From positions 1 through 64,000 of the forward strand of contig CP048472.1 of the NCBI GenBank assembly GCA_025559845.1: a DNA stretch of 64,000 nt. Reading direction: 5' to 3'. This document shows positions 1 through 64,000 of the stretch, one piece after another. The DNA is from Agrobacterium tumefaciens (GTDB lineage Bacteria; Pseudomonadota; Alphaproteobacteria; Rhizobiales; Rhizobiaceae). Under the pieces are notes generated by a model. That model saw only the letters and a list, made by a program, of their open reading frames with translations, did not search any database and was not told the origin of the DNA. How positions within the stretch are numbered: the stretch's first letter is position 1; every line of letters begins with the position of its first letter. Position numbers and translations under genes: made by a program.

Positions 1-1218
1 GTGAGCAAAGCCGCTGCCATATCCCGAAATGATCGCCCGTCGGTAGATGTTACCATTGGTGAGCATGCTGAGCAGCTCAGCTCTCAGCTTCAAGCGATGA
101 GCGAGGCTTTGTTTCCTCCGACGTCGCACAAGAGCTTGCGCAAATTCACCTCGGGTGAAGCCGCACGCTTGATGAAAATATCTGACTCAACTCTTCGAAA
201 GATGACACTGGCTGGCGAAGGGCCGCAACCTGAACTCGCCAGCAACGGACGGCGCTTTTACACCCTCGGTCAGATAAACGAAATCCGGCAGATGCTTGCC
301 GGCTCGACTCGAGGACGTGAAAGCATTGATTTTGTGCCTCATCGCCGAGGTTCTGAGCATTTGCAAGTCGTTGCTGTAACCAACTTCAAAGGTGGCTCTG
401 GGAAGACGACGACGTCCGCTCATCTTGCACAGTATCTGGCGTTGCAAGGTTACAGGGTTCTCGCAGTCGATCTCGATCCGCAGGCTAGTCTTTCAGCACT
501 CCTCGGCGTTCTGCCAGAAACTGATGTCGGTGCAAACGAAACGCTCTATGCGGCTATTCGGTACGACGACACACGTCGTCCGTTGCGAGATGTGATCCGA
601 CCGACGTATTTTGATGGTCTTCACCTTGTTCCTGGAAATCTCGAGCTTATGGAGTTCGAGCATACCACCCCGAAAGCATTGACTGACAAAGGTACGCGCG
701 ACGGATTGTTCTTCACTCGCGTGGCCCAAGCCTTTGATGAGGTCGCCGACGATTACGATGTCGTGGTCATCGACTGCCCTCCTCAGCTTGGGTTTTTGAC
801 TCTCAGCGGGTTGTGTGCTGCAACATCAATGGTAATCACCGTACATCCTCAGATGCTGGATATCGCTTCCATGAGCCAGTTTCTCCTCATGACACGCGAC
901 CTTCTGGGTGTCGTGAAAGAGGCGGGGGGCAATCTCCAGTACGATTTCATACGCTATCTCTTGACGCGCTATGAGCCCCAGGACGCGCCGCAGACGAAAG
1001 TGACGGCACTGCTGCGCAACATGTTCGAGGATCACGTCCTTACAAATCCTATGGTCAAGTCGGCAGCGGTATCTGATGCCGGTTTAACCAAGCAGACGCT
1101 CTATGAGATAGGGCGAGAGAACCTTACGCGGTCGACATACGACCGGGCGATGGAATCTTTAGATGCGGTGAATTCGGAGATCGAGGCTTTGATCAAGATG
1201 GCGTGGGGGCGGGTCTAA
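1..1218 (+). CDS. repA: RepA, plasmid partition ATPase of repABC
   Basis: ParA-type ATPase that, with RepB, segregates the plasmid and represses the repABC operon. The protein is 405 residues, the normal RepA length, and starts at a GTG that is base 1 of the window. An N-terminal helix-turn-helix part (about residues 45-105) precedes the deviant Walker A KGGSGKTT near residue 131 and the VVIDCPPQLG Walker B-type segment near residue 255. It is followed by parS palindromes and repB on the same strand. Promoter and operator would lie upstream, outside the window. Family identity is clear from the motifs and the repA-repB-repC order. Confidence 0.96.
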   Translation: MSKAAAISRNDRPSVDVTIGEHAEQLSSQLQAMSEALFPPTSHKSLRKFTSGEAARLMKISDSTLRKMTLAGEGPQPELASNGRRFYTLGQINEIRQMLAGSTRGRESIDFVPHRRGSEHLQVVAVTNFKGGSGKTTTSAHLAQYLALQGYRVLAVDLDPQASLSALLGVLPETDVGANETLYAAIRYDDTRRPLRDVIRPTYFDGLHLVPGNLELMEFEHTTPKALTDKGTRDGLFFTRVAQAFDEVADDYDVVVIDCPPQLGFLTLSGLCAATSMVITVHPQMLDIASMSQFLLMTRDLLGVVKEAGGNLQYDFIRYLLTRYEPQDAPQTKVTALLRNMFEDHVLTNPMVKSAAVSDAGLTKQTLYEIGRENLTRSTYDRAMESLDAVNSEIEALIKMAWGRV

Positions 1219-1246
1219 TGAAAGGCTTTGCGTTCCTCACAGATCT

Positions 1247-1262
1247 GTTGGGAGCTCCCAAC
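1247..1262. other. parS: parS-like centromere palindrome, copy 1
   Basis: Perfect 16-bp palindrome GTTGGGAGCTCCCAAC, 29 bp after the repA stop codon. It fits the repABC parS pattern GTTNNNNGCNNNNAAC that RepB binds. The same 16 bases recur at 1373-1388. Some Ti plasmids carry parS between repA and repB, others carry it elsewhere. The role as partition site is inferred from sequence and place. Confidence 0.85.
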
Positions 1263-1372
1263 AGACAGGTGTTGATTCGCCCCCTGGACATGGGGCACTG
1301 GAGAAGCCGGGGTAATTTGAGACGACGACGCACGCCCATCGCTAATTGGCCAGGGTGCAGTTGTCTTGTCTT

Positions 1373-1388
1373 GTTGGGAGCTCCCAAC
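1373..1388. other. parS: parS-like centromere palindrome, copy 2
   Basis: Second identical copy of the 16-bp palindrome GTTGGGAGCTCCCAAC, 110 bp after the first and 60 bp before the repB start. Two identical full palindromes in the repA-repB gap support a RepB-binding partition site rather than a chance palindrome. Confidence 0.85.
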
Positions 1389-1447
1389 CAAGCGCATTTG
1401 CAATCAAAAATGCGACGCCACGACGCCAAACCCAAGAGGCCGATATC

Positions 1448-2458
1448 ATGAGCCGCAAAGACGCAATCGATACTTTGTTCCTCAAGAAGCAACCTGCGAC
1501 CGATAGAGCAGCAGTCGACAAGTCGACCGCTCGTGTTCGTACCGGAGCGATTTCGGCCATGGGTTCGTCTTTGCAAGAGATGGCTGAGGGCGCAAAGGCT
1601 GCAGCTCGGCTGCAGGATCAACTGGCTACAGGCGAAGCCGTCGTGTCTCTGGATCCATCCATGATCGACGGGTCGCCGATCGCGGATCGGCTGCCCTCAG
1701 ACGTGGATCCGAAATTCGAGCAGCTTGAGGCGAGCATTTCGCAGGAGGGGCAGCAGGTGCCGGTTCTTGTCAGACCGCACCCTGAGGCTGCCGGTCGATA
1801 TCAGATCGTATATGGAAGGCGGCGGCTGCGCGCGGCAGTAAATCTGCGGAGAGAGGTTTCTGCCATTGTTCGAAATCTCACGGACTGTGAACTGGTCGTG
1901 GCCCAGGGCCGCGAAAATCTTAACCGTGCTGACCTCTCGTTCATTGAGAAGGCTCTCTTCGCCCTGCGCCTCGAAGATGCGGGTTTTGATAGAGCCACCA
2001 TCATTGCCGCGCTATCCACTGACAAGGCCGACCTCAGCCGCTACATAACTGTAGCAAGGGGCATACCGCTGAACCTCGCCACACAAATCGGCCCAGCGTC
2101 GAAAGCGGGTCGATCGCGTTGGGTCGCACTTGCCGAGGGGCTTGGGAAGCCTAAGGCAACCGACGCAATCGAAGCGATGCTTGGGTCAGAGCAGTTCAAG
2201 CAATCTGATAGCGATACCCGCTTTAACCTCATTTTCAACGCCGTTTCAAGGCCACCTGCGAAGACTCCAAAAAAGGTAAGGGCCTGGAGCACGCCAAAGG
2301 GGAAAAAGGCAGCGACGATCCGACAAGAAACTGGACGAACGGCTCTGGTTTTCGACGAGAGACTGGTGCCAACTTTTGGCGAATATGTCGCTGACCAGTT
2401 GGACAGTCTGTACGCCCAGTTCATTGAAACCAACGGAGGAGGCAAGCTCGACCAATAG
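1448..2458 (+). CDS. repB: RepB, centromere-binding partition protein
   Basis: ParB-family protein that binds parS and partners RepA in segregation. The start is placed at the ATG opening MSRKDAIDTLF, giving 336 residues, usual for RepB. An in-frame upstream start at 1346 would run through the second parS and is unlikely. The ParB nuclease-like fold with GRRRLRAA (the ParB box) lies about residues 120-128, followed by the ENLNRADLSFIEKALFA motif and a central helix-turn-helix. It lies between repA and repC on the same strand. Confidence 0.95.
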   Translation: MSRKDAIDTLFLKKQPATDRAAVDKSTARVRTGAISAMGSSLQEMAEGAKAAARLQDQLATGEAVVSLDPSMIDGSPIADRLPSDVDPKFEQLEASISQEGQQVPVLVRPHPEAAGRYQIVYGRRRLRAAVNLRREVSAIVRNLTDCELVVAQGRENLNRADLSFIEKALFALRLEDAGFDRATIIAALSTDKADLSRYITVARGIPLNLATQIGPASKAGRSRWVALAEGLGKPKATDAIEAMLGSEQFKQSDSDTRFNLIFNAVSRPPAKTPKKVRAWSTPKGKKAATIRQETGRTALVFDERLVPTFGEYVADQLDSLYAQFIETNGGGKLDQ

Positions 2459-2516
2459 TCAGGGTTTCATCCAATTTAAAGCTCCGCTCGACTGAGATGG
2501 ACTGGCTCTCACCGCA

Positions 2517-2572
2517 AAAGAAAAAGGCCCCCGAAACGGCGTTCCGGAAGACCTTCTCTGTAGTCTCGCAGC
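2517..2572 (-). ncRNA. repABC antisense RNA (ctRNA, incA-type)
   Basis: The gap between repB and repC carries the expected small counter-transcribed RNA on the minus strand. Its 3' end is a strong intrinsic terminator: on the minus strand AAGG-TTCCGGAACG pairs with CGTTTCGG-CCTT and runs into a T-rich tail (2517-2554). A matching minus-strand promoter lies just upstream. In repABC plasmids such RNAs limit RepC translation and determine incompatibility. The exact 5' end is estimated from the promoter. Confidence 0.85.
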
Positions 2573-2576
2573 TAAG

Positions 2577-2605
2577 AGAATCGCATTTCCAGGAATCGTA
2601 GTCAA
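2577..2605 (-). promoter_or_regulatory. Promoter of the repABC antisense RNA
   Basis: Minus-strand sigma70-type promoter: -35 TTGACT (complement of 2600-2605), a 17-bp spacer and -10 GATTCT (complement of 2577-2582). It directs transcription into the terminator-ended antisense RNA in the repB-repC gap. Confidence 0.75.
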
Positions 2606-2672
2606 GGGTCCCGTAAGGGAAAGCGTCATTTCGACGGGCGGATTTCAATTGCCTAACAAAAGGTAAAAGGAA

Positions 2673-3992
2673 ATGCAGACGCATATCTCAACGACGTCCT
2701 TTGGGCGGCGGCCGATGACACTCGGCCATATTGCAAGCCAGATGGCAGCAAAAGCTGTCGCATCAGACACTGTCGCCCACAAATGGCAGGTCTTCCAGCA
2801 CATCCGTGAATCCCGGGGACTGATCGGAGCCACGGACCGCTCACTCTCGATCCTGAACGCGCTGTTGACGTTTTACCCGGAGACCGCCTTGACTGGTGGT
2901 GCCGAACTGGTCGTATGGCCTTCTAACGAACAGCTGATGGCTCGCGCCAACGGCATGCCCGCCACGACACTGCGCCGGCATCTTGCCATACTGGTTGATT
3001 GCGGGCTCATCATTCGCCGCGACAGCCCCAATGGCAAGCGGTTCGCCCGCAAGGGAAGGGGAGGGGAGATTGAGCAGGCCTATGGGTTCGATCTGTCGCC
3101 GATCGTCGCGCGGGCCGAGGAGTTCCGAGATCTGGCCCAGACAGTGCAAGCTGAAAAAAAGGCCTTCCGGGTGGCCAAGGAGCGCTTGACTCTTCTTCGT
3201 CGTGACATTGTCAAAATGATCGAAACTGGCGTCGAAGAGAGCGTTCCTGGAAACTGGGGAAGAGTTACCCAGACCTATCAGGGGATCATCGGCCGCCTGC
3301 CACGCTCGGCACCTCGGCAGCTTGTCGAGAGTATTGGGCAAGAGCTTCAGGAACTTTGCATCGAGATCCGTGACGTATTGGAATCTTTCACAAAAACGAT
3401 GAATCTGGACGCCAATGAGTCCCATATCGGTCGCCACAAACAGAATTCAAATCCAGACTCTAAATTTGAATCTGAATACGGCTCTAGAAAAAAAGATGAA
3501 GCGGGCGGCAGCGTTGCGGAAACCGACAATGTACGGAGCTTGCCGAAACGCGAGCTGCCTTTGGGAATCGTGCTGGATGCCTGCCCCGAAATGCGGGAAT
3601 TGGCCCAGGGAGGTCCAATTCGGCATTGGCGCGACTTGCTGGCGGCGGCTGAGCTTGCCCGGCCGATGCTGGGGATTAGTCCGAGCGCCTGGCGGGAGGC
3701 CCGCGAAACCATGGGCGAGCAACACGCGGCGATCACGCTGGCTTCGATCTATCAGCGGGCCGGTCAGATCAATAACGCTGGGGGCTATCTGCGCAGCCTG
3801 ACCGACCGGGCCAAGGATGGGAAGTTTTCGACCTGGCCGATGGTCATGGCGTTGCTCCGGGCGAAGCTGGACGAGCAGAAGAATGCAGTCGGCGCTGGAA
3901 AGCCGCGAACTGCTGAGGAGGTCGAGGATGACAGCCGCCTCCACGTATCGGAATCGCTGCTCAAAAACCTGCGAAAGCCGAGATCTTGGTGA
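2673..3992 (+). CDS. repC: RepC, replication initiator
   Basis: Initiator of repABC plasmids; the origin normally lies within repC itself. It has 439 residues, starts at an ATG preceded by an A/G-rich ribosome site (AGGTAAAAGG), and shows the typical N-terminal winged-helix part (LGHIASQMAAK ... ATTLRRHLAILVDCGLIIRRDSPNGKR). The C-terminal domain is linked by a charged stretch around residues 245-290. Expression should be restrained by the antisense RNA in the upstream gap. It is the last gene of the operon; the recombinase that follows is convergent. Confidence 0.96.
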   Translation: MQTHISTTSFGRRPMTLGHIASQMAAKAVASDTVAHKWQVFQHIRESRGLIGATDRSLSILNALLTFYPETALTGGAELVVWPSNEQLMARANGMPATTLRRHLAILVDCGLIIRRDSPNGKRFARKGRGGEIEQAYGFDLSPIVARAEEFRDLAQTVQAEKKAFRVAKERLTLLRRDIVKMIETGVEESVPGNWGRVTQTYQGIIGRLPRSAPRQLVESIGQELQELCIEIRDVLESFTKTMNLDANESHIGRHKQNSNPDSKFESEYGSRKKDEAGGSVAETDNVRSLPKRELPLGIVLDACPEMRELAQGGPIRHWRDLLAAAELARPMLGISPSAWREARETMGEQHAAITLASIYQRAGQINNAGGYLRSLTDRAKDGKFSTWPMVMALLRAKLDEQKNAVGAGKPRTAEEVEDDSRLHVSESLLKNLRKPRSW

Positions 3993-4000
3993 TCCTCTCG

Positions 4001-4942
4001 CTATTCAGCCGCGGCGATGTCGACGTCGGTGATCAACCCGGAACGTCGGGCGCGGTCGATCAGGTTCTTGACGGACGAGGGCGCCCATTTGGATCCACCG
4101 CGCGGCGTGCGCTCGTGCAGTCTTTCAAGCTGGCAGGCGATCTCGCGGAGCTTCAGGTCGGGGTTCGAAGAATGGATGCCGGCCACAAGCGTCATCAGGC
4201 GATCTTCGGGAAGACGGGGAGGAGATTTTTTCAGGAGCGCTGCATCCACCAGGCGTTCCGTCACCATCCACTTCACGGCGCGGCGAAGACGTTCCGGCGT
4301 CCAGTCGAGGCCCCGCTGCTTGAGCATTCGGGCGATGTCGTCCCATGTGTGATCCGGTCGCATGCGACGAACGGTAGGAAGCCATTGGTTCGCGGACGCC
4401 TGAATCCTATCGCCATATGCCGCTTTCTGGGCCGCGGTCATCCTTGCCAGTGCCTCCGGGCGCTTTTCCCGGATGCCCGGGTTGCCGGAAAGCTTTCCTT
4501 TGGACTTGGCTGCGCGGATACCCGCCTTCGTTCGTTCGGAAATGAGCGCGCGTTCGAGCTGCGCCACGGCGCCGAGAACCTGGAGGGAAAACATTCCTTG
4601 CGGCGTCGACGTGTCGATAGGATCGCGCAGCGACCGGAAATGCGCGCCCTTCGCCGTCATATCCTCGATTACCTCGAGCAAATGACTGACCGAGCGCGCC
4701 AGGCGGTCAAGTCGTACCACAACAAGCGTGTCGCCAGCGCTAATCTCCCGAAGCAGTTTGGAAAGAGCAGGGCGGGCACGCGAGGCGCCGGAACCATGTT
4801 CTTGAACGATAATGTCGCAACCGGCCGACCTGAGTTCGATCTCCTGCGCTTCCGTCGCCTGTTCGTCCGTCGAAACGCGGGCATAGCCGATTATACGGCC
4901 CTGAGGCCGACCGGAACGTCGATTTTGCGTGTTACGAGCCAT
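4001..4942 (-). CDS. Serine recombinase (resolvase/invertase family) with long C-terminal part
   Basis: Site-specific serine recombinase of 313 residues when started at the ATG opening MARNTQNRR. Reading further upstream to 5113 is possible but unsupported. The N-terminal resolvase domain holds IIGYARVSTDEQ with catalytic Ser24, plus RLDRLARS and LERALISERTKAG. After residue 160 comes a recombinase-like DNA-binding region far longer than the small helix-turn-helix of Tn3 resolvases. It is convergent with repC, leaving only 8 bases between the stops. Its role on the plasmid may be multimer resolution, but this is not shown. Confidence 0.85.
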   Translation of the reverse strand: MARNTQNRRSGRPQGRIIGYARVSTDEQATEAQEIELRSAGCDIIVQEHGSGASRARPALSKLLREISAGDTLVVVRLDRLARSVSHLLEVIEDMTAKGAHFRSLRDPIDTSTPQGMFSLQVLGAVAQLERALISERTKAGIRAAKSKGKLSGNPGIREKRPEALARMTAAQKAAYGDRIQASANQWLPTVRRMRPDHTWDDIARMLKQRGLDWTPERLRRAVKWMVTERLVDAALLKKSPPRLPEDRLMTLVAGIHSSNPDLKLREIACQLERLHERTPRGGSKWAPSSVKNLIDRARRSGLITDVDIAAAE

Positions 4943-4997
4943 TTGCAGCGCCTGAGGAGTGTTGAAGGGCAGTTTTCCAAACGCAGAGGATAAGGAT

Positions 4998-5009
4998 AAA
5001 CGATCGTTT
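4998..5009. promoter_or_regulatory. 12-bp palindrome upstream of the serine recombinase
   Basis: Perfect palindrome AAACGATCGTTT, 55 bp upstream of the chosen recombinase start. It could be an operator or part of a recombination site. Nothing else in the sequence decides between these. Confidence 0.35.
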
Positions 5010-5182
5010 GTAAACGTCTCTTGACGCATGTGCGTGGTCACTTTGGTAAAAAAATGCGCTGAAAGACAACGTTTTTGGGCGCTTCGACGTCCGCCGACGG
5101 TCCAGCTGTACAATCAGGAGCGCCGCTCCGTTCTATATATAAAGTAGGCGGAAAATCTCTCACCTGTGATTGAAGTTAACGT

Positions 5183-5203
5183 TATAATAGCTTCAATATT
5201 GAA
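5183..5203 (+). promoter_or_regulatory. Candidate -10 box and operator before the RHE_PE00001-like gene
   Basis: A consensus TATAAT (5183-5188) is followed by the perfect palindrome TTCAATATTGAA (5192-5203), ending 20 bp before the ATG at 5224. The placement suggests a promoter with an overlapping regulator site, possibly autoregulation by the helix-turn-helix protein encoded downstream. No good -35 box is visible. Confidence 0.4.
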
Positions 5204-5223
5204 CAATTTAACAGGGAATACCA

Positions 5224-6336
5224 ATGGCCTATGAAATCGGCGATTTGCCTCTGGCGCTTCTTTTTCCGGCGGTCGCTCACGCCGAGGATCAACTAGCACG
5301 CCTGGATGAGATTGTGCGGCGTAGTGTAGTGGGACCGGGCTTCATCGAGCGAGCGCACTTCCATGACGCCACCGCCAGCATGTGGGTCGCCGGCGAACTC
5401 GTACACGTCGAAGACCTAGTTCTCCACGATGCCGAGCGGGATGTTCGGGCCCCTACGCACGACATCACCATCGCACATTCTATCCTCCGGGCCCGGAGGC
5501 GAATAGCCGGGGCTGAGGCAGACTGGGCGATCAGCCAATCAGGTCTCGAAAACTTGATTGCCCGGGCTTCGATCCCTCCCGCACGTGAGGTGTCAGGGGA
5601 GGGCGCGCGAGCACCGCTAGCAGAGGTGACGTCGGATGAGGTCCATGATGGTTTCGCCGACGAGATGGCAGAAATCGATGCGCTTCTTGACCGGTCGGCT
5701 CGCACGCTCGCAGCCGCGACAGGGAAGGATCAGGAACACAAGGCGGGATCTTTGGCCCTTGGCGAACTGATCATTCGGGATCCGGACTGGGACGAAGGCG
5801 GCCGGCTTTCGGAATGGAAAGCCGTCATGCAGCAGGTTGCGGCGATGCCGCCGACGCTCAGTTCTGCGATCCTCTGGGATGCGTGGGAAACTCTGGAACC
5901 GCTGCAAAGACAACATTGGCTCGGTGCGCAACTGGTGAGTTCCTATCTTCGCGCGCGCGGCAAGCTCGCGTCGCACCTGTTCGGGCTCAATTTCGGCCTG
6001 AAGGTTGTTCCGCGCGATCGTCGCCGGTCTCGGGACCGGACGCGGCGACTGGTCGCCACGCTTGAGGCCATGGCGGAAGGGGCAGCATTGGGGATGAAAG
6101 AAATCATTCGGTTAGGCCAAGCCCGGGACCGCCTAGAGCGCAAGCTCCAAGGAAAGCGGTCGTCAAGCAGCCTTCCCGGTGTCGTGGATTTGCTTTTAAC
6201 CCGGCCGATCGTCTCCTCATCCATGATTACCAAGGAGTTGCGAGTGAGCCATCGCGCGGCGCTCGATCTGATCGCCGAGCTGGGTGTTCGGGAAATGACG
6301 GGACGTGGAAGCTACCGAGCCTGGGGTATTGTCTGA
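5224..6336 (+). CDS. RHE_PE00001-type protein (DUF1612 with helix-turn-helix)
   Basis: A 370-residue protein resembling the rhizobial plasmid family annotated RHE_PE00001 (DUF1612 plus DNA-binding domain). The N-terminal half is acidic and carries a 'HAEDQLARLDEI' helix and an 'ILRARRRIAGAEADWAISQ' segment. The C-terminal 70 residues include VVDLLLTRPIVSSSMITKELRVSHRAALDLIAEL, which looks like a helix-turn-helix. Biochemical function is unknown; a transcriptional or filamentation-inducing-like regulator is plausible from the DNA-binding end. An operator-like palindrome sits just upstream. Confidence 0.8.
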   Translation: MAYEIGDLPLALLFPAVAHAEDQLARLDEIVRRSVVGPGFIERAHFHDATASMWVAGELVHVEDLVLHDAERDVRAPTHDITIAHSILRARRRIAGAEADWAISQSGLENLIARASIPPAREVSGEGARAPLAEVTSDEVHDGFADEMAEIDALLDRSARTLAAATGKDQEHKAGSLALGELIIRDPDWDEGGRLSEWKAVMQQVAAMPPTLSSAILWDAWETLEPLQRQHWLGAQLVSSYLRARGKLASHLFGLNFGLKVVPRDRRRSRDRTRRLVATLEAMAEGAALGMKEIIRLGQARDRLERKLQGKRSSSSLPGVVDLLLTRPIVSSSMITKELRVSHRAALDLIAELGVREMTGRGSYRAWGIV

Positions 6337-6369
6337 AACACCCTGCCAAAATGAAATCAAACGGGGGCC

Positions 6370-6415
6370 TTGCACTATCTCTAATTCGGCCCTATCTTTC
6401 GGGGTGAATTAGAGA
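6370..6415 (+). promoter_or_regulatory. Promoter and operator of the DUF433/VapC pair
   Basis: -35 TTGCAC (6370-6375), 17-bp spacer, -10 TATCTT (6393-6398). The promoter is embedded in a perfect inverted repeat with arms TCTCTAATTC (6378-6387) and GAATTAGAGA (6406-6415). This is the classic layout of a toxin-antitoxin promoter repressed by its own antitoxin complex. Confidence 0.75.
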
Positions 6416-6424
6416 GGCGATCGG

Positions 6425-7015
6425 ATGGAACATCTGACAACGGCACAGGCGGCTTTTGTAGTGGGCGCGCCGCTGGACATCTTCAAGAAGGTTGTCGAGC
6501 GCGCGCCGATTAAGCCGCAACTCGTGAAGCGAGGTGGTCGAAGCATTCGACAGTTCGGTCAAGCTGAGCTGGTGTTTCTCCATGCCTATGACGAACTCAA
6601 ACTGGCGCTCACGCCCAAGAGCCAATCCGAGTTCTATGAGGCGTTGCAGACCTCCCTAAAGCGCGGTCTCGCGAAGGAAGTCGTGTTCGGCAAACAGCGC
6701 TACGACATCGGTCAGCACTTAGTCTTCGTCGAGCGCAAGCTGAAGGAACTCGAGAAGCTCACCGATCAGGTCGACCTATCCGGGAAGGAGCCGGTCATCC
6801 GAGGCACGCACATCGAGGCTCATCGGATCGCTGCTCTTCTCGACGCCGGCGCCACGGTCGAAGAGGTCCTTCGCGACTATCCCTCCTTGAAGGAACAACA
6901 GGTCGTGGCGGCGCGAGTTTATGCGGAGGCGCATCCGAAGGCGGGCCGGCCGTACCCGAAGCAAACGGCAAAAGCCGCCATGCGCGCAGCCGATCTTAGC
7001 GCGCTGGATGACTGA
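6425..7015 (+). CDS. DUF433-containing antitoxin of a VapBC-like pair
   Basis: 196-residue protein. The C-terminal half (about residues 115-180) matches the DUF433 fold: PVIRGTHIEAHRIAALLDAG followed by TVEEVLRDYPSLKEQQV, typical of antitoxins that pair with PIN toxins. The N-terminal half carries a probable DNA-binding domain (LTTAQAAFVVGAPLDIFKKVVE). The stop is 2 bases before the start of the PIN toxin, so the two are translationally linked. A strong promoter with an inverted-repeat operator lies directly upstream, as expected for autoregulation. Confidence 0.85.
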   Translation: MEHLTTAQAAFVVGAPLDIFKKVVERAPIKPQLVKRGGRSIRQFGQAELVFLHAYDELKLALTPKSQSEFYEALQTSLKRGLAKEVVFGKQRYDIGQHLVFVERKLKELEKLTDQVDLSGKEPVIRGTHIEAHRIAALLDAGATVEEVLRDYPSLKEQQVVAARVYAEAHPKAGRPYPKQTAKAAMRAADLSALDD

Positions 7016-7017
7016 GC

Positions 7018-7464
7018 TTGAAATACCTGCTCGATACAAATGTCCTGAAAGAGATTGGTCGACCCGAACCGCACGAGAATGTCGCGGCTTGGCTCGATAC
7101 GATCGATGATACCGATCTCGCCATCAGCGTGATCTCGGTTCGAGAGATTTCGAAAGGCATCGAGAAGAAGCGGAAAGCCGATGACACTGTGGCGAACGCG
7201 ATTGCCAAGGCTGCCGACGCAATCTTCGCCGCTTATCAAGGTCGTATTCTCCCGGTCGACGAGGCTGTCGCACGCCGTTGGGGGCAGATGCTCGGTCAAT
7301 CTGAAAAGAATACCGACGATACCGGCTTGGCCGCGACAGCGCAGGTAAATGATCTGGTCATCGTGACACGCAACGTCGCGGATTTTCAGAGCCGGGGCGT
7401 CACGGTCCTTGATCCATTCAAGAAGCCTGCCAGATCTGTGCCCTCCCAAGATGTGGCACGATGA
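7018..7464 (+). CDS. VapC/FitB-like PIN-domain toxin
   Basis: PIN-domain ribonuclease toxin of 148 residues starting at TTG two bases after the antitoxin stop. The acidic metal-binding residues are visible: Asp6 in LLDTNVLKE, Glu43 in SVREISKGIE, Asp100/101 in NTDDTGLAATA and Asp122 in TRNVADF. Size and order (antitoxin first) match VapBC/FitAB systems. The substrate RNA cannot be told from sequence. Likely role: post-segregational maintenance of the plasmid or of this accessory segment. Confidence 0.9.
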   Translation: MKYLLDTNVLKEIGRPEPHENVAAWLDTIDDTDLAISVISVREISKGIEKKRKADDTVANAIAKAADAIFAAYQGRILPVDEAVARRWGQMLGQSEKNTDDTGLAATAQVNDLVIVTRNVADFQSRGVTVLDPFKKPARSVPSQDVAR

Positions 7465-7518
7465 GCTTCGATCGGATGGGATAAGATATCTATCTCAGCC
7501 ATCCACAATTCCGCGGAA

Positions 7519-7831
7519 CGGATCTATTGTCTCGCTCTCGGCGGCGCGGACCTGACCAGTTCATCCGGCACAATGACCATGCAGGTGCTTAACGCCGTCG
7601 CCCAGTTCGAACGATCTGCTGGTCGAGCGGACGCAATCCGGCCTCAAGCGCGCCAAATCGGAAGGCAAGACCCTCGGCCGGCCGGCCACGCTCAGTGAAG
7701 AGCAGAAGAAAGATGTACGCGAAGATCTAGCGAAAGGCATGAGCGTTTCGGCGATCGCGCGAAAATTCGCAACCAGCCGACAGACCGTCATGCGGGTTCG
7801 CGACGAAAGTTCACATTCCGTTCGGCCTTAG
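7519..7831 (+). pseudogene. Broken serine resolvase remnant
   Basis: Translation gives a resolvase C-terminal half in two frames: [17 protein letters not shown] plus [10 protein letters not shown] in one, then [18 protein letters not shown] and a helix-turn-helix (MSVSAIARKFATSRQTVMR) in another. The break is at about 7613, where two bases of an expected Arg-Asp codon pair are missing. The catalytic N-terminus is absent. It lies 230 bp upstream of an intact resolvase, so it is probably a decayed end of an older transposon. Confidence 0.8.
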
Positions 7832-7932
7832 CGTGTCTGCGGGAACAGATCTTGTTCCGACCCCATATAAGAGCTGTCGCCGTTCGTGCTCGGTCAAAAG
7901 TTCATGTTTGCGCATCTTCACCCTGCTAACTC

Positions 7933-7993
7933 GTCCACAAAAGGGCGTGATAATCTATGGACAGCAGAGAATAAAGAGACGTATTATATGGAC
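7933..7993. promoter_or_regulatory. Possible res site / promoter region of the downstream resolvase
   Basis: Half-site-like words GTCCA (7933-7937) and TGGAC (7958-7962, 7989-7993) are spaced and oriented like resolvase subsites. They sit in an AT-rich stretch with TATTATATGG upstream of the intact resolvase gene. This is inference from spacing only. Confidence 0.35.
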
Positions 7994-8060
7994 GATTTTT
8001 CAGTGGCGGAATGAGGTCGGTTGTCACCGTCCACAGAACGGCCGTTTCGGAGACGCCATC

Positions 8061-8630
8061 ATGGGGGCAATTCTTGGATATGCGCGCGTCTCGACCGGCG
8101 ATCAGGATGTAGCGGGTCAGACGCTGCGTCTCGAACACGCCGGAGCGATCAAGGTGTTCACCGATGTGAAGTCCGGCAAGAGCATGGATCGGCCGGGTCT
8201 GGCGGATCTTATTGCCTATGCTCGCGCTGGCGACACGCTAGCGATCGTTCGGCTGGATCGCCTCGGCCGGTCTTTGGCCGAACTGCTTGAGACCGTGAAG
8301 ATGCTGCGCGAGCGTCAGATCGACCTGCTGAGCCTTGAAGAGAAGATCGATACGTCGTCAGCCGCCGGCGAGCTGATCTTTCATGTCTTCGGGGCCATTG
8401 CCCATTTCGAGCGACGGTTGATTTCGGAACGGACGAAGGACGGTATCGTCGCGGCGAGAGCCAAGGGCAAGCGCCCCGGCCGCCAACCCCTCGACATGAA
8501 AAAGATAGACGCGGCGATCAAACTCATCGAAGCTAAGACATCCCCGACCGAAGCCGCCAAGCAGCTTGGCCTTGGTCGCTCAACTGTCTACCGGGAATTA
8601 CGACGTCTCGGCATTCAGAGAACTGCCTGA
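8061..8630 (+). CDS. Serine resolvase/invertase (Tn3-resolvase/Pin type)
   Basis: Small serine recombinase of 189 residues, the usual size for resolvases. The start is the ATG opening MGAILGYARVSTGDQ, with catalytic Ser11; an in-frame extension up to 7833 is not resolvase-like. It also shows RLDRLGRSLAELL, the IDTSSAAGELIFHVFGAIAHFERRLISERT core and a C-terminal helix-turn-helix (SPTEAAKQLGLGRSTVYREL). No transposase accompanies it. It may be an orphan from a transposon now reduced to this gene and the neighbouring remnant. Confidence 0.9.
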   Translation: MGAILGYARVSTGDQDVAGQTLRLEHAGAIKVFTDVKSGKSMDRPGLADLIAYARAGDTLAIVRLDRLGRSLAELLETVKMLRERQIDLLSLEEKIDTSSAAGELIFHVFGAIAHFERRLISERTKDGIVAARAKGKRPGRQPLDMKKIDAAIKLIEAKTSPTEAAKQLGLGRSTVYRELRRLGIQRTA

Positions 8631-8711
8631 TACTTGCCTTTGCATTCAGCCCGGACATTCCGAGCGCACTTGATTGATGTTCAAAAATCCAACCATCTTT
8701 CGCAGGTCACG

Positions 8712-9929
8712 ATGGAACAGCAAAATTCATACCGAGCCCTCACCACAATTCCCGGTCTGACGCCTCTCATTGTCGCTGCTACCCTCTCGCGTCTGGCCGG
8801 ACGCATGTTCATTCTCACGTTGGTGCTGTTCGTGCTGGCGCGGTTCTCGTCACCGGCACTGGCCGGCTGGCTGACTTTCGCGGCAATCGTGCCTGGCCTG
8901 ATGGTTAGTCCAATCGCGGGTGTTCTGCTTGATCGCGTCGGACCGACGATAGCTGTCAGAATCGACATGATTGCCAGCGCCATATTCATTGCCGCAATCA
9001 GTACCGTGAGCTGGCTCAACTGGACGACGCCACCGGTCCTGTTCTTTCTGGTGATATTGTTTTCCCTCGCCGGTCCGTTGGGCGCAGCTGGCACCCGCAC
9101 CCTATTGCCTCGCCTGGTTCCGTCTCACGCACTCGATCGAGCAAATGCGCTGGATACGGCGGTCTATGCCGTCGTTGATGTCGTCGGGCCAGCGATGGCC
9201 GGCATCATTGTCGCGTGGCTTGGTCCTGAAAGTGCGATGTCCATGATCGCCCTCTTCTATGCAGGCGCGGCAATATGCATGTCCCTCGTACCGCTCCTTC
9301 CAGGTCTGGCGTCAGGGCAGGCGTCGTTCATGCGGCAGACTTTGGAAGGCATCCAGATCGTGGCTCGGCAACCGACACTGCGCGGCCTTGCCATCTCCTA
9401 TTCGATGTATCAGATCACCTGGGGCGTTCTCTATGTCGTCGTTCCGGTTTTTGTCGCCAACCATTACGACACTTCCATTGGGAGTTCGGTGACAGGCTTC
9501 CTGTGGGCTGCGATGGGCATTGCCGGCGGGATTGGTGCGCTGTTCGCTGGGCACATACGAACGACCGGTCGCGAGCGTCACATTATGGCTATCGGAATGG
9601 TAATTACGGCCTTGGCGGCATGGCCCGTGGCAGCTGAGTTTGGGTTTGGCGGGCTGGCGATCGGCCTCATGCTTGCCGGCGTCATGTCCGGTCCGATCGA
9701 TGTTGCTCTTCTGACGCTTCGCCAGCGTCGAACCGATCCGCAACAACTCGGCCGCGTCATGTCGATTTCGATGAGCCTGAATCTGGCCGGTTTCCCTCTT
9801 GGTTCCGCCTTGGCCGGCATGGTGATCACGTCATCGCTGTCCACGACATTCGTTCTGGCGGGCATTGCCTCTGTCGTTGCGGCCGTCGCGACGATATCGA
9901 TCCCCTCCGACATCAAGGCTGTTGCCTGA
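8712..9929 (+). CDS. MFS transporter (probable drug or small-molecule exporter)
   Basis: Major facilitator superfamily protein of 405 residues in the inner membrane, started at the ATG opening MEQQNSYRAL. About 11-12 hydrophobic segments are visible, with the motif A-like loop GVLLDRVGPTIAVR between segments 2 and 3 and a long cytoplasmic loop midway (TLEGIQIVARQPTLRGLAIS). The architecture resembles the DHA3-type exporters (macrolide or siderophore efflux). The substrate is unknown. It follows the resolvase by about 80 bp on the same strand and was probably carried in with it. Confidence 0.85.
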   Translation: MEQQNSYRALTTIPGLTPLIVAATLSRLAGRMFILTLVLFVLARFSSPALAGWLTFAAIVPGLMVSPIAGVLLDRVGPTIAVRIDMIASAIFIAAISTVSWLNWTTPPVLFFLVILFSLAGPLGAAGTRTLLPRLVPSHALDRANALDTAVYAVVDVVGPAMAGIIVAWLGPESAMSMIALFYAGAAICMSLVPLLPGLASGQASFMRQTLEGIQIVARQPTLRGLAISYSMYQITWGVLYVVVPVFVANHYDTSIGSSVTGFLWAAMGIAGGIGALFAGHIRTTGRERHIMAIGMVITALAAWPVAAEFGFGGLAIGLMLAGVMSGPIDVALLTLRQRRTDPQQLGRVMSISMSLNLAGFPLGSALAGMVITSSLSTTFVLAGIASVVAAVATISIPSDIKAVA

Positions 9930-10036
9930 TCAAGCGTTGTTCAGCGGGAAACCAACGCGACGCCCTCTGATGGCAACAATCTGGACAAACCGGACAATCC
10001 GCATTATCTTGGCTGTAGTCAAGAAGGAAGACGAAG

Positions 10037-10753
10037 ATGGTCGCTGTCACCCGTAAATCGCAGATGGGCGCAAAGCTGGAAGTCAATCCGGCTGCGGTAG
10101 CCGATGTTCTCAAGGTTCTGGCCCGACACAATCCAGGCCTTTCAAAGCAGGCTCTTGCGGCGACTGGCAAGGTCATGGCCGTGGTCTCTGCGGTAGCAGC
10201 GCGCCTTTCTGTCGAGCAACAGCGTCGGATTGCCGACGACGAAACGGAACTCGCCCATATTGTCGAAGCCGCCGTCGCCGAACTGGCTGCGAAGCCAGGT
10301 CATGTGCTCGCGGAGGTATCGGTCGAAAAGCCTGTGGAGGTCAGCCGAGGTGCTGGTCTGGGTCAATCGGTAGGCATTGAGGAAGGGCGCCGCAGGCTCG
10401 ACGAATTTGCGACGCCAACCCGCATCGAAGACTGGGCCGGTCCGGTCGCCGGTCCGGGCGATATCGAGAAAAAGTTCGGCACGAAGCGATCGACCTTACA
10501 CGACTGGCACAAGCGCGGAGCTGTAGTCGGTCTGCTCAAGGGCGAGCGAAAGCATGTCTTTCCCCTGGCTCAGTTTGTGGATGGCCGGCCGGTCGAGGGC
10601 ATGCCTCAGGTCACCAAAATCATCCGCAATCCGCGTTCAGCGTGGCAATGGTTGATCCAGCCGAAGCCAAGCATAGGCGGAACGCCGCTCGACAATCTCA
10701 AGATGGGCAATCTTGACGAGGTTCTGGATGCAGCTGAGCGCGATTTTGGTTGA
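10037..10753 (+). CDS. Antitoxin of a RES-type toxin-antitoxin pair (Xre/ParS-like)
   Basis: 238 residues, directly upstream of the RES toxin with 8 bases between them. The region from about residue 125 contains a DNA-binding-like stretch (DIEKKFGTKRSTLHDWHKRG) followed by a C-terminal toxin-binding-like part (NPRSAWQWLIQPKPSIGGTPLDNLKMGNLDEVLDAAER), the hallmark of Xre/MbcA/ParS antitoxins. The N-terminal 120 residues are extra compared with typical 150-residue antitoxins and are not recognised. Upstream, GGACAA repeats around 9980-10000 may be operator sites. Confidence 0.85.
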   Translation: MVAVTRKSQMGAKLEVNPAAVADVLKVLARHNPGLSKQALAATGKVMAVVSAVAARLSVEQQRRIADDETELAHIVEAAVAELAAKPGHVLAEVSVEKPVEVSRGAGLGQSVGIEEGRRRLDEFATPTRIEDWAGPVAGPGDIEKKFGTKRSTLHDWHKRGAVVGLLKGERKHVFPLAQFVDGRPVEGMPQVTKIIRNPRSAWQWLIQPKPSIGGTPLDNLKMGNLDEVLDAAERDFG

Positions 10754-10761
10754 GCTGAATC

Positions 10762-11346
10762 GTGAAACTTGATCCTCAAACGGTTCGGGAGCTCGCGCTT
10801 GCGTTTCTCCCTCAATCCTATCTCCGCATCATCCCTGTAGCCCACATGTCGACCCCGCTCGGCATGGGTTTCGGTCAATCGCGATTCTCAAGTCCAAACC
10901 AGATGTTCCGACTGCTTTATGCCGCATATGATCTCGCGACCGCGATTGCGGAGACGATCGTGCGCGACCGCTTCGAGGGGACGCAGGACCGAGTGCTGGA
11001 TGAGAGTGAAATCGAGGACTGGTCGGTCACTGAGGTGACGGCCACGGATGCTCTCATTCTTCTCGACCTGCGCACGACCGGCCTCCTGAGGTTGGGCGTC
11101 AGCACGGACGCAGCCCGGGGCAAGGAACATCAGGAAGGGCAGAGACTGAGCGAGTCGATCTTTCGATCCTATGCTGTCGATGGATTGCTCTATTCCTCAC
11201 GCCTCACTGCAACAGATTGCGTGGCGGTCTACGATCGGGCCGTCGGTGAGAAACTTGTCGCCTCTCCGGCGGTCGAGTTAGTTCGTCAAGCCGACCTGAT
11301 ACCCGCCCTGCGGTCTATCGGGGTGTCAATCCGGGCCGGGCGATAG
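10762..11346 (+). CDS. RES-domain toxin (NAD+ phosphorylase family)
   Basis: RES-family toxin of 194 residues starting at GTG. Members such as MbcT and Xre-RES toxins degrade cellular NAD+. The key residues are present: Arg41 (GQSRFSSP), Tyr/Leu-rich LLYAAYD, Glu64 (TAIAETIVRD) and the Ser-containing LLYSSRLTATDC segment near residue 150. It follows its antitoxin, and the next gene begins 2 bases after its stop, so that orphan gene may share the transcript. Confidence 0.88.
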   Translation: MKLDPQTVRELALAFLPQSYLRIIPVAHMSTPLGMGFGQSRFSSPNQMFRLLYAAYDLATAIAETIVRDRFEGTQDRVLDESEIEDWSVTEVTATDALILLDLRTTGLLRLGVSTDAARGKEHQEGQRLSESIFRSYAVDGLLYSSRLTATDCVAVYDRAVGEKLVASPAVELVRQADLIPALRSIGVSIRAGR

Positions 11347-11348
11347 GT

Positions 11349-12341
11349 ATGTCCGTTACAGTCACTTCCGCAAACTTCTCTGGACGATTTACGGCGTTGA
11401 ATGGCACGAAAACGTTGCCAGCGACACATGCCGACATCATCCGCTCGTTGCTGACCGTCGGCTATCCCAGCCGTCGAGCCGCTGTCCGCACCGTTGGCCC
11501 CTGGCGGGAGAAAATGCTGGTCGCGATGGCGACGGGCTATCTGGATGCCTCCTTGAACACGATGGCCTATTTTCGGAGTTTGGAGCAGTCGGAGAAGGTG
11601 GGGGTTTCGTTCCTTTTCGGCGAGGCGTTCACGCACTGGTATGCTCAGAGTCAGATGAGCGTGCAGTATCTCGTGCATGTCGCCGGCCTTGCCTCCTGCC
11701 GATGGGGATCCCCAACGGCTCCGGTCGCGCCGAAGGCTGGCGCAGCGCCTCCTCCTCCAAAATCGCGTCCCGACTTTATCGGCATCAAGCGAAGGGAACG
11801 CCATGTGTTCGAGAGTACGGGTCGCATCCGAGCGCCAGCCGCAAGCACCGTTGCGAAGGCACTGGGGCAGGTTTCGGCGCTTCACACGGTCAACGGACGG
11901 GCGCCGACCACGCGCTGTGCAAACTTCTTCATGTTCAAGGCCGGTGGTGCAGAGGGCAGAGTGCTGGATCCGCCGGCAAAGGGTGACGGCATCACCGTGA
12001 CGTTTGATCTCTTCGAAGCGATTACACGAGCCTACTCCATTATCCTCGATCAGCCGGTACTTGATCTATCCGATCAGGTTGGTGCGGGTTATGTCGGCCG
12101 CGAGATCGATGATGGTGTGTTCTTGGGTATCGACAAGGAAATCCTTGCCTTGGTACAAGAGCGGCCCCCGACTGAAGCAACGCGTCGCAGGCGTGTCGCT
12201 CAGGTCTTCTCTGCCCTTGAAGGTCGGTCGCAGACCTATGCGGGTCGGCAGGATAGAAGTGTTTCGTCCGGTCTTGACGGGGTCCTGCTTCTTGACCGCC
12301 GTTCGCCGCGCTCCCTTCGACGCTTCCGGACGCTGGGTTAA
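11349..12341 (+). CDS. Unknown protein with a degenerate PD-(D/E)xK-like motif
   Basis: 330 residues; the family is not recognised. The middle contains RPDFIGIKRRERHVFESTGR (about residues 139-158), which has the shape of a PD-(D/E)xK nuclease core (PD...hydrophobic-E-x-K-G-R) but with Thr in place of the usual Lys. An all-alpha N-terminal part and a proline-rich linker (PKAGAAPPPPK) precede it. The gene starts 2 bases after the RES toxin stop and may be co-transcribed with it. It could be an inactive or variant nuclease-fold protein of a defence or accessory island. Confidence 0.6.
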   Translation: MSVTVTSANFSGRFTALNGTKTLPATHADIIRSLLTVGYPSRRAAVRTVGPWREKMLVAMATGYLDASLNTMAYFRSLEQSEKVGVSFLFGEAFTHWYAQSQMSVQYLVHVAGLASCRWGSPTAPVAPKAGAAPPPPKSRPDFIGIKRRERHVFESTGRIRAPAASTVAKALGQVSALHTVNGRAPTTRCANFFMFKAGGAEGRVLDPPAKGDGITVTFDLFEAITRAYSIILDQPVLDLSDQVGAGYVGREIDDGVFLGIDKEILALVQERPPTEATRRRRVAQVFSALEGRSQTYAGRQDRSVSSGLDGVLLLDRRSPRSLRRFRTLG

Positions 12342-12438
12342 ATGGCCGACTTTATGTCGGGGTGTTGGTTTCACCTTCTGACCAGGGAATTCATGTAAAT
12401 TACTACAACCCCATAATTCCATCAGAGATGCTCGCTCC

Positions 12439-12843
12439 ATGACGACCCTTCTTGGCCTCACCTATATCTCAAATGAAAAAGTGCCGCTCGCGGACCTGGA
12501 CGACTATGTAACCGTCCAAGTGCCGAGTGCTGGGTTTGATCAGCACCTCGGAAATCATGCACCATGGTTTTGGTCGATCGATAGGAGAGGCGGCGGCGGC
12601 GTGGATTTCAAGCAAGGGAAATATGACTATTGGGTGCGCCGGATCGGTTCCAACCAACCAATAGGTTTTCCGGTGCTGACACCGACCTCAAAAGAGGAGG
12701 GCTGGATCTCAGTCATGGACGGCCGACATCGCATAATGGCAATTGTCGATAGCGGTAGGCAGGCCTTTGCAGCGAGACTTCCCAGATCATTGCTGGGAAC
12801 GGCGCAAATGATAATTTCAGGCCTCGAAATCTTTGATCTGTAG
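12439..12843 (+). CDS. Small ParB/sulfiredoxin-fold-like protein
   Basis: 134-residue protein, ATG start. The segment VLTPTSKEEGWISVMDGRHRIMAIVDSGRQAFAARLP resembles the ParB-box fold, in which a G-x-HR loop binds nucleotide. No DNA-binding helix-turn-helix is present, so it is not a partition protein. Similar small ParB-fold proteins occur in defence and mobile regions. It is preceded by a 97-bp gap with an AT-rich stretch (GTAAATTACTACAA) that could hold its own promoter. Function unknown. Confidence 0.6.
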   Translation: MTTLLGLTYISNEKVPLADLDDYVTVQVPSAGFDQHLGNHAPWFWSIDRRGGGGVDFKQGKYDYWVRRIGSNQPIGFPVLTPTSKEEGWISVMDGRHRIMAIVDSGRQAFAARLPRSLLGTAQMIISGLEIFDL

Positions 12844-12871
12844 ACTACAGACGGCGCCGAGGCGCCCCCTG

Positions 12872-13264
12872 TTAGTCTTCTCCGTCGACGACCATCGAAG
12901 TCGGGAAGCCACCATGAGGCTTCGCAATGAACGCCAGGCGCGCTTTGCGGAGTGGCCACGTCTTGTCACGCCACCAGTAAAACTCCAGATGCGATCTGCC
13001 CTGCGCGCGGATTTCCGACTCGATATCGCGGCTCTCACGTGAGCCCGGGACAGCAAGAAAAGTTCCCGTCACGATGCAGCGGGTGCTGCTCCTGGCGGTG
13101 GGTTCCGTGTCGAAAACAGCGTCTCCGATGCAAACGCCCATAAAATCCCTGCTGCGCTGTCCCTCAGGGGTCTCAATGATGAGATCAGCCGACTTACGAT
13201 CAAAGTAGATTTTCACCCGGCTACCGATCTCAGGTGGCTGACGCGAGACGTGCGGGATATCCAT
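12872..13264 (-). CDS. Small unknown protein, last gene of a three-gene operon
   Basis: 130 residues, not recognised. Its start lies 3 bases beyond the stop of the phospholipase-D-fold gene, so it is very likely co-translated with it. It is a beta-rich sequence (RVKIYFDRKSADLIIETPEGQ, CIVTGTFLAVP, HLEFYWWRDKTWPLRKARLAFIA) that looks like a compact all-beta or alpha/beta domain. Its position as a fixed small partner suggests a regulatory or immunity-like role for the operon. That is inference. Confidence 0.6.
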   Translation of the reverse strand: MDIPHVSRQPPEIGSRVKIYFDRKSADLIIETPEGQRSRDFMGVCIGDAVFDTEPTARSSTRCIVTGTFLAVPGSRESRDIESEIRAQGRSHLEFYWWRDKTWPLRKARLAFIAKPHGGFPTSMVVDGED

Positions 13265-13267
13265 TTT

Positions 13268-14482
13268 CTAATCCTCTAAAGACTGCATTGACAGCTGTGG
13301 GGTGGTCGCAAGCGCATCTGGGGAGTTGTCTTGCGCCGCCGGAAGGTCGAAACGCGAGTCGGTGAGATCGAGCGCACCATACCGCATCATCGATTTCTCG
13401 AGCCGATCGAATATCCACCTATAGGCCTGTGGCGTGAGCTCCATATGCGGTTTTCTCATGATGGCGCGCCGCGGATTGAGATTGCCTCCACTGCCGGCGT
13501 TCAGATTGCGTTGCGTTGGCGCAAAAGAATTCGGACCAAGTTCGGTCATCATATCGACCATGGACACTCCTGCCGAAAGCGGTCCGTTAATGAAGACGGG
13601 ATCGTGGACGCGAACGTAGTGAGGCCAATTCTCCTTCCATACTCTCACCGACACGTCGGCTGGTGTGGCGTCATCCAGAATTGGTCTGTGTTCCCTGCTA
13701 ATGGCGCGCCCGTAGATAATGTAGTCGCTCCGCGCCTGAACCATACGAGCCATGAACATGATGGCCCCCTCTCGAACCTGGCGTGGCCGCTTTCCACTCG
13801 GGTACGTGCATGCCCAATGCGAACCGGAGCGAATAACCTCCTCGTCGATCCCCATAGATAGCGACACGCGGTTGTCCGCTCTTCCGAAGAATTTGACGAA
13901 AGACTGCATAGGCGCATCGGTCGGAGGCTCCAGTACGAACGGCGATGTCGAATTCACCGTCTCTCCGAAGTCGGGTAGAGAAATGCTATCTCTCGTCCCG
14001 ACACGGTACGGGGCGAGAATTTGCCGCCATCGCTCGATATCGGCTTGCGACAGATCGTGTCTGGTGCTGGCCCATAAGCGGTCGAAATAATTCTGGCACT
14101 GTGCGGCGATGAAGTGGTCATCAGCGGCGAAGCCGAACTCCTTATTCTGAAACATGGCGGCTTCGGTGAGATTCGCGCTTGTTACGATCGCCCGCTTGCC
14201 GCCGAAGATATACATTTTGGAATGGACGCCGACGACTCCCCGGATTTTCGCTCCGCTTCGGAGAAGGAGAGACAGCGCATCCATATCGCTTACCCCCGCA
14301 TTGAAGGCGTTGAGGTCGAATCGAGTGATGACGCGAAGATCACGAGGGCAATGCGCGAAAATCAGGCGCTCTACGGTCTGCTTCTTGATGAACGGACATA
14401 CGATCAGAACCGTTTCCGGTCTTTCCCGCATCCCGATATCCAGTTCGTCCGACCATCCAGAATCCACCAATTTGAAGCTCAA
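13268..14482 (-). CDS. Phospholipase-D-fold nuclease-like protein with EVE/PUA-like C-terminus
   Basis: 404 residues from a TTG start (SD AAGGA six bases upstream); another TTG two codons earlier is possible. The N-terminal domain is PLD-like: VLIVCPFIKKQTVERL, then HSKMYIFGGKRAIVTSANLT around residue 95-115, the H-x-K motif followed by the S-x-N motif seen in PLD-type nucleases, and NKEFGF. The Asp of classical HKD is Gly here. The C-terminal 200 residues include GSHWACTYPSGKRPRQVREG and WKENWPHYVRVHD, resembling an EVE/ASCH (PUA-like) fold that can read modified bases. Middle gene of a tight minus-strand operon. A modified-DNA-directed nuclease is an inference. Confidence 0.7.
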   Translation of the reverse strand: MSFKLVDSGWSDELDIGMRERPETVLIVCPFIKKQTVERLIFAHCPRDLRVITRFDLNAFNAGVSDMDALSLLLRSGAKIRGVVGVHSKMYIFGGKRAIVTSANLTEAAMFQNKEFGFAADDHFIAAQCQNYFDRLWASTRHDLSQADIERWRQILAPYRVGTRDSISLPDFGETVNSTSPFVLEPPTDAPMQSFVKFFGRADNRVSLSMGIDEEVIRSGSHWACTYPSGKRPRQVREGAIMFMARMVQARSDYIIYGRAISREHRPILDDATPADVSVRVWKENWPHYVRVHDPVFINGPLSAGVSMVDMMTELGPNSFAPTQRNLNAGSGGNLNPRRAIMRKPHMELTPQAYRWIFDRLEKSMMRYGALDLTDSRFDLPAAQDNSPDALATTPQLSMQSLED

Positions 14483-14497
14483 GTGCAATCCTTCCGG

Positions 14498-15574
14498 TCA
14501 ATAGCGGCGGTGTGCGCGCAAAATCGCGCCTGTGGCCTTGCCTGATGCGGCCTCAATCCCGACGAGAATCTGGATACGCGGCTTCTGGAGTTCCTTCACC
14601 GCCAAGGCGAGCGGGGTGGCGTCATCCATTTGCGTCCATCGGTCCGCGAGGTTGGCCACCTTGACCAGGTCCGAAACCGTATGATCATTAAGATCGATCA
14701 TCCCACCCAACCTCTTTGCGCACTCTGTGATGAAGCGGATGGCGTCTACTACTGTGAGCGCCGCGATCGGACGCCCGTCATCGTCGAGGCAGATGATTGC
14801 CTGATGCTTTTCGTCGAGCAGCTCGGCCAGCTCACTCAAACCCGTTTCCGGCCTGACTGGCACGAACCCCGGATCGAGCTTCGCGGCCAGCGTGTTGGCA
14901 TTGGTGCCGTCCCGGCGAGGGCGCGTTCTGACGACGGTGCTGAGAGTGGAGTGATGCTTCATCCAGGTTGCCGTTTCGGCGCATCGTAATTCGATCAGCC
15001 GCACGATCTTGGCATGAATGTCAGTCACGTTTAGATCAAGAACCGGTTCGTGATGGGCCACGCGATTCCGGAAGACATTGATCGGCTTTACCAGGTTCTG
15101 GATTTCCTGGCGGCTTTCGCCGTGCTGTAGATGGGGGAAAGCGATATTGACGGTGGTGCGCCAGAGGCCACCATATTCCGGCCGAAAGAGGTTCGACCAA
15201 AAATCGAAGGTGAGCGTCGCGACGATCTGGTCACGTGCTGCGCCCGCGCCCGCCCTTTGTATCGCCTTGTCGAGCGTCGCCAAGCCATTCCCTGTCAGAG
15301 TTTGATCGCGGAATGTGGCGTCCTGATGCCAGTTCGCTCCGAACCTTGCGACAAGGATCCCGTCGACGGCATTTCGCAGTGTCACTTCTGCCACATTAAG
15401 CGGATAGAGGAACGCTTTGGCAACCCGGGCGTTGTAGAGATACAGCGCCATCGCATATTCTTCGTGATTGCCGCCCTTTGCAAGGTAAGTTGCGAAGCGC
15501 GGCTCGGAAATCGAGGCACGGATGGCCTGCAGTTGCGCCGGCAGGTAGGGAAAAGGAACTTGACTTTCTGCCAT
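14498..15574 (-). CDS. Abi-like HEPN protein fused to CBS domains
   Basis: 358 residues from the ATG opening MAESQVPFPYLP; an upstream in-frame GTG at 15640 is possible. Residues 1-205 resemble the Abi_2/Abi-like family: YLYNARVAKAFLYPLNVAEVTLRNAVD and the HEPN signature NVFRNRVAHHE (R-x4-6-H), the active site of HEPN ribonucleases. After residue 230 comes a CBS-type region (ELLDEKHQAIICLDDDGRPIAALTVVDAIRFI), which usually binds adenine nucleotides. The fusion suggests an RNase gated by a nucleotide. It is first gene of the operon, 15 bases before the PLD-fold gene. Confidence 0.75.
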   Translation of the reverse strand: MAESQVPFPYLPAQLQAIRASISEPRFATYLAKGGNHEEYAMALYLYNARVAKAFLYPLNVAEVTLRNAVDGILVARFGANWHQDATFRDQTLTGNGLATLDKAIQRAGAGAARDQIVATLTFDFWSNLFRPEYGGLWRTTVNIAFPHLQHGESRQEIQNLVKPINVFRNRVAHHEPVLDLNVTDIHAKIVRLIELRCAETATWMKHHSTLSTVVRTRPRRDGTNANTLAAKLDPGFVPVRPETGLSELAELLDEKHQAIICLDDDGRPIAALTVVDAIRFITECAKRLGGMIDLNDHTVSDLVKVANLADRWTQMDDATPLALAVKELQKPRIQILVGIEAASGKATGAILRAHRRY

Positions 15575-15796
15575 ATTACGTAGATAACTACTCCAAAGCA
15601 GTCGAACAGGCCCCACTGGCTTGCCATGCGCCTTCGACACCGATATTTGTGCACCAGGTCAGGCCAGTCCTCACCTGGTGTTTCAATTTCTAAGATATGA
15701 TTCGTGCAGCCGCTAGCAACAGAGTTGCTCGGATGTTGCCGCTGTAAGGCGAACCCCTTTCCGGAATTTGCGAATGCTCGACGTCCGCTTCTCGCA

Positions 15797-16363
15797 TTAT
15801 TGCACGGTCTGACTGCGCTTAATGGTTTGCGCCAGGGCGTCGACAACCTGCGGGAACCGTTCCGGTTCGCGTATGGCCGCCTTGATCTCATCGGCCCAGC
15901 CCGGGTTTGACATGCCCCATTTGCCCATCGCACCCCCGTCGATTCCGCGATGGCGGATAAGAAACTCGCTGATCATGGCCGGCACGCGTGCGGTAATGAA
16001 TTTTGCGTTGGTTGGCTTTGCCCTTGCTATGATGACGAACGCACTCGCGAGACTTTCCAAATCATCTTCCTTGGCGAGTTCTTTCATCAATTCGAGGACG
16101 GCGCCCGAGGGCGTATTGTAAGCCTTGGAGCCATGCTCGGCGATCGCCCTCGCGATCCGTTCGGCTGTGTCGACGTTCACTTTAGGCACCTCTTCGCTAA
16201 GGCCGGCGAGCGCTTCGGCCCTGGCCCGGCGCTCGGCAGCGAGTTTCTTGACATCTTCGGCATCTACCACGGTTGGAACCCATACGGTCACCTTCTGCCA
16301 TCCTTCCGCCGCGCGCAGTTCGCGCTGCCGCTTCATGCGGTCCGTGACTGTCCTGTCGCCCAT
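15797..16363 (-). CDS. Unknown plasmid protein with antitoxin-like N-terminus, probably autoregulated
   Basis: 188 residues, family not recognised with certainty. The N-terminus (MKRQRELRAAEGWQKVTVWVPT) looks like a short basic beta-alpha DNA-binding segment as in ribbon-helix-helix antitoxins. The rest is helical. The start codon lies 7 bases from a perfect 17-bp interrupted palindrome, which fits autorepression. No toxin partner is adjacent: the downstream gene ends convergently or in the same direction 220 bp away. Confidence 0.6.
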   Translation of the reverse strand: MGDRTVTDRMKRQRELRAAEGWQKVTVWVPTVVDAEDVKKLAAERRARAEALAGLSEEVPKVNVDTAERIARAIAEHGSKAYNTPSGAVLELMKELAKEDDLESLASAFVIIARAKPTNAKFITARVPAMISEFLIRHRGIDGGAMGKWGMSNPGWADEIKAAIREPERFPQVVDALAQTIKRSQTVQ

Positions 16364-16370
16364 ATAAACT

Positions 16371-16415
16371 CCGTAGTACGACTACGGGGCAACATAGTGC
16401 GTAAACCTACTACGG
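16371..16415 (-). promoter_or_regulatory. Operator palindrome with extra half-site
   Basis: CCGTAGT-ACG-ACTACGG (16371-16387) is a perfect 7-bp-arm palindrome immediately upstream of the minus-strand gene starting at 16363. A partial copy CCTACTACGG lies at 16406-16415. The spacing of about two helical turns suggests cooperative binding of an autoregulator over the promoter. Confidence 0.65.
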
Positions 16416-16961
16416 TCAACCTCAAAATGTGTCTTTTAAGTATGATCCAGCTTCCCTCCCCATCGGCGGGCTGCTGCTGCATCATTATCTTCGCCCCGTG
16501 TAAAGCGACCGCCCAGGCCACGCGAATGATCGGCAGAGACTTTGCGCTTTAAATGATGGCCTGATCTCGCATTGTTATTTCTGCAGTCTCTTGGTCTTTG
16601 CGCTCAAGGTTCTGGGCGACCAGTGTCACAACCTCGGTCCGAGCATCGGAAGGTGCATTCGGAATTCGGTTGAGCGCGGAGTGGGACCCGACGTAGAGTC
16701 AGCGGATTTTCGGGCGCTCTTCTCCAGATCCGGCTACGAAATGATGGCATCAAAAACGTCGCCTGTGGCAATTCAAGGTCAGTCCTTCAACGCTTGAAGC
16801 GGTAAGAGCCGACACATACCTTTGCATCGCAGCACCTGGGACGCACTCCGACGGTATTCTGATGAGCGAGATCGTCTGCCGACCCGCGCGCCAGCAGGTT
16901 CTTCTTCACAGGGGATCGTGGGCGGGGTCTGAACCATGCCAACCCTCATTTCTCCTTCATT
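16416..16961. other. Gene-free stretch before the integrase remnant
   Basis: About 550 bp without a supportable gene. It lies between the divergent operator region and the RIT recombinase remnant, and is likely debris of the deleted first two recombinases. I see no readable recombinase motifs in any frame, no tRNA and no clear terminator. Confidence 0.4.
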
Positions 16962-17222
16962 CTCTGGACCCGTGAGGCCCGACTGCGGGGAGCTTCCGAG
17001 ACAGAGGGGCCAAGGATTCACGATCTTCGCCATACCTTCGCGGTGCGCACACTTCTGGACTGGTACAGGAACGTTGAGAACGTCGATCGTCGAATCCCGG
17101 AACTTTCGACATATCTCGGCCATGGAAAGGTGGCCGACACATACTGGTATCTAAGCGCACATCCCGATCTTCTGGAGCAAGCCAAACTCCGTCTCGACGC
17201 GCGATGGGAGGCGGCACAATGA
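16962..17222 (+). pseudogene. C-terminal remnant of a tyrosine recombinase (RitB-like)
   Basis: The frame ending at TGA 17220-17222 reads GPRIHDLRHTFAVRTLLDW..., then STYLGHGKVADTYWYLS. This is the HxxR box and the GHxxxxxT...Y catalytic tail of a tyrosine recombinase. The N-terminal two thirds are missing. Its stop overlaps the next start as ATGA, the coupling seen between the consecutive genes of recombinase-in-trio (RIT) elements. It is therefore best read as the second recombinase of a RIT element with its front deleted. Confidence 0.85.
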
Positions 17223-18214
17223 CCAGTTCGCTTCCACGTCTTATCGAGCGCTTCTTTACACAGCGGCTAATGCGCCAACGCAATGTCAGCACGCATACCG
17301 TCGCCTCCTACCGCGACACCTTCAAGCTCTTTTTGAGGTTCGCCCACCGCAAGACGGGCAAGCAGCCATCATCCCTGATGCTTGAAGATTTCGACGCAGA
17401 GCTCGTCATAGCATTCCTGGATGACTTCACCGCAGAAAGACGATCGGGCACCGCCACCTACAATCTCAGGCTTACCGCTATTCGAGCCTTCTTTCGGTTC
17501 CTTGCATTCGAGGAGCCTACCTTTAGCCATCAGATCCAACGCGTGCTCGCCATCCCCGGCAAGATCGGCACGAGGCGCGAGGTACAGTTCCTTGTCCGGG
17601 ATGAGATCAAGGCGCTCCTGGCAGCACCGGACAGGCGATTATGGATCGGTCGCCGCGACTGCTGCCTCCTCCTGACGGCAATACAGACGGGCATGCGGCT
17701 CTCCGAACTGGTCGGCCTCGATCGCGGCGCTGTCACCCTGGACACTGGCGCGCATATTAGATGTTTCGGAAAAGGACGGAAGGAGCGCGTCACTCCGCTC
17801 ACCAAAATTCTGAGTTCCGTGCTTAAACAATGGCTGGACGAGCCAAGATTGGGCCAGTCCGACATCCTCTTCCCGACCGTGCATGGATCTCGGATGAGTC
17901 CGGACGCGGTTCAATATCTGCTGGCGAAGCATGTGAAGCAGGCGGCACAGCAATACCCGTCATTGCGAGCCAAGCGCATTTCACCGCACGTTCTTCGTCA
18001 CAGTGCGGCGATGGAATTGCTGGATGCGGGGGTGGACAGCACTGTCATCTCACTTTGGCTTGGCCACGAATCCACACGCTCCACCCAAGCCTACCTTCAT
18101 GCGCATCTGGCGATCAAGGGGGCCGCACTTGCAAAGGTTGCCTCGCTGAGCAAGCAGCCTTTCTGTCGCTTCAAAGCTAACGATAAACTCTTGTCGTTTC
18201 TTGACAACCTTTAG
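17219..18214 (+). CDS. Tyrosine recombinase, third gene of a RIT element
   Basis: Site-specific recombinase of 331 residues starting at the ATG that overlaps the previous stop by ATGA. The N-terminal SAM-like domain (RLIERFFTQRLMRQRNVSTHTVASYRDTF) is followed by the catalytic domain: Arg in GMRLSELVGLDRG (~157), HVLRH (~257), LGHESTRSTQAYLHAH with the Tyr near 291. Length and position match RitC of recombinase-in-trio elements. The gene looks intact, but with RitA absent and RitB truncated the element is probably immobile. Confidence 0.88.
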   Translation: MTSSLPRLIERFFTQRLMRQRNVSTHTVASYRDTFKLFLRFAHRKTGKQPSSLMLEDFDAELVIAFLDDFTAERRSGTATYNLRLTAIRAFFRFLAFEEPTFSHQIQRVLAIPGKIGTRREVQFLVRDEIKALLAAPDRRLWIGRRDCCLLLTAIQTGMRLSELVGLDRGAVTLDTGAHIRCFGKGRKERVTPLTKILSSVLKQWLDEPRLGQSDILFPTVHGSRMSPDAVQYLLAKHVKQAAQQYPSLRAKRISPHVLRHSAAMELLDAGVDSTVISLWLGHESTRSTQAYLHAHLAIKGAALAKVASLSKQPFCRFKANDKLLSFLDNL

Positions 18215-18222
18215 CAACTTGA

Positions 18223-18244
18223 CGCCGCAGGCTATCCTGCGGCG
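18223..18244 (+). terminator. Stem-loop after the RIT recombinase
   Basis: CGCCGCAGG and CCTGCGGCG form a perfect 9-bp stem with a CTAT loop, 8 bp after the recombinase stop codon. There is no U tract, so it may be a terminator without U run or part of the element's end. Confidence 0.45.
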
Positions 18245-18321
18245 CCAGCAGACCCGTTCTCTAAATGTTTGATGGTAGTATCCTTGCGCCGGAAATGTTC
18301 ATCGGAACACTGTAAATATGT

Positions 18322-18948
18322 TCAATCAATAACGGCTATCGTTTGGCGACCGTCTTTGAATTCGAAGGCCAGCTCGACGTCGCGCTCAATGGAGCGGCTT
18401 CGCGATAATGGTGGAAGTCGGCCGCGTTCGAAGAAAGAAACTTCGCTGGTTTCCAGCCCGCTTGTCAGCGTCAGTTCACCCGTTCGGCGGCAAAGGAAGA
18501 ACATCTTGTAAAAGTCCCGCGCATCTGGCTCATAACTGCTCTTGGCCTTGTGGCGAACGCTGTAGAGCTGACACACCGAAACGGCGATACCAGCTTCTTC
18601 CCGTACCTCCTTTACTACATTCTCGGAGGCCGAAAGCCCTACGTCTGCAAAGCCTCCCGGAAGCGTCCACAGACCGTCGGATCTCTCGCGCACAAGCAGT
18701 ATTTTGCCATTTTCGATCAGAGCTGCGCGAACGTCGATTTTAGGCGTGGCATACCCTTTGGCAAAGTCAGAGACCAAGTCGCGAATGCGTTCCACCGGAA
18801 CATCGGCGAGATCAGCCAACATGGCGTTCGCTATTGCTGCGATTTCCTCGTAGCGTTCACGATCAAACTCATCTTTGCAGAACGAATGCCCGGTCGAAGC
18901 TATCGCTTGGAGACGCTTCGCCTTTGCCAACCAGGGTGTTTCAGACAT
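18322..18948 (-). CDS. NUDIX hydrolase with N-terminal NUDIX-associated domain
   Basis: 208 residues from the ATG opening MSETPWLAK, which has AAGGAG six bases upstream; a GTG five codons earlier would overlap that ribosome site. The first 60 residues resemble the helical domain preceding NUDIX in ADP-ribose pyrophosphatase-like proteins. The NUDIX box (about residues 94-116) starts GGFADVGLSASEN and ends KEVREEAGI: the catalytic EE is kept, but the Glu six residues after Gly is Leu and the Arg before Glu is Lys. Substrate unknown (nucleoside diphosphate derivative). Confidence 0.85.
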   Translation of the reverse strand: MSETPWLAKAKRLQAIASTGHSFCKDEFDRERYEEIAAIANAMLADLADVPVERIRDLVSDFAKGYATPKIDVRAALIENGKILLVRERSDGLWTLPGGFADVGLSASENVVKEVREEAGIAVSVCQLYSVRHKAKSSYEPDARDFYKMFFLCRRTGELTLTSGLETSEVSFFERGRLPPLSRSRSIERDVELAFEFKDGRQTIAVID

Positions 18949-19410
18949 TGATCGCTCCTTCACCAGACGGCTCGATCGAGACAGTATTGATCATAAAAGA
19001 TGGCTGCAATGGGTCGCGGCTTACCTTCAAGTGGTCTGAAATATGCCGAGCTTGCCAGGCGGCTTCACCTGAAATCTCGGGCTTTAAGGAACGGGCTCGG
19101 CATAGTCTCCGGCTCGGGATAAGCGCCCGATCTTCACATTGATACGCTGAAAATCAAAAGCCGGAACTTCCATTGATTTTCCCCATCCTGAGGCGCGGTG
19201 GCGCCCAGGGAGTTGTCAGTCCGCTCGCAGCAATTTTAAAGCAAAATAAAGCTTGAGCGCAATTTCCAGAACAAAAATCGCTGTCTGAGCCCGAGGTTAA
19301 GTTTAGATCATCAGATTATTATACAGGAGAGGCCAGCGGAAGATTGGTATCGACAAGAAGACCCAGATTTCGGGACCGAGAACTACGCAGAGCATAAAAC
19401 AGAGAACCTC
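18949..19410. other. Gene-free gap between NUDIX and PIN-like genes
   Basis: About 460 bp between divergent genes. The first 200 bp have coding-like composition but no convincing frame. The last 150 bp are AT-rich (AATTTTAAAGCAAAATAAAG, ATCAGATTATTATACAGGAG) and probably hold the promoter of the downstream PIN-like gene. No terminator or RNA gene is evident. Confidence 0.4.
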
Positions 19411-20529
19411 ATGATACGCGCTTTCAAATCGTCGTCGAACTCAACCGAAATTATCAACCTCGACAGGGATGCCATCCGAGAAAACCATCGGAATGGTCGA
19501 CAAACCAATATTATGTTCGACACCAATATCCTGATTGCAATCGAAAGCGCCTATAAGACCGGCCAGCGACACCAGGAACTTAAGAATGCTGGTGTTCTGG
19601 AACTCGCGAGACTCATCGAGAAGACCTCCAGGTATGGCGTATTCATCTCGCCCGCAGCGGCTTACCAAGAACTGCCCCCAGCGCGTCGAGGCGACGTTGA
19701 AGCAGCGTTCGACAGGTTTCTTGCAGACTATCTGCCAAATTTCCGTGAGGACCCAAACTCGATGAAGGTTCCGTATGCTGGTGGAAAGATGGACCCTGAG
19801 CATTTTAGCGCGCTGTCGCTGGAGCGTCAGAAGGCAATCTCGTGCTCATATGCTTCGCTGCTCGCTATGAACGTCATACATCGATTAGAGGCGTTGAATG
19901 GCCTGGAAAAATTCGCCCTCTACATCGATTATTGCGCCGAGGTGCTGGATCTCATCAGTCTCAAGGAACTGACGATCGCTCGATATGTCTTCGCCCCCGA
20001 AAATGGCTTAACTGACCAACTCAGGACGCGGAAAGTAGCTATCACAAACAACTTCGTGAAACTGAAAAAGGGTGGCGGCAAAGGCTTGACACCCGACAAA
20101 GTACTGGAGCGCATCGCTTTGAATGGAGCTAACGACCTGAAGCTGATTGCTGCTGCAGATATCGTGAACAATTCGCGCGAGCAGTTCAACTTCGGCATCA
20201 TCGAGCATGATGTCTGGATCGCAACGAGCGACGACAAGCTCTACGAGTTTTGCTGCGCCTGCCCGGGCTACATGCGTCGGGAACGTGGCGGTCCCCTGGC
20301 TAGATATGTCGAGACACATACTGACATAAAAGGAACCCGCTACTGGCGGGATTCCATCGAAATACAGCAGCGCAGACTTGAGGAGCGTTATTTCGCAGTA
20401 GATCGCGAAAGGGAAATGGACTCAATCGTGCAGTCAGCCTTTGATATCGAGGCTGACCTGCTGAACGGTAAAGCTGACGATTATTTCAGACTAAGGTCAT
20501 GGCGATCTCCGCGAGTGATGCACAACTAA
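19411..20529 (+). CDS. Large PIN-like domain protein of unknown role
   Basis: 372 residues, not assigned to a named family. IMFDTNILIAIESA near residue 35 has the PIN N-terminal Asp motif. A later segment (SREQFNFGIIEHDVWIATSDDKLYEFC, about residue 252-278) resembles the PIN C-terminal strand with 'TSDDKLY'. A long helical insert separates them, larger than in VapC toxins. It stands alone with an AT-rich upstream region and no antitoxin. Possibly a nuclease of a defence or RNA-processing system; this is inference from the motif only. Confidence 0.6.
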   Translation: MIRAFKSSSNSTEIINLDRDAIRENHRNGRQTNIMFDTNILIAIESAYKTGQRHQELKNAGVLELARLIEKTSRYGVFISPAAAYQELPPARRGDVEAAFDRFLADYLPNFREDPNSMKVPYAGGKMDPEHFSALSLERQKAISCSYASLLAMNVIHRLEALNGLEKFALYIDYCAEVLDLISLKELTIARYVFAPENGLTDQLRTRKVAITNNFVKLKKGGGKGLTPDKVLERIALNGANDLKLIAAADIVNNSREQFNFGIIEHDVWIATSDDKLYEFCCACPGYMRRERGGPLARYVETHTDIKGTRYWRDSIEIQQRRLEERYFAVDREREMDSIVQSAFDIEADLLNGKADDYFRLRSWRSPRVMHN

Positions 20530-20801
20530 TAAGGGTCCTCGCCCCGGGCCTCTAGACGCAAGCGTTCGAACCCATGCTTTCACTCCTGCTCCTTTAGCTG
20601 TTGAGCCAGTACGGCAATGTCCTCGCTTTTCATCACGCGTTCCAATTTCTTCCGCTCTTCTCACCAGCTCAGTCTTACCGCGCTTCCGAATTGATACCAA
20701 AACCGGCCTCTGAGGAGAGCAGATCTCGGAGAGATCCGCATTCGCTATAAGGTTTGCTCCCGCATGATCATTGTCGGTTGAACGAGGTCCATAGGAGACG
20801 T

Positions 20802-20960
20802 GCCATTCCGCTCTTGATGGATGGCTTCCTGGTCCGGCCCCGGATCTCCGACGATCAACCCGCTGCGGGGTCGGCTAGCAAGCTGCCGCCGCTCGGCTTC
20901 GCCCTCGCGGTGATCGCGACCGGTTCCGGACACTGACGGGAGCCATCGAGCGGGAATGGC
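20802..20960 (+). repeat. Structured leader with paired ends before a small gene
   Basis: The ends GCCATTCCGCTCTTGATGG (20802-20820) and its near complement at 20943-20960 could pair and close a 122-nt GC-rich segment. It ends 24 bp before the small gene at 20985. The same plan (long-range pairing just before a small backbone gene) recurs elsewhere on this plasmid. The 455 bp from 20530 hold no other gene I can support. Confidence 0.45.
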
Positions 20961-20984
20961 CCGCTCCAAAGATGGAGCCTTCAG

Positions 20985-21161
20985 ATGAACACCGATCTTT
21001 CCCTTGCCCAAAACCACGCCTTTCAGCTTTCCCGCACTCTGATGGTTCCGGTCACGCTCTTCCGGTCCGGCGACGAGTTCGGCGTTCTCCCGAGCGACGA
21101 ACTCGATGACGAAGACGATCTGGTGATCGTGCATGAATACGTTCCGGGCGGGTCTCATTGA
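20985..21161 (+). CDS. Small acidic rhizobial plasmid protein
   Basis: 58 residues, beginning MNTDLSLAQNHAFQLSRTLM and ending HEYVPGGSH. The acidic stretch LPSDELDDEDDLVIV dominates the C-terminal half. Short proteins of this kind precede the toprim gene on rhizobial plasmids; I do not know a function. ATG start with GGAGCC ten bases upstream. The length and codon usage (third position G/C-rich) support a real gene. It precedes the toprim gene by 215 bp of leader. Confidence 0.7.
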   Translation: MNTDLSLAQNHAFQLSRTLMVPVTLFRSGDEFGVLPSDELDDEDDLVIVHEYVPGGSH

Positions 21162-21239
21162 GACCCTTCTCCCTCGTGCCGCTTGCGAGCGGCAGGCGGC
21201 AAGGGAAGCTGCGCCGCGGCTGCACGATCCGTCAGCGCA

Positions 21240-21257
21240 AGGTGCAGATCTGCAGGT
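21240..21257. promoter_or_regulatory. Tra-box-like palindrome in the toprim gene leader
   Basis: Around 21243-21255 lies GTGCAGATCTGCA, the core of the TraR tra box, but the outer positions differ from the consensus ATGTGCAGATCTGCACAT (about 15 of 18 match). It could be a weak TraR site upstream of the toprim gene, or chance. Confidence 0.3.
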
Positions 21258-21376
21258 TGCCAGCCGCGCCCTTGCCTTCTTTGCTCTTCGCGGCGTCCGG
21301 AGAGGAGCCCGCGGGTGCGGGGAAATGGAAATGGAAACAGAAGGAAGGGCGGACGCAATGCGCGTCGGGAAGAAAA

Positions 21377-22300
21377 ATGGAAAAGAAGGAACTGGAAGAC
21401 CTCAGGGATCGGGTGCAATGCGCTGCCGTGCTGGAGAAGGCTGGGTTTGCCATCGACCTGAAGGAGAGCACCCGCAGGGCGGTCAAATTCCGCGGCGGCG
21501 GGGCCATAATCATCGTGATTCACGAGGGCAGGGGCTGGTTCGATCCGCTGTCCGATGCCAAGGGTGACGTGTTCGGTCTTGTCGAGCATCTCGACCGAGT
21601 GCCCTTTGTCGAAGCCCTCGACCATGTCGCATCGCTGGTCGACTTCGTCCCGAAGGAGCCGGTCTGGACCCACGCTGCGCGCGAGATCGATCTGCCGGCC
21701 GGAGTTTCAGAACGATGGACGAAGCGGCGCAAGCCGTGGCCGGGCTCGATGACCTGGCGCTATCTCCGCGACGAACGCTGCGTTCCGGAAGCAACCATCC
21801 GCGCAGCGCTCCGGCATGATCTCGTGCGCGAAGGTCCGCGCGGCAGTATGTGGGCCGCGCACCGTGACAGCGAGGGCGCCGTCACCGGCTGGGAAGAACG
21901 CGGGCCGGAGTGGCGTGGCTTTTCGACCGGGGGAGCGAAAGTGCTGTTCAGGTTCGGCGCGATCCACGCGCCGCGCCTTTGCGTGACGGAAGCTGCCATC
22001 GACGCCATGAGCCTTGCCGCGCTGGAGAGTAATCGGCGTGATAGCCTCTATTTCAGTACCGGCGGCGGCTGGGCACCTGCCACCGATGCGGCGATCCGTT
22101 TATTGGCGGCGCGGAAGGGTATGTCGGTGGTCGCCGCCACGGATAATAACGCGCAGGGCGATGTCTACGCTGATCGATTGGAAGCAATTGCCCGGGACGC
22201 CGACTGCAGATTTGAGCGCCACCGTCCCCACCACGAGGACTGGAACGAGGACCTTTGCGCTCAGCTGCGCGCGAATTCGAGGAGAGGCGCGATGTCGTGA
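21377..22300 (+). CDS. DUF3991/TOPRIM-domain protein (plasmid primase-like)
   Basis: 307 residues from the ATG opening MEKKELEDLRDRVQ; upstream in-frame sequence belongs to the leader. Residues 1-90 look like a zinc-less CHC2-type region (CAAVLEKAGFAIDLKESTRRAVKFRGG...GDVFGLVEHL). DUF3991 follows (SMTWRYLRDERCVPEATIRAALRHDLVREGPRGSMWAAHRD). A TOPRIM domain ends it (LCVTEAAIDAMSLAALE with the catalytic Glu, then VAATDNNAQGDVYADRLEAIARD with the DxD-like element). Such proteins are common on alphaproteobacterial plasmids and may prime or process plasmid DNA. Confidence 0.85.
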   Translation: MEKKELEDLRDRVQCAAVLEKAGFAIDLKESTRRAVKFRGGGAIIIVIHEGRGWFDPLSDAKGDVFGLVEHLDRVPFVEALDHVASLVDFVPKEPVWTHAAREIDLPAGVSERWTKRRKPWPGSMTWRYLRDERCVPEATIRAALRHDLVREGPRGSMWAAHRDSEGAVTGWEERGPEWRGFSTGGAKVLFRFGAIHAPRLCVTEAAIDAMSLAALESNRRDSLYFSTGGGWAPATDAAIRLLAARKGMSVVAATDNNAQGDVYADRLEAIARDADCRFERHRPHHEDWNEDLCAQLRANSRRGAMS

Positions 22301-22857
22301 TTATCCGCGGCCTGCAGTGCCGCGACGTACCGGGTGCGCAGATTTCCCACGTCGCCCAGGCTTCCGCTACCCCAGCTGAAGGGCTCGGCGCCCAGTTTTT
22401 CCACGAGCAGATCGGCAGCCAGACGCGAATGGCGCCCATTGCCGTTCGGAAACGGGTGGATGGCGACAAGACGATGGTGGAATCTGATTGCGATCTCGTC
22501 CGGCGCGAATATCTCATGGTCGACCCAATACCGAACGTCATCGAGCCGTGCCGTGAGTTCGACCGGAATTCGGTAGGCCTGGATGCCGATATTGCGCTCC
22601 GTCGTTCGGAAGCTGCCTGCCCATTGCCAGACCTCGCCGAACATGCGTCGGTGCAATGTACGCATGAAGGTTTCGGTCAGCATCCTGCCGACCGGCATGC
22701 GCCGTCGTCCACGCGCCCAGGCGGCACCCTCGACGATGTTCTCCTGTTCCGCCTCGTTGAGATCCTGCCTGTGGGTGATCCAGCTTTGAAGCAGGCCCTC
22801 GCGCTCCTGCGGCTCGAGCGGTGTTGCGTCCTCGGGTTCTTGGAAGAGGTCGGTCAT
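22261..22857 (-). CDS. Mobile mystery protein B (Fic-domain protein)
   Basis: 198-residue Fic/Doc-type protein. The Fic motif HPFPNGNGRHSR starts at residue 134, complete for AMP transfer. A possible inhibitory helix is not obvious. It matches the family called mobile mystery protein B, which is always paired with the Xre protein A; here the start overlaps the stop of protein A by ATGA. The 3' end overlaps the convergent toprim gene by 40 bp. Likely acts as a toxin-like AMPylase controlled by its partner. Target unknown. Confidence 0.9.
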   Translation of the reverse strand: MTDLFQEPEDATPLEPQEREGLLQSWITHRQDLNEAEQENIVEGAAWARGRRRMPVGRMLTETFMRTLHRRMFGEVWQWAGSFRTTERNIGIQAYRIPVELTARLDDVRYWVDHEIFAPDEIAIRFHHRLVAIHPFPNGNGRHSRLAADLLVEKLGAEPFSWGSGSLGDVGNLRTRYVAALQAADNHDIAPLLEFARS

Positions 22858-23315
22858 CTTTCTGACCAGAGGTCGCGCTCGGAAAGCTGGTCGCGGATGT
22901 AGGCCTGGAGACGGGCTTCAAGATCGCCATTGTCTGTTCCCTGCGCTTCGAGGCGCATTGTGTGTGCGACCCGTTGCAGTTCGCGCATTGCGATCTTGCG
23001 CGCGCGCTCATTGACGGCGGTCTCGAGCGACGTATTCGGGACCAATGCGTAGACCAGCGTGCAGTCGAGTGCCTCTGCCGCACGCCGCAACGTACTGAGC
23101 TGGATTGTTCCGGATGCCTCCGACTTCTCGATCGCTTCCACGGTCTGGGGCCGGATTCCCATCCTTGAGCCGAGCTGCGCTCCTGTCATGCCGAGCGCGT
23201 CGCGCAACGCCCGGACCCATCCTTTTGGCGGTGCCCTGAAACCCTCTGCCGGCTGCAGCCCGCGAAGGCGCTCGTCAAGCCTTCTGCGCGCTCGCTTTCT
23301 TGCGTCGTCCTTCAT
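22854..23315 (-). CDS. Mobile mystery protein A (Xre-type regulator)
   Basis: 153-residue helix-turn-helix protein. The Xre domain spans about residues 32-95 (WVRALRDALGMTGAQLGSRMGIRPQTVEAIEKSE). This is the conserved partner of the Fic-domain mobile mystery protein B, with which it overlaps by 4 bases. It likely represses the pair's promoter: several CTGATTAT/CTGATAAT words lie over the promoter directly upstream. The pair behaves like an addiction or silencing module on mobile DNA; experimental role is not established. Confidence 0.9.
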   Translation of the reverse strand: MKDDARKRARRRLDERLRGLQPAEGFRAPPKGWVRALRDALGMTGAQLGSRMGIRPQTVEAIEKSEASGTIQLSTLRRAAEALDCTLVYALVPNTSLETAVNERARKIAMRELQRVAHTMRLEAQGTDNGDLEARLQAYIRDQLSERDLWSER

Positions 23316-23354
23316 CGTTCAACTTTCTACCGCGGCTGATCATCAGACAACAGG

Positions 23355-23415
23355 CTGATTGTTGCGTACAAATTATCAGTTTACACCCTGATTATCAACG
23401 CCAAATAATCAGCCC
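23355..23415 (-). promoter_or_regulatory. Promoter and operator repeats of the mobile mystery pair
   Basis: Minus-strand -35 TTGATA (complement of 23393-23398), 17-bp spacer and -10 TAATTT (complement of 23370-23375). Words CTGATTGTT, ATTATCAG, CTGATTATC and ATAATCAGC overlap it, as expected for binding sites of the Xre protein encoded downstream. Confidence 0.7.
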
Positions 23416-23479
23416 CAAGTATGATAAGACGAGTGATTGAAACAGCCTGTGAGCTGATTTCACCTGAATGAAATACCAA

Positions 23480-23519
23480 GGAGGGGAAGGAAGAGGGGAA
23501 GGGGAAGGGAAGGGGAAGG
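23480..23519 (+). repeat. Polypurine G/A tract
   Basis: Forty bases of repeated GGGGAAGG-type words (GAGGGGAAGGAAGAGGGGAA and onward) on the plus strand. They lie in the leader of the DUF1419 gene and are followed by a GTCAAGGG...CCCTTGAC hairpin. Four or more G-runs could form a quadruplex. Shorter purine runs lie in other leaders (about 21326-21352 and 29978-30000). Confidence 0.5.
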
Positions 23520-23696
23520 CCGGCTGCCGCATGCCCGCCAGCCGCGTCAAGGGTAAAGCTTCGCCCGCTGCGCGGCCCTTGACCCGTCCGGGCGGAGAGG
23601 CGGCGCCAAGGAGGGGTCAGGAAGGGCTGAAGAGGATGGCGACATCGCGAGGATGAGCCGCGTGTCCTTCCCGATAAGGCTGAAAGGAGCCTGCCC

Positions 23697-24299
23697 ATGA
23701 CCGTCTCTTCGATACGAAAAGTCTTTGAAGGCATCGCCGACCGCCGGCAGATGTTCCGCATGTTCGACCGCCACGCGCAACGCCCGAACCGTTGGGAGGG
23801 TGACGATAGCGCGCTCTATCGAGGCGAATGGTTCGAAATCGCCCAAGCCCAGCACGACTACATGTTCGAGATCCTGCCGCCGCTGTTCATGCGAGGCGAC
23901 ATGTTCGCCATGCGCGAGTTCCTCACCGGCAACATCACGAGTATTTTCTTCACCCTGAAGATCGATGACCGCATGCGGTATTTCCATGCCTATTGCGACT
24001 TGTCCGACAAGGGTTCGCCCGAGCGAATGCGCGGCGCAATCGCAGAGCGGGAAACCCGGCCCGTTCGGGCAATGACGCGCGAGGAACGCCTGGACCACAT
24101 CTGGTCGAGCACCCACGATGACTATCGCGGCTATGCCGGCGAGCGCTGGCCGGAACACGACCACGGCAAGCGGACCGTGCTGTTCTACGGCGGACGCCAG
24201 GGCACCCGCCTGAAGCTGCTCGACGACCTCACGGATGCGGAGATCGCGTCGAAGCTGCCGGTGCATCTGCGGTACCTCCCCGACGCGATCGCGGCTTGA
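23697..24299 (+). CDS. DUF1419 protein
   Basis: 200 residues, matching the DUF1419 family of rhizobial plasmids. The N-terminus reads MTVSSIRKVFEGIADRRQMFRMFDRHAQRPNRWEGDD and the body is rich in aromatic and charged residues (HDYMFEILPPLFMRGDMFAMREFL). No catalytic motif is visible. GAAAGGAG seven bases upstream supports the ATG. It is followed by the DUF3085 gene 12 bp later, so the two are probably one transcript. Function unknown. Confidence 0.8.
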   Translation: MTVSSIRKVFEGIADRRQMFRMFDRHAQRPNRWEGDDSALYRGEWFEIAQAQHDYMFEILPPLFMRGDMFAMREFLTGNITSIFFTLKIDDRMRYFHAYCDLSDKGSPERMRGAIAERETRPVRAMTREERLDHIWSSTHDDYRGYAGERWPEHDHGKRTVLFYGGRQGTRLKLLDDLTDAEIASKLPVHLRYLPDAIAA

Positions 24300-24311
24300 C
24301 GGGAGGCGGCG

Positions 24312-24713
24312 ATGTTCACCTTTTCCGTGACGGACATCCGCGTCGTCATGATGCACGGACGGCTGGACGCCTACCTCAACGGCGGTTTCCGCAATCCCCA
24401 CTACGGAGTGTTTCCGGGCCGCGATGAGAAGCCCGGTCTTTGGTTGGTCGGCGACGAGGGCGTCTACATCCTCTCCAATGGTAAGCTCGCCGCAGGGCAG
24501 CGGCCGTTCGTCGTCTATGCCGAAGAGTGCGATCCGAAGACCAACCCTGACTACTGGCACTACAAGCGCCAGCATTTCGGCGGCGATGACGGCGTCGAGT
24601 TTCTCGATGGCGCCATGCTCGTGAAACTGATCGCGGCAAGCCCCGGCTGCACGCATCTGAAGATCGCGTTCCTGCAGGACTCGATGCAGCTCTTCGTGAT
24701 CGAGCGAAACTAG
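24312..24713 (+). CDS. DUF3085 protein
   Basis: 133-residue protein of the DUF3085 family found beside DUF1419 on rhizobial plasmids. It reads as a compact alpha/beta domain (RNPHYGVFPGRDEKPGLWLVGDEGVYILSNGKLA...RPFVVYAEECDPKTNPDYWHYKRQHFGGDDGVEFLDGAML). The gene starts 12 bp after DUF1419 and precedes the methylase-helicase gene by 129 bp. No known function; conserved co-occurrence suggests a role in the plasmid establishment block. Confidence 0.8.
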   Translation: MFTFSVTDIRVVMMHGRLDAYLNGGFRNPHYGVFPGRDEKPGLWLVGDEGVYILSNGKLAAGQRPFVVYAEECDPKTNPDYWHYKRQHFGGDDGVEFLDGAMLVKLIAASPGCTHLKIAFLQDSMQLFVIERN

Positions 24714-24842
24714 CGATCCTTCGACAGTCGCCATCTGGCGGCGGTCAAGCCCACCCAATCCCCCTCATCCCACGCATGTCGCCGGCCGACTGGAACCTTC
24801 CAGCGGGACGGCGACGCGCGCCTTCACCCAGGAGATTTCAGC

Positions 24843-27800
24843 ATGTCACATGACGAGCACTTCACCATCGATCTTTTCGGCAGCACTGCGCTTTCGTCCG
24901 GCCTCGGCCTTGGCGTGACGGCCTTCGGCAGCAACTTCGAACCAGACGATGATCCCGATCCTACAACTCCAGCGCCGGCTTTGCCGATCGCCTCAGTCGT
25001 GCGACCGTCGTCCCGGCAGTGCCGTGCCCGTGGCCTGAACTTCAATCTCGCCGATGACCGTGGTCTCGCCCGCAGCTGGAAGGACCGTGCGCGCGACAAT
25101 ATTGCAGCGATCCGGCTCGCTGCCGAGATCGAGGCGAGCGAACGTCCTGCGACGCGCGAGGAACAGGAGACGCTGATCCGCTTCACCGGCTTCGGCGCGT
25201 CCGATCTTGCCAACGGCGTCTTCCGCCGTCCGGGCGAGCTCGAATTCCGCAAGGGCTGGGACGAGATCGGTTCCGATCTGGAGGATGCGGTCGGCGAGAC
25301 CGACTATGCGTCGCTTGCCCGCTGCACCCAGTATGCCCATTTCACACCGGAGTTCATCGTCAGGGCGATATGGTCAGGGCTTCAGCGCCTCGGATGGCGC
25401 GGCGGCCGGGTGCTGGAGCCGGGAATCGGCACAGGCCTGTTTCCGGCGCTGATGCCGGAAGCGCTTCGTGATCTGTCGCACGTCACCGGCGTTGAACTCG
25501 ATCCCGTAACGGCATGCATCGTCCGGCTGTTGCAGCCGCGCGCGCGGATCCTCACTGGAGATTTTGCGCGCACGGAATTGCCAGCGAGCTTCGACCTCGC
25601 CATCGGCAATCCGCCGTTCTCCGACCGGACCGTGCGATCAGACCGGGCTTATCGCTCGCTCGGTCTGAGACTTCACGACTACTTCGTCGCCCGGTCGATC
25701 GACCTGTTGAAGCCGGGCGCTTTCGCCGCCTTTGTCACGAGCTCCGGCACGATGGACAAGGCGGATTCGGCGGCGCGCCAACATATCGCGACGACCGCGG
25801 ATCTGATTGCGGCTATCCGCCTGCCAGAAGGCAGTTTCCGAGCCGACGCAGGCACGGACGTCGTCGTGGACATCCTTTTCTTCCGCAAGCGCAAGGTCGC
25901 CGAGCCCGAGGGCGATCTCTCGTGGCTCGACATCGAGGAGGTGCGGCCAGCGACCGGCGACGAGGGCGCCATCCGGGTGAACAGATGGTTCGCGCGGCAT
26001 CCGGATTTCGTGCTCGGCACCCATGCGCAGACCTCCGGCCCCTTCGGCGAGACCTATACATGCGTTGCCCGCGATGGCGAGGACCTCGTCGCCGCGCTGT
26101 CGGCCGCCGTCCATCTCCTTCCAGAAGGCCGCTATGACGGGGAGCCGACCGACATCGATCTCGATCTCGGTCTGGAGGATGCGATCGACGCGGCCCCCGT
26201 CGACCTGCCGTCCGACCGGCACGTGCGTGAAGGCAGCTTCTTCTTCGACAATGCCCGCGGCCTCATGCAGGTCATCGACGGCGAGCCCGTTGCTCTAAAA
26301 GTCCGCAAGGGTCGCAATGCTGACGGCATCCCGGAGAAGCATGTCCGCATCATCCGGAAGCTCATTCCAATACGCGACGCCGTCCGTGAGGTGCTGAAAG
26401 CCCAGGAGCAGGACCGGCCCTGGAAGGATTTGCAGGTCAGGCTGCGCATCGCCTGGTCGAGCTTCGTGCGCGACTTCGGTCCGATCAACCACACCACGGT
26501 CTCGATCACCGAGGATCCGGAGTCTGGCGAGACACGCGAGAGCCATCGCCGCCCGAACCTGCAACCGTTCGCGGACGATCCCGATTGCTGGCTGGTCGCC
26601 TCGATTGAGGACTACGACCTCGAAAACGACACCGCGAAGCCCGGCGCGATCTTCACCGAGCGCGTCATCTCGCCGCCCGCACCGCCTGTCATCACCAGTG
26701 CAGCAGATGCACTCGCCGTGGTGCTCAACGAACGCGGGCGCGTCGATCTCGACCATATCGCGGAACTTCTGCACCGTGATCCAGACGATGTCGTCGCTGA
26801 GCTCGGCAATGCGATCTTCCGCGATCCCGCCGATGGCTCGTGGCAGATGGCCGACGCCTATCTGTCCGGTCCGGTTCGCGACAAACTCAAGGTTGCTGAA
26901 GCCGCGGCCGCGCTCGATCCCGTCTATAACCGTAACGTCACCGCTCTGGCGGGCGTTCAGCCGGTCGATCTTCGACCTTCCGACATCACCGCCCGTCTAG
27001 GCGCTCCATGGATACCGGCCGCCGACGTCGTCGCCTTCGTCAAGGAGATGATGGGAACCGATATCCGGATCCATCATATGCCCGAACTGGCGTCATGGAC
27101 CGTCGAGGCCCGACAGCTCGGCTATCTGGCCGCGGGAACGTCCGAATGGGGAACGGACCGCCGCCACGCAGGCGAACTGCTGTCCGATGCCCTGAACAGC
27201 CGGGTGCCGCAGATCTTCGATACGATCAGGGATGGCGACAGCGAAAGGCGGGTTCTCAACGTCGTCGATACCGAGGCTGCAAAGGAAAAGCTTCACAAGA
27301 TCAAGGACGCCTTCCAGCGCTGGATATGGTCTGATCCCGATCGCACCGACCGGCTCGCGCGCGTCTATAATGACCGCTTCAACAACATCGCACCGCGAAA
27401 GTTCAGCGGAGATCATCTCAACCTTCCAGGCGCCTCGGGCGCCTTTGTTCTTTATGGACACCAAAAGCGCGGGATCTGGAGGATCATCTCGTCCGGCTCG
27501 ACCTATCTTGCCCATGCCGTCGGCGCCGGCAAAACCATGACGATGGCGGCAAGCATCATGGAGCAGCGGCGTCTCGGCCTGATCGCCAAGGCGATGCAGG
27601 TCGTGCCGGGGCATTGCCTTGCGCAGGCGGCACGCGAGTTCCTGGCGCTCTATCCAACGGCTCGTATCCTCGTTGCCGACGAGACGAATTTTTCGAAGGA
27701 CAAGCGGGCCCGGTTCCTGTCGCGCGCGGCGACGGCGACCTGGGATGCGATCATCATCACGCATTCCGCCTTCAGGTTCATCGGCGTGCCGGCGGCATTT

Positions 27801-29930
27801 GAAAGCCAAATGATTCACGATGAGCTGGAGCTCTACGAGACCCTGCTGCTGAAGGTCGAGGATGAAGACCGGGTGTCCCGCAAACGGCTGGAGCGCCTGA
27901 AGGAAGGCCTGCAGGAGCGGCTCGAAGCGCTTTCCACCCGCAAGGATGATCTTCTCACGATCGCCGAGATCGGCGTCGACCAGATCATCGTCGACGAGGC
28001 GCAGGAGTTCCGCAAGCTCTCCTTTGCCACCAATATGAGTACGTTGAAGGGGGTCGATCCGAACGGCTCGCAGCGGGCCTGGGACCTCTATGTGAAGTCG
28101 CGCTTCATCGAGACGATCAATCCCGGCCGGGCGCTCGTGCTTGCGTCGGGCACGCCGATCACCAACACGCTCGGCGAAATGTTCTCGGTCCAGCGGCTGA
28201 TGGGCCATGCCGCGCTGGAGGAGCGTGGCCTGCACGAGTTCGATGCCTGGGCGTCGACGTTCGGCGACACCACCACCGAACTGGAGCTTCAGCCATCCGG
28301 CAAGTACAAGCCGGTCTCCCGCTTCGCGAGCTTCGTCAACGTGCCCGAGCTGATCGCGATGTTCCGGAGCTTCGCGGATGTCGTGATGCCGGCGGATTTG
28401 CGCGAGTATGTAAAGGTGCCGGCGATCTCGACCGGCAGGCGCCAGATCGTCACGTCGAAGCCGACGCAGGCGTTCAAGCACCACCAGATGGTGCTGGCCG
28501 AGCGCATCAAGGCGATCGAGGAGCGCGAGCGGCCGCCGCAGCCGGGCGACGACATCCTGCTCTCCGTTATCACCGATGGCCGGCATGCGGCGATCGACCT
28601 GCGTCTGGTCGACGCCGACAATGACAACGAGCCAGACAACAAGCTCAACAATCTCGTCTCGAACGCCTTCCGCATCTGGAAGGCGACGGCAGGCAGCGTC
28701 TATCTCCGTCATGACAGCAAGCCGTTCGAGGTGCCAGGTGCTGCGCAGATGATTTTTTCCGACCTGGGCACCATCAGCGTCGAAAAGACGAGGGGCTTCT
28801 CCGCCTATCGCTGGATTCGCGACGAGCTGATCCGCCTAGGCGTGCCGGCGTCGGAGATCGCCTTCATGCAGGACTTCAAGAAGTCGGAGGCGAAGCAGCG
28901 CCTGTTCGGCGACGTTCGGGCCGGCAGGGTCCGGTTCCTCATCGGTTCGTCGGAGACGATGGGAACCGGGGTCAACGTCCAGCTCCGCCTGAAGGCGCTG
29001 CACCATCTCGACGTCCCCTGGCTTCCCTCGCAGATCGAGCAGCGTGAGGGCCGCATCGTTCGGCAGGGCAACCAGCACGACGAGGTCGATATCTTCGCCT
29101 ACGCGACCGAAGGCAGCCTCGATGCCACGATGTGGCAGAACAACGAGCGCAAGGCCCGCTTCATCGCTGCCGCGCTCTCCGGCGACACCTCGATCCGGCG
29201 GCTGGAAGATATAGGCGAGGGGCAGGCCAACCAGTTCGCAATGGCGAAAGCCATCGCGTCGGGCGATCAGCGGCTCATGCAAAAGGCGGGGCTTGAAGCG
29301 GACATCGCCCGGCTGGAACGGCTTCGTGCAGCGCATATCGACGACCAGCACGCCGTTCGCAGGCAGCTTCGCGACGCCGAGCGCGACATTGAGGTGTCGA
29401 CACGGCGGATTGCGGAGATCGGTCAGGACATCACGCGGCTGGTTCCGACCACTGGCGAGGACTTCACCATGACGGTCGCGGGGAAAGACTACTCCGAACG
29501 CAAGGAGGCGGGCCGCGCCCTCATGAAGGAGATCCTGACCCTAGTCCAGCTCAGCCCAGAGGGCGAGGCCGTCATCGCCTCGATCGGCGGTTTCGAGCTC
29601 GAATATCACGGCCAACGTTATGGCAAGGATGGCTATCGCTACACCACCATGCTGAAGCGAACCGGCGCGGACTACGAGATCGAGCTTCCGGTTACGGTGA
29701 CGCCGCTCGGGGCTGTTTCACGCCTCGAGCACGCGCTCGACGATTTCGATGGCGAGCGGGAGCGCTATCGCCAGCGTCTCGGCGACGCCCGCCGCAGGTT
29801 GGCGTCGTACCAGTCGCGCGGCGAAGGCAGTGAATTCGCATTCGCCGGGGAACTGGCCGAAAAACACCGGCAGCTTGCCGAGGTCGAGACGGCCCTGGCG
29901 GCTGATGTCGGTGAGCGGATCGCGGCTTGA
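24843..29930 (+). CDS. DarB-like giant N6-adenine methylase/DEAD-type helicase
   Basis: 1,695 residues. The N-terminal third carries an N6-methyltransferase: motif I EPGIGTGLFPALM (~191) and motif IV AIGNPPFSD (~255). The C-terminal half is a superfamily 2 helicase: Walker A AVGAGKTMTMA (~893), DEAQEF (~1049) and motif VI QIEQREGRIVRQGNQ (~1395), ending in a coiled-coil-rich tail. This architecture is that of phage P1 DarB and related plasmid proteins thought to methylate incoming DNA and block restriction. It is one uninterrupted frame with high GC third positions. It lies among other antirestriction-type genes. Confidence 0.9.
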   Translation: MSHDEHFTIDLFGSTALSSGLGLGVTAFGSNFEPDDDPDPTTPAPALPIASVVRPSSRQCRARGLNFNLADDRGLARSWKDRARDNIAAIRLAAEIEASERPATREEQETLIRFTGFGASDLANGVFRRPGELEFRKGWDEIGSDLEDAVGETDYASLARCTQYAHFTPEFIVRAIWSGLQRLGWRGGRVLEPGIGTGLFPALMPEALRDLSHVTGVELDPVTACIVRLLQPRARILTGDFARTELPASFDLAIGNPPFSDRTVRSDRAYRSLGLRLHDYFVARSIDLLKPGAFAAFVTSSGTMDKADSAARQHIATTADLIAAIRLPEGSFRADAGTDVVVDILFFRKRKVAEPEGDLSWLDIEEVRPATGDEGAIRVNRWFARHPDFVLGTHAQTSGPFGETYTCVARDGEDLVAALSAAVHLLPEGRYDGEPTDIDLDLGLEDAIDAAPVDLPSDRHVREGSFFFDNARGLMQVIDGEPVALKVRKGRNADGIPEKHVRIIRKLIPIRDAVREVLKAQEQDRPWKDLQVRLRIAWSSFVRDFGPINHTTVSITEDPESGETRESHRRPNLQPFADDPDCWLVASIEDYDLENDTAKPGAIFTERVISPPAPPVITSAADALAVVLNERGRVDLDHIAELLHRDPDDVVAELGNAIFRDPADGSWQMADAYLSGPVRDKLKVAEAAAALDPVYNRNVTALAGVQPVDLRPSDITARLGAPWIPAADVVAFVKEMMGTDIRIHHMPELASWTVEARQLGYLAAGTSEWGTDRRHAGELLSDALNSRVPQIFDTIRDGDSERRVLNVVDTEAAKEKLHKIKDAFQRWIWSDPDRTDRLARVYNDRFNNIAPRKFSGDHLNLPGASGAFVLYGHQKRGIWRIISSGSTYLAHAVGAGKTMTMAASIMEQRRLGLIAKAMQVVPGHCLAQAAREFLALYPTARILVADETNFSKDKRARFLSRAATATWDAIIITHSAFRFIGVPAAFESQMIHDELELYETLLLKVEDEDRVSRKRLERLKEGLQERLEALSTRKDDLLTIAEIGVDQIIVDEAQEFRKLSFATNMSTLKGVDPNGSQRAWDLYVKSRFIETINPGRALVLASGTPITNTLGEMFSVQRLMGHAALEERGLHEFDAWASTFGDTTTELELQPSGKYKPVSRFASFVNVPELIAMFRSFADVVMPADLREYVKVPAISTGRRQIVTSKPTQAFKHHQMVLAERIKAIEERERPPQPGDDILLSVITDGRHAAIDLRLVDADNDNEPDNKLNNLVSNAFRIWKATAGSVYLRHDSKPFEVPGAAQMIFSDLGTISVEKTRGFSAYRWIRDELIRLGVPASEIAFMQDFKKSEAKQRLFGDVRAGRVRFLIGSSETMGTGVNVQLRLKALHHLDVPWLPSQIEQREGRIVRQGNQHDEVDIFAYATEGSLDATMWQNNERKARFIAAALSGDTSIRRLEDIGEGQANQFAMAKAIASGDQRLMQKAGLEADIARLERLRAAHIDDQHAVRRQLRDAERDIEVSTRRIAEIGQDITRLVPTTGEDFTMTVAGKDYSERKEAGRALMKEILTLVQLSPEGEAVIASIGGFELEYHGQRYGKDGYRYTTMLKRTGADYEIELPVTVTPLGAVSRLEHALDDFDGERERYRQRLGDARRRLASYQSRGEGSEFAFAGELAEKHRQLAEVETALAADVGERIAA

Positions 29931-30237
29931 CAAGCGACACTCGTGACAACATCTGCCCGCACGGACGCTCTTTTGAAATGAGAAAATAAGGAAGGGGGAA
30001 GCTTGCTCGCAGATCGGGCAGGCCGCTGACGCTTGCGCTCAACCGCGGCACTGCGCAATCCCGGCCCATCGTCCTGCGCAGGGCTGTAAGCCCCGCTTGG
30101 CCAGCCGGGCAGGGATGCTCGGCCGCAGTTGCACGGGCCCGTCCGCTCCGCGGTCCGGGAAGTGTCTTCGGAAAGAACTGAAGACGGAAAAGGGCCGGCA
30201 AGGCGCCGGCTCACCAATCCCGGAAGGAGCCAATCTC
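29931..30237 (+). other. GC-rich leader before the ParB-like gene
   Basis: About 300 bp without a gene. It opens with an A/G-rich run (GAAATGAGAAAATAAGGAAG), continues GC-rich, and near the 3' end has hairpins GTCTTC-GGAAAGAACT-GAAGAC (30161-30186) and GCCGGC-AAGGC-GCCGGC (30195-30211). These sit just ahead of the GGAAGGAG ribosome site and the ATG at 30238. It belongs to the same class of long 5' leaders seen before other backbone genes. Confidence 0.45.
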
Positions 30238-32025
30238 ATGCAAATCCTCAAACTCGATCCCCGTGCGCTGAAGGACAATCCCGACGACACGCGTCGCTCG
30301 AAATCCTCGCCGCAGTCTGACGCGCTGTTGCTCGCGACGGTAAAAGCGGTCGGCATCATCCAGCCGCCGGTCATCTCACCGGAAATCGACGGTGGCAATG
30401 GCTACATCATCCAGGCCGGACACCGCCGCGTGAAGCAGGCTATCGCAGCGGGAATGGAGGAAATCACCGTCCTCGTCGTCGAAGCTGCCAACGACAACGG
30501 TGCAATGCGCTCGATGGTGGAAAACATCGCCCGCGAGCCGCTCAACCCCGTCGACCAATGGCGCGGCATCGAACGCCTGGTTGCGCTGGGCTGGACCGAG
30601 GAAGCGATCGGCGTGGCGCTCGCACTGCCGGTCCGCCAGATCAGGAAGCTCAGACTCCTGGCCAATGTGCTGCCTCCCATGCTCGACCATATGGCGCTCG
30701 GCGACATGCCGAACGAGCAGCAGCTCCGGACCATCGCCGCAGCCTCGCTCGATGAGCAGAAGGAGGTGTGGAAGGCAAACAAGCCCAAAAAGTCCGAGCG
30801 AGCCGACTGGTACAATATTTCTCGGGCGCTCTCGAAGACCCGCATGTTCGCCAAGGATGCGAGCTTCGGGGATGATCTCGCCGCTGCCTACGGCATCGAA
30901 TGGGTAGAGGATCTGTTCGCCCCGGCCGACCAGGACAGCCGCTACACCACCAACGTGGAAGCGTTTCTCGGCGCCCAACAGGAATGGATGACGAGCAACC
31001 TTCCGAAGAAGGGGGCGATCATCGAGGTCAACAACTGGGGTCAGCCGGAACTGCCGAAGAAGGCGGAGCGCGTTTACGGCAAGCCGTCCAAGTCCGATCA
31101 CGTCGGGATGTATCTCGACCGTGACGGCAAGGTGCAGTCGGTAGCGTACAGGATACCCGAGGAGAAGAAGAAAGGCAAAGGTGGCGCGGCCACTGCGGGC
31201 GGTCTGCCCGAGACTGACGACACCGTCGTCGATGCACCAAAGTCCCGGCCGGAGGTGACCCAAAAAGGCCAGGACATGATCGGTGACTTCCGCACCGATG
31301 CCCTGCATGAGGCTCTTGGACGCGCCCCGATCGAGGACGACATGCTGATGGCCCTGCTCGTGCTTGCATTCGCCGGCCTGAACGTCCGCGTCGATTCCGG
31401 CGCCAGCGATACCGTGTTCGGACCGAAGCGTTTCAAGCGCCACGCCGCCCGGCTGATCGGCGAAGACGGCAGGCTCGCCTTCGACGGGGAGACGCTGCGC
31501 GTGGCCGCGCGTTCGATGCTGATCGATGTGCTGTCGTGCCGCCGGGGTATGTCCAACAGCGGCGTGATCTCCCGGATCGCAGGCGACGCGATCGGCGCCG
31601 ACAACTTCCTGCCGAACATGGGCTCGGAGGACTTTCTGCTGTGCCTGTCTCGCCAGGCGATGGAAGCGGCTGCGAAGGAAGCCAACGTGCTTCCGCGCCA
31701 GAAGGTGCGGGAGACGCGCGCGGCTCTCGTCGACCACTTCAGGCAAGAACGCTTCGTTCACACCGCCGCACTCTTCGCGCCCGATCCGCAGGACATCGTG
31801 GATCTGATCAAGAGTGGTGAGGTGCTCGATGGCGACACCAAGGGTCATGACGGTAGGGACGACAACAGCGCGGAAGAAGAAGACGTCGATGGTTCCGCCC
31901 TTGGTGAGGAAGAAGGCCTCGCCACCCCCGAAGACGAGGCCGACCTTCCAGACAGCGCCGACGACGCTCCCGAAGCCGTCGATCCTGACGAAGAGCAGGA
32001 TGCTTACGGGATCGCTGCGGAGTAG
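30238..32025 (+). CDS. ParB-like nuclease-domain protein of the plasmid backbone
   Basis: 595 residues from the ATG opening MQILKLDPRALKDNPDD, preceded by GGAAGGAG. The N-terminal ParB/Srx domain includes GYIIQAGHRRVKQAIAAGM (ParB box) and MVENIAREPLNPVDQWRGIERLVALGWTEEAIGVALAL, a KorB/ParB helix-turn-helix. The middle and C-terminal parts are unlike partition proteins; the tail is strongly acidic (EEEDVDGSALGEEEGLATPEDEADLPDSADDAPE). It is much longer than RepB and not linked to a ParA. Likely a DNA-binding regulator or nuclease-like protein used on entry. Confidence 0.85.
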   Translation: MQILKLDPRALKDNPDDTRRSKSSPQSDALLLATVKAVGIIQPPVISPEIDGGNGYIIQAGHRRVKQAIAAGMEEITVLVVEAANDNGAMRSMVENIAREPLNPVDQWRGIERLVALGWTEEAIGVALALPVRQIRKLRLLANVLPPMLDHMALGDMPNEQQLRTIAAASLDEQKEVWKANKPKKSERADWYNISRALSKTRMFAKDASFGDDLAAAYGIEWVEDLFAPADQDSRYTTNVEAFLGAQQEWMTSNLPKKGAIIEVNNWGQPELPKKAERVYGKPSKSDHVGMYLDRDGKVQSVAYRIPEEKKKGKGGAATAGGLPETDDTVVDAPKSRPEVTQKGQDMIGDFRTDALHEALGRAPIEDDMLMALLVLAFAGLNVRVDSGASDTVFGPKRFKRHAARLIGEDGRLAFDGETLRVAARSMLIDVLSCRRGMSNSGVISRIAGDAIGADNFLPNMGSEDFLLCLSRQAMEAAAKEANVLPRQKVRETRAALVDHFRQERFVHTAALFAPDPQDIVDLIKSGEVLDGDTKGHDGRDDNSAEEEDVDGSALGEEEGLATPEDEADLPDSADDAPEAVDPDEEQDAYGIAAE

Positions 32026-32060
32026 CCGCGTCCCTCGTTCCCCTTCCGAATGAATGTCCC

Positions 32061-32083
32061 CCGCCGGTGATTTCCACCGGCGG
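32061..32083 (+). terminator. Stem-loop after the ParB-like gene
   Basis: CCGCCGGTG and CACCGGCGG form a perfect 9-bp stem with a 5-base loop, 36 bp after the stop codon. It lacks a clear U tract (GCTTCGTTTCC follows), so it is a possible terminator or mRNA 3' stabiliser. Confidence 0.45.
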
Positions 32084-32121
32084 CGGCTTCGTTTCCACCC
32101 CTGAAGATCAAGGAGATCAAC

Positions 32122-32595
32122 ATGTCCGCATATCTCGCATTCCTGGTCCCGATCGGCACCGTTCTGGCGTGGGCCGACGGCCAGCCGCGCCCGCCGGAGC
32201 GCCATCGCAAAAAGCTGTCCGCGTGGAAGACCAACAACAGCAGCGGCCGGCTGATCCGCAAGCAGGATGAGCGCGGCGCCGGCAACATCATCCTGCCGCC
32301 CAGCTTCACGCTGCACGAAGGCGACTATGGCGGCGGCGGTGTTATTACGATCCGCGTCCACCGCACATTTTCGCTGGAAGCCAGCCTGATGTTCACCATC
32401 GTCGAACGCCCGGCGGTCGGCAGTTGCCGTGTCTTCGACCGCCCCGGCGATAGCGCCGAGCTCGTCCATCTCGCGGCGAGCCGGCAGGCTGCGCAGGAAT
32501 GGCTGACCACCCATGGCTACCCGTCCGCCGTCCTCGAGGACGTCACGGCGGATGAGATCGCCGCCGATGTCGTGGAAGGGAGGGCTGCCGCATGA
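32122..32595 (+). CDS. Unknown conserved plasmid protein
   Basis: 157 residues, ATG with AAGGAG upstream. No recognised domain. It opens with a hydrophobic stretch (MSAYLAFLVPIGTVLAWADG), and a glycine-rich segment (LHEGDYGGGGVITIRVHRTFSLE) suggests a beta fold. The stop overlaps the start of the next gene (ATGA), beginning a chain of overlapping genes that runs to 33990. Function unknown. Confidence 0.65.
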   Translation: MSAYLAFLVPIGTVLAWADGQPRPPERHRKKLSAWKTNNSSGRLIRKQDERGAGNIILPPSFTLHEGDYGGGGVITIRVHRTFSLEASLMFTIVERPAVGSCRVFDRPGDSAELVHLAASRQAAQEWLTTHGYPSAVLEDVTADEIAADVVEGRAAA

Positions 32596-33479
32596 TCGAT
32601 CTTCCCACCACACACATGCCCGACTGCATCCCCGGATTTCCTGGGGTTTCCTTTGGTCTGTCCTGCGAAGGGTTTCCCGTCGCCCGCGTCGGCGATCACG
32701 CCTTTGCCATGCTGCCAGGTCATGCCGGACGGCATTATCTGGCCACCGGCTGGAAGATTGGGCGTCCGTTTCCCGAGTGGCGACGGGGAGACTTCTACGG
32801 CCATTCCCGCGAACTCACTGACGAGGCGGCGTTTAGTGCACACGTCCTTGAACAGGCCGAACATCAGCGCGAAAAACAGGTGCTCGGACGTCGAAATATC
32901 GCCACCCACGTGCATACGCCATGGGGTTCGTCCCAGCACTCGACAACCTATGCCGAGGGGGTCGAATTCCACTCCAGTGCAAGCCACGGCGGCTTCAGGC
33001 TCTCGGCCGATCGAAACCGCACGGTCCATCCGCTGCTCCGGGCGGACGACGGGTTCTACGAGGAGGATTGCGCTTGGGCTGCCGTGGCGCTCACCTTCCC
33101 TGAACTGTTCACCAGCTTCGAGAAGCGTTGCGCCAGCGAGACGCTAAAGGATTGGGAGCCCGATGAGTGGGAGGCGATTTTCGCGACTGTGCTTACTCCC
33201 GGCGAATCTCATGTGAAGGATCGCCGCGCGTTCGAACTCGAGCACGCCGGCGACTGGATCGTGATCTCGGCACTTCGATCCGACCATCATCCGGGCATGA
33301 CCGAGGTGATCGCCACGCGCGGAGGCAGGCGCGATCATGGCGGCGCGGAACGGCGATTTCTCGTACCGTCACCCGAATACGAAGCAGGCCGTTTCGGCTT
33401 CATCATCGATGAAGCGCGCCACGCAGCCTACGACGGCCCATCAAGCTTTGTCTCGTGGACGGGGAGGACGTCGGCATGA
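32592..33479 (+). CDS. Unknown plasmid protein (DUF7007-like)
   Basis: 295 residues, first codon overlapping the previous stop. It resembles hypothetical proteins of rhizobial plasmids grouped as DUF7007, from segments such as FGLSCEGFPVARVGDHAFAML, VHTPWGSSQHSTTYAEGVEFHSSASHGGFRLSADRN and DDGFYEEDCAWAAVALTFPELF. No catalytic motif stands out. It is the second of four overlapping genes. The role may be in plasmid establishment, judged from neighbours only. Confidence 0.7.
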   Translation: MIDLPTTHMPDCIPGFPGVSFGLSCEGFPVARVGDHAFAMLPGHAGRHYLATGWKIGRPFPEWRRGDFYGHSRELTDEAAFSAHVLEQAEHQREKQVLGRRNIATHVHTPWGSSQHSTTYAEGVEFHSSASHGGFRLSADRNRTVHPLLRADDGFYEEDCAWAAVALTFPELFTSFEKRCASETLKDWEPDEWEAIFATVLTPGESHVKDRRAFELEHAGDWIVISALRSDHHPGMTEVIATRGGRRDHGGAERRFLVPSPEYEAGRFGFIIDEARHAAYDGPSSFVSWTGRTSA

Positions 33480-33784
33480 ACCGGTCCATCGATCGACAGG
33501 CGGAATTGCGGCGCATGGAAGAAGCGTGCCGGCAGACGCGGCATCAGCTCGATATGATCGACCGCCAGATCATTCGCAGGATGACCGCGCTGATCCCATC
33601 GCTTGGGCGGCGCAAACACGGATATCGCCGCGGCAGGCCTCTCGAACCCGACGCCTTCCTCACCCGCTACCGCTCCAATCTTGCGGCGATCACCGCGCAG
33701 CGCCAGCCAGAGATCGATGCTCTGACGCGCAAGCTTATGCGTCAGCAGTCCGCGATTGCGGCATTGCAGGAGGCGATACCATGA
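33476..33784 (+). CDS. Small basic coiled-coil protein
   Basis: 102 residues starting at the ATG that overlaps the preceding stop (ATGA). It has long amphipathic helices with many Arg and Gln (MEEACRQTRHQLDMIDRQIIRRMTALIPSLGRRKHGYRRGRPLEP...). No named family. Its stop overlaps the next start as well. The tight overlap on both sides and codon composition indicate a real gene of the four-gene chain. Confidence 0.6.
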   Translation: MNRSIDRQAELRRMEEACRQTRHQLDMIDRQIIRRMTALIPSLGRRKHGYRRGRPLEPDAFLTRYRSNLAAITAQRQPEIDALTRKLMRQQSAIAALQEAIP

Positions 33785-33990
33785 AGCGCCATGAACCGCT
33801 TCCGTCCCTCACGGATCAGGAGGTAAAGGCGCTTCAGGATTACGCGGCCAGGCACGGCCGATCCTGGAAGCGTATTCTCAACACCGTCTGGATGGGCGAA
33901 GGGCGCTGCGATGACGGCCAGATCCTTCGCAAGTTGCGCAACACGCACGGCCCAACCTGGCTGGACTGCTATCGGCTGCCGAAACCTTGA
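33781..33990 (+). CDS. Small plasmid protein, end of the overlapping gene chain
   Basis: 69 residues (MKRHEPLPSLTDQEVKALQDYAARHGRSWK ... LRKLRNTHGPTWLDCYRLPKP). Starts within the previous stop (ATGA). The pattern 'L-x-x-F/Y-A-x-x-H-G-R-x-W-K' is shared by small conserved plasmid proteins of alphaproteobacteria. Function not known. Its stop is followed 20 bp later by the convergent PhnA-like gene. Confidence 0.65.
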   Translation: MKRHEPLPSLTDQEVKALQDYAARHGRSWKRILNTVWMGEGRCDDGQILRKLRNTHGPTWLDCYRLPKP

Positions 33991-34009
33991 GCAATCGGCA
34001 CAGCCCTGC

Positions 34010-34315
34010 TCAACGCTTCCGCACGAACTCGGTGCGCAGGACCAGGCCTTTGATTGCGTCATGCCGGCAGTCAATCTCTTCCGGATTGTCGGTCAGCCGG
34101 ATCGAGCGGATGACCGTGCCCTGCTTCAGGGTCTGGCCGGCGCCTTTGACCTTCAGGTCCTTGATCAGCACGACGGACTCGCCATCGGCCAGCACGTTGC
34201 CGGAGGCGTCGCGCACTTGAGCGGCCTTTGCTTTCTCTGCCGCAATTTCTGATGCTGGACGCCATTCACCGGTCAGTTCGTCGTACATATAGTCGTCGTC
34301 GTTCTGGTCACTCAT
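34010..34315 (-). CDS. PhnA/YjdM-like protein lacking the zinc ribbon
   Basis: 101 residues. From residue 33 on it matches the PhnA domain (VRDASGNVLADGESVVLIKDLKVKGAGQTLKQGTVIRSIRL and KGLVLRTEFVRK). Chromosomal YjdM proteins carry an N-terminal four-cysteine zinc ribbon; here it is replaced by an acidic stretch MSDQNDDDYMYDELTGEWRP with no Cys. The domain name refers to alkylphosphonate uptake but the true function is unclear. The ribosome site AAAAGGAAA lies before the ATG. Convergent with the preceding gene chain. Confidence 0.8.
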   Translation of the reverse strand: MSDQNDDDYMYDELTGEWRPASEIAAEKAKAAQVRDASGNVLADGESVVLIKDLKVKGAGQTLKQGTVIRSIRLTDNPEEIDCRHDAIKGLVLRTEFVRKR

Positions 34316-34550
34316 CTGGTGTTTCCTTTTGCGAATACTTGTTCGCTGGTCGTGATATCAGGTGGGCGTCTATCGTGGATCGGTGCGGCGAGCAAACCCA
34401 GCGGTTGGCGCCGGCCTATCAGGCAGATCGGCAACCCATCCTGGCGGTGCGGAGGTGGCTGACACACGCGGATCGAATGGGTCGGCTCATCGAGGCAGAT
34501 CTGGCGCGTGCCTTGCATGATTTCCTCTCCGGCTTCGGCATCCGGGATCA

Positions 34551-34801
34551 GCCCCTTGGCCGTTCTGTCCTTCGGTTTCGTGGCGGTCTGAACCAGCACC
34601 CGTCCGGTTCAAGGCCGCTGTCGCGCCGCGGGGCGGCCAGTCATGCCGCTCTCGACAAAACAGGGACGCGGGCTTCGCAGAACCGTGGGTTCCGCTTGCC
34701 CGCCCCCCCTGCTTCGCTCGATCAGGCCTGCCCGGACCCTGAACCGCCCGGCTTGCGCCGGTTCTTTTCGACCGCACCGAAGGACAGAACGGCCAAGGGG
34801 C
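34551..34801 (+). repeat. Leader with perfect 26-bp inverted repeat
   Basis: The 26 bases at 34551-34576 (GCCCCTTGGCCGTTCTGTCC onward) return as an exact reverse complement at 34776-34801, enclosing 199 bp of GC-rich sequence. The right arm ends 34 bp before the ATG at 34836. In RNA this would form a very stable long-range stem just before the ribosome site. It is the clearest example of the plan seen before several backbone genes. Confidence 0.85.
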
Positions 34802-34835
34802 CGAACGCTTCGGACAAACCGAAAAGGAAGCCATC

Positions 34836-35435
34836 ATGGCAAAGCCCGCAACTCCTTCCCGCCAAGCCGCACGCCCCGCCGCACGCGTTGTGCAACTCCG
34901 CAAAGGCGCCACTATCGAAATGGTCCGCCTGACATGCCCCGATGAAGTGCAGGCGCTCCGGATCGCCGAAAGCTTCGGGACGGCCATCCTCGACAGCGAC
35001 GGCATCCGCGACATGCACGAACGCCTGATCGTCGAAACAGCGACCGGCCTCTCCGATGGCCTCGGCGAACGGGCGATGCAGATCCATCTCCAGCGCATCG
35101 TCGGCGCCTATGTCGGATCGGCCCATGGCGCTGGCCAGTTCTACAGCAAGGCCGTCACCGAAGCTCGCGATGCGACCGCCAAGGGTGCGTCGGAGGCTCG
35201 TGACGAGGATCTCGATGGCCCGGTCGGATACGACAGCGCCGCCCAGCGCAAGCGTGAGTTCGCAGCCGACATGGGTATTCAGGCCCATGCGCTGCGCCTG
35301 GCAGCTGAAGGCGCCGTCGCAGCCTACGAACAGATTGTCGGCGAAACGTGGAAGCCATTCGATCGGCCGGTCGACAATCCCGGCCAGACGCTCGACCGCA
35401 AGGCGGCCGCAGCACAGATGGACGCTCTTGGCTGA
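34836..35435 (+). CDS. Unknown plasmid protein
   Basis: 199 residues, ATG with AAGGAAG upstream. No recognised domain; mostly helical with an alanine-rich middle (VGSAHGAGQFYSKAVTEARDATAKGASEARDEDLDGP). The start MAKPATPSRQAARPAARVVQLRKGATIEM is basic. It is preceded by the 26-bp inverted repeat leader and followed by a strong terminator, so it is a single-gene transcript. Likely part of the plasmid's conserved accessory backbone. Confidence 0.65.
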   Translation: MAKPATPSRQAARPAARVVQLRKGATIEMVRLTCPDEVQALRIAESFGTAILDSDGIRDMHERLIVETATGLSDGLGERAMQIHLQRIVGAYVGSAHGAGQFYSKAVTEARDATAKGASEARDEDLDGPVGYDSAAQRKREFAADMGIQAHALRLAAEGAVAAYEQIVGETWKPFDRPVDNPGQTLDRKAAAAQMDALG

Positions 35436-35477
35436 GACGTCTCCGGCGGAGCTCCGGCTCCGCCTTCGTCGGGATAA

Positions 35478-35506
35478 GGCCGCCTCACTCCGAGGCGGCC
35501 ATTTTT
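35478..35506 (+). terminator. Rho-independent terminator
   Basis: GGCCGCCTC-ACTCC-GAGGCGGCC forms a perfect 9-bp stem, followed by ATTTTT. It ends the transcript of the gene at 34836-35435. Confidence 0.85.
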
Positions 35507-35736
35507 CGTGTCACCGTCGGAGCGAAATTCAGAGGAAAGACGAAAAGAGGGCGGCGCGGCATCGCTGCCCCGTCCCGTTCGTCGGACCTGCAGGAGCCGG
35601 CCGCAAGCCGCAACGGCTACGCCGTCCTCCACATACGTTGCGGCCGTTCCGGTGCGTTTCCCGCCGATCGCTCCTGCTTTCGGCCCTCCGCGACGGGGCC
35701 GCGATGGGCGCGGCCTCCTGACAAGGAGGTTTGGAC
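35507..35736 (+). other. Structured leader of the ArdC gene
   Basis: The segment contains a hairpin with arms CCGCAACG and CGTTGCGG (about 35609-35644) around an inner CGGC-TAC-GCCG stem. Outer stretches near 35550 and 35690 are roughly complementary (GGCGCGGCATCGCTGCCCCG against GACGGGGCCGCGATGGGCGC reversed). It ends in AAGGAGGT before the ATG at 35737. No gene is supportable here. Confidence 0.45.
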
Positions 35737-36663
35737 ATGACAAGGAAATCACAAAACACGCGCACCGATATCTACGCCCGCATCACGGACAGGATCGTCG
35801 CTGACCTGGAAAAGGGCGTACGCCCATGGGTGCAGCCGTGGAGTGCTGCCAATCTGACCGGCCGGGTGAGCCGGCCACTACGCCACAACGGACAACCCTA
35901 CACAGGCCTCAACGTTCTCCTTCTCTGGTCGGAGAGCGTCGCCAGCGGTTTCGGGTCATCGACATGGATGACGCTGCGCCAGGCAAACGAGCTCGGCGCT
36001 CACGTGCGCAAGGGTGAGAGCGGCGCGACCGTCGTCTATGCCAGCCGCTTCACCAAAACCGGGACAGACGCGGGCGGTGGCGAGGTTGAACGCGATATCC
36101 CGTTCCTCAAAGCCTACACGGTCTTCAATTGCGATCAGATCGATGGCCTTGCAGATCATTATTACAGTCGCCCCGAACCGATCGCGAAACCGCTGGAGCG
36201 CATCGAGCATGCCGATCGCTTCTTCGACAACACGGGCGCTGTCGTCCGATACGGCGGCGACAAGGCCTACTATTCTCCCGCGACCGACCACATCCAGCTG
36301 CCGCTGCTCGAACAGTTTCGCGACATGGGCTCCTTCGTTGCCACGAGAGCACACGAAACCTTGCATTGGGCAGGCGGTCCCGCGCGGCTGAACAGGGATC
36401 TCAGCCGCTACCATAAGGACCGCCGCGAAAGGGCATTCGAGGAAATGCTCGTGGAATTGGGGTCAGCGATGCTGTGCGCGGATCTCGGCATTGTGCCGGA
36501 GCTTGCACCGCGCCCGGACCATGCCGCCTATATCCAGAGTTGGGCCGAGATCCTCGGCTCGGACAAACGCGCGATCTTCAATGCTGCGGCGCATGCGCAG
36601 CGTGCTGTCGCCTATCTGCATGACCTTCAGCCGGAAGCCACGGCCGGGCAGGAGGCTGCCTGA
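35737..36663 (+). CDS. ardC: ArdC-type antirestriction protein (ssDNA-binding plus zincin)
   Basis: 308 residues; ATG six bases after a perfect AAGGAGGT. The N-terminal ArdC ssDNA-binding domain (RTDIYARITDRIVADLEKGVRPWVQPWS ... RPLRHNGQPYTGLNVLLLW) is followed by a metallopeptidase domain with the HExxH motif HETLH (~205-209) and the downstream Glu in ERAFEEMLVELGSA. ArdC proteins protect incoming plasmid DNA during conjugation. The stop overlaps the start of the PAPS-reductase-like gene (TGATG), so they form one operon. Confidence 0.92.
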   Translation: MTRKSQNTRTDIYARITDRIVADLEKGVRPWVQPWSAANLTGRVSRPLRHNGQPYTGLNVLLLWSESVASGFGSSTWMTLRQANELGAHVRKGESGATVVYASRFTKTGTDAGGGEVERDIPFLKAYTVFNCDQIDGLADHYYSRPEPIAKPLERIEHADRFFDNTGAVVRYGGDKAYYSPATDHIQLPLLEQFRDMGSFVATRAHETLHWAGGPARLNRDLSRYHKDRRERAFEEMLVELGSAMLCADLGIVPELAPRPDHAAYIQSWAEILGSDKRAIFNAAAHAQRAVAYLHDLQPEATAGQEAA

Positions 36664-37601
36664 TGCTTCATGATCCAAACTTTGCAGGACAGGGTGTGCC
36701 TTCTCCGATCCGGCTGCGTGCGCTTTCGCTTGGCGCCGGTGTTCAATCCACCACCATGGCGCTGATGGCAGCGCATGGTGAAATCGGACCAATGCCGGAT
36801 TGCGCGATCTTCGCCGATACCGGTTGGGAGCCAAGAGCCGTCTACGAGCATCTCGAATGGCTGACGTCGCCGAATGTCCTGCCGTTCCCGGTCCATATTG
36901 TATCGGCCGGCAATGTTCGCGACAATCTCATGGACGCCGCAGCCGGTAAACGCTGGGCTTCTATTCCGGCGTTTGCAAAGACGGTGACGCCAGCCGGAAG
37001 TATGCGCCCGGTTCTGGACGAGGACGACGACGGTGAACTCGTTGAAATCGGGTCACGCACGACATCGCGCCAGACTGTTTCCATCGGCATGATGCGCCGG
37101 GCCTGCACCACCGACTTCAAGATTGTGCCGATCCGCAGGAAGGTTCGGCAATTGTTGGGTCTCACGCGTAAACGCTCGCCTGATCATGCGGTCGCGGAAC
37201 AGTGGATCGGGATTTCGACAGACGAGGCGAGCCGGATGAAACCCTCGTTTGAGGATTGGCAGGTCAATCGGTGGCCGTTAATTGAACAGCGCATGAATAG
37301 GCAAGATTGCTTTGCCTGGCTGCGCCGACATGATTATCCGACGCCCCCGAAATCCGCCTGCATTGGATGCCCGTTCCACGATAACGGACGTTGGCGTCAC
37401 ATGCGTGATCATGATCCGGAAGCGTGGGCAGACGCGGTAGTCGTCGATCGAGCGCTGCGTTCCGGTATTCGCCGCATCCGCGGCGACGTCTATCTCCATC
37501 GCTCGTGCGTTCCTCTTGACGAAGCCGACCTGTCGACGGCGGCCGATCACGGCCAACTCGATCTCTGGCCCATCGAATGCGAAGGCATGTGTGGCGTCTA
37601 A
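36663..37601 (+). CDS. PAPS-reductase-family protein (PP-loop, Fe-S-like cysteines)
   Basis: 312 residues, start inside the ArdC stop. The PP-loop-like ALSLGAGVQSTTMALMA lies near residue 20, IFADTGWEP follows, and a later SACIGCPFHDNGRWRHMRD motif with paired cysteines near residue 232 could bind a cluster. This is the adenine nucleotide alpha-hydrolase/PAPS reductase superfamily, but such plasmid and phage members lack sulfate-assimilation neighbours. Coupling to ArdC suggests a function in DNA entry or modification, possibly sulfur or nucleotide chemistry on DNA. That is inference. Confidence 0.8.
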   Translation: MLHDPNFAGQGVPSPIRLRALSLGAGVQSTTMALMAAHGEIGPMPDCAIFADTGWEPRAVYEHLEWLTSPNVLPFPVHIVSAGNVRDNLMDAAAGKRWASIPAFAKTVTPAGSMRPVLDEDDDGELVEIGSRTTSRQTVSIGMMRRACTTDFKIVPIRRKVRQLLGLTRKRSPDHAVAEQWIGISTDEASRMKPSFEDWQVNRWPLIEQRMNRQDCFAWLRRHDYPTPPKSACIGCPFHDNGRWRHMRDHDPEAWADAVVVDRALRSGIRRIRGDVYLHRSCVPLDEADLSTAADHGQLDLWPIECEGMCGV

Positions 37602-37668
37602 GGGTAGCATATTGGCGGCTTGGCAACGGATGATCGCCCATCTTTGAGCGCAAGACGTGCCCCTACGT

Positions 37669-37712
37669 GGCCCAGTCGGCCCGAAGCTGTGAAAATGGCC
37701 AACTCGAAGAAC
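37669..37712 (+). repeat. Left 44-bp inverted repeat bracketing the cassette-like segment
   Basis: 44 bases starting GGCCCAGTCGGCCCGAAGCT and ending AACTCGAAGAAC. The reverse complement, with only two mismatches, is at 47115-47158. Together they flank 9.4 kb of genes separated by palindromic repeats. The copies may be ends of a mobile unit or two remnants of one older element. Confidence 0.85.
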
Positions 37713-37728
37713 AAAGATGGAATCTTTC

Positions 37729-37787
37729 ACATTAGGGTGGCTTCCCCGTCTACCAGTCACAATAGGGTCAGTTTGCCCCTATTGTGA
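37729..37787. repeat. CACAWTAGGG triplet with perfect hairpin
   Basis: CACATTAGGG (37729-37738) and CACAATAGGG in direct orientation, then an inverted copy: TCACAATAGGG (37757-37767) pairs perfectly with CCCTATTGTGA (37777-37787). Iterated words inside a 44-bp terminal-like repeat resemble protein-binding sites at transposon ends. Confidence 0.7.
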
Positions 37788-37852
37788 CGCGCAAGGAACG
37801 TAACACATGACCGTCACCCTGGGCTGCACTCAAAAATGATATATCGTTTCAG

Positions 37853-37967
37853 CTGTCGCAAAAATCCACGTCATTTCACGGACTTTTGCGTTCGATATTT
37901 GCGACAGGAATTGGCGAGGCTCTTCAGAGCACCACCGAGCACGCCGAAAACTCAGGATTTCCGCGAC
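37853..37967 (-). repeat. GTCGC imperfect palindrome, copy a
   Basis: Left arm GTCGCAAAAATCC (37855-37867) and right arm GGATTTCCGCGAC (37955-37967) enclose about 87 bp. An inner stem TTTGCGACAG at 37898-37907 repeats the pairing. The right arm abuts the stop codon of the LysE-like gene. First copy of a repeat family that follows genes in the 37.8-47.1 kb segment. Confidence 0.7.
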
Positions 37968-38581
37968 TATCGCGCCGCGACCACGGCCACGCCAGCGCCG
38001 ACCATGACACCGCCGGCGGCCCGGTTCACGCGGCGAACAACGATCGGCGTCCGCAGCAGCTTACGAGCGCGGCCGGCAAGGATCACATGCCCTCCGATCA
38101 CCACGGCCTCTACGGCGAGGATGACGGCCGCCAGCGCCGCAAGATGGCCGGGGGTCAGCGACGATCCGACCACGTTCGGCAGCAGCGCCACATAGAACAG
38201 CGGCATTTTCGGGTTGCCGAGATTGAGAGCTACGCCCGTCGCGAAGACCGCCAGTAGGCCGCGCCGTTCGGAAACGGGTTGCAGCTCGGGGACGACAGGC
38301 TCGGCCGTCCAGAGCTTGATACCCATCCAGACCAGATAGGCCGCGCCGGCATAACGGAGGATCGTCATGACGACGCCCATCTCGGCGGCGAGGATCGACA
38401 GGCCGAAGGCGGCGAGGGTCAGGAAAATCAGGATTCCAACGACTGTTCCGGCTCCATAGGCGATGCCCGAGGCCGCGCCATTTGAAATCGTGCGGGCGAC
38501 GATCGTCATATTGTCCGGGCCGGGACTGGCGGCGAACACGAAGAAAGCCGCTGCGAAGGCAAGTAAGGTGGAAATTTCCAT
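37967..38581 (-). CDS. LysE/RhtB-family amino acid exporter
   Basis: 204 residues from the ATG opening MEISTLLAFAAAFFVFAASPGPDNM. Six hydrophobic segments, with the family signature ASPGPDN in the first loop and a conserved GxNLGNPK motif (ALNLGNPKMPLFYVALLP). Inner-membrane efflux of amino acids or derivatives. The gene is on the minus strand with a GTCGC palindrome directly after its stop and another repeat-like stretch before its start, as for the neighbouring genes. Confidence 0.9.
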   Translation of the reverse strand: MEISTLLAFAAAFFVFAASPGPDNMTIVARTISNGAASGIAYGAGTVVGILIFLTLAAFGLSILAAEMGVVMTILRYAGAAYLVWMGIKLWTAEPVVPELQPVSERRGLLAVFATGVALNLGNPKMPLFYVALLPNVVGSSLTPGHLAALAAVILAVEAVVIGGHVILAGRARKLLRTPIVVRRVNRAAGGVMVGAGVAVVAAR

Positions 38582-38587
38582 GGAACC

Positions 38588-38677
38588 CCCGAAAGTTATC
38601 GTTGCTTTCGGGCTTTCAGAATACGCGTTTTCCTCCCATCTGGAAGGGGCCAACATAAAAAACGGGAGTTGCGCGAC
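38588..38677 (-). repeat. GTCGC-type element, copy b (diverged)
   Basis: The right arm GGGAGTTGCGCGAC (38664-38677) resembles the family, just after the phosphoesterase stop codon. The left end is only a hairpin CCCGAAAG...CTTTCGGG (38588-38612). Probably a decayed or hybrid copy. Confidence 0.5.
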
Positions 38678-38686
38678 ACCTGCCCC

Positions 38687-39427
38687 TTATGTTGCGGGCA
38701 TCCGCCCGGTGCGCAAAGAATACGCAACCGCATGACGGTCCGCTGCTTCTGCCTGACGCGCTGCAACTTCAAAATCAAACGGCACGGCGCGCAGTTCGAC
38801 GGCCCAGCCGGAAGGAAGCTTTTCAATCAACGCATATCGTGCGTGGGGCGCACCGGATTCCATGACATGGGGAACGGGTGTGTCGTCGCGGTAGGCTGGC
38901 ATCCCAACGCTTCCGGGGTTCACCATAAGAATCCCCCCGACATAAGCAACGCGCGGTATGTGGGTGTGTCCGCATAAGACGACGCGCGCGTCTCCGATGC
39001 CCGCGAGCCTTGGAAGGATGGCTTCCTCGGTATCGAGTGCGGCCCGGCCAGAAGCAACGTTTTCCAGGAGGTATTCCAAGTCGCCGCCCGCTGGACTCCC
39101 ATGGCAGGCAAAGACTTCTCCGCCCGCCAACGTCAATGTCGTGGGCAGTTTTGCAATCCAGTCAAGATGCGCGTTGGTAAGGCGCGGTCTTGCGAATGCA
39201 TCCGAGAAACCTGCGCCCCCTTCAAGCAATTGCCGCTCATGATTGCCCGCAATCGTCTCGTAGCCCAGGCTCATCAGTAAATCAGCGCACCCGGCCGGAT
39301 CAAACGGACCGGATACAAGGTCGCCTAGGTTCACGACAACATCAGGAGCAGCCTTGCGCAAATGCGCCGCGACAGCGTCGAGTGCGATCCTATTTCCATG
39401 AACATCCGATAGGACAGCTATCCGCAT
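38687..39427 (-). CDS. Metallophosphoesterase (YfcE/MJ0936-like)
   Basis: 246-residue calcineurin-like phosphoesterase. The metal-binding motifs are all visible: VLSDVHGN (Asp/His) at the start, VVNLGDLVSGP (GDxx), AGNHERQL (GNHE), VFACHGSP and CGHTHIPR (GHTH). Enzymes of this group hydrolyse phosphodiesters of uncertain natural substrate. Single-gene unit with repeat elements on each side. Confidence 0.92.
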   Translation of the reverse strand: MRIAVLSDVHGNRIALDAVAAHLRKAAPDVVVNLGDLVSGPFDPAGCADLLMSLGYETIAGNHERQLLEGGAGFSDAFARPRLTNAHLDWIAKLPTTLTLAGGEVFACHGSPAGGDLEYLLENVASGRAALDTEEAILPRLAGIGDARVVLCGHTHIPRVAYVGGILMVNPGSVGMPAYRDDTPVPHVMESGAPHARYALIEKLPSGWAVELRAVPFDFEVAARQAEAADRHAVAYSLRTGRMPAT

Positions 39428-39443
39428 AGAATCCTCGCCTAAT

Positions 39444-39518
39444 GTCGCAAAACTCCCGAGTTTTGTCCGGCATATTATCCTGACTTTCGCAACGTTCGAA
39501 AGTTAGGAATTACGCGAC
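39444..39518 (-). repeat. GTCGC imperfect palindrome, copy c
   Basis: 75 bp: left arm GTCGCAAAACTCC, right arm GGAATTACGCGAC, inner hairpin CTTTCGCAACGTTCGAAAG. The 66 bp of its right part align without gaps to copy f (45653-45718) at roughly two thirds of positions. It lies between the phosphoesterase start and the ankyrin gene stop. Confidence 0.8.
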
Positions 39519-39525
39519 AAAACAC

Positions 39526-39990
39526 CTACTCTCGATCGGTCGGGACTGGCACGCCCGCTGCGATATATATTTCTCGCATTTTGGCACTTGTGGTAGCCCA
39601 TACCACAGGCGATCTTTTGGCGTTGTTGACATGATGCGGATTGGCCCCACTTCTCAGCAGCAGCGCTACAATCTCGAATGCCGGCTCTGTCGCAATAGCC
39701 AAGCTCGCCTGCCTGCTTGCAGTCCATAGCGGTCCATTTCCGTAACGGTCTATCACGTTGACCTCTGCGCCAGCAGCAAGCAGTTTCCTGACAATGTGAG
39801 GGTGCCCATTCTGAGCGGCTACGTGTAAGGCTGTGAATCCGTCTTTATCGGCAGCAGAAACATTGTCAGTGCTGCCACGTAGTTCATTTTCTAACGAGAC
39901 AAGATTCCCCTCCGCCGCATGGTGCCAAAGCGAACTCCGACCATACTCATCAACGTTTGACCGCTTCTTTCGCCATGGCCATTGTGGCAT
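39526..39990 (-). CDS. Ankyrin-repeat protein
   Basis: 154 residues from the ATG opening MPQWPWRKKRSN, which has GGAGG five bases upstream; the in-frame start at 40023 would lie inside a repeat element. About three ankyrin repeats: SSLWHHAAEGNLVSLENELRG, DGFTALHVAAQNGHPHIVRKLLAAGAEVN, YGNGPLWTASRQASLAIATEP. A small protein-binding scaffold; such single ankyrin proteins often act as immunity or partner proteins. Function not determined. Confidence 0.88.
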   Translation of the reverse strand: MPQWPWRKKRSNVDEYGRSSLWHHAAEGNLVSLENELRGSTDNVSAADKDGFTALHVAAQNGHPHIVRKLLAAGAEVNVIDRYGNGPLWTASRQASLAIATEPAFEIVALLLRSGANPHHVNNAKRSPVVWATTSAKMREIYIAAGVPVPTDRE

Positions 39991-40007
39991 CACACCTCCA
40001 AGAGATC

Positions 40008-40059
40008 GTCGCGAAAATCCCAAAACCCATAACGTTGCACGCTCTAGGATTGATGCGAA
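40008..40059 (-). repeat. GTCGC imperfect palindrome, copy d
   Basis: Left arm GTCGCGAAAATCC (40008-40020), right arm GGATTGATGCGAA (40047-40059). It separates the ankyrin gene start from the next minus-strand gene. The right arm is diverged at its end; a further TCC-rich stretch AATCCTGAAAGAATCCTGCCAGG follows. Confidence 0.55.
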
Positions 40060-40101
40060 TCCTGAAAGAATCCTGCCAGGATTGAACTATTATCATGCCA
40101 G

Positions 40102-40380
40102 TCAGAACAAAGAGAAGATCATCATGCCGGCGAAGGCTATAAGCAGAGCGATGTAAAACGGACGAAATAGATAGAAGCGCTGCCAATTCGTGAGGCCGAG
40201 AGCGTTGATATAAACACGCTCATCAAGCTTCAGATTGTCCGCGCCGCTATCGACGGAAAAATCACCGCCGTTATTCTTATAAAATCGGTACTCCTTGATC
40301 TGCGCGACAATTTGGTGAACCGCCAGAAGAACGACCGCCACAAACGCGGCTGAAAAAAACAAGAATTCCAATAATAGCAT
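40102..40380 (-). CDS. Small two-helix membrane protein
   Basis: 92 residues. A hydrophobic N-terminus (MLLLEFLFFSAAFVAVVLLAVHQIV) and C-terminus (FYIALLIAFAGMMIFSLF) flank a soluble loop ending LGLTNWQRFYLFRPFYI. No family recognised. It sits 17 bp after the next gene's stop, so it may be co-transcribed with the Rap1a-like gene upstream. Such small membrane proteins with immunity-like neighbours are often immunity factors, but here this is only a guess. Confidence 0.65.
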   Translation of the reverse strand: MLLLEFLFFSAAFVAVVLLAVHQIVAQIKEYRFYKNNGGDFSVDSGADNLKLDERVYINALGLTNWQRFYLFRPFYIALLIAFAGMMIFSLF

Positions 40381-40397
40381 AACTCGAAAACGCCTCT

Positions 40398-40802
40398 TTA
40401 ATTCGCAGGGCAGGGATAAATAGCAGCCAGCGTCTCTATCACTAATGTCGATGCGCTCCCTTTGAGACGCTCTGGCGTGACGCTTCGAAGATGCGTGTAT
40501 ACGCGGTCTGTCAACTCATGGGGGAGAACCGATCCGGCTCCACACCACCCCGTCCCGCTGGTAGCATCAGCCACCCCAGCTATATAAGCACTACCGCGAG
40601 CGCGCGACATGATACCACCAGCCTCACCCTGCGGAGCGCCATTATCGGATATTCCTTCGAGCGCCTTGATCAACTCAGTCCCGCTGATTATCCAGTCGCG
40701 GGACTCATCGTTGCCAGATTCTGCTGATGCAACGTTGATAGCCCAACCTATCGACAGTATCGCTGCCAGAAAAGTTGCCCGGAATTGGTACGCTGCTGTC
40801 AT
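40398..40802 (-). CDS. Rap1a/Tai-like secreted immunity-type protein
   Basis: 134 residues from the ATG opening MTAAYQFRATFLA. It has a signal peptide (hydrophobic core FLAAILSIGWAINVASA) and a mature domain with GIMSRARGSAYIAGVADATSG, WCGAG and ...LAAIYPCPAN, matching the Rap1a/Tai fold of periplasmic immunity proteins for type VI amidase effectors. Two cysteines may form a disulfide. No effector gene is next to it, so it would be an orphan immunity gene. Confidence 0.75.
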   Translation of the reverse strand: MTAAYQFRATFLAAILSIGWAINVASAESGNDESRDWIISGTELIKALEGISDNGAPQGEAGGIMSRARGSAYIAGVADATSGTGWCGAGSVLPHELTDRVYTHLRSVTPERLKGSASTLVIETLAAIYPCPAN

Positions 40803-40888
40803 CTTCCGCTCCGTTGATCGCTGCACCGGCGTTGCTCGAACGCAGGCCCTTACTCGACGTGAATGACTGCACGCCCGAAAGCGCAACC

Positions 40889-41356
40889 TCATATCGTGTA
40901 TCGCTCATAGGCTTTGAGCAGGAATTGCTTGCCTTTCTCGGTCAGGTGCGACGCGTCGACGAATGCGGAAAAGGAGCCGGCCTCATCTCGCATATTGCCA
41001 AGTTGGGCGATCATCTCGTTGCTCCCGAATACGACGTGAAAACGCTCGCCAGCGGGGAGCCAGACAAAAAGCGGACTTGGTGAGAACTCCAGAATGACGT
41101 CCTCATGGAAAACTTGAAAAAGACTGTCCCATGCGCGAACCGGATCGATGCTGGTGGTTTTCTCCGGCTGCTTGCCGAACTCGGCATGAAAGATAAAGAC
41201 GGACCCTCCGGGGATTCCAGCAATCCTTGCCAGGGCAAGGAACGCGGCCCTGTCGAGAATATCAGGCAATATCTGAGCTTTAAACCCACACACCTGAAGG
41301 AATGAAGGGCGCAGAAGCCGCTTTTCATCAAGCGCGTTATCAAACAGTGTAGCCAC
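40889..41356 (-). CDS. Unknown protein in the cassette-like segment
   Basis: 155 residues, starting at GTG (MATLFDNALDEKRLL). No recognised domain; mixed alpha/beta sequence (SVFIFHAEFGKQPEKTTSIDPVRAWDSLFQVFHEDVILEFSPSPLFVWLPAGERFHVVFGSNEMIAQL) resembling small immunity-like proteins. It stands alone on the minus strand; a GTCGC repeat half lies 31 bp upstream of its start, next to the IS element. Confidence 0.6.
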   Translation of the reverse strand: MATLFDNALDEKRLLRPSFLQVCGFKAQILPDILDRAAFLALARIAGIPGGSVFIFHAEFGKQPEKTTSIDPVRAWDSLFQVFHEDVILEFSPSPLFVWLPAGERFHVVFGSNEMIAQLGNMRDEAGSFSAFVDASHLTEKGKQFLLKAYERYTI

Positions 41357-41387
41357 TATATTGCACCATACATCTTTGACAGGGCTC

Positions 41388-41442
41388 GTCGCAAAACTCC
41401 CGCAGAGCGTCTCAAAACTCTACGGATGGGTAATTACCTGTA
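41388..41442 (-). repeat. GTCGC repeat, copy e (half element near the IS)
   Basis: GTCGCAAAACTCCCG at 41388-41402 followed by GCGTCTCAAAACTC (41408-41421), an internal variant of the same word. No right arm is found before the IS1182 transposase, so this copy may have been cut by the insertion. Confidence 0.55.
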
Positions 41443-41449
41443 GCTGCTG

Positions 41450-43070
41450 GCGCGAGGCTCGATAGAATCCACGATCATTATCTCGAACCGACAGAGGTGC
41501 AGCGAGGCTGTTCCCGGGGATTTGGGGCGCTCTTTGGGTTTAAAATGGGCACATATCGCCCCCCTCATGCCAGAGCAGCGGCGATGAGGCCGGGAACGCC
41601 GATGAGAGTGATGGCTCTTCTAATATTATAGGCAAGCGCCGTCAGACTGAACTCCGCACGGACGTTTTCCAGCCGTCGCATCAAAAACGCTCCCTGGTAC
41701 ATCCACTGCTTTATCGTCCCGAACGGATGCTCGACGCTTTCGCGACGCTGGTCGAGAACCTCAGGTCGCGCCGCTAACCTTGCTGCCATGCGATCGAGCA
41801 CCGCTTCATTCTCCAGTCGCGAGACACGGCGATAGGGATTGTTTGTGCAGCGTGACTTGAGGGCACAGCCCTGGCAGGCTTCTCTGTTGCAGTAGTCGAA
41901 CTTCACGTTCTCACGTGACTTACTCTCGTAGCGTGGCGAAAGAACCTGCTCGGCCGGGCAGATATAGACATTCTTGTCCGTATCGTAGCGGAACGCCTCC
42001 TTGGTGAAGAAGCCTTCGCGTGCCGCCGGTCCCCGGATCGGTTTGGGAACATAGGCGCTGATGCCGGCCTTCTCGCGGGCTTCGATGTCCTCGATCTTGA
42101 AGTAGCCGCGATCGGCGACCGCCTCGATTTTGTCAACGCCGAGTGTCTCCATGGCAGATTCGACCGTCGTGGCCAGCAGCCCCATGTCGAGAACCTGGTT
42201 GCAGACTTCCTGCTCGGCGATCAGCTTGTGCTTCACATCCACGGCAAGCTGGATGTTGTAGCCGACGCCGACCTTCGTCATGCGCGCCATGGCGCGGGCA
42301 TCCGGATCAGTTAGCGAGATCTGATCCTCGCCAGTCTTGTCCAGTTCATCCAGCAGCGCCTTATGGCGATCGCGCTTGCCTTTGATGGCCGCGATCTTCT
42401 CGGCAAGTTTGCCATCACCGCGACCAGAGCCATTGCTATTACCCACCTTATCTTCGTCGGCGTCACTTTCATCGAGCCGCTTGATGTAATCGGCGAGCTT
42501 TTCGTCGGCCTCGTTGATAAACTTGGTCAGTGCACCCCGGGTGAAGTTACGATCCTTGTTGTTGACCGCTTTGATCCGCGTGCCATCGACCGCCAGAAGC
42601 TCTTTCCCGAACAGATCGAGCTGGCGGCATAGGACGACGAACTCCCGGAAGACCTGCCGGAATGCAGACCGGTTGATCCTGCGGAAGGCGGCGATGGTGC
42701 GAAAGTCCGGCTTCAGGTGGCGCAGAAGCCAGATCACCTCGATGTTGCGATGAGCCTCTGCCTCCAGCCTGCGGCTCGATCTCACCCGATTAAGGTAGCC
42801 GTAGATGTAAATTTTAAGCAAATCCGCCGGATCGTATCCAGGACGGCCGGTATCTTTCGCCGCTACCCGCACGAAGCCGACGGCGTTGAGATCGAGGCCA
42901 TCGACGAAGGCCTCGATGAAGCGGACCGGGTTGTCCGGCCCCACATAATCGTCAACCGCTTCCGGCAGAAGCAGCAATTGCGAGCGATCTGTTCCAGAAA
43001 GATGTGCCATGCCATACGATACCACAGCCCATTGGAGGTAGGAATCCAAGGGTCTGCCCGCGATCAAAAA
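41450..43070 (-). mobile_element. IS1182-family insertion sequence
   Basis: A single-transposase insertion sequence inferred from the IS1182-type transposase at 41565-43010. The outer ends are not fixed: I could not find convincing terminal inverted repeats or target duplications, so the limits are approximate. It interrupts a segment otherwise made of genes separated by GTCGC repeats. Confidence 0.7.
41565..43010 (-). CDS. IS1182-family transposase
   Basis: 481 residues from the ATG opening MAHLSGTDRSQLLLLPEAVDDYVGPDNPVRFIEAFVDGL; the in-frame start at 43067 is less likely. The N-terminal DUF772-type domain (YDPADLLKIYIYGYLNRVRSSRRLEAE) is followed by the DDE core: AVDGTRIKAVNNK (first Asp), AVADRGYFKIEDIEA (second Asp), VEHPFGTIKQWM (Glu region), and a Cys cluster CNREACQGCALKSRCTNNPYR. 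Full length and apparently intact. Confidence 0.95.
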   Translation of the reverse strand: MAHLSGTDRSQLLLLPEAVDDYVGPDNPVRFIEAFVDGLDLNAVGFVRVAAKDTGRPGYDPADLLKIYIYGYLNRVRSSRRLEAEAHRNIEVIWLLRHLKPDFRTIAAFRRINRSAFRQVFREFVVLCRQLDLFGKELLAVDGTRIKAVNNKDRNFTRGALTKFINEADEKLADYIKRLDESDADEDKVGNSNGSGRGDGKLAEKIAAIKGKRDRHKALLDELDKTGEDQISLTDPDARAMARMTKVGVGYNIQLAVDVKHKLIAEQEVCNQVLDMGLLATTVESAMETLGVDKIEAVADRGYFKIEDIEAREKAGISAYVPKPIRGPAAREGFFTKEAFRYDTDKNVYICPAEQVLSPRYESKSRENVKFDYCNREACQGCALKSRCTNNPYRRVSRLENEAVLDRMAARLAARPEVLDQRRESVEHPFGTIKQWMYQGAFLMRRLENVRAEFSLTALAYNIRRAITLIGVPGLIAAALA

Positions 43071-43072
43071 AG

Positions 43073-43450
43073 ATGACCTCCATGCTCAAAAGCCCCGTCA
43101 CCTGCGAAGTTCGCTACCGCGTCGATCAATGTCGAGTTTCCGAGTTCGAGGCATACGCTCAAATTTGGATCGAACTCATCGAACGCCATGGTGGAAAGCA
43201 CCACGGCTATTTCATACCCCGCGACAAGCCCGCAGAGACCGGAGTAAGCTTTCAAGGCGTCGGTAAGGAAGGAGCCGCTGACGTAGCGATCGCACTATTC
43301 ACCTTTCCAGATGAGAAAGCCTATCTGCAGTACCGTGAGCAGGTTGCGAAAGATCCGGATGGAGTGGCCGCGAACGCACGTTTCGGTGACAACCCACCGT
43401 TCATCAGCTACGAGCGCATTTTCCTGACCCCAATTCCGCGAACCGGATGA
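43073..43450 (+). CDS. NIPSNAP-family protein
   Basis: 125 residues if started at the ATG of MTSMLKSP (another ATG three codons on). It has the NIPSNAP/ferredoxin-like fold (CEVRYRVDQCRVSEFEAYAQIWIELIERHGGKHHGYFIPRD...ALFTFPDEKAYLQYREQVAKDPDGVAANAR). Function of bacterial members is poorly known. It begins right at the IS border on the plus strand and lacks a good ribosome site, so its expression or start may have been altered by the insertion. Confidence 0.8.
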   Translation: MTSMLKSPVTCEVRYRVDQCRVSEFEAYAQIWIELIERHGGKHHGYFIPRDKPAETGVSFQGVGKEGAADVAIALFTFPDEKAYLQYREQVAKDPDGVAANARFGDNPPFISYERIFLTPIPRTG

Positions 43451-43572
43451 CATCGGCATGGACAAAGGCCTTTAGGAGTTTTCGGACAGTCTGCAGAAAA
43501 ACAAGTGTAGTTTTAATCGGGGAGACTGTCCACGCTTCGCCAGTTTGGTCAAACGTGGACGAGTCCATGTGT

Positions 43573-43873
43573 TCAGACTGTTGGGATGGTGCCGCCGTCA
43601 ACGACGAACTCGGAGCCATATGGATGGCGGCGGTACGATCTGAGGCCAGATAGGCGATAAGGTCGGCAACCTCGCCAGGCTCGGCCCCGCGTCCGATCGG
43701 GATTCCGCCGATCCAACCCATGACCGCTTGCCGTGTTCCTCGTACGTGCCGCCATTGGCAGCCTGCATATTCTTCACCAGCACGACGGCGCACTCGGTCA
43801 TGATCCAGCCGTGGCAGACGATGTTGACGGATCCGGAGTGGTGCAGCACTGCATTTAAATCGGCGATCAACAA
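43573..43873 (-). pseudogene. Degraded short-chain dehydrogenase remnant
   Basis: C-terminal pieces of an SDR enzyme in different frames on the minus strand: PIGRGAEPGEVADLIAYLASDRTAAI in one frame and GSEFVVDGGTIPTV in another. An earlier piece, NIVCHGWIMTECAVVL, lies upstream. Rossmann and catalytic regions are gone. It lies between the NIPSNAP gene and an unknown gene, in a stretch rearranged near the IS. Confidence 0.8.
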
Positions 43874-43965
43874 ACGCTCATTTTGAGGGCAATGGATTTC
43901 AACTTTATTCTGTGTGATGGTCTGCCGAAATCTTCTCAGTTCCGATTTAGCCGTGTTTCAATTTG

Positions 43966-44499
43966 ATGCCCGAGAACAACAATCAAGTCCGCCTGGAAAG
44001 CTGCCTTCAGGTACTCGTAGGGCTGCCATTGAGCATTGCCCGCGACGTCGCGGGCATGAAGGTTTTCCATTTTGGAAAGGTCGTATCGCATCCTTCAGGC
44101 AGAGGCACTGTTGGTTCGTACGCACTACATGTTCAATGCCCTTGGCGTATCGTTGACGAGAAGACGGTAATCACAGGGACATCAGATCGTTTTCTTGAGC
44201 CGGCAGAAGGAACAGAGGTGAACGATGACGACCATAAATCGGGAAACCTGCAGCTCATCAAAATTGCATATCTGCTGAAGGGCTACGACGCGGAGACAAA
44301 TTCCTTCGTAAACGCGACCGACCAACTCGTGGTCATAACTGTCAATACAGACAACTATGGCGGGGCTGACCTGTCGCTATCAGGTGGTTACCGCCTGCAG
44401 ATTTTCCCCGACGGTTCACTTGGTGAGGACTGGCGCTTTGTTGAGATTCAGGGCCGTCATGTCGTTATCGAAGGCGGTCAAATACAGTTTGACGAATAG
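43966..44499 (+). CDS. Unknown protein
   Basis: 177 residues, ATG opening MPENNNQVRLESCLQVLVGLPLSIARDVAGMKVFHFG. No family recognised. Beta-rich with an extended C-terminal part (GGYRLQIFPDGSLGEDWRFVEIQGRHVVIEGGQIQFDE). The residue pattern resembles small cytosolic immunity-like proteins found near polymorphic toxins. Stands alone on the plus strand; its stop is followed by a C11 run at 44544-44554. Confidence 0.6.
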   Translation: MPENNNQVRLESCLQVLVGLPLSIARDVAGMKVFHFGKVVSHPSGRGTVGSYALHVQCPWRIVDEKTVITGTSDRFLEPAEGTEVNDDDHKSGNLQLIKIAYLLKGYDAETNSFVNATDQLVVITVNTDNYGGADLSLSGGYRLQIFPDGSLGEDWRFVEIQGRHVVIEGGQIQFDE

Positions 44500-44543
44500 C
44501 AATCTTATCACAACGACTTCCCGCCAGCGTTTCAACGGTGTCG

Positions 44544-44554
44544 CCCCCCCCCCC
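44544..44554. repeat. Homopolymer of eleven C
   Basis: GTCG is followed by eleven consecutive C residues between two convergent genes. It is the longest mononucleotide run I noticed in this GC-rich window and could vary in length, either truly or by sequencing error. Confidence 0.8.
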
Positions 44555-44572
44555 TACGGCCATTGGCTCGCG

Positions 44573-45487
44573 TTACCACTCCCGCCATTCTGCGGTGATA
44601 TCTTCATCATCCGGGAGGCTGAAGCCTGACGCCCTTACCACCGCGTCGATCAGGACGCCAAGTTCGTCGCGTTCCAGTGTTTCGATCATCCCGCTTCTGG
44701 CGTTGATCTCATTGATCGCAAGAACGATGTCCTTGACCGCCGTCTGGATGGCCTGTGCATCCCGCTCGCTGGTTGCGGCCTTCACCCTGTCGAGGAACGC
44801 ATTCAGCGCCGTTTCAGCCGTTGCAATATCGGTTTCGTTGAACAGCTCGTCTCCCTCGGCCATGGACGCGCGCCAACGTTGCGTTGGAATATGGGCCCGC
44901 AACGCTTCGACTTTATCGATGTTGTCGGGCACGATCTTCTGCTTGGGCAAGGACGCCTTCCGGCGCTTGGCCTTGAGCATGGTGCGGTCAGCATGCATCA
45001 GATAGACCGCCATCAGCCGCAAGTTCGCATCATATTTTACGATCACGACCATATTGCCAACAGCATGGGCGTGATCGAAGCGTTCGGCTGAATATTCCGG
45101 CAGCGAGCTGCTCTTTCCCTCCCGAAACGGACCCGCCCCGAGTTTCTCGGCCACGACGTCGCTGCTGTCTCCAAACGTCAGACCGAATGGCAGCGCCGAC
45201 ATATAGGACCGTTGCACGGCTCTGATGGCATCCAGCCCGGTAAAGGACAGCCGAGAGACGATCCTCTCCTCGTCGTCCGGCAAGTGCCGTGACCGTACCT
45301 CTTCGAATTCGGCACTATATGCGGAAAGGCTTTCCACCTGCAGGCCGAAGCCGCTATCGAAACCGCCGAAAAACCCAATCTCCGCATTTGTGCGGAAATC
45401 GATAGGGTCCAGCTTTTCGTGATCCGCCAGGTACGACCCGACAATCGGGTCGGCGATGCTGCGGCCAAGTATATCGGAATGATTCAT
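44573..45487 (-). CDS. Unknown protein
   Basis: 304 residues, ATG with AAGGCAGAG upstream. No domain recognised; an N-terminal globular part (ADHEKLDPIDFRTNAEIGFFGGFDSGFGLQVESLSAYSAEFEEVRS, then TFGDSSDVVAEKLGAGP) reminiscent of lipoprotein-less immunity proteins that contain 'FGDSxDxVxxKLG', and a C-terminal helical part after residue 185. It lies before repeat copy f, as an isolated gene on the minus strand. Confidence 0.65.
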   Translation of the reverse strand: MNHSDILGRSIADPIVGSYLADHEKLDPIDFRTNAEIGFFGGFDSGFGLQVESLSAYSAEFEEVRSRHLPDDEERIVSRLSFTGLDAIRAVQRSYMSALPFGLTFGDSSDVVAEKLGAGPFREGKSSSLPEYSAERFDHAHAVGNMVVIVKYDANLRLMAVYLMHADRTMLKAKRRKASLPKQKIVPDNIDKVEALRAHIPTQRWRASMAEGDELFNETDIATAETALNAFLDRVKAATSERDAQAIQTAVKDIVLAINEINARSGMIETLERDELGVLIDAVVRASGFSLPDDEDITAEWREW

Positions 45488-45601
45488 CTCTGCCTTTCCT
45501 TCACTGCATCCCTATCCGATATTGCCTTGCAATCTTTGTGACGTCGAATGAGTTTTATCTGTGCGCTCACAAAGCAGCGAGTTGCCGGAAATCTCCTAGC
45601 A

Positions 45602-45718
45602 GACCGTCCCAAAACCCTCCGTGAGATTCCTGATGAGAGTTTTGAGACGGTTTGCCCGAGTTTTGCTCGATATGTTAGCCGGACTTTTGCAGCGCTGCAA
45701 AATTAGGATTTCTGCGAC
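45602..45718 (-). repeat. GTCGC imperfect palindrome, copy f
   Basis: Left arm GTCCCAAAACCCTCC (45606-45620), right arm GGATTTCTGCGAC (45706-45718), inner perfect hairpin TTTTGCAGCGCTGCAAAA (45685-45702). The right arm contains the stop codon of the NUDIX gene. Its last 66 bp align gap-free with copy c. Confidence 0.8.
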
Positions 45719-46179
45719 ATCTCGTGGATGAGCAGGTGCTGAACGGGTTCCCGCTGAACAAACTCGGCCTCTACGTGCTTTAGAACATGGCGTTGCCCTG
45801 CAAACGGCACCATCGTCAAAGCCGCCGCAAATGAGACCCACCGAAACTCGCTATGCTCGTGATTGATCGTAACCGCCGCCTCGGCATCTACAAAGCCGAC
45901 GAATACGGGAAACATGCTGATGGCGTCACGATCAGCCTCATAGAACTGCTCGCATATGTCCGCTGAATAAAGGCGGTTGCAGCCTAAGCCCGTTTCCTCT
46001 TTCACCTCACGCAGAGCTGTTTCCCACGCCTTCTCGCCGTCTTCAATGCCTCCGGCAATTTGACACCACTCGCCAACGAGGGTGTGATTCCGGCGTAGCA
46101 ACAAGACTTCGGTTTCGGGTTTGGCGTTGCGGAGAAGAACAACGGATACGCCAAAGCTACGGATTGGGATTTCTGCCAT
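45703..46179 (-). CDS. NUDIX hydrolase (dATP pyrophosphohydrolase-like)
   Basis: 158 residues with a canonical NUDIX box (about residues 43-65) beginning GGIEDGEKAWETALREV and ending KEETGL, all catalytic residues present. The flanking sequence (EVLLLRRNHTLVGEWCQIAGG) is typical of NudB/MutT-like enzymes that hydrolyse dihydroneopterin triphosphate or nucleotides. The last codons MSQKS lie inside the right arm of repeat copy f, showing that the gene and its repeat form one unit. Confidence 0.92.
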   Translation of the reverse strand: MAEIPIRSFGVSVVLLRNAKPETEVLLLRRNHTLVGEWCQIAGGIEDGEKAWETALREVKEETGLGCNRLYSADICEQFYEADRDAISMFPVFVGFVDAEAAVTINHEHSEFRWVSFAAALTMVPFAGQRHVLKHVEAEFVQREPVQHLLIHEMSQKS

Positions 46180-46211
46180 GGTAGTCGATCCAGCTTACAA
46201 AATGAGGTGCA

Positions 46212-46237
46212 GTCGCAAAATTTCCGAAACCTGCGAC
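46212..46237 (-). repeat. GTCGC palindrome, copy g (short)
   Basis: GTCGCAAAATTTCC to CTGCGAC, only 26 bp, between the NUDIX start and the hydrolase stop. A shortened version of the repeat family with both arms. Confidence 0.55.
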
Positions 46238-46239
46238 AC

Positions 46240-46995
46240 TTATCGCAACAAATGCGATGACAAGAAATTTGCCGCGCTCTGGTGCGCTGCGCCGGCGTTC
46301 CGAGTTCCCGATCTCAAGAAAAAGTCGTGCGTGCCGCCCTCATAAACGTCAAGGGTAACAGGTCCGCCAAGCTGCTGCGCAGTCCGTTGCAGCTCCCGGC
46401 CAGTCGACAAGGGAAAAGTCCGGTCGGCGCTGCCCCAAATCAAATGCAGAGGCGGCAACGAGCGGACAGGCTGCGAATAGCCATTCGGGAAACCACCATC
46501 GACCAGCACCAGGGCGTCAATATCGGCTCGCCCGACCGAAGCGGCCGAAGCGATTTGCGCGCCAAGGGAGATTCCGAGAACGCCGACCTTGCCGCCGTGG
46601 CGCGGCTGCCCCTCAAGATGGGCGGCCACACCTTGAACGGCGGAAATCCAGTCCGGCAATCGCTGCGCATAATAGGCGATGCGCGCCCGCGCGCTGCCCG
46701 CCTTAGCGATGGCGTCGCGGTCGGCCGCCGACAGAACGTGCACGAGATAGGCATTCAAGCCCGCCGCCCGGAGCGACTGGCCGATCTCGTCATAAACGGG
46801 CGCTACAAAGCCCTTGCTGCCGCTCAAGATCACCACAGCCGGGCAGGTTGCGTTCGCGCAGCTCCCGAAGCTCTCGACCAGAACCCCGCCGCTGTCGGTC
46901 GCCATGGTGAACCGTTGTCGAGACGATTGAGCATTGGCTCCTGCTGGAAGAAAGGAAATGGCTAGGGTCGCGATAATGATATTGAATAGACGCAT
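46240..46995 (-). CDS. Exported dienelactone-hydrolase-family esterase
   Basis: 251 residues with a signal peptide (NIIIATLAISFLPAGANA, cleavage likely near residue 22). Alpha/beta hydrolase: nucleophile Ser143 in GISLGAQIAS, acidic residue in IWGSADRTF, His in EGGTHDFFLR. Likely a periplasmic esterase; substrate unknown. Last gene of the cassette-like segment on the minus strand, preceded by repeat copy h and then the right 44-bp inverted repeat. Confidence 0.88.
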   Translation of the reverse strand: MRLFNIIIATLAISFLPAGANAQSSRQRFTMATDSGGVLVESFGSCANATCPAVVILSGSKGFVAPVYDEIGQSLRAAGLNAYLVHVLSAADRDAIAKAGSARARIAYYAQRLPDWISAVQGVAAHLEGQPRHGGKVGVLGISLGAQIASAASVGRADIDALVLVDGGFPNGYSQPVRSLPPLHLIWGSADRTFPLSTGRELQRTAQQLGGPVTLDVYEGGTHDFFLRSGTRNAGAAHQSAANFLSSHLLR

Positions 46996-47016
46996 GAACC
47001 TGTCTTGTGTGCTTCC

Positions 47017-47051
47017 GTCGCAAAATTCCCGATTTAAATTTGAGTTCTGCG
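47017..47051 (-). repeat. GTCGC palindrome, copy h
   Basis: GTCGCAAAATTCCC (47017-47030) and GAGTTCTGCGAG on the right. It lies 22 bp upstream of the hydrolase start, in the same orientation as the other copies. A following AGTTTCGCAAC extends the symmetry. Confidence 0.55.
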
Positions 47052-47114
47052 AGAGAGTTTCGCAACAGCCTATTTTTCACCGGCACCTGGCGTAGAAACT
47101 AAGAATTACACCTC

Positions 47115-47158
47115 GTTCTTCGAGTTGGCAATTTTCACAGCTTCGGACCGACTGGGCC
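47115..47158 (-). repeat. Right 44-bp inverted repeat bracketing the cassette-like segment
   Basis: Reverse complement of 37669-37712 with two mismatches. It closes the 9.5-kb segment. The flanking bases outside the two copies do not match as a target duplication (TACGT on the left, TATGC on the right). Confidence 0.85.
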
Positions 47159-47492
47159 TATGCGGATTTCCGTTGTGAAAGACGGCTACTCAGCCAGTTC
47201 CTGAAGCCCGGGAACGTCTTCCGTGCCGGCCAGCCGGTGCGGTGTGGGCGCTGAGGGCTGGGGGGATCGCATCCTAACCACGGTCCTTGCCGGCAGAATG
47301 AGGCACCATCCTGTCGACGATGGGCTCGGTTGTCGAACAGTCGGTAGGGCAGACCCACCTATCGGCGAAGGAGTCGAACGGAACGGCAGGACCGCAGCCG
47401 TGACGTGGCGTGAGCTTGGTGCGGATAGCGATCGTGCCTGCAGCGCGCTGGTGTGAATTCACCGAATGGTCTCTCGGCATGTCGTGCACAAT

Positions 47493-47748
47493 CCGGTTCG
47501 GGCTGGCCACACCCATCGCGTCCTCGATGGATCTGGTGTGACCGAAGGACGCCTTCGTCTCGACCGACTTGGCCGCAACGGCCATACGCGACTTTCTTCC
47601 CCTACGAACAGGTTCGCATTCCTCGCGCGACAAGAAAGCCGCTCCCGGCCGCCCTCCACTGACGTTTCGGCCCAAGGGTGCGGCGTCGATCGCCGTCGGT
47701 CTTAACACCGTCATCGAGGACGCGATGGGCGCGGCCCGAGCAAACCGG
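47493..47748 (+). repeat. Structured leader of the DUF736 gene
   Basis: CCCATCGCGTCCTCGATG at 47512-47529 is an exact reverse complement of 47712-47729; CCGGTT (47493-47498) further pairs with AACCGG (47743-47748). The arms enclose about 180 nt and end 13 bp before the ATG at 47762, the same plan as the leader at 34551-34801. Confidence 0.75.
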
Positions 47749-47761
47749 AAAGGTTACGACA

Positions 47762-48079
47762 ATGGCAGTCATCGGCGAATTCACCACCAACGGCAACAAC
47801 TCCATCATAGGCAACGTGCGCACACTCACCGTCAGCATGAAGGCCCGCCTGAACCCGATCGAACGCGTCTCGCGCGACGCTCCGGATTTCCGCATCACCG
47901 CCGGCAACGGCGTCGAGGTCGGCGCCGGCTGGAAGGCGGTCTCCAACGACGGCGAGGAATACATCTCGGTCAAGCTGGACGACCCGAGCTTCAACGCACC
48001 GATCACCGCAGCCCTTTGGCCAAGCGATAAGGACGGCGAATACGCCCTCATCTGGAACCGCCCGAAGCGGGAGGCCTGA
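47762..48079 (+). CDS. DUF736 protein
   Basis: 105 residues, matching DUF736, a small conserved family of alphaproteobacterial plasmids and symbiosis islands. Typical pattern: MAVIGEFTTNGNNSIIGNVRTLTVSMKARLNPIER ... SRDAPDFRITAGNGVEVGAGWKA ... GEEYISVKLDDPSFNAPITAALW. Probably a small beta-rich single-stranded-nucleic-acid or protein-binding fold; role unproven. Preceded by a structured leader and followed by a terminator. Confidence 0.92.
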   Translation: MAVIGEFTTNGNNSIIGNVRTLTVSMKARLNPIERVSRDAPDFRITAGNGVEVGAGWKAVSNDGEEYISVKLDDPSFNAPITAALWPSDKDGEYALIWNRPKREA

Positions 48080-48088
48080 TCACCCCGA

Positions 48089-48118
48089 AGAGCTTCGCCG
48101 AAAGGCGGGGCTCTTTTT
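48089..48118 (+). terminator. Rho-independent terminator after DUF736
   Basis: AGAGC-TTCGCC-GAAA-GGCGGGGCTCT followed by TTTTT, directly after the DUF736 stop. Confidence 0.8.
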
Positions 48119-48252
48119 CCGTTCCCATTGACGAAGCCGGGCGCAGGCATCGAGCCTGCTTCCGGCTTTTCCGGTGCCATACGAGGAGGTGTGAGCTGCT
48201 CAGTTCGTCCAAGCGTGCCATGGCGAACCGAAGGCGTCCAGCACGAGCGGCG

Positions 48253-48325
48253 CCTCCAATTTGCTCCTGCCGCCTTTGGCGGCTTCCGCAAATCGGTTCC
48301 TCCCCTCGCCGCCTCCGGCGGTCGC
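48253..48325 (+). repeat. Conserved 73-nt leader hairpin, copy 1
   Basis: A 73-nt element beginning CCTCCAATTTGC, with nested stems ATTTGC/GCAAAT and CCGCC-TTT-GGCGG, then CCTCCCCTCGCCGCCTCCGG and a closing CCGGCGG. It recurs at 49574-49646 with paired substitutions that keep the inner stem, which points to a conserved RNA structure. It lies in the leader of the small gene at 48400, itself flanked by pairing arms GTCCAGCA (48236-48243) and TGCTGGAC (about 48335-48342). Confidence 0.75.
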
Positions 48326-48399
48326 GTCCCGCGATGCTGGACCCCTCCGCTCCGCCATGACGCGCGGCGTCGTCTTTCACAAACGTCAAGGAGACGACG

Positions 48400-48570
48400 A
48401 TGACGATTTCTCTCGAAATACAACGCGAAGAGCTTAAGGCCGAACTCAGGAACGCCTGCGATCCGGCGGAGCGTCGCCAGATCGCGTCGGAGCTGGAGAT
48501 GGTGCAGGCGGAGCTTGCAACGATCGAGGCCGAACAGGACGGGCGCATCAGCACGGAGCCTCCTTTCTAG
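48400..48570 (+). CDS. Small helical plasmid protein
   Basis: 56 residues (MTISLEIQREELKAELRNAC ... IEAEQDGRISTEPPF), a predicted long amphipathic helix rich in Glu and Arg. AAGGAGACG precedes the ATG. The stop codon lies in the loop of its own terminator. Short proteins of this type are conserved on rhizobial plasmids; no function known. Its leader shares a 73-nt structured element with the gene at 49716. Confidence 0.7.
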   Translation: MTISLEIQREELKAELRNACDPAERRQIASELEMVQAELATIEAEQDGRISTEPPF

Positions 48571-48582
48571 GAGGCTCTATTT
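48556..48582 (+). terminator. Terminator overlapping the end of the small gene
   Basis: GAGCCTCCT-TTCT-AGGAGGCTC forms a perfect 9-bp stem, followed by TATTTCT. The stop codon TAG lies at the start of the 3' arm. The stem also carries an AGGAGG word. Confidence 0.75.
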
Positions 48583-48609
48583 CTGCGTCCCCTGTGCGGC
48601 TCTCCTGCC

Positions 48610-48888
48610 TCAGCCGTTGAGTGCGTCCTTGACCGCCTTGCCAGGCGTGAACGTCAGCTTTTTCGAAGCGGCGATCTTGATCGTTGCGCCTGTTGCCGGG
48701 TTACGGCCTTCACGTTCCGGCGTGTCCTTCAGCTTGAACTTTCCGAACGAGGGGATCGACGTTTCCGCGCCAGCAAGCGCCGCGTCGGTGATCTGCTTGA
48801 AGACGCTCTCGACGATCGTCTTGGCCTGCGCCTTGGTCAGGCTCTGTTCGGCTGCGATCTTGTCGGCGATTTCGTTGGTCGTGGTCAT
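48610..48888 (-). CDS. HU-family DNA-binding protein
   Basis: 92 residues from the ATG opening MTTTNEIADKIAAEQSLTKAQAKTIVESVFKQI. The HU/IHF core is complete: SIPSFGKFKLKDTPEREGRNPATGATIKIAASKKLTFTPGKAVKDALN, with the DNA-binding RNPATG arm. Nucleoid-type protein encoded by the plasmid; it could silence or organise plasmid DNA. Upstream in-frame ORF extends to 49104 but lacks HU homology. Confidence 0.95.
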   Translation of the reverse strand: MTTTNEIADKIAAEQSLTKAQAKTIVESVFKQITDAALAGAETSIPSFGKFKLKDTPEREGRNPATGATIKIAASKKLTFTPGKAVKDALNG

Positions 48889-49027
48889 ATCGGAAAGGCC
48901 TCTTTCTGTTTTCGGTCTTTCAGCTTTGACAATGAAGATGTGGCGAAGAAAGGGGCAGAACGGCAGGAATCCTCGCAAGGATTGCGAAAACCACAGGAAA
49001 TGCAGGCGTTCGGCCGATTGAGACAGG

Positions 49028-49285
49028 CTATTGGGAGCTGCCCGCGTCCCGATAGCCGCGTCGTCTCTTCGTTCGTTCGATAAGGAAGAGTGCTGTGTCC
49101 GCATCGTCCGGATGATCGAAGGTCTCCATCATCGTCTGGCCGCCTGATCCGATCCTGCCCCAGTTGCGGACGACCGAAGCCCCGCCAAACAGCGTCGGCT
49201 GGATCGCGATCCTGTAGTAGCGCCGCATGTTCTGCGCCGCATCAATGCGGTGAAGATGAACCTGGCGTGTCTCCTTGTTTTCCAT
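49028..49285 (-). CDS. WGR-domain protein
   Basis: 85 residues from the ATG opening MENKETRQVHLHRIDA. The WGR motif appears in SVVRNWGRIGSGGQTMMETF, the nucleic-acid-binding domain otherwise found in PARPs and bacterial DNA-associated proteins. It forms the whole protein here. Small WGR proteins are frequent on rhizobial plasmids; likely nucleic-acid binding. It lies 140 bp upstream of the HU gene on the same strand. Confidence 0.9.
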   Translation of the reverse strand: MENKETRQVHLHRIDAAQNMRRYYRIAIQPTLFGGASVVRNWGRIGSGGQTMMETFDHPDDADTALFLIERTKRRRGYRDAGSSQ

Positions 49286-49573
49286 GTTCCCCTTGTCGCT
49301 GTCCCGGCAAGCGGCGTCCAACGAGTTATATGAATCGATCCGGCGTCACCGATTCATCGTCGTGATGGTTTCAGACGGGAACTGGGCGAGACGGCTTCGC
49401 CGCACGGCTCTATGCGCAGGCGCACCGAACCCGCAAGCGGTTTCGGCCATCCGGTTGCGATCCTCTCGCGGCCGCTTCTACCGGCAGACGGACGCGCCCT
49501 GCAGGCGCGGGTCTCTCTTCTCTCTGACTTTGTATTTTGCACCCGCCACTCCGGCGTCAAGGACGTCGTAGCA

Positions 49574-49646
49574 CCTCCAATTTGCAGCCGCCGTCCGCGA
49601 CGGCTCTTGCAAATCGGCTCCTCCACTCGCCGCCTCCGGCGGTCGC
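49574..49646 (+). repeat. Conserved 73-nt leader hairpin, copy 2
   Basis: Same length and layout as 48253-48325: CCTCCAATTTGC, inner stem CCGTC-CGC-GACGG, GCAAATCGG, then CTCCTCCACTCGCCGCCTCC. C-to-T in the 5' arm of the inner stem is balanced by G-to-A in the 3' arm. It lies 70 bp before the gene at 49716. Confidence 0.75.
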
Positions 49647-49715
49647 AATGCGATCCCTGACCCCTCGCGTCTACGGCGCAGCCTCCTTGCGTCAGAAAGA
49701 CGAAAGGAGATTGTC

Positions 49716-50042
49716 ATGACAGAGCAGAAAATCAAATACATCGATGGTGGCAGCCCGGAATACTGGCGTCAGCGGGAAGAGGGTTTTCGGTTGATTCGAG
49801 AAGCCGAGCGTGCACATGACCGCGTCACGCGCGCGCCAATGTACATCTCAGGCGGCTATGACGATGACGGCGACGTCATCCCTGTCGAAAACCTCGGTCC
49901 ATGGGATGCGATGGACGCGGCGATCAGTGCTATCGAGGCCAACGAAACGGCCGTCGATATTCTGGTTGCCCAGCGACGAACCGAGATTGGCGACTGGCGC
50001 ATCGACACGGTGATCCGTGAACTCAACGTTAGCCCCGATTAA
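49716..50042 (+). CDS. Unknown plasmid protein
   Basis: 108 residues, ATG with AAAGGAG upstream. No domain recognised. Acidic sequence: MTEQKIKYIDGGSPEYWRQREEGFRLIREAERAHDR ... MYISGGYDDDGDVIPVENLGPWDAMDAAISAIEANETAVDIL. Preceded by the leader carrying the 73-nt element and followed by a long terminator hairpin, so it is a single-gene transcript. Confidence 0.65.
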   Translation: MTEQKIKYIDGGSPEYWRQREEGFRLIREAERAHDRVTRAPMYISGGYDDDGDVIPVENLGPWDAMDAAISAIEANETAVDILVAQRRTEIGDWRIDTVIRELNVSPD

Positions 50043-50048
50043 TGTCGA

Positions 50049-50079
50049 GGACGAAAGGTGGTGGTGCCACCTTTCGTCC
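50049..50079 (+). terminator. Long stem-loop terminator candidate
   Basis: GGACGAAAGGTGG-TGGTG-CCACCTTTCGTCC, a perfect 13-bp stem, 6 bp after the stop of the gene at 49716. A second GC hairpin (GGCGGC-TGC-GCCGCC) lies at about 50141-50155. The convergent region up to 50421 has no gene; it is GC-rich with poly-C/poly-G tracts. Confidence 0.7.
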
Positions 50080-50421
50080 GTATCCCTGTCTGCGAGCCTC
50101 GTCAGCCGGATCGACCGGCCGGCATGGCTAACGAAAGGGGGGCGGCTGCGCCGCCCCTCTCGCCGCTCACCCCATGAGGGAAGGGCAAGCCCCTCCCTCA
50201 AACACCCTCCCATGGGGAAAGGGGACGGTTCCCTCCACCCTTTCCCAAACCCCTATCCCTCTCCCGGGTGCGGCCTGCGGCCGGCTTAAAGCTCCGGGAG
50301 ATCGGCGTCGCTCATTGGTGATTTTATGCACCGGTGATAGCCTCTCCCCCTGAATTCAGCAGCTTGTCGCAGTGTGCCGGATACAGGTCCCGTACGGCAT
50401 CCGGGGACGCGCTTTCGGACG

Positions 50422-50823
50422 TCATGCGATGGACGGCTTCGCATCGCTGGCAGCGGCCCCCTCCTTCTCTTCCTCCCGCTTTCGTTTTCCGGTTGTGGAC
50501 CGAATCCGGTTCAGCACCGGTGGCAGAAACGGAACATCTTCCCAGGCGACATCGCCTTCGAAGAGCATCTCTCTGTTTCTGTTGCGCCAGGCCACCTCTT
50601 CTCTCGTCACAAATGGCGGCGCGATCTCCGTGAACGCCGCCAGTGGCCCAAGCACCAGAGCGCAGAAAAGGCCAACCGTCTTCACGATCGTATCGCCGAT
50701 CGCTAACAGAATGGCCATGCTGACGATCGCCCCGGCGCCGAGAAACGGAATGGCGATGATGAACGCCACCCAGATCATCAACGGCCCCATCAACGAGTAA
50801 CAGTCCTTTCTCCAATGCATCAT
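50422..50823 (-). CDS. Small membrane protein downstream of traG
   Basis: 133 residues from the ATG opening MMHWRKDCYSLMGPLMIWVAFIIAIPFLGAGAIVSM. Two hydrophobic segments (about residues 11-40 and 45-70) are followed by a charged cytoplasmic tail (TTGKRKREEEKEGAAASDAKPSIA). Not a recognised tra gene, but it starts 20 bp after the traG stop on the same strand and so is probably the last gene of the traCDG operon. Confidence 0.75.
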   Translation of the reverse strand: MMHWRKDCYSLMGPLMIWVAFIIAIPFLGAGAIVSMAILLAIGDTIVKTVGLFCALVLGPLAAFTEIAPPFVTREEVAWRNRNREMLFEGDVAWEDVPFLPPVLNRIRSTTGKRKREEEKEGAAASDAKPSIA

Positions 50824-50843
50824 GCGCGCTTCCTTTCGTTCTG

Positions 50844-52799
50844 TCAGGGTGTGGAAGGTTCCGGCCCCTTGGCCGGCGCATCGCCTTGATGGAACCTGTT
50901 CTTGCCGACGATCCTCGTCATCTCGTCGCGGCGGAACCAGATGGCGCGGCCGCATCTGAGCGGCGCGTTGCCAGCCGTGAACACGATCTGCTCGTCGGTC
51001 CGCATGCGCATCACCTCATGCGGCAGGATCAGCCGCCGGTTCGAAAGCTGCTTCGACCGCGAGCGCGACGATCCCTTCATTCCGGTCGACCGGTTCGTCT
51101 GGTCGACCTCGATCGTCGTGTCGCCGCATCGCTTCGAGATGTAGTCGGCCGTGTCGGGATCGTTGATCGCCGCAAACGAGATCCATGACGCCGACTCGAA
51201 CCATTTGCTCGTGGCGTCCCGACCGCCATAGGCCTCGCGCATCTGCCCGAGGCTCTGGAAGATCAGCGTCAGCGTGATGCCGTATTTGCGACCGGCATCG
51301 CGCGCTGTCTCGAGGATGCGCAGATAGCCGAGACGGGCCACCTCGTCGAGCAGAAACAGCGTCCTGCCCTCGACCTCGCCGTTGCGATTATAGATCGCGT
51401 TCAGGAACGCGCCGATCACGACGCGGGCAAGGCCCGGATGGGCCTCCAGCACTTTCAGGTCGAGTGCGATGAAGATGTCCGTCTCGCCCTTGGCGAGATC
51501 GTCCGTCGAGAAGCTGTCGCCGGACACCAGGGCGGCATAGTTCGGATAGGAGAGCCAGTGCGTTTCCTTGACGGCGTTGGCATAAACGCCGGAGAACGTC
51601 TCCGGCGTCATGTTGACGAACACCGCGACATTCTCCCGGACGAAATCGGATTCGGACTGCTCGTAAATCCGCGTCAGCCGCTCGCGCAGTTTCGGTTCAG
51701 GCTCCGAGAGATTGGCGCGCACCCGGCGCAGCGTCTGGTCCTGTTCGTCCGTATGCCCTGACAGGCACACGTCTGCGATCAACGCGGTCAGCAGCTGCAT
51801 GGCGGAAGCCCGGAAGAAATCGTCGCGGGCGGAGGCGGTGCGCGCGTTGTCGGTCATGATCCAGGTCGCGACCGACACGATATCCTCCTCCTTCGTTCCG
51901 CCGAACCGCCCGATCCAGTCGAGCGCGTTGAAGCCGATGGCGGGCGTGGCGGGATCGAGCACGATCACTTTTCGGCCGGCCTTGCGCCGGTGTTCCGAGA
52001 CCATCGGCGCCACCTCGCTTGACGGGTCCAGAACCACAAGCCCGCCACCCCATTTGAGCGCCGTCGGGATCGTCACCGATGTCGTCTTGAAACCGCCGGA
52101 GCCGGCAAAGACGATGCCGTGCGACGAGCCGAACGAGCCGTCGAAGCAGAGCAGCGGGGACTTGCCGCCCGCGCCCCATGTCTCGCGCTGATCGGCGCGG
52201 AACGACATGCCCGCCACACTGTCGCGATCGACGCGATAGCGTTCTCCGATGACGATGCCGCCCGCATCGGGAAACAGTCTTCCCGCTTCGACCACGCCCA
52301 TCCAGTCCGCCTCGCCATGCACGGCCCGCTTGCCGCGGACACGGCGCGGCGCCGGACTGGCAAATGCAGCGTTGCCCTTGATGACGACGCGAAGTGCGAA
52401 GACGCCGGCGAGGAATGGGCCGGCCGCACCGAGCGCTGTCGCCGGGTCCGTGTAGGCGAGGACGGACTGGTCCGTGGGGACGCTTCCGGCGATGCCGGAA
52501 AGACGAGCCGCCTCGCGGATCATCGCGATGATAATCGCCGCGACGTTTCCGCTGACGACGCCCCATCCAGCCGTCTTTATGTTGGCGGCACCGTTGGCCG
52601 CGAACAGGAACATCGTGCCGATCGCAGCCGCTGCGATGTAGGGCAGGGCGATGCCGAACCGCCCGAGCATCAGCTTCGCCTGCGCCGTCCTTCCGAACGC
52701 CGCCAGCCAGTGCTCGATCCCCGGCATCAGGATCACCGCTGCGATCATCGTCGTGGCGGGGACGACGGCGAGGAGAATTCTATTCGCCGTCACGACCAA
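50844..52799 (-). CDS. traG: TraG, Ti-type conjugative coupling protein
   Basis: VirD4/TraG-family ATPase of 651 residues that links the relaxosome to the mating pore at the inner membrane. Several N-terminal hydrophobic segments ([38 protein letters not shown]) anchor it. Walker [10 protein letters not shown] lies near residue 233, the Walker B-like [11 protein letters not shown] near 483, and [18 protein letters not shown] near the end. It overlaps the traD stop and follows traC-traD in the Ti-like order. Confidence 0.96.
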
Positions 52800-52995
52800 A
52801 GGCCTCCGCCCCTATCGTGGTGAGGCGCGATCGCTCGGCATCGTCGCCCTTGATGCGGCGACCTGCATCGATCAGCATGCCGAGCAACAGTGCCCGTTTC
52901 TCGTAGCGCAGCCCGGCCTTGACGATCAGGCCACCCAGCTCGATCTTCTCGCGGGTGTCCTTCTTTCGGGCGTCGGTCGATGCGGTCCGGTGCAT
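52780..52995 (-). CDS. traD: TraD, small conjugation protein
   Basis: 71 residues from the ATG opening [50 protein letters not shown], the usual length and sequence pattern of Ti plasmid TraD. Another in-frame ATG 10 codons earlier would overlap traC. It lies between traC (4 bases upstream) and traG (20-base overlap), completing the traCDG operon. TraD probably accompanies TraC as a relaxosome accessory protein. Confidence 0.92.
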
Positions 52996-52999
52996 CCGC

Positions 53000-53296
53000 T
53001 CAAGCCTCGCCACGGCTGCCCGCATCCGAGCCAGATGCGAGCGTCGCGCCCGGCTCGCCGGCGGTCCGGCCGTCACCGGCATTTTTCCTTCCGGATGTCC
53101 CTGCCTTACCTCCGCGAAAGCGCCCGGCGATGTCCTCGAACGCTGCCTGGAGTTCGGCCTCCTCGATCTCGATCTCGCCAAGACCGGCCTTCAGCGCGAC
53201 GCGGCCGATGCGCTCGGCCTCCCGCGTCTCCGCCTGTCTGAGCTGGTCCTGAAGGCGGGCGATTTCTTCACGTATCTTCGATGACGGTTTCTTCAT
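53000..53296 (-). CDS. traC: TraC, relaxosome accessory protein
   Basis: 98 residues from the ATG opening [49 protein letters not shown], matching Ti plasmid TraC (MobC-like helical protein). The C-terminus is a basic, low-complexity tail. First gene of the leftward tra operon, divergent from traA, with oriT and the tra box between them. Probably assists TraA at oriT. Confidence 0.93.
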
Positions 53297-53364
53297 TCCG
53301 GTCGGATCTCCCTGGAAGTCTCGCGGTGATGTTCTCGCCGCCAAACTTCCTCAAAAGCACGTCC

Positions 53365-53480
53365 GAAGGAACGTGCAGATTTGCACGTCGGCAAAGCCGA
53401 CACTTTGGAGGATCATCCCGCCGTTTCGAAGAAGCGGAACCAAGGGCGCAATTATACGTCGCTGGCGCGACGCGTTGCTC
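53365..53480. other. oriT: Ti-type origin of transfer (oriT)
   Basis: Lies between divergent traC and traA. The nick region contains GGGCGCAATTATACGTCGCTG (53444-53464), the Q-type/Ti oriT core (complementary strand GCGCCC), followed by GCGCGACGC inverted symmetry. Upstream are the tra box and the hairpin GTCGGC-AAA-GCCGAC (53387-53401). TraA and TraC would process this site. The exact nick base is inferred from Ti plasmids. Confidence 0.9.
53371..53388. promoter_or_regulatory. tra box for TraR between traC and traA
   Basis: ACGTGCAGATTTGCACGT, an 18-bp palindrome matching the TraR binding consensus ATGTGCAGATCTGCACAT at the core positions. Located between the divergent traCDG and traAFBH promoters, it would activate both operons in response to TraR-acyl-homoserine lactone encoded at the far end of the window. 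Confidence 0.92.
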
Positions 53481-53552
53481 AATGACCCTGGCGGGGCCGC
53501 TATTCGCGACGAGCAGCTTGTTTCGACCGATCAATCGGGAGTTTTCGCCGCC

Positions 53553-56500
53553 GTGGCCATCGCCCACTTCTCAGCCAGCATCGTAAGCCGCGGCGACGGC
53601 CGCAGCGCGGTGCTGTCGGCGGCCTATCGGCACTGTGCGAAGATGGACTACGAGCGCGAGGCGCGCACCATCGACTACACCCGCAAGGTTGGGCTCCTTC
53701 ACGAAGAGTTCCTTTTGCCGGACCATGCGCCGAAATGGGTCCGGATGCTGATCGCCGACCGCTCTGTTGCCGGCGCTTCAGAGGCCTTCTGGAACAGGGT
53801 CGAGGCTTTCGAAAAGCGGATCGACGCCCAGCTTGCCAAGGACCTGACGGTGGCGCTGCCGCTGGAGCTCACAGCCGAGCAGAATATCGCGCTCGTCCGT
53901 GACTTCGTGGAAAAGCACATTCTCTCCAGAGGGATGGTTGCCGACTGGGTTTACCACGACAATCCCGGCAATCCGCACATCCACCTGATGACGACCCTGC
54001 GGCCGCTGACCGAAGACGGTTTTGGCGCGAAGAAGGTCGCGGTGATCGGCGAGGACGGCGAACCTCTGCGGACGAAAGCCGGGAAGATCGTCTATGAGCT
54101 ATGGGCCGGCGGAACGGACGACTTCAACGCGTTTCGCTACGCCTGGTTCGAACGGATGAACCATCACCTGGCGCTCAACGGCATCAATCTGCGCGTCGAC
54201 GGGCGATCCTACGAGAAGCAGGGTATCGACCTGGTGCCGACCATTCATCTCGGCGTCGGGGCCAAGGCGATCGAGCGCAAGGCCGAAGGGGAGGGACGCA
54301 AAGCCGAGCTCGAACGCCTTGAGCTCAACGAGGAGCGGCGCGAGGAGAATGCCCGCCGCATCCGGGAGAATCCCAAACTCGTGCTGGATCTCATCACCCG
54401 CGAGAAGAGCGTCTTCGACGAGCGCGATGTCGCCAAAATCCTGCATCGCTATATCGACGATGCGGGCATGTTCCGCAACACGATGGCGCGCATCATGCAG
54501 AGTGGGCAAGTGCTGCGGCTGGAGCGTGAGCGGATCTCGTTGGCAACCGGCAAGCGCGAGCCGTCGAAGTTCACGACGCACGAGCTGATCCGCCTCGAAG
54601 CGACGATGGCCCGGAGCGCGATGTGGCTTGACCGACGGTCCTCGCATGGTGTCGGCAAGGTCCTTCTCGACGCGACTTTCGCGCGCCACGACCGCCTGTC
54701 GCAGGAACAGCGGACGGCGCTTGCGCATATCGCCGGCGCCAATCGCATAGCCGCCGTCGTTGGCCGTGCCGGAGCGGGCAAGACCACGATGATGAAAGCG
54801 GCCCGCGAGACATGGGAAGCCGCCGGATATCGCGTCGTGGGCGCAGCGCTTGCCGGCAAGGCGGCGGAGGGTCTGGAGAAAGAGGCCGGCATTATCGCGC
54901 GCACGCTGTCGTCATGGGAACTGCGCTGGCAACAGGAGCGTGACCGTCTCGACGACAGGACCGTCATGGTGTTGGATGAGGCGGGCATGGTGTCGTCGCG
55001 GCAGATGGCGATGCTTGTCCAGGCAGCGACCGAGGCCGGGGCCAAGCTGGTGCTGGTCGGTGACCCCGATCAGCTCCAGCCGATCGAAGCGGGCGCCGCA
55101 TTCCGCGCGATTACCGACCGCATCGGCTATGCCGAACTTGGCACGATCTATCGCCAGCGCGAGGCGTGGATGCGTCGCGCCTCGGTCGATCTTGCCCACC
55201 GTCAGGTCGGGTCGGCGCTCGCAGCCTATGACCGCGCGAACCTGATCCATTCGCACTGGTCGAAGGACGAGGCCATAGCCTCGCTGATCGAAGACTGGAA
55301 CCGCGACTACGATCCGGCGAGGTCTTCTCTCATTCTCGCCCATCGACGGCTCGACGTGCGCGCACTCAACGAACTCGCCCGCGAAAGACTGGTCGGGCGC
55401 GGTTTCGTCGGCGAGGGCTTCGCCTTCCGGACAGAAGAAGGCGAGCGTCGCTTTGACGCCGGCGACCGGATCGTCTTCCTGAAGAACGAGGGATCGCTCG
55501 GCGTCAAGAACGGCATGCTGGCGAAGGTGGTCGAAGCCGCACCCGGCAGGTTTGTCGCCGAGATCGGCGAAGGGGAGGATGGCCGTCAGGTGACGGTCGA
55601 TCAGCATCTCTACGCCAATGTCGATCATGGCTATGCGACCACCATCCACAAATCGCAGGGCGCGACGGTCGACGACGTCAGGGTGCTCGCTTCCGGCACG
55701 ATGGACCGCCATCTGACCTATGTCGCGCTCACCCGTCATCGCGATGCAGCCCGGCTCTATGTCGGCATGAACGAGTTCACCAACCGCGGCGGCGTTCTCG
55801 TCGATCACGGAGAGGCTCCCTACGAGAACAAGCCCGAGAACCACGACAGCTATTTCGTCACGCTCGAAACGGGCGAGGGGAAGCAGAACACCATCTGGGG
55901 CGTCGATCTGAGGCGCGCGATGGCAGAGGCGGCGCCTCAGATCGGCGACCGCATCGGCCTCGACCACAAGGGTTCCGAAATGGTCCGTCTTCCCGACGGC
56001 AAGAAGGTCAAGCGCCATACCTGGAAGGTCGTCGACATCCGCGAGCTGGCGCTGTCGCGGATGACGGAACGCATGTCGCGCGACGCAGCGAAGGAAACGA
56101 CGCTCGACTACGAGAACGCCAGCTTCTATCGCGCGGCACTCCGCTTCGCCGACACGCATGGCCTGCGCGTCATGAACGTCGCCCGGACCATGATGCGCGA
56201 CCGGCTCGACTGGACGGTCCGGCAGAAACAGCGGCTTGCCCGTCTCGGAAGCCGGCTGCTCGCCATCGGCGGCAAGCTCGGTCTCGTTTCCAGCACTCAC
56301 CAGCAACAATCGCTTTCCAGCAACATGAAGGAGGTCAGGCCGATGGTTGCCGGCATCACCATTCATCCGAAATCCCTCGACCAGGCGGTCGAGGACAAGC
56401 TCGCCGCCGATCCCGGTCTGAAGAAGCAATGGGAGGAAGTCTCCTCCCGTTTTCATCTGATCTACGCCCAGCCCGAAGCCGCCTTCCGCGCGGTCGATGT

Positions 56501-57137
56501 CGACGCGGCGTTGAAGGATCCGGCGACTGCGAAATCCACGCTCGCTAAAATCGCGAACGAGCCGGAGAGTTTTGGAGCGCTCAAAGGCAAGACCGGCCTG
56601 TTCGCCAGCCGCGTGGAGAAGGAGGACCGCGATATTGCACACGTCAATGCGCCGGCGCTTTCGCGTGATCTCGAACGTTATCTTCAGATGCGAACGAACG
56701 CCATGCAGCGCCTTGAAGCGGAGGAGAGGGCAATCCGGCATCGCGTCTCGATCGACATACCGGCACTGTCGCCGTCCGCCCGCACGGTACTCGAACGGGT
56801 GCGCGATGCGATCGACCGCAACGACCTTCCCGCAGCACTCGGATATGCGGTCAGCGACAAGGAGGCCAAGCTCGAAATCGACGGATTCAACAAGGCTGTA
56901 TCGGAACGCTTCGGTGAACGCAGCCTGCTGACGAACGCCGCGCGCGAACCATCCGGGCGGCTGTTCGAGCAGCTCGCAAAGGGACTCCAGCCCCAGGAGA
57001 AGGAGCACCTGGCCGAGGCATGGCCGGTGATGCGCACCGCACAGCAACTCGCTGCCCACGAGCGCACCGCCGCGACGTTGAAGCAGGTCGAGGACCTGCG
57101 GCTGTCGCAGCGCCAGACACCGGTGATCAAGCAATGA
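53553..57137 (+). CDS. traA: TraA, Ti-type relaxase-helicase
   Basis: 1,194 residues from a GTG opening [27 protein letters not shown] (Tyr25 the likely nicking tyrosine). The N-terminal MobA/MobL-type relaxase has the metal-binding PHIHLMTT (about residue 140). The TraI-like helicase has Walker [11 protein letters not shown] (~403), [13 protein letters not shown] and the C-terminal [15 protein letters not shown]. Nicks oriT and unwinds the transferred strand. Stop overlaps the traF start (ATGA). Confidence 0.96.
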
Positions 57138-57664
57138 CGCCGCGCCGGGCGATCATCCTGATCGGGGTCTCAGTGACCGTCATTCTCTGCGGATCGGTTG
57201 TCGCCGCGGTTGGCGGCTATCGCCTGAACCTGACGCCAAGCGAGCCGCTCGGGCTCTGGCGCATCGAGGCATTGAACCGCTCCCCTGCGGTCGGGGATCT
57301 GGTGTTCATCTGCCCGCCGTCGAACGCGTCGTTCATCGAGGCGCTGGAGCGCGGATATCTCCGCCGCGGGCTTTGCAGGGGCGGTTTTGCGCCCCTGATC
57401 AAGACCATTGTCGCGCTTCCCGGCGACCGGGTCGTGATCAGCGGGGAGGTCGTCATCGACGATCGCCCGATACCCGCATCCGCTGTGCGGGCGACAGATG
57501 GTGCCGGCAGGGCGATCCATCCCTATCCGGGCGGCGTCGTGCCACCCGGCCATCTCTTTCTTCACTCATCCTTTGCGAGCTCTTATGATTCACGATATTT
57601 TGGGCCGATCCCGGCATCCGGCCTTCTCGGTCTGGCGCGGCCGGTGTTCACGTTTGACCCGTGA
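57134..57664 (+). CDS. traF: TraF, S26 signal-peptidase-like pilin maturation protease
   Basis: 176 residues; the ATG overlaps the traA stop. One N-terminal membrane segment ([25 protein letters not shown]). S26 motifs: Ser36 in [11 protein letters not shown] and the Lys in [14 protein letters not shown], then [22 protein letters not shown]. By analogy with TraF of RP4 and Ti plasmids it processes or cyclises the conjugative pilin. Its 3' end overlaps the start of traB. Confidence 0.95.
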
Positions 57665-58835
57665 CCGCTGGCGTGTGGCGCTCCTGATCCTGCTTTCGAT
57701 CGTGGTCGGAGCGGTCGGGTGGAGCGGCGAGGTTCTCCTTCTTCCGACAACCATGCTCTTTCCGTTGCTATGGGCGCAATCTCCATCACGACTGGTTGCG
57801 GGCGCGGTGTCTGCCGGGTACTTCCTCGCCGCCTCGCGCGGCCTGCCGCAGGGTGTGGCGAACTTCTACGCAGCCGATTTCTGGCCCGGCCTCCTGCTCT
57901 GGCTGGCCGCGTCCGCCTCCTTCGTCGGCCTGCACGCGGCGCTCTGGACAAGGCTCCCGGGAAGGGGCGCTCTGGGTTGGGGAAAGCCGGTGCGCTACCT
58001 TGCGGCCGCGGTGCTGATGGGGCTGCCGCCCTTCGGCATCACCGGGTGGGCACATCCACTGACCGCAGCGGGCGTTCTGTTTCCCGGCTTTGGATGGTGG
58101 GGGCTGGGTGCGACCACAGCCGGCCTCGCGATGATGACATCGCGATACTGGCCGGCTGCCGCCATTGCCCTGGGAGGCTACTGGCTCTGGTCCGCCGCTA
58201 CGTGGACGCAACCTGTCCTACCGGATGGATGGAAAGGCGTCGACCTCGAACAGGGTCAAACGCTTGGACGTGATGGTTCGCTTGACCATCACCGTGACCT
58301 GATCGCAACGGTGCGCGCGGCGGCAGGAGCGGAAACCCGTGTCATCGTTCTTCCCGAAAGCGCCCTCGGCTTATGGACCCCGACTGTCGCACGGCTTTGG
58401 CAGGCGGGCTTGCGAGGGGCGGACGTCACCGTGATCGCCGGCGCGGCCGTCATCGATCCGGGCGGCTACGACAACGTCATGGTGACGGTCTCGGAGGGTG
58501 AAGCACGGATCCTCTATCGCGAGCGCATGCCGATCCCGGTATCGATGTGGCAGCCATGGTTGCAATGGACCGGGCAGGGCGGTGGCGCTCAAGCGCATTT
58601 CTTCGGCAACCCGGCCGTGGATCTCGCTGGCACGAGGATCGCGCCGCTGATCTGCTACGAGCAGCTCATCGTCTGGCCCATACTGCACTCGATGCTGTTT
58701 TCCCCCGCCGCCATCGTCGCCACGGGCAACGGATGGTGGACCGAGGGAACGTCGATCGTCGCCATCCAACAAGCAGGCGTGATTGCCTGGGCGAAACTCT
58801 TCGGGCGACCCGTCGTCACGGCTTTCAACACATAA
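57654..58835 (+). CDS. traB: TraB, conjugal transfer protein with nitrilase-like domain
   Basis: 393 residues from a TTG that begins [31 protein letters not shown], resembling known TraB starts; an ATG at 57585 would give 23 more residues. Multiple hydrophobic segments occupy the first half. The second half looks like a carbon-nitrogen hydrolase fold ([15 protein letters not shown] with Glu, [14 protein letters not shown] with Cys). Located in the traAFBH operon. TraB boosts Ti plasmid transfer; mechanism unclear. Confidence 0.88.
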
Positions 58836-58848
58836 GGAGACTTTCGCG

Positions 58849-59475
58849 ATGGTCGATTCCGCCCTCATCAAGGAATGCAGCGATCCCGGCCTGAAACCCG
58901 CGATCGTCGAACAGTTCATCGAACGGGCAGGGGCGCCGGACCCGCTCGCGGTCACTGTCCGCTCCGGCAACCGCATCGTTCTGGTGCCGAAGCCGACAAC
59001 GCCGGACGAAGCGCTCGCATTGATACGCCAGAACCTCGGCCGCAATATCGTTCGCGTCGGCTTGACGCAGTATCCCGCCGGGCTCGGTATCGTCGAGGCG
59101 GGCCAGTTGAAGCCGGACCTGATCGAGCCTTGCGAAAACATCAAAATGGGCACGGCCCTGTTCGCCAAAGTCTATCGTATCGTCACCAAATGGTACGGTA
59201 ACCCTACCGAAAGCGAGGTCCTTCCGCAGGTTTTTGAAGACGCGATCATCGCATGGCAAACGGGGTATTTCGAGGGGACAGCGGTGTTCCGGGCAGCCGA
59301 TCCGGGCGACGTGAAGCTGCCAGAGCCGGAACCAGGGGTGGAAGAGGAAAGGTCCGGAGCCGGTAGTGACAAGATGAAGGGCGGCAACGTCGATGCACTC
59401 GAAGCGGAACCGGTCGACCCGAACAAGGCTGGTATTCGGATCGACCTTTCCGGCATCGGCGCGCGCGGGAAGTGA
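58849..59475 (+). CDS. traH: TraH, conjugal transfer protein
   Basis: 208 residues from the ATG preceded by AAGGAG, opening MVDSALIKECSDPGLKPAIVEQFIERAG. It matches TraH of Ti-type operons: soluble N-terminal domain (DPLAVTVRSGNRIVLVPKPTTPDEALALIRQNLGRNIVRVGLTQYPAG) and a variable acidic tail (LPEPEPGVEEERSGAGSDK). Last gene of traAFBH. Probably part of the transfer machinery, with a modest effect in known systems. Confidence 0.9.
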   Translation: MVDSALIKECSDPGLKPAIVEQFIERAGAPDPLAVTVRSGNRIVLVPKPTTPDEALALIRQNLGRNIVRVGLTQYPAGLGIVEAGQLKPDLIEPCENIKMGTALFAKVYRIVTKWYGNPTESEVLPQVFEDAIIAWQTGYFEGTAVFRAADPGDVKLPEPEPGVEEERSGAGSDKMKGGNVDALEAEPVDPNKAGIRIDLSGIGARGK

Positions 59476-59999
59476 GGACAAGTTCCTCGCGTCTGCGTCG
59501 ATGAACGCGGGCCAGGAGCGAAAAATTGCTCGGTCCGTGCGCCAGGCGAATCGCAGTCAATGAGAGCACGGCAGAGAACAACCAAGTGTCGTCGCGATTT
59601 ACCAATGCATTCTATCTCTGGTCGCAAGTCGCGTTGATTTCTTCTTCGAAAGCATAGGCCTTGAGGTATTTTGTGCCTTCCATCGAGGTGGGCATGTGAA
59701 GATTTGCACCGTCGTTCTGTCGATCGGCGCTGGCATCTCTTTGGAATGGCTCTTATAAGGGGCATGACGCAGTACGCGCTGTGTTGCGGCTTAGAATCCG
59801 CAGATGAACGGTTGGCGCTGACCGAAACGGTGCCAGGAACCCTCTGACCTTGTGGCCGGGGGCCTGTGACTCATGTCCAGGCGCCTCGGTGCTAAAGGTC
59901 TCAGGGCCGATTCATCTCGGATTCTAACCCCCGGCTAGGGTTCAAAGGGTTCAACGTCAGCGGGGGCGCACCGCAGACAAAACCAGGGTTAGGTCAGGA
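59476..59999. other. Gap between traH and traM
   Basis: About 520 bp without a supportable gene. It contains a tra-box-like word at 59694-59711 and, just before traM, the repeated TCTAACCCCCGGCTAGGGTTC stretch, which may be a terminator or regulatory symmetry. I find no good ribosome site other than AGGTCAGGA ahead of traM. Confidence 0.4.
59694..59711. promoter_or_regulatory. Degenerate tra-box-like site upstream of traM
   Basis: ATGTGAAGATTTGCACCG matches the tra box consensus at about 14 of 18 positions. It lies 290 bp before traM. TraM is TraR-activated in Ti plasmids, which makes a site here plausible, but the match is weak. Confidence 0.35.
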
Positions 60000-60308
60000 A
60001 TGGAATCGGAAGATGCAACATTGACGAAAAAAGTTGAGCTCCGGCCACTGGTCGGCTTAACTCGTGGACTACACCCGGCTGACCTCGAGAAACTGACCAT
60101 AGACGCAATCCGTGCGCATCGGCGACTGGTCGAAAAGGCCGACGAACTTTTCCAGGCCCTGCCGGAAAGCTATAAGTCGGGAAAGGAAGTCGGAGGCCCA
60201 CAGCATCTGTGTTACATCGAGGCCAGTATCGAGATGCACGCGCAGATGAGCGCTGTCAGCACGCTGATCAGCATTCTTGGCTATATTCCGAACGCCTCCG
60301 TGAACTGA
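60000..60308 (+). CDS. traM: TraM, TraR antiactivator
   Basis: 102 residues, the exact length of Ti TraM. Opening MESEDATLTKKVELRPLVGLTRGLHPADLEKLTIDAIRAHRRLVEKADELFQALPE and ending HAQMSAVSTLISILGYIPNASVN, very close to known TraM. It binds TraR and blocks DNA binding until the signal is abundant. The gene lies beyond traH on the same strand. Confidence 0.95.
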   Translation: MESEDATLTKKVELRPLVGLTRGLHPADLEKLTIDAIRAHRRLVEKADELFQALPESYKSGKEVGGPQHLCYIEASIEMHAQMSAVSTLISILGYIPNASVN

Positions 60309-60466
60309 ACCAGCTTCGGTTTGTCTCATGGCGAATTTTTATAGCGGGCTATGATGTCATACCCTGAACTATCGCGGCAACTCAGACCCGCAATCTTCAT
60401 CGGAGGAAAGGCGGCCTGACACGAGCTCCTCCGTTCGGTCTCTTTGATACCGACCGCGGTGGAACC

Positions 60467-62206
60467 CTACGCAGCGAAGCTCGACGGTTTGGCGACTGGC
60501 GCGACGGATGGCCGATGAACCTGGCCAGCAAACGCTTGCGTTCGGCCGGTATCATCGAACCTGAAATGCTCCAGCAGCTCGAATAGCGCGGCGGCCTCGC
60601 GAGCAAGGCTGTGGCTGGCCGCCGTCTGCTCCTCGACCATCGCGGCGTTTTGTTGCGTTCCCTGATCGACGCTGTTCACGGCCTTGTTGATCTCACCGAG
60701 AGCGTTCGACTGCTCGCGTGCCGCTTCGACAATCGCGACGACATTCGTGTTGATGTCGTGGACCTGGGTTGCGATTTCCTGCAGCGCGGAACCGGCTTTC
60801 GTGACAAGCGATACCCCGCTCTGGACCTGGCTGCCCGACGCGGTGATCAGCGTCTTGATTTCCTTGGCGGCCTTGGCCGATCGCTGCGCGAGCTCGCGGA
60901 CTTCCTGCGCGACGACCGCGAATCCCTTGCCCGCTTCGCCGGCACGGGCCGCTTCGACACCGGCATTCAGCGCCAGGAGGTTGGTCTGGAACGCGATCTC
61001 ATCGATGACACCGATGATGTTGGAGATCTCGCGAGAGGACGTTTCGATCTGATCCATGGCGCCGATCGCGTCGCGCACCACCTCCCCGGAATGCTCTGCA
61101 TGTTCGCGGGTGCGTGCAACGAGTTGGCCAGCCTCCTCCGCCCGACGACTGGAATCCTTGACCGTTGTGGTGATTTCCTCGAGCGCAGCGGCGGTCTCCT
61201 CGACCGAGGCGGCTTGTTGCTCGGTGCGTTTCGCCAGCTCGTCGGCGGCGGTCCGAATCTCGCTGGATCCCGCGGAGATCGCCCTGGCGTTGTCGGCGAC
61301 AGTCGCCATCGCGCGCTTCAGCTTGTCGGAGGCGGCGTTGAAATCGGTGCGCAAACGTTCGAGCGAGGGGATGAACGGTTTTTCGATTTGCTGCGCCAGG
61401 TCACCGTCCGCCAGACTGTTCAGGCAGCCCGCGAGCTGTTCGACGTTTTCGACCCGGGTGGTCACGTCGGTCGCGAATTTCACGACCTTGAAAACTCTGC
61501 CGTTCATATCGAAGATCGGATTATAGGATGCCTGGATAAAGACCTTGCGACCACCCTTGCCGAGCCGCATGAACTCGTCCGCCATCAAATCCCCGCCTGC
61601 AAGCATCTTCCAGAAATTCCGATAGTCGGGCGACGCGGTATAGGATGGTTCGCAGAACATCGAATGGTGTTTGCCCTGGATCTCGCTCAGAGAATATCCG
61701 AGGGCGGACAGGAAATTCTCGTTGGCGGTCAGGACGTCGCCGGTCGGCGTGAACTCGATAATCGCCTGCGCCCGCGACAAAGCCTCGATCTTGCCGGCAT
61801 CTTCTGCAACTTTCAGCTTCTGGGCGGTGATGTCGGTGGCGATCTTGACAACCTTGACCGGCTTGCCACGGCGCATGACAGGGTTATAGGACGCCTCGAT
61901 CCAGACTTCCTTGCCGCCCTTGCCGATGCGCTTATATTGCTGCTGGTCGAAGTTGCCGGCGGCGAGTTTCGCCCAAAACGCCTTATAATCCGCCGATTTT
62001 ACAAAGTCCGGTTCAACGAACATGCTGTGATGTTTGCCGATAATTTCGGATAGCTCGTAGCCGAGCGCCCGGCAGAAATTGTCGTTGGCGGTGAGTATCC
62101 TTCCGGTCAGATCGAATTCGATCATGGCTTGAGATTTAGAGAGGGCGGCAAGTACCGCGCATGCATTGGCACCACGATTGAGAATATTCACTAGGCGACC
62201 TCCCAA
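60467..62206 (-). CDS. Methyl-accepting chemotaxis protein with two PAS domains
   Basis: 579 residues, no membrane segment, so a cytoplasmic receptor. Two similar PAS domains lie at about residues 20-140 and 140-260 ([24 protein letters not shown] and [24 protein letters not shown]). A methyl-accepting signalling domain follows with the hairpin [41 protein letters not shown]. The tandem PAS pair with near-identical 'GKHHSMF' is the form seen in rhizobial soluble receptors. Could sense redox or a small ligand. Confidence 0.95.
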
Positions 62207-62293
62207 GGATACTTACCGGACCGAAGGTCGCGGCAGAGCGCGAATAGTTGCATACGATGTTTAATCTTCATTTAAACATGGAACTGGCATCCA

Positions 62294-62623
62294 TCAATTA
62301 TGCCCGCTTAAAGCGCTCGAAGAGAAGGAGGAGATTGTATCAACAATCATGTGCCGCTCGATAAGCGCTTCCATGTTGCGATTGAGCAAAGACAGCAGCA
62401 GGTGTTTTGTGACGGCCCGGGTCTCGATTTTTTCGAGATAGAGCGGACGCCACGTGAGGTCGAGATCCTGGCTTAGGTCTTCGTGCAACTTGACTATCTC
62501 CTGCCGGGCCGCTTCCAGGCTATCGAAAAACTGAACGGTGGTGTGCCCGTGCAGCCAGTGCGCCTGATCATCGGCAGTCGCCTGAGAATAGATGTAGAAC
62601 GTATAGGAAGTTACTGACATCAT
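62294..62623 (-). CDS. Unknown small protein between traR and the receptor gene
   Basis: 109 residues. No family recognised. It reads MSVTSYTFYIYSQATADDQAHWLHGHTTVQFFDSLEAARQEIVKLHEDLSQDLDLTWRPLYLEKIETRAV, a compact alpha/beta pattern. It lies 29 bp downstream of the traR stop on the same strand with GGGGAGAGG before the ATG, so it is likely co-transcribed with traR. Its role in the quorum circuit is unknown. Confidence 0.7.
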   Translation of the reverse strand: MMSVTSYTFYIYSQATADDQAHWLHGHTTVQFFDSLEAARQEIVKLHEDLSQDLDLTWRPLYLEKIETRAVTKHLLLSLLNRNMEALIERHMIVDTISSFSSSALSGHN

Positions 62624-62652
62624 TCCTCTCCCCTGGTTTGTCTGTCACGTTT

Positions 62653-63387
<735 letters not shown>

Positions 63388-63574
63388 CTACTCTAACGTT
63401 TGCTCCCAGCAGCCGACCGCCGGGCTGAATCTGCTTTCATCCTCTTTTACCCAGACAACTCAGGCTGAGCCGAAGCATTTTTCCACGAGGCATACATGCT
63501 CCAACGCTTCACGAATATCCGTACTATCCCCCTGTACATGCTATCGAGCCGGGGAAGCGGCACTTGCGTGCAGT

Positions 63575-64000
63575 TCACTCGACGATCTGCATCTCGCTCT
63601 GACCAGATGCGGCAATGCTCGCCTTGCGGTCGGCAAATGAGATCTTCAATTCAGCAAAAGCATCGCCGTGTTGCCATGAAAGCACCAACGCTCCGGCATC
63701 AGCAATGGTGGCCTTGAGCGCTCCACCGAAGGCGGGATGGGTGTTCCTGAAACGGATCAGATTTGAAAGGCGATGGAAGAGCGGGGTCTCAAGGGCCGTA
63801 CCGATTTCGTCGTTGCCGTAATAGTGCCGGTTAATGTCACGCCCCACGCCCGTTTTGGCGAGCAGGTCCATATCGTTTACGCCGCCCAATAAACCGACAT
63901 AATAGACTTGCGGAATTCCTGGAGCAAAAAACTGAATTGCCCGAGCGATGAGATAATCATTATCGTTGCGACCAAGCGCGTCATAGTAGGTGCAGTTTAC
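63575..64000 (-). CDS. Sucrose phosphorylase, C-terminal part (cut by window end)
   Basis: The last 141 residues of a GH13 sucrose phosphorylase: IQFFAPGIPQVYYVGLLGGVNDMDLLAKTGVGRDINRHYY and TPLFHRLSNLIRFRNTHPAFGGAL match the gtfA family. The enzyme splits sucrose with phosphate to glucose-1-phosphate and fructose. The gene runs off the window at its 5' side. It reads towards traR, 217 bp away. The family is clear; sucrose rather than another glucoside is likely but not certain from the C-terminus. Confidence 0.88.
   Translation of the reverse strand, partial: VNCTYYDALGRNDNDYLIARAIQFFAPGIPQVYYVGLLGGVNDMDLLAKTGVGRDINRHYYGNDEIGTALETPLFHRLSNLIRFRNTHPAFGGALKATIADAGALVLSWQHGDAFAELKISFADRKASIAASGQSEMQIVE

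Follow-up and report, generated by a model that had tools for sequence, protein, structure and literature searches.

Here we describe an array of single genes carried by a nopaline-type Ti plasmid of Agrobacterium tumefaciens (CP048472.1), of which a stretch of 64,000 nt was analysed (hereafter the window). The genes lie between 28-bp dyads that all have the same orientation, fixed backbone genes lie outside, and the whole array is enclosed by a pair of 44-bp inverted repeats. Its features are as follows.

37669–37712, unstranded: left 44-bp inverted repeat around the whole array, resembling a Tn3-family end; 95% complementary to 47115–47158
37713–37854, minus: remnant of the region upstream of a type-1 resolvase gene, from the ATTAGGGTGG motif to the start-codon region; aligned with the upstream regions of L044 37248, L173, L125, L162 and L098
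37855–37968, minus: site a, an attachment site of 113 bp comprising three dyad-like subsites (37855–37881, about 37880–37905, and a putative crossover core at 37941–37968, centre CT); same plan as upstream of four type-1 resolvases
37967–38581, minus: cassette gene, LysE family translocator (annotation)
38651–38678, minus: site b, core centre CC (profile score 14.6)
38687–39427, minus: cassette gene, metallophosphoesterase (annotation)
39443–39519, minus: site c, full 75-bp inter-cassette site with a 5′ core at 39443–39470 (centre CC/GG) and a 3′ core at 39492–39519 (centre CT/AG); from the profile; hybrid junctions in L033 and L034 served for comparison
39526–40023, minus: cassette gene (open reading frame), ankyrin-repeat protein, annotated as such in L034
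40007–40059, minus: site d, degenerate, with a core at 40007–40034 (TCCCAA; score 15.7)
40102–41356, minus: cassette block of hypothetical, Rap1a/Tai-like and hypothetical genes, which co-occur in other contexts
41388–41421, minus: site e, an exact left arm and a second arm type (GCGTCTCAAAACTC); absent among the profile places
45655–45719, minus: site f, a 75-bp site with another repeat in place of the left arm; 3′ core at 45692–45719 (R1 model 69.1 bits; score 35.5)
45703–46179, minus: cassette gene, NUDIX (annotation), its stop codon (45703–45705) formed by the site f core
46211–46238, minus: site g, between two genes (profile)
46240–46995, minus: cassette gene, dienelactone hydrolase family (annotation)
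47016–47066, minus: site h, the other boundary site, with a core at 47016–47043 (centre CC/GG) and accessory arms at 47041–47066 (10-record comparison)
47115–47158, unstranded: right 44-bp inverted repeat, pairing with the left repeat

Sequences like the left repeat precede a fragment of a DUF4158 (Tn3-type) gene in L209 and a Tn3-family transposase gene in L210, and one lies directly after an intact type-1 resolvase gene in L162. At 37713–37854 the resolvase gene itself is absent and only the upstream remnant is present.

Detection and architecture of the sites

The dyads are built from an R arm (TGTCGCRRAAA), a 6-bp spacer and an L arm (28 bp). Exact matches to the left arm occur at 37855, 39444, 41388 and 47017, all within the array, and to the right arm at 37955 and 45706. 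Taken alone, the arms are mildly enriched: with up to three mismatches, the left-arm 13-mer was observed 81 times against 65.8 expected, and the right-arm 13-mer 75 times against 55.0. A 28-bp profile, partly trained on the array copies that it then scored, matched ten places with a score of at least 12 in 37601–47400 and none in the rest of the window. Markov simulations of the same region (n = 200) gave a mean of 0.25 matches and a maximum of 3. One of the ten places, 38417–38444 inside the LysE gene, is probably a chance match.

The directional GTCGC palindromes reported in the initial annotation are thus real and uniform in orientation, and the ungapped alignment of copies c and f was reproduced over 65 columns. 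Of the copies listed there, a to h, b is a right half alone (no left arm was seen between the LysE and phosphoesterase genes), d and e are partial, and f lacks its left arm. Site a, at 113 bp, is longer and has another architecture, and site g is a minimal 28-bp core. A second arm type (GCAGACCGTCTCAAAACTC) is found at sites e and f.

No Rfam family matched 37000–48000. Transcription terminators, named as an alternative at the outset, were rejected: six terminator-like sites were found compared with 9.7 in shuffles, and none overlapped the array sites.

Exchange of gene blocks between strains

In other strains the same backbone genes enclose other cassette sets, with flank identities of 98.6–99.8% between records, except for 90.7% to the right of L207. 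At site a (11 records) the left part is invariant and the right arm varies with the neighbouring gene, of which there are three; the switch falls inside AGGA of the spacer. At site h (10 records) the right side is invariant and the left arm varies with the cassette, with four different neighbours; here the switch falls inside TCGGGA of the spacer. Both switch windows include the dyad centre, and at hybrid junctions the presumed parents share just 4–6 contiguous bases at the switch. By sequence comparison, then, gene blocks are exchanged as modules with switch points inside the sites, in windows of 4–6 bp, and the gene swapping that had been suggested as a check was found.

The segment 46990–47160 was matched in 58 plasmid records; at least 80% of it is kept in 55 of them, with starts at query base 1, 27 or 28. 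The LysE cassette also occurs in A. vitis (match ends at 37964–37967 and 38649–38652), and in L046 a NUDIX gene adjoins site a. At site e, matches end at 41402–41420 in six loci (L034, L206, L207, L036, L037 and L038). For the block at 40102–41356, the L037 match ends inside sites d and e, and there are ends at 40087 in L038 and 40098 in L039, both outside d. Zones of 20 bp to either side of the core centres make up 4.3% of the array and hold 11 of the 40 distinct match ends; the 29 that lie away from profile cores count against the explanation that we favour below.

These boundaries bear on the idea that the 75-bp units are miniature transposons, inserted between genes and later joined by homologous recombination between copies. 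Their conservation across the Rhizobiaceae, where they are often solitary, agrees with such an origin, but so short a stretch common to the presumed parents does not, nor do the single orientation in the window array and the stop codons at the site centre (see below). Tn3-type terminal repeats are about 38 bp long; none was found on the 75-bp unit, whose arms are short, and the 44-bp repeats enclose the whole array instead. We regard this account as very unlikely. The Tn3 connection raised in the initial annotation holds in another form: the array is enclosed by repeats that in other loci flank genes for Tn3-family transposases, but the 75-bp repeats resemble resolvase sites.

Two centre classes and a central stop codon

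Across 146 cores, position 15 is T in 75, C in 58 and G in 13, and the neighbouring positions are 86–92% one base; the cores thus fall into two centre classes, CT and CC. All but one of 20 CT cores lie at a gene 3′ end, compared with 12 of 26 CC cores; another 12 cores have other centres. A stop codon occupies positions 15–17 in 66 of the 69 CT cores, and in 24 of these 66 an open frame of at least 90 codons enters it. The stop of the NUDIX gene had been correctly placed within the arm. Counted over the three frames, open frames of at least 90 codons number 26, 0 and 5 at CT cores and 3, 7 and 2 at CC cores. That a stop codon at positions 15–17 occurs in 0 of 54 CC cores follows by definition, position 15 being C, and cannot serve as a control.

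Serine resolvases beside the sites

In other loci, gamma-delta/Tn3-type serine resolvases adjoin such sites. The gene lies beside sites for 17 of 56 distinct resolvases, and the site-linked ones cluster on the tree (6 changes compared with 14.9 when shuffled; 0 of 500 shuffles as low). On this tree, whose rows were partly collected via sites and not by protein searches alone, a core lies at most 350 bp upstream of the resolvase in 11 of 14 clade-2 rows and 4 of 10 type-1 rows, and is absent in the remainder and in the window's plasmid. Among loci from protein searches only (at least 67% identity), an adjacent site is present in 9 of 11 clade-2 rows and 2 of 8 type-1 rows, one of these eight having about 100 bp upstream. 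Centre class is not bound to clade, as the clade-2 loci L132, L138, L141 and L178 have CT cores upstream. A resolvase directly adjoins only 4 of 18 genome matches to subsite II, a point against the explanation favoured below; a point for it is that R1 sites occur in all 8 genomes with a close type-1 resolvase compared with 41 of 191 others.

Two of the resolvases (L044 37248 and 39800) carry PF00239 and PF02796, the catalytic domain and HTH, and among solved structures, gamma-delta/Tn3 resolvases and DNA invertases come nearest. Y6, R8 and S10 are present in L044 37248, the one resolvase checked. Site a and its upstream region match the region upstream of a type-1 resolvase. The initial annotation had proposed to look for a recombinase gene linked to arrays elsewhere; serine resolvases were found next to some sites, but none adjoins the array in the window. 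The window has two serine recombinases of its own, near 4.9 and 8.1 kb; both stand far off on the tree and lack an adjacent site. A type-1 resolvase of 91% identity lies on another contig of the same genome. A large serine recombinase adjoins the LysE cassette in L041. RinQ of Rhizobium etli is likewise a gamma-delta family recombinase of a rhizobial plasmid, tied to plasmid incompatibility; the part of the report considered here describes no cassette role for it (PMC10194956).

Comparison with integrons

Integrons comprise the tyrosine integrase IntI, an attI site and attC sites with GTTRRRY/RYYYAAC boxes, and gene-cassette arrays are usually ascribed to integrons and such an integrase. Like them, the present array strings together single accessory genes that all point one way, each with an imperfect palindrome at its 3′ end; it has boundary sites at its own ends and shows exchange at the sites. 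By contrast, its sites terminate in GTCGC-type arms in an alignment of 15 copies and lack the GTTRRRY/RYYYAAC boxes, as the initial annotation had stated; switch points lie at both cassette ends, and genes at site a point towards the recombinase's place.

We therefore weighed an integron relative, in which a tyrosine integrase would act on attC-like folded sites (R′′-L′′-L′-R′). In its favour, the site plan and array logic resemble those of attC arrays, one array (L001) contains an inserted trio of tyrosine recombinases, and in pTi-SAKURA this trio lies upstream of a second array; a three-recombinase set lies near an array in L046. However, the trio is present in just 6 of 199 family genomes (E ≤ 1e-60), and of five trio loci elsewhere, three have no core scoring at least 14 and two have one core some 6–8 kb away. 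In the window, the annotation around the array holds no tyrosine integrase gene, and three tyrosine recombinase queries matched solely at 16866–18211. The recombinases that do adjoin sites are of the serine type. As for folding, the named pairs formed in 78.5% of cells against 29–49% when slid but 80.0% in shuffles (15 sequences); RNAalifold predicted 4 pairs. The R′′-R′ pairs thus showed no covariation beyond shuffles in these sequences, which gives no support to a conserved hairpin. Sporadic tyrosine recombinases and mostly core-free trio loci speak against an integron integrase, and we consider an integron relative very unlikely. Exchange at the sites supports the cassette idea of the initial annotation; integron membership lacks support.

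A probable cassette system built on resolvase-type sites

We think it probable, on the sequence evidence, that the locus is what is left of a Tn3-family transposon and contains a directional gene-cassette array at a res-type site served by a small serine recombinase. A cassette would comprise a single gene or a few, with R arms at the end, and exchange would take place at the centre of the 28-bp dyad, in which the 6-bp spacer separates an R arm from a second arm of R or L type. CT cores would mark gene 3′ ends, and CC cores in part the other end. If each class recombines only within itself, cassettes would stay in one orientation. The CT class would restore a stop codon after every exchange. 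Site a may once have stood next to the resolvase gene that this plasmid now lacks, and site h may be the other boundary of the array. The linked resolvases presumably do the cutting, here in trans, and cassettes may exist as circles.

Much of this resembles the resolvase/res systems of the Tn3 family: the resolvases are of gamma-delta type, a three-subsite site of about 113 bp lies upstream in some loci, the switch falls at the dyad centre, and Tn3-type inverted repeats surround the array. The sites could be ordinary res sites of plasmid or transposon resolution systems, with occasional module exchange and no dedicated cassette function. Kholodii is said to have described resolvase-driven module shuffling in 2001. 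Two small plasmids (L201 and L204) each carry a single related site next to traA-DUF6118, and on a third (L203) one lies about 2 kb from it. The portions of the literature considered here describe, for CinH-RS2, a resolvase that recombines res sites belonging to different elements (PMC9501444), and portable resolvase modules in TIME-RES (PMC4133298). Incidental shuffling is nevertheless exceeded, because pRvVAT039d carries an array of eleven sites in one orientation, 75-bp res-like sites recur between many single-gene cassettes, and the cores have two centre classes and a central stop codon that the core would rebuild. We judge ordinary res sites unlikely, though far from negligible.

Rather than such incidental exchange, the array may, more tentatively than the reading favoured above, represent a serine-recombinase counterpart of integrons. 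This would be a dedicated alphaproteobacterial cassette platform with two boundary sites and two core classes that fix orientation, the 3′ core encoding the stop so that gene ends stay intact. It would carry single genes from plasmid to plasmid (Ti, accessory and small mobilizable ones), and its relatives among the sites would extend to some plasmids of gammaproteobacteria. If true, cassette capture evolved more than once, through a second, unrelated enzyme family, and the differences in gene content at one fixed position of nopaline-type Ti plasmids would be accounted for. Cassettes on alphaproteobacterial plasmids could then be searched for by their site signature, and placing the stop codon where crossover occurs would be a simple design rule open to testing.

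Among the literature matches listed (titles and abstract openings of open-licence text), none describes such arrays, which is weak evidence of absence. TIMEs, as described in the part of PMC4133298 considered here, are Tn3-derived inverted repeats in which the transposase is absent, one with a resolvase and res; they are transposition units, whereas the unit exchanged here is a cassette between resolvase-type cores.

The pdif modules of Acinetobacter are gene modules bounded by 28-bp dyads (11-6-11), recognized by XerC/XerD and swapped between plasmids. The present modules share the dyad layout and plasmid-to-plasmid swaps, but differ in sequence, are linked to a serine recombinase and have accessory subsites.

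Architecture and setting of the sites

Sequence comparison establishes that the window carries a family of short two-armed sites between cassette genes (sites a to h, with a and h at the boundaries) at which genes are exchanged, together with switch windows, two core classes, a stop-codon pattern and, in part of the loci compared, linkage to serine resolvases. Used as a query, the region 37600-48000 is up to 100% identical to nopaline-type Agrobacterium Ti plasmids; several of these are 177,577 bp long and have the same coordinates as the window, itself contig 4 of its genome. The array is flanked on the left by an ArdC-family gene and its neighbour, and on the right by a hypothetical gene and a DUF736 gene.

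In gene orientation (minus strand), the full inter-cassette site is 75-76 bp long: TGTCGCRRAAATCCTRA with an L arm is followed, after about 20 bp, by an L arm with TCGGGANTTTTGCGAC. Both halves are 28-bp dyads. The alignment has 76 columns and comprises 14 copies of 75-76 nt (window and loci L036, L044, L045 and L046 from other records) and the cut copy f. At score 12, a profile of the R-first half has 10 hits between 37601 and 47400 (the one within LysE probably by chance) and none in the rest of the window; at score 14, shuffled locus sequence totalling 685 kb gave no match. R1, a model of the whole site, has matches (E 0.01 or less) in 49 of 199 family genomes. With the site consensus, matches were found in 71 plasmid records, 57 of them from Agrobacterium, 13 from Rhizobium and 1 from Neorhizobium.

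A further type of arm, GCAGACCGTCTCAAAACTC with its complement, is present at array boundaries, seemingly in hybrids with the main sites; it may represent another family of sites or the end of an element:
Window 41388-41421, second arm type
Window 43475-43495, second arm type
Window 45600-45660, second arm type
L034 11063-11117, second arm type

Exchange of genes at the sites

Genes have been swapped at both boundaries. At site a, the 11 records compared have the same sequence left of the core, up to ...CTCAGGA; next comes the arm of the resident gene, LysE (7 records), ankyrin (3) or NUDIX (1). At site h, CGATTTAAATTTGAG does not vary among the 10 records compared; to its left stands the arm of a dienelactone hydrolase (4 records), a phosphoesterase (2), a hypothetical gene (3) or a regulator (1). 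Loci L033 and L035 retain LysE and the phosphoesterase and lack the whole c-to-h stretch; both of these genes are missing from L034, L206 and L207/L208, which have another gene at h; L046 contains NUDIX, a hypothetical gene, a DMT transporter and a regulator. Flank identity is 99.2-99.8% in L033, L034, L035 and L206, 98.6-99.2% in L046, 98.6% on the left of L208 and 90.7% on the right of L207. Because the Ti backbones are nearly identical, such exchange points to recent activity of the array, which may still be active; circular cassettes may exist.

When window sites c and h are assumed to be the parents of the L033 site, TCGGGA is common to both at the switch; for the L034 site, with a and c as assumed parents, it is AGGA. 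The dyad centre falls inside both switch windows. Across 16 loci, 11 of the 40 distinct match ends are no more than 20 bp from the centre of a core, a zone that makes up 4.3% of the array (binomial 7e-7, with ends that are not independent). The other 29 include IS1182 ends, ends in site e, which is outside the profile cores, and ends that fall inside genes or blocks.

Core classes and the stop codon

Position 15 varies among the 146 distinct cores (T in 75, C in 58, G in 13), while positions 12-14 and 17 each have one base in 86-92%. Cores with a central CT are located at a gene 3' end in 19 of 20 cases. Of 26 with a central CC, 14 are at the 5' end and 12 at the 3' end; 12 more cores have other centres. 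A stop codon occupies positions 15-17 in 66 of 69 CT cores, and an open frame of at least 90 codons enters it in 24 of those 66; its absence from 54 CC cores is a consequence of the class definition and not a control. Frames of at least 90 codons reach CT cores 26, 0 and 5 times in frames 0, 1 and 2, and CC cores 3, 7 and 2 times. Together, the stop pattern and the entering frames indicate that many cassette genes end, stop included, inside the core. The CT partners seen supply the stop, TGA or TAA in nearly all, and a two-class rule may be the cause of the uniform cassette orientation.

Serine resolvases beside the sites

In part of the loci searched, small serine resolvases directly adjoin sites. 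They match gamma-delta and Tn3 resolvases and DNA invertases, and the L044 37248 protein has Y6, R8 and S10. In clade 2 (L111 type), 11 of 14 rows have a core at most 350 bp upstream; in the type-1 clade (L044 37248 type), 4 of 10 do. On a tree of 56 distinct resolvases, whose rows were partly found via sites, the adjacent-site label is clustered (6 changes versus 14.9 shuffled; 0 of 500 shuffles as low). Of the loci found by protein search only, 9 of 11 in clade 2 (at least 67% identity) and 2 of 8 in type 1 (at least 68%) have an adjacent core.

R1 sites are present in all 8 genomes with a close type-1 resolvase versus 41 of 191 others (199 genomes; p 9e-6), and in 6 of 11 with a type 2 resolvase versus 43 of 188 others (p 0.03), in tests whose cut-offs were chosen after the lists were seen and which ignore kinship. 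By coordinates, sites are found on contigs that do not carry the resolvase in 6 of the 8 type-1 genomes. A serine resolvase is probably the enzyme that acts on the sites.

Other recombinases were found as follows:
Window 4004-5113, minus strand, serine recombinase, no adjoining site
Window 7743-8627, plus strand, serine recombinase, no adjoining site
L041 9059-11164, large serine recombinase adjoining a LysE cassette in A. vitis
Window 16866-18211, ORFs resembling tyrosine recombinases of a three-recombinase element (L046)
L001 5126-9212, tyrosine recombinase, then two large proteins; in an ankyrin gene, with a flank of roughly 150 bp duplicated
L045 15159-20696 (pTi-SAKURA), tyrosine recombinase, then two large proteins; upstream of a second array
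The two large proteins in L001 and L045 have no Pfam or NCBIfam matches.

Site a and a probable Tn3-family remnant

Site a has three subsites in 113 bp, a plan also found upstream of type-1 resolvases in L044, L098, L125 and L173, with homology that extends across the ATTAGGGTGG region towards the start codon. On the Ti plasmid the resolvase gene is absent: homology ends near the start-codon region and is followed by a 44-bp inverted repeat, whose partner lies beyond site h. A similar repeat is located just after the intact resolvase of L162, a locus itself without a site, and ahead of Tn3-type transposase genes in L209 and L210. Together, these features suggest that the array lies within a Tn3-family remnant that has lost its transposase and resolvase. 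A type-1 resolvase of 91% identity is encoded on contig 3 of the same genome, and cores lie 0.7 and 2 kb from it; its action in trans on the Ti array is therefore possible.

Relation to known systems

By its parts, the array is a variant of the Tn3-type resolvase/res systems, with res-like sites repeated between single genes. Its likeness to the integron is in the way that it works; the tyrosine integrase and attC boxes that define integrons are both absent. A conserved hairpin at the sites found no support. That the array is a dedicated cassette platform, the serine-recombinase counterpart of the integron, is a tentative reading that we consider somewhat doubtful.

Wider distribution

The exact subsite II pattern occurs at 18 genome loci, all alphaproteobacterial judging by record title. 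A resolvase directly adjoins the site in four (L171, L173, L178 and L179). The other 14 comprise site a itself (L168), two sites that resemble it (L175 and L180) and 11 of a related 113-bp architecture with no adjacent resolvase, L169 having one about 2 kb away. This related architecture is found in 96 plasmid records, some of them from Citrobacter, Enterobacter, Pseudomonas and Pantoea. In the small alphaproteobacterial plasmids L201 and L204 it adjoins DUF6118, next to traA, where the sites are perhaps multimer resolution sites; in L203 it lies about 2 kb from DUF6118/traA. In L199 and L200 (Citrobacter and Pseudomonas plasmids), related 113-bp sites adjoin an MFS transporter and a TetR-type regulator.

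A longer array, at about 19-37 kb in pRvVAT039d, has eleven sites in a single orientation. pTi-SAKURA has a second cassette block in the opposite orientation (L045 21369-38295), with none there in the window's plasmid. In pTi_Tun180, an extra block of plasmid genes, ArdC-like to DUF736, is apparently inserted within the array (L205 8525-11628).
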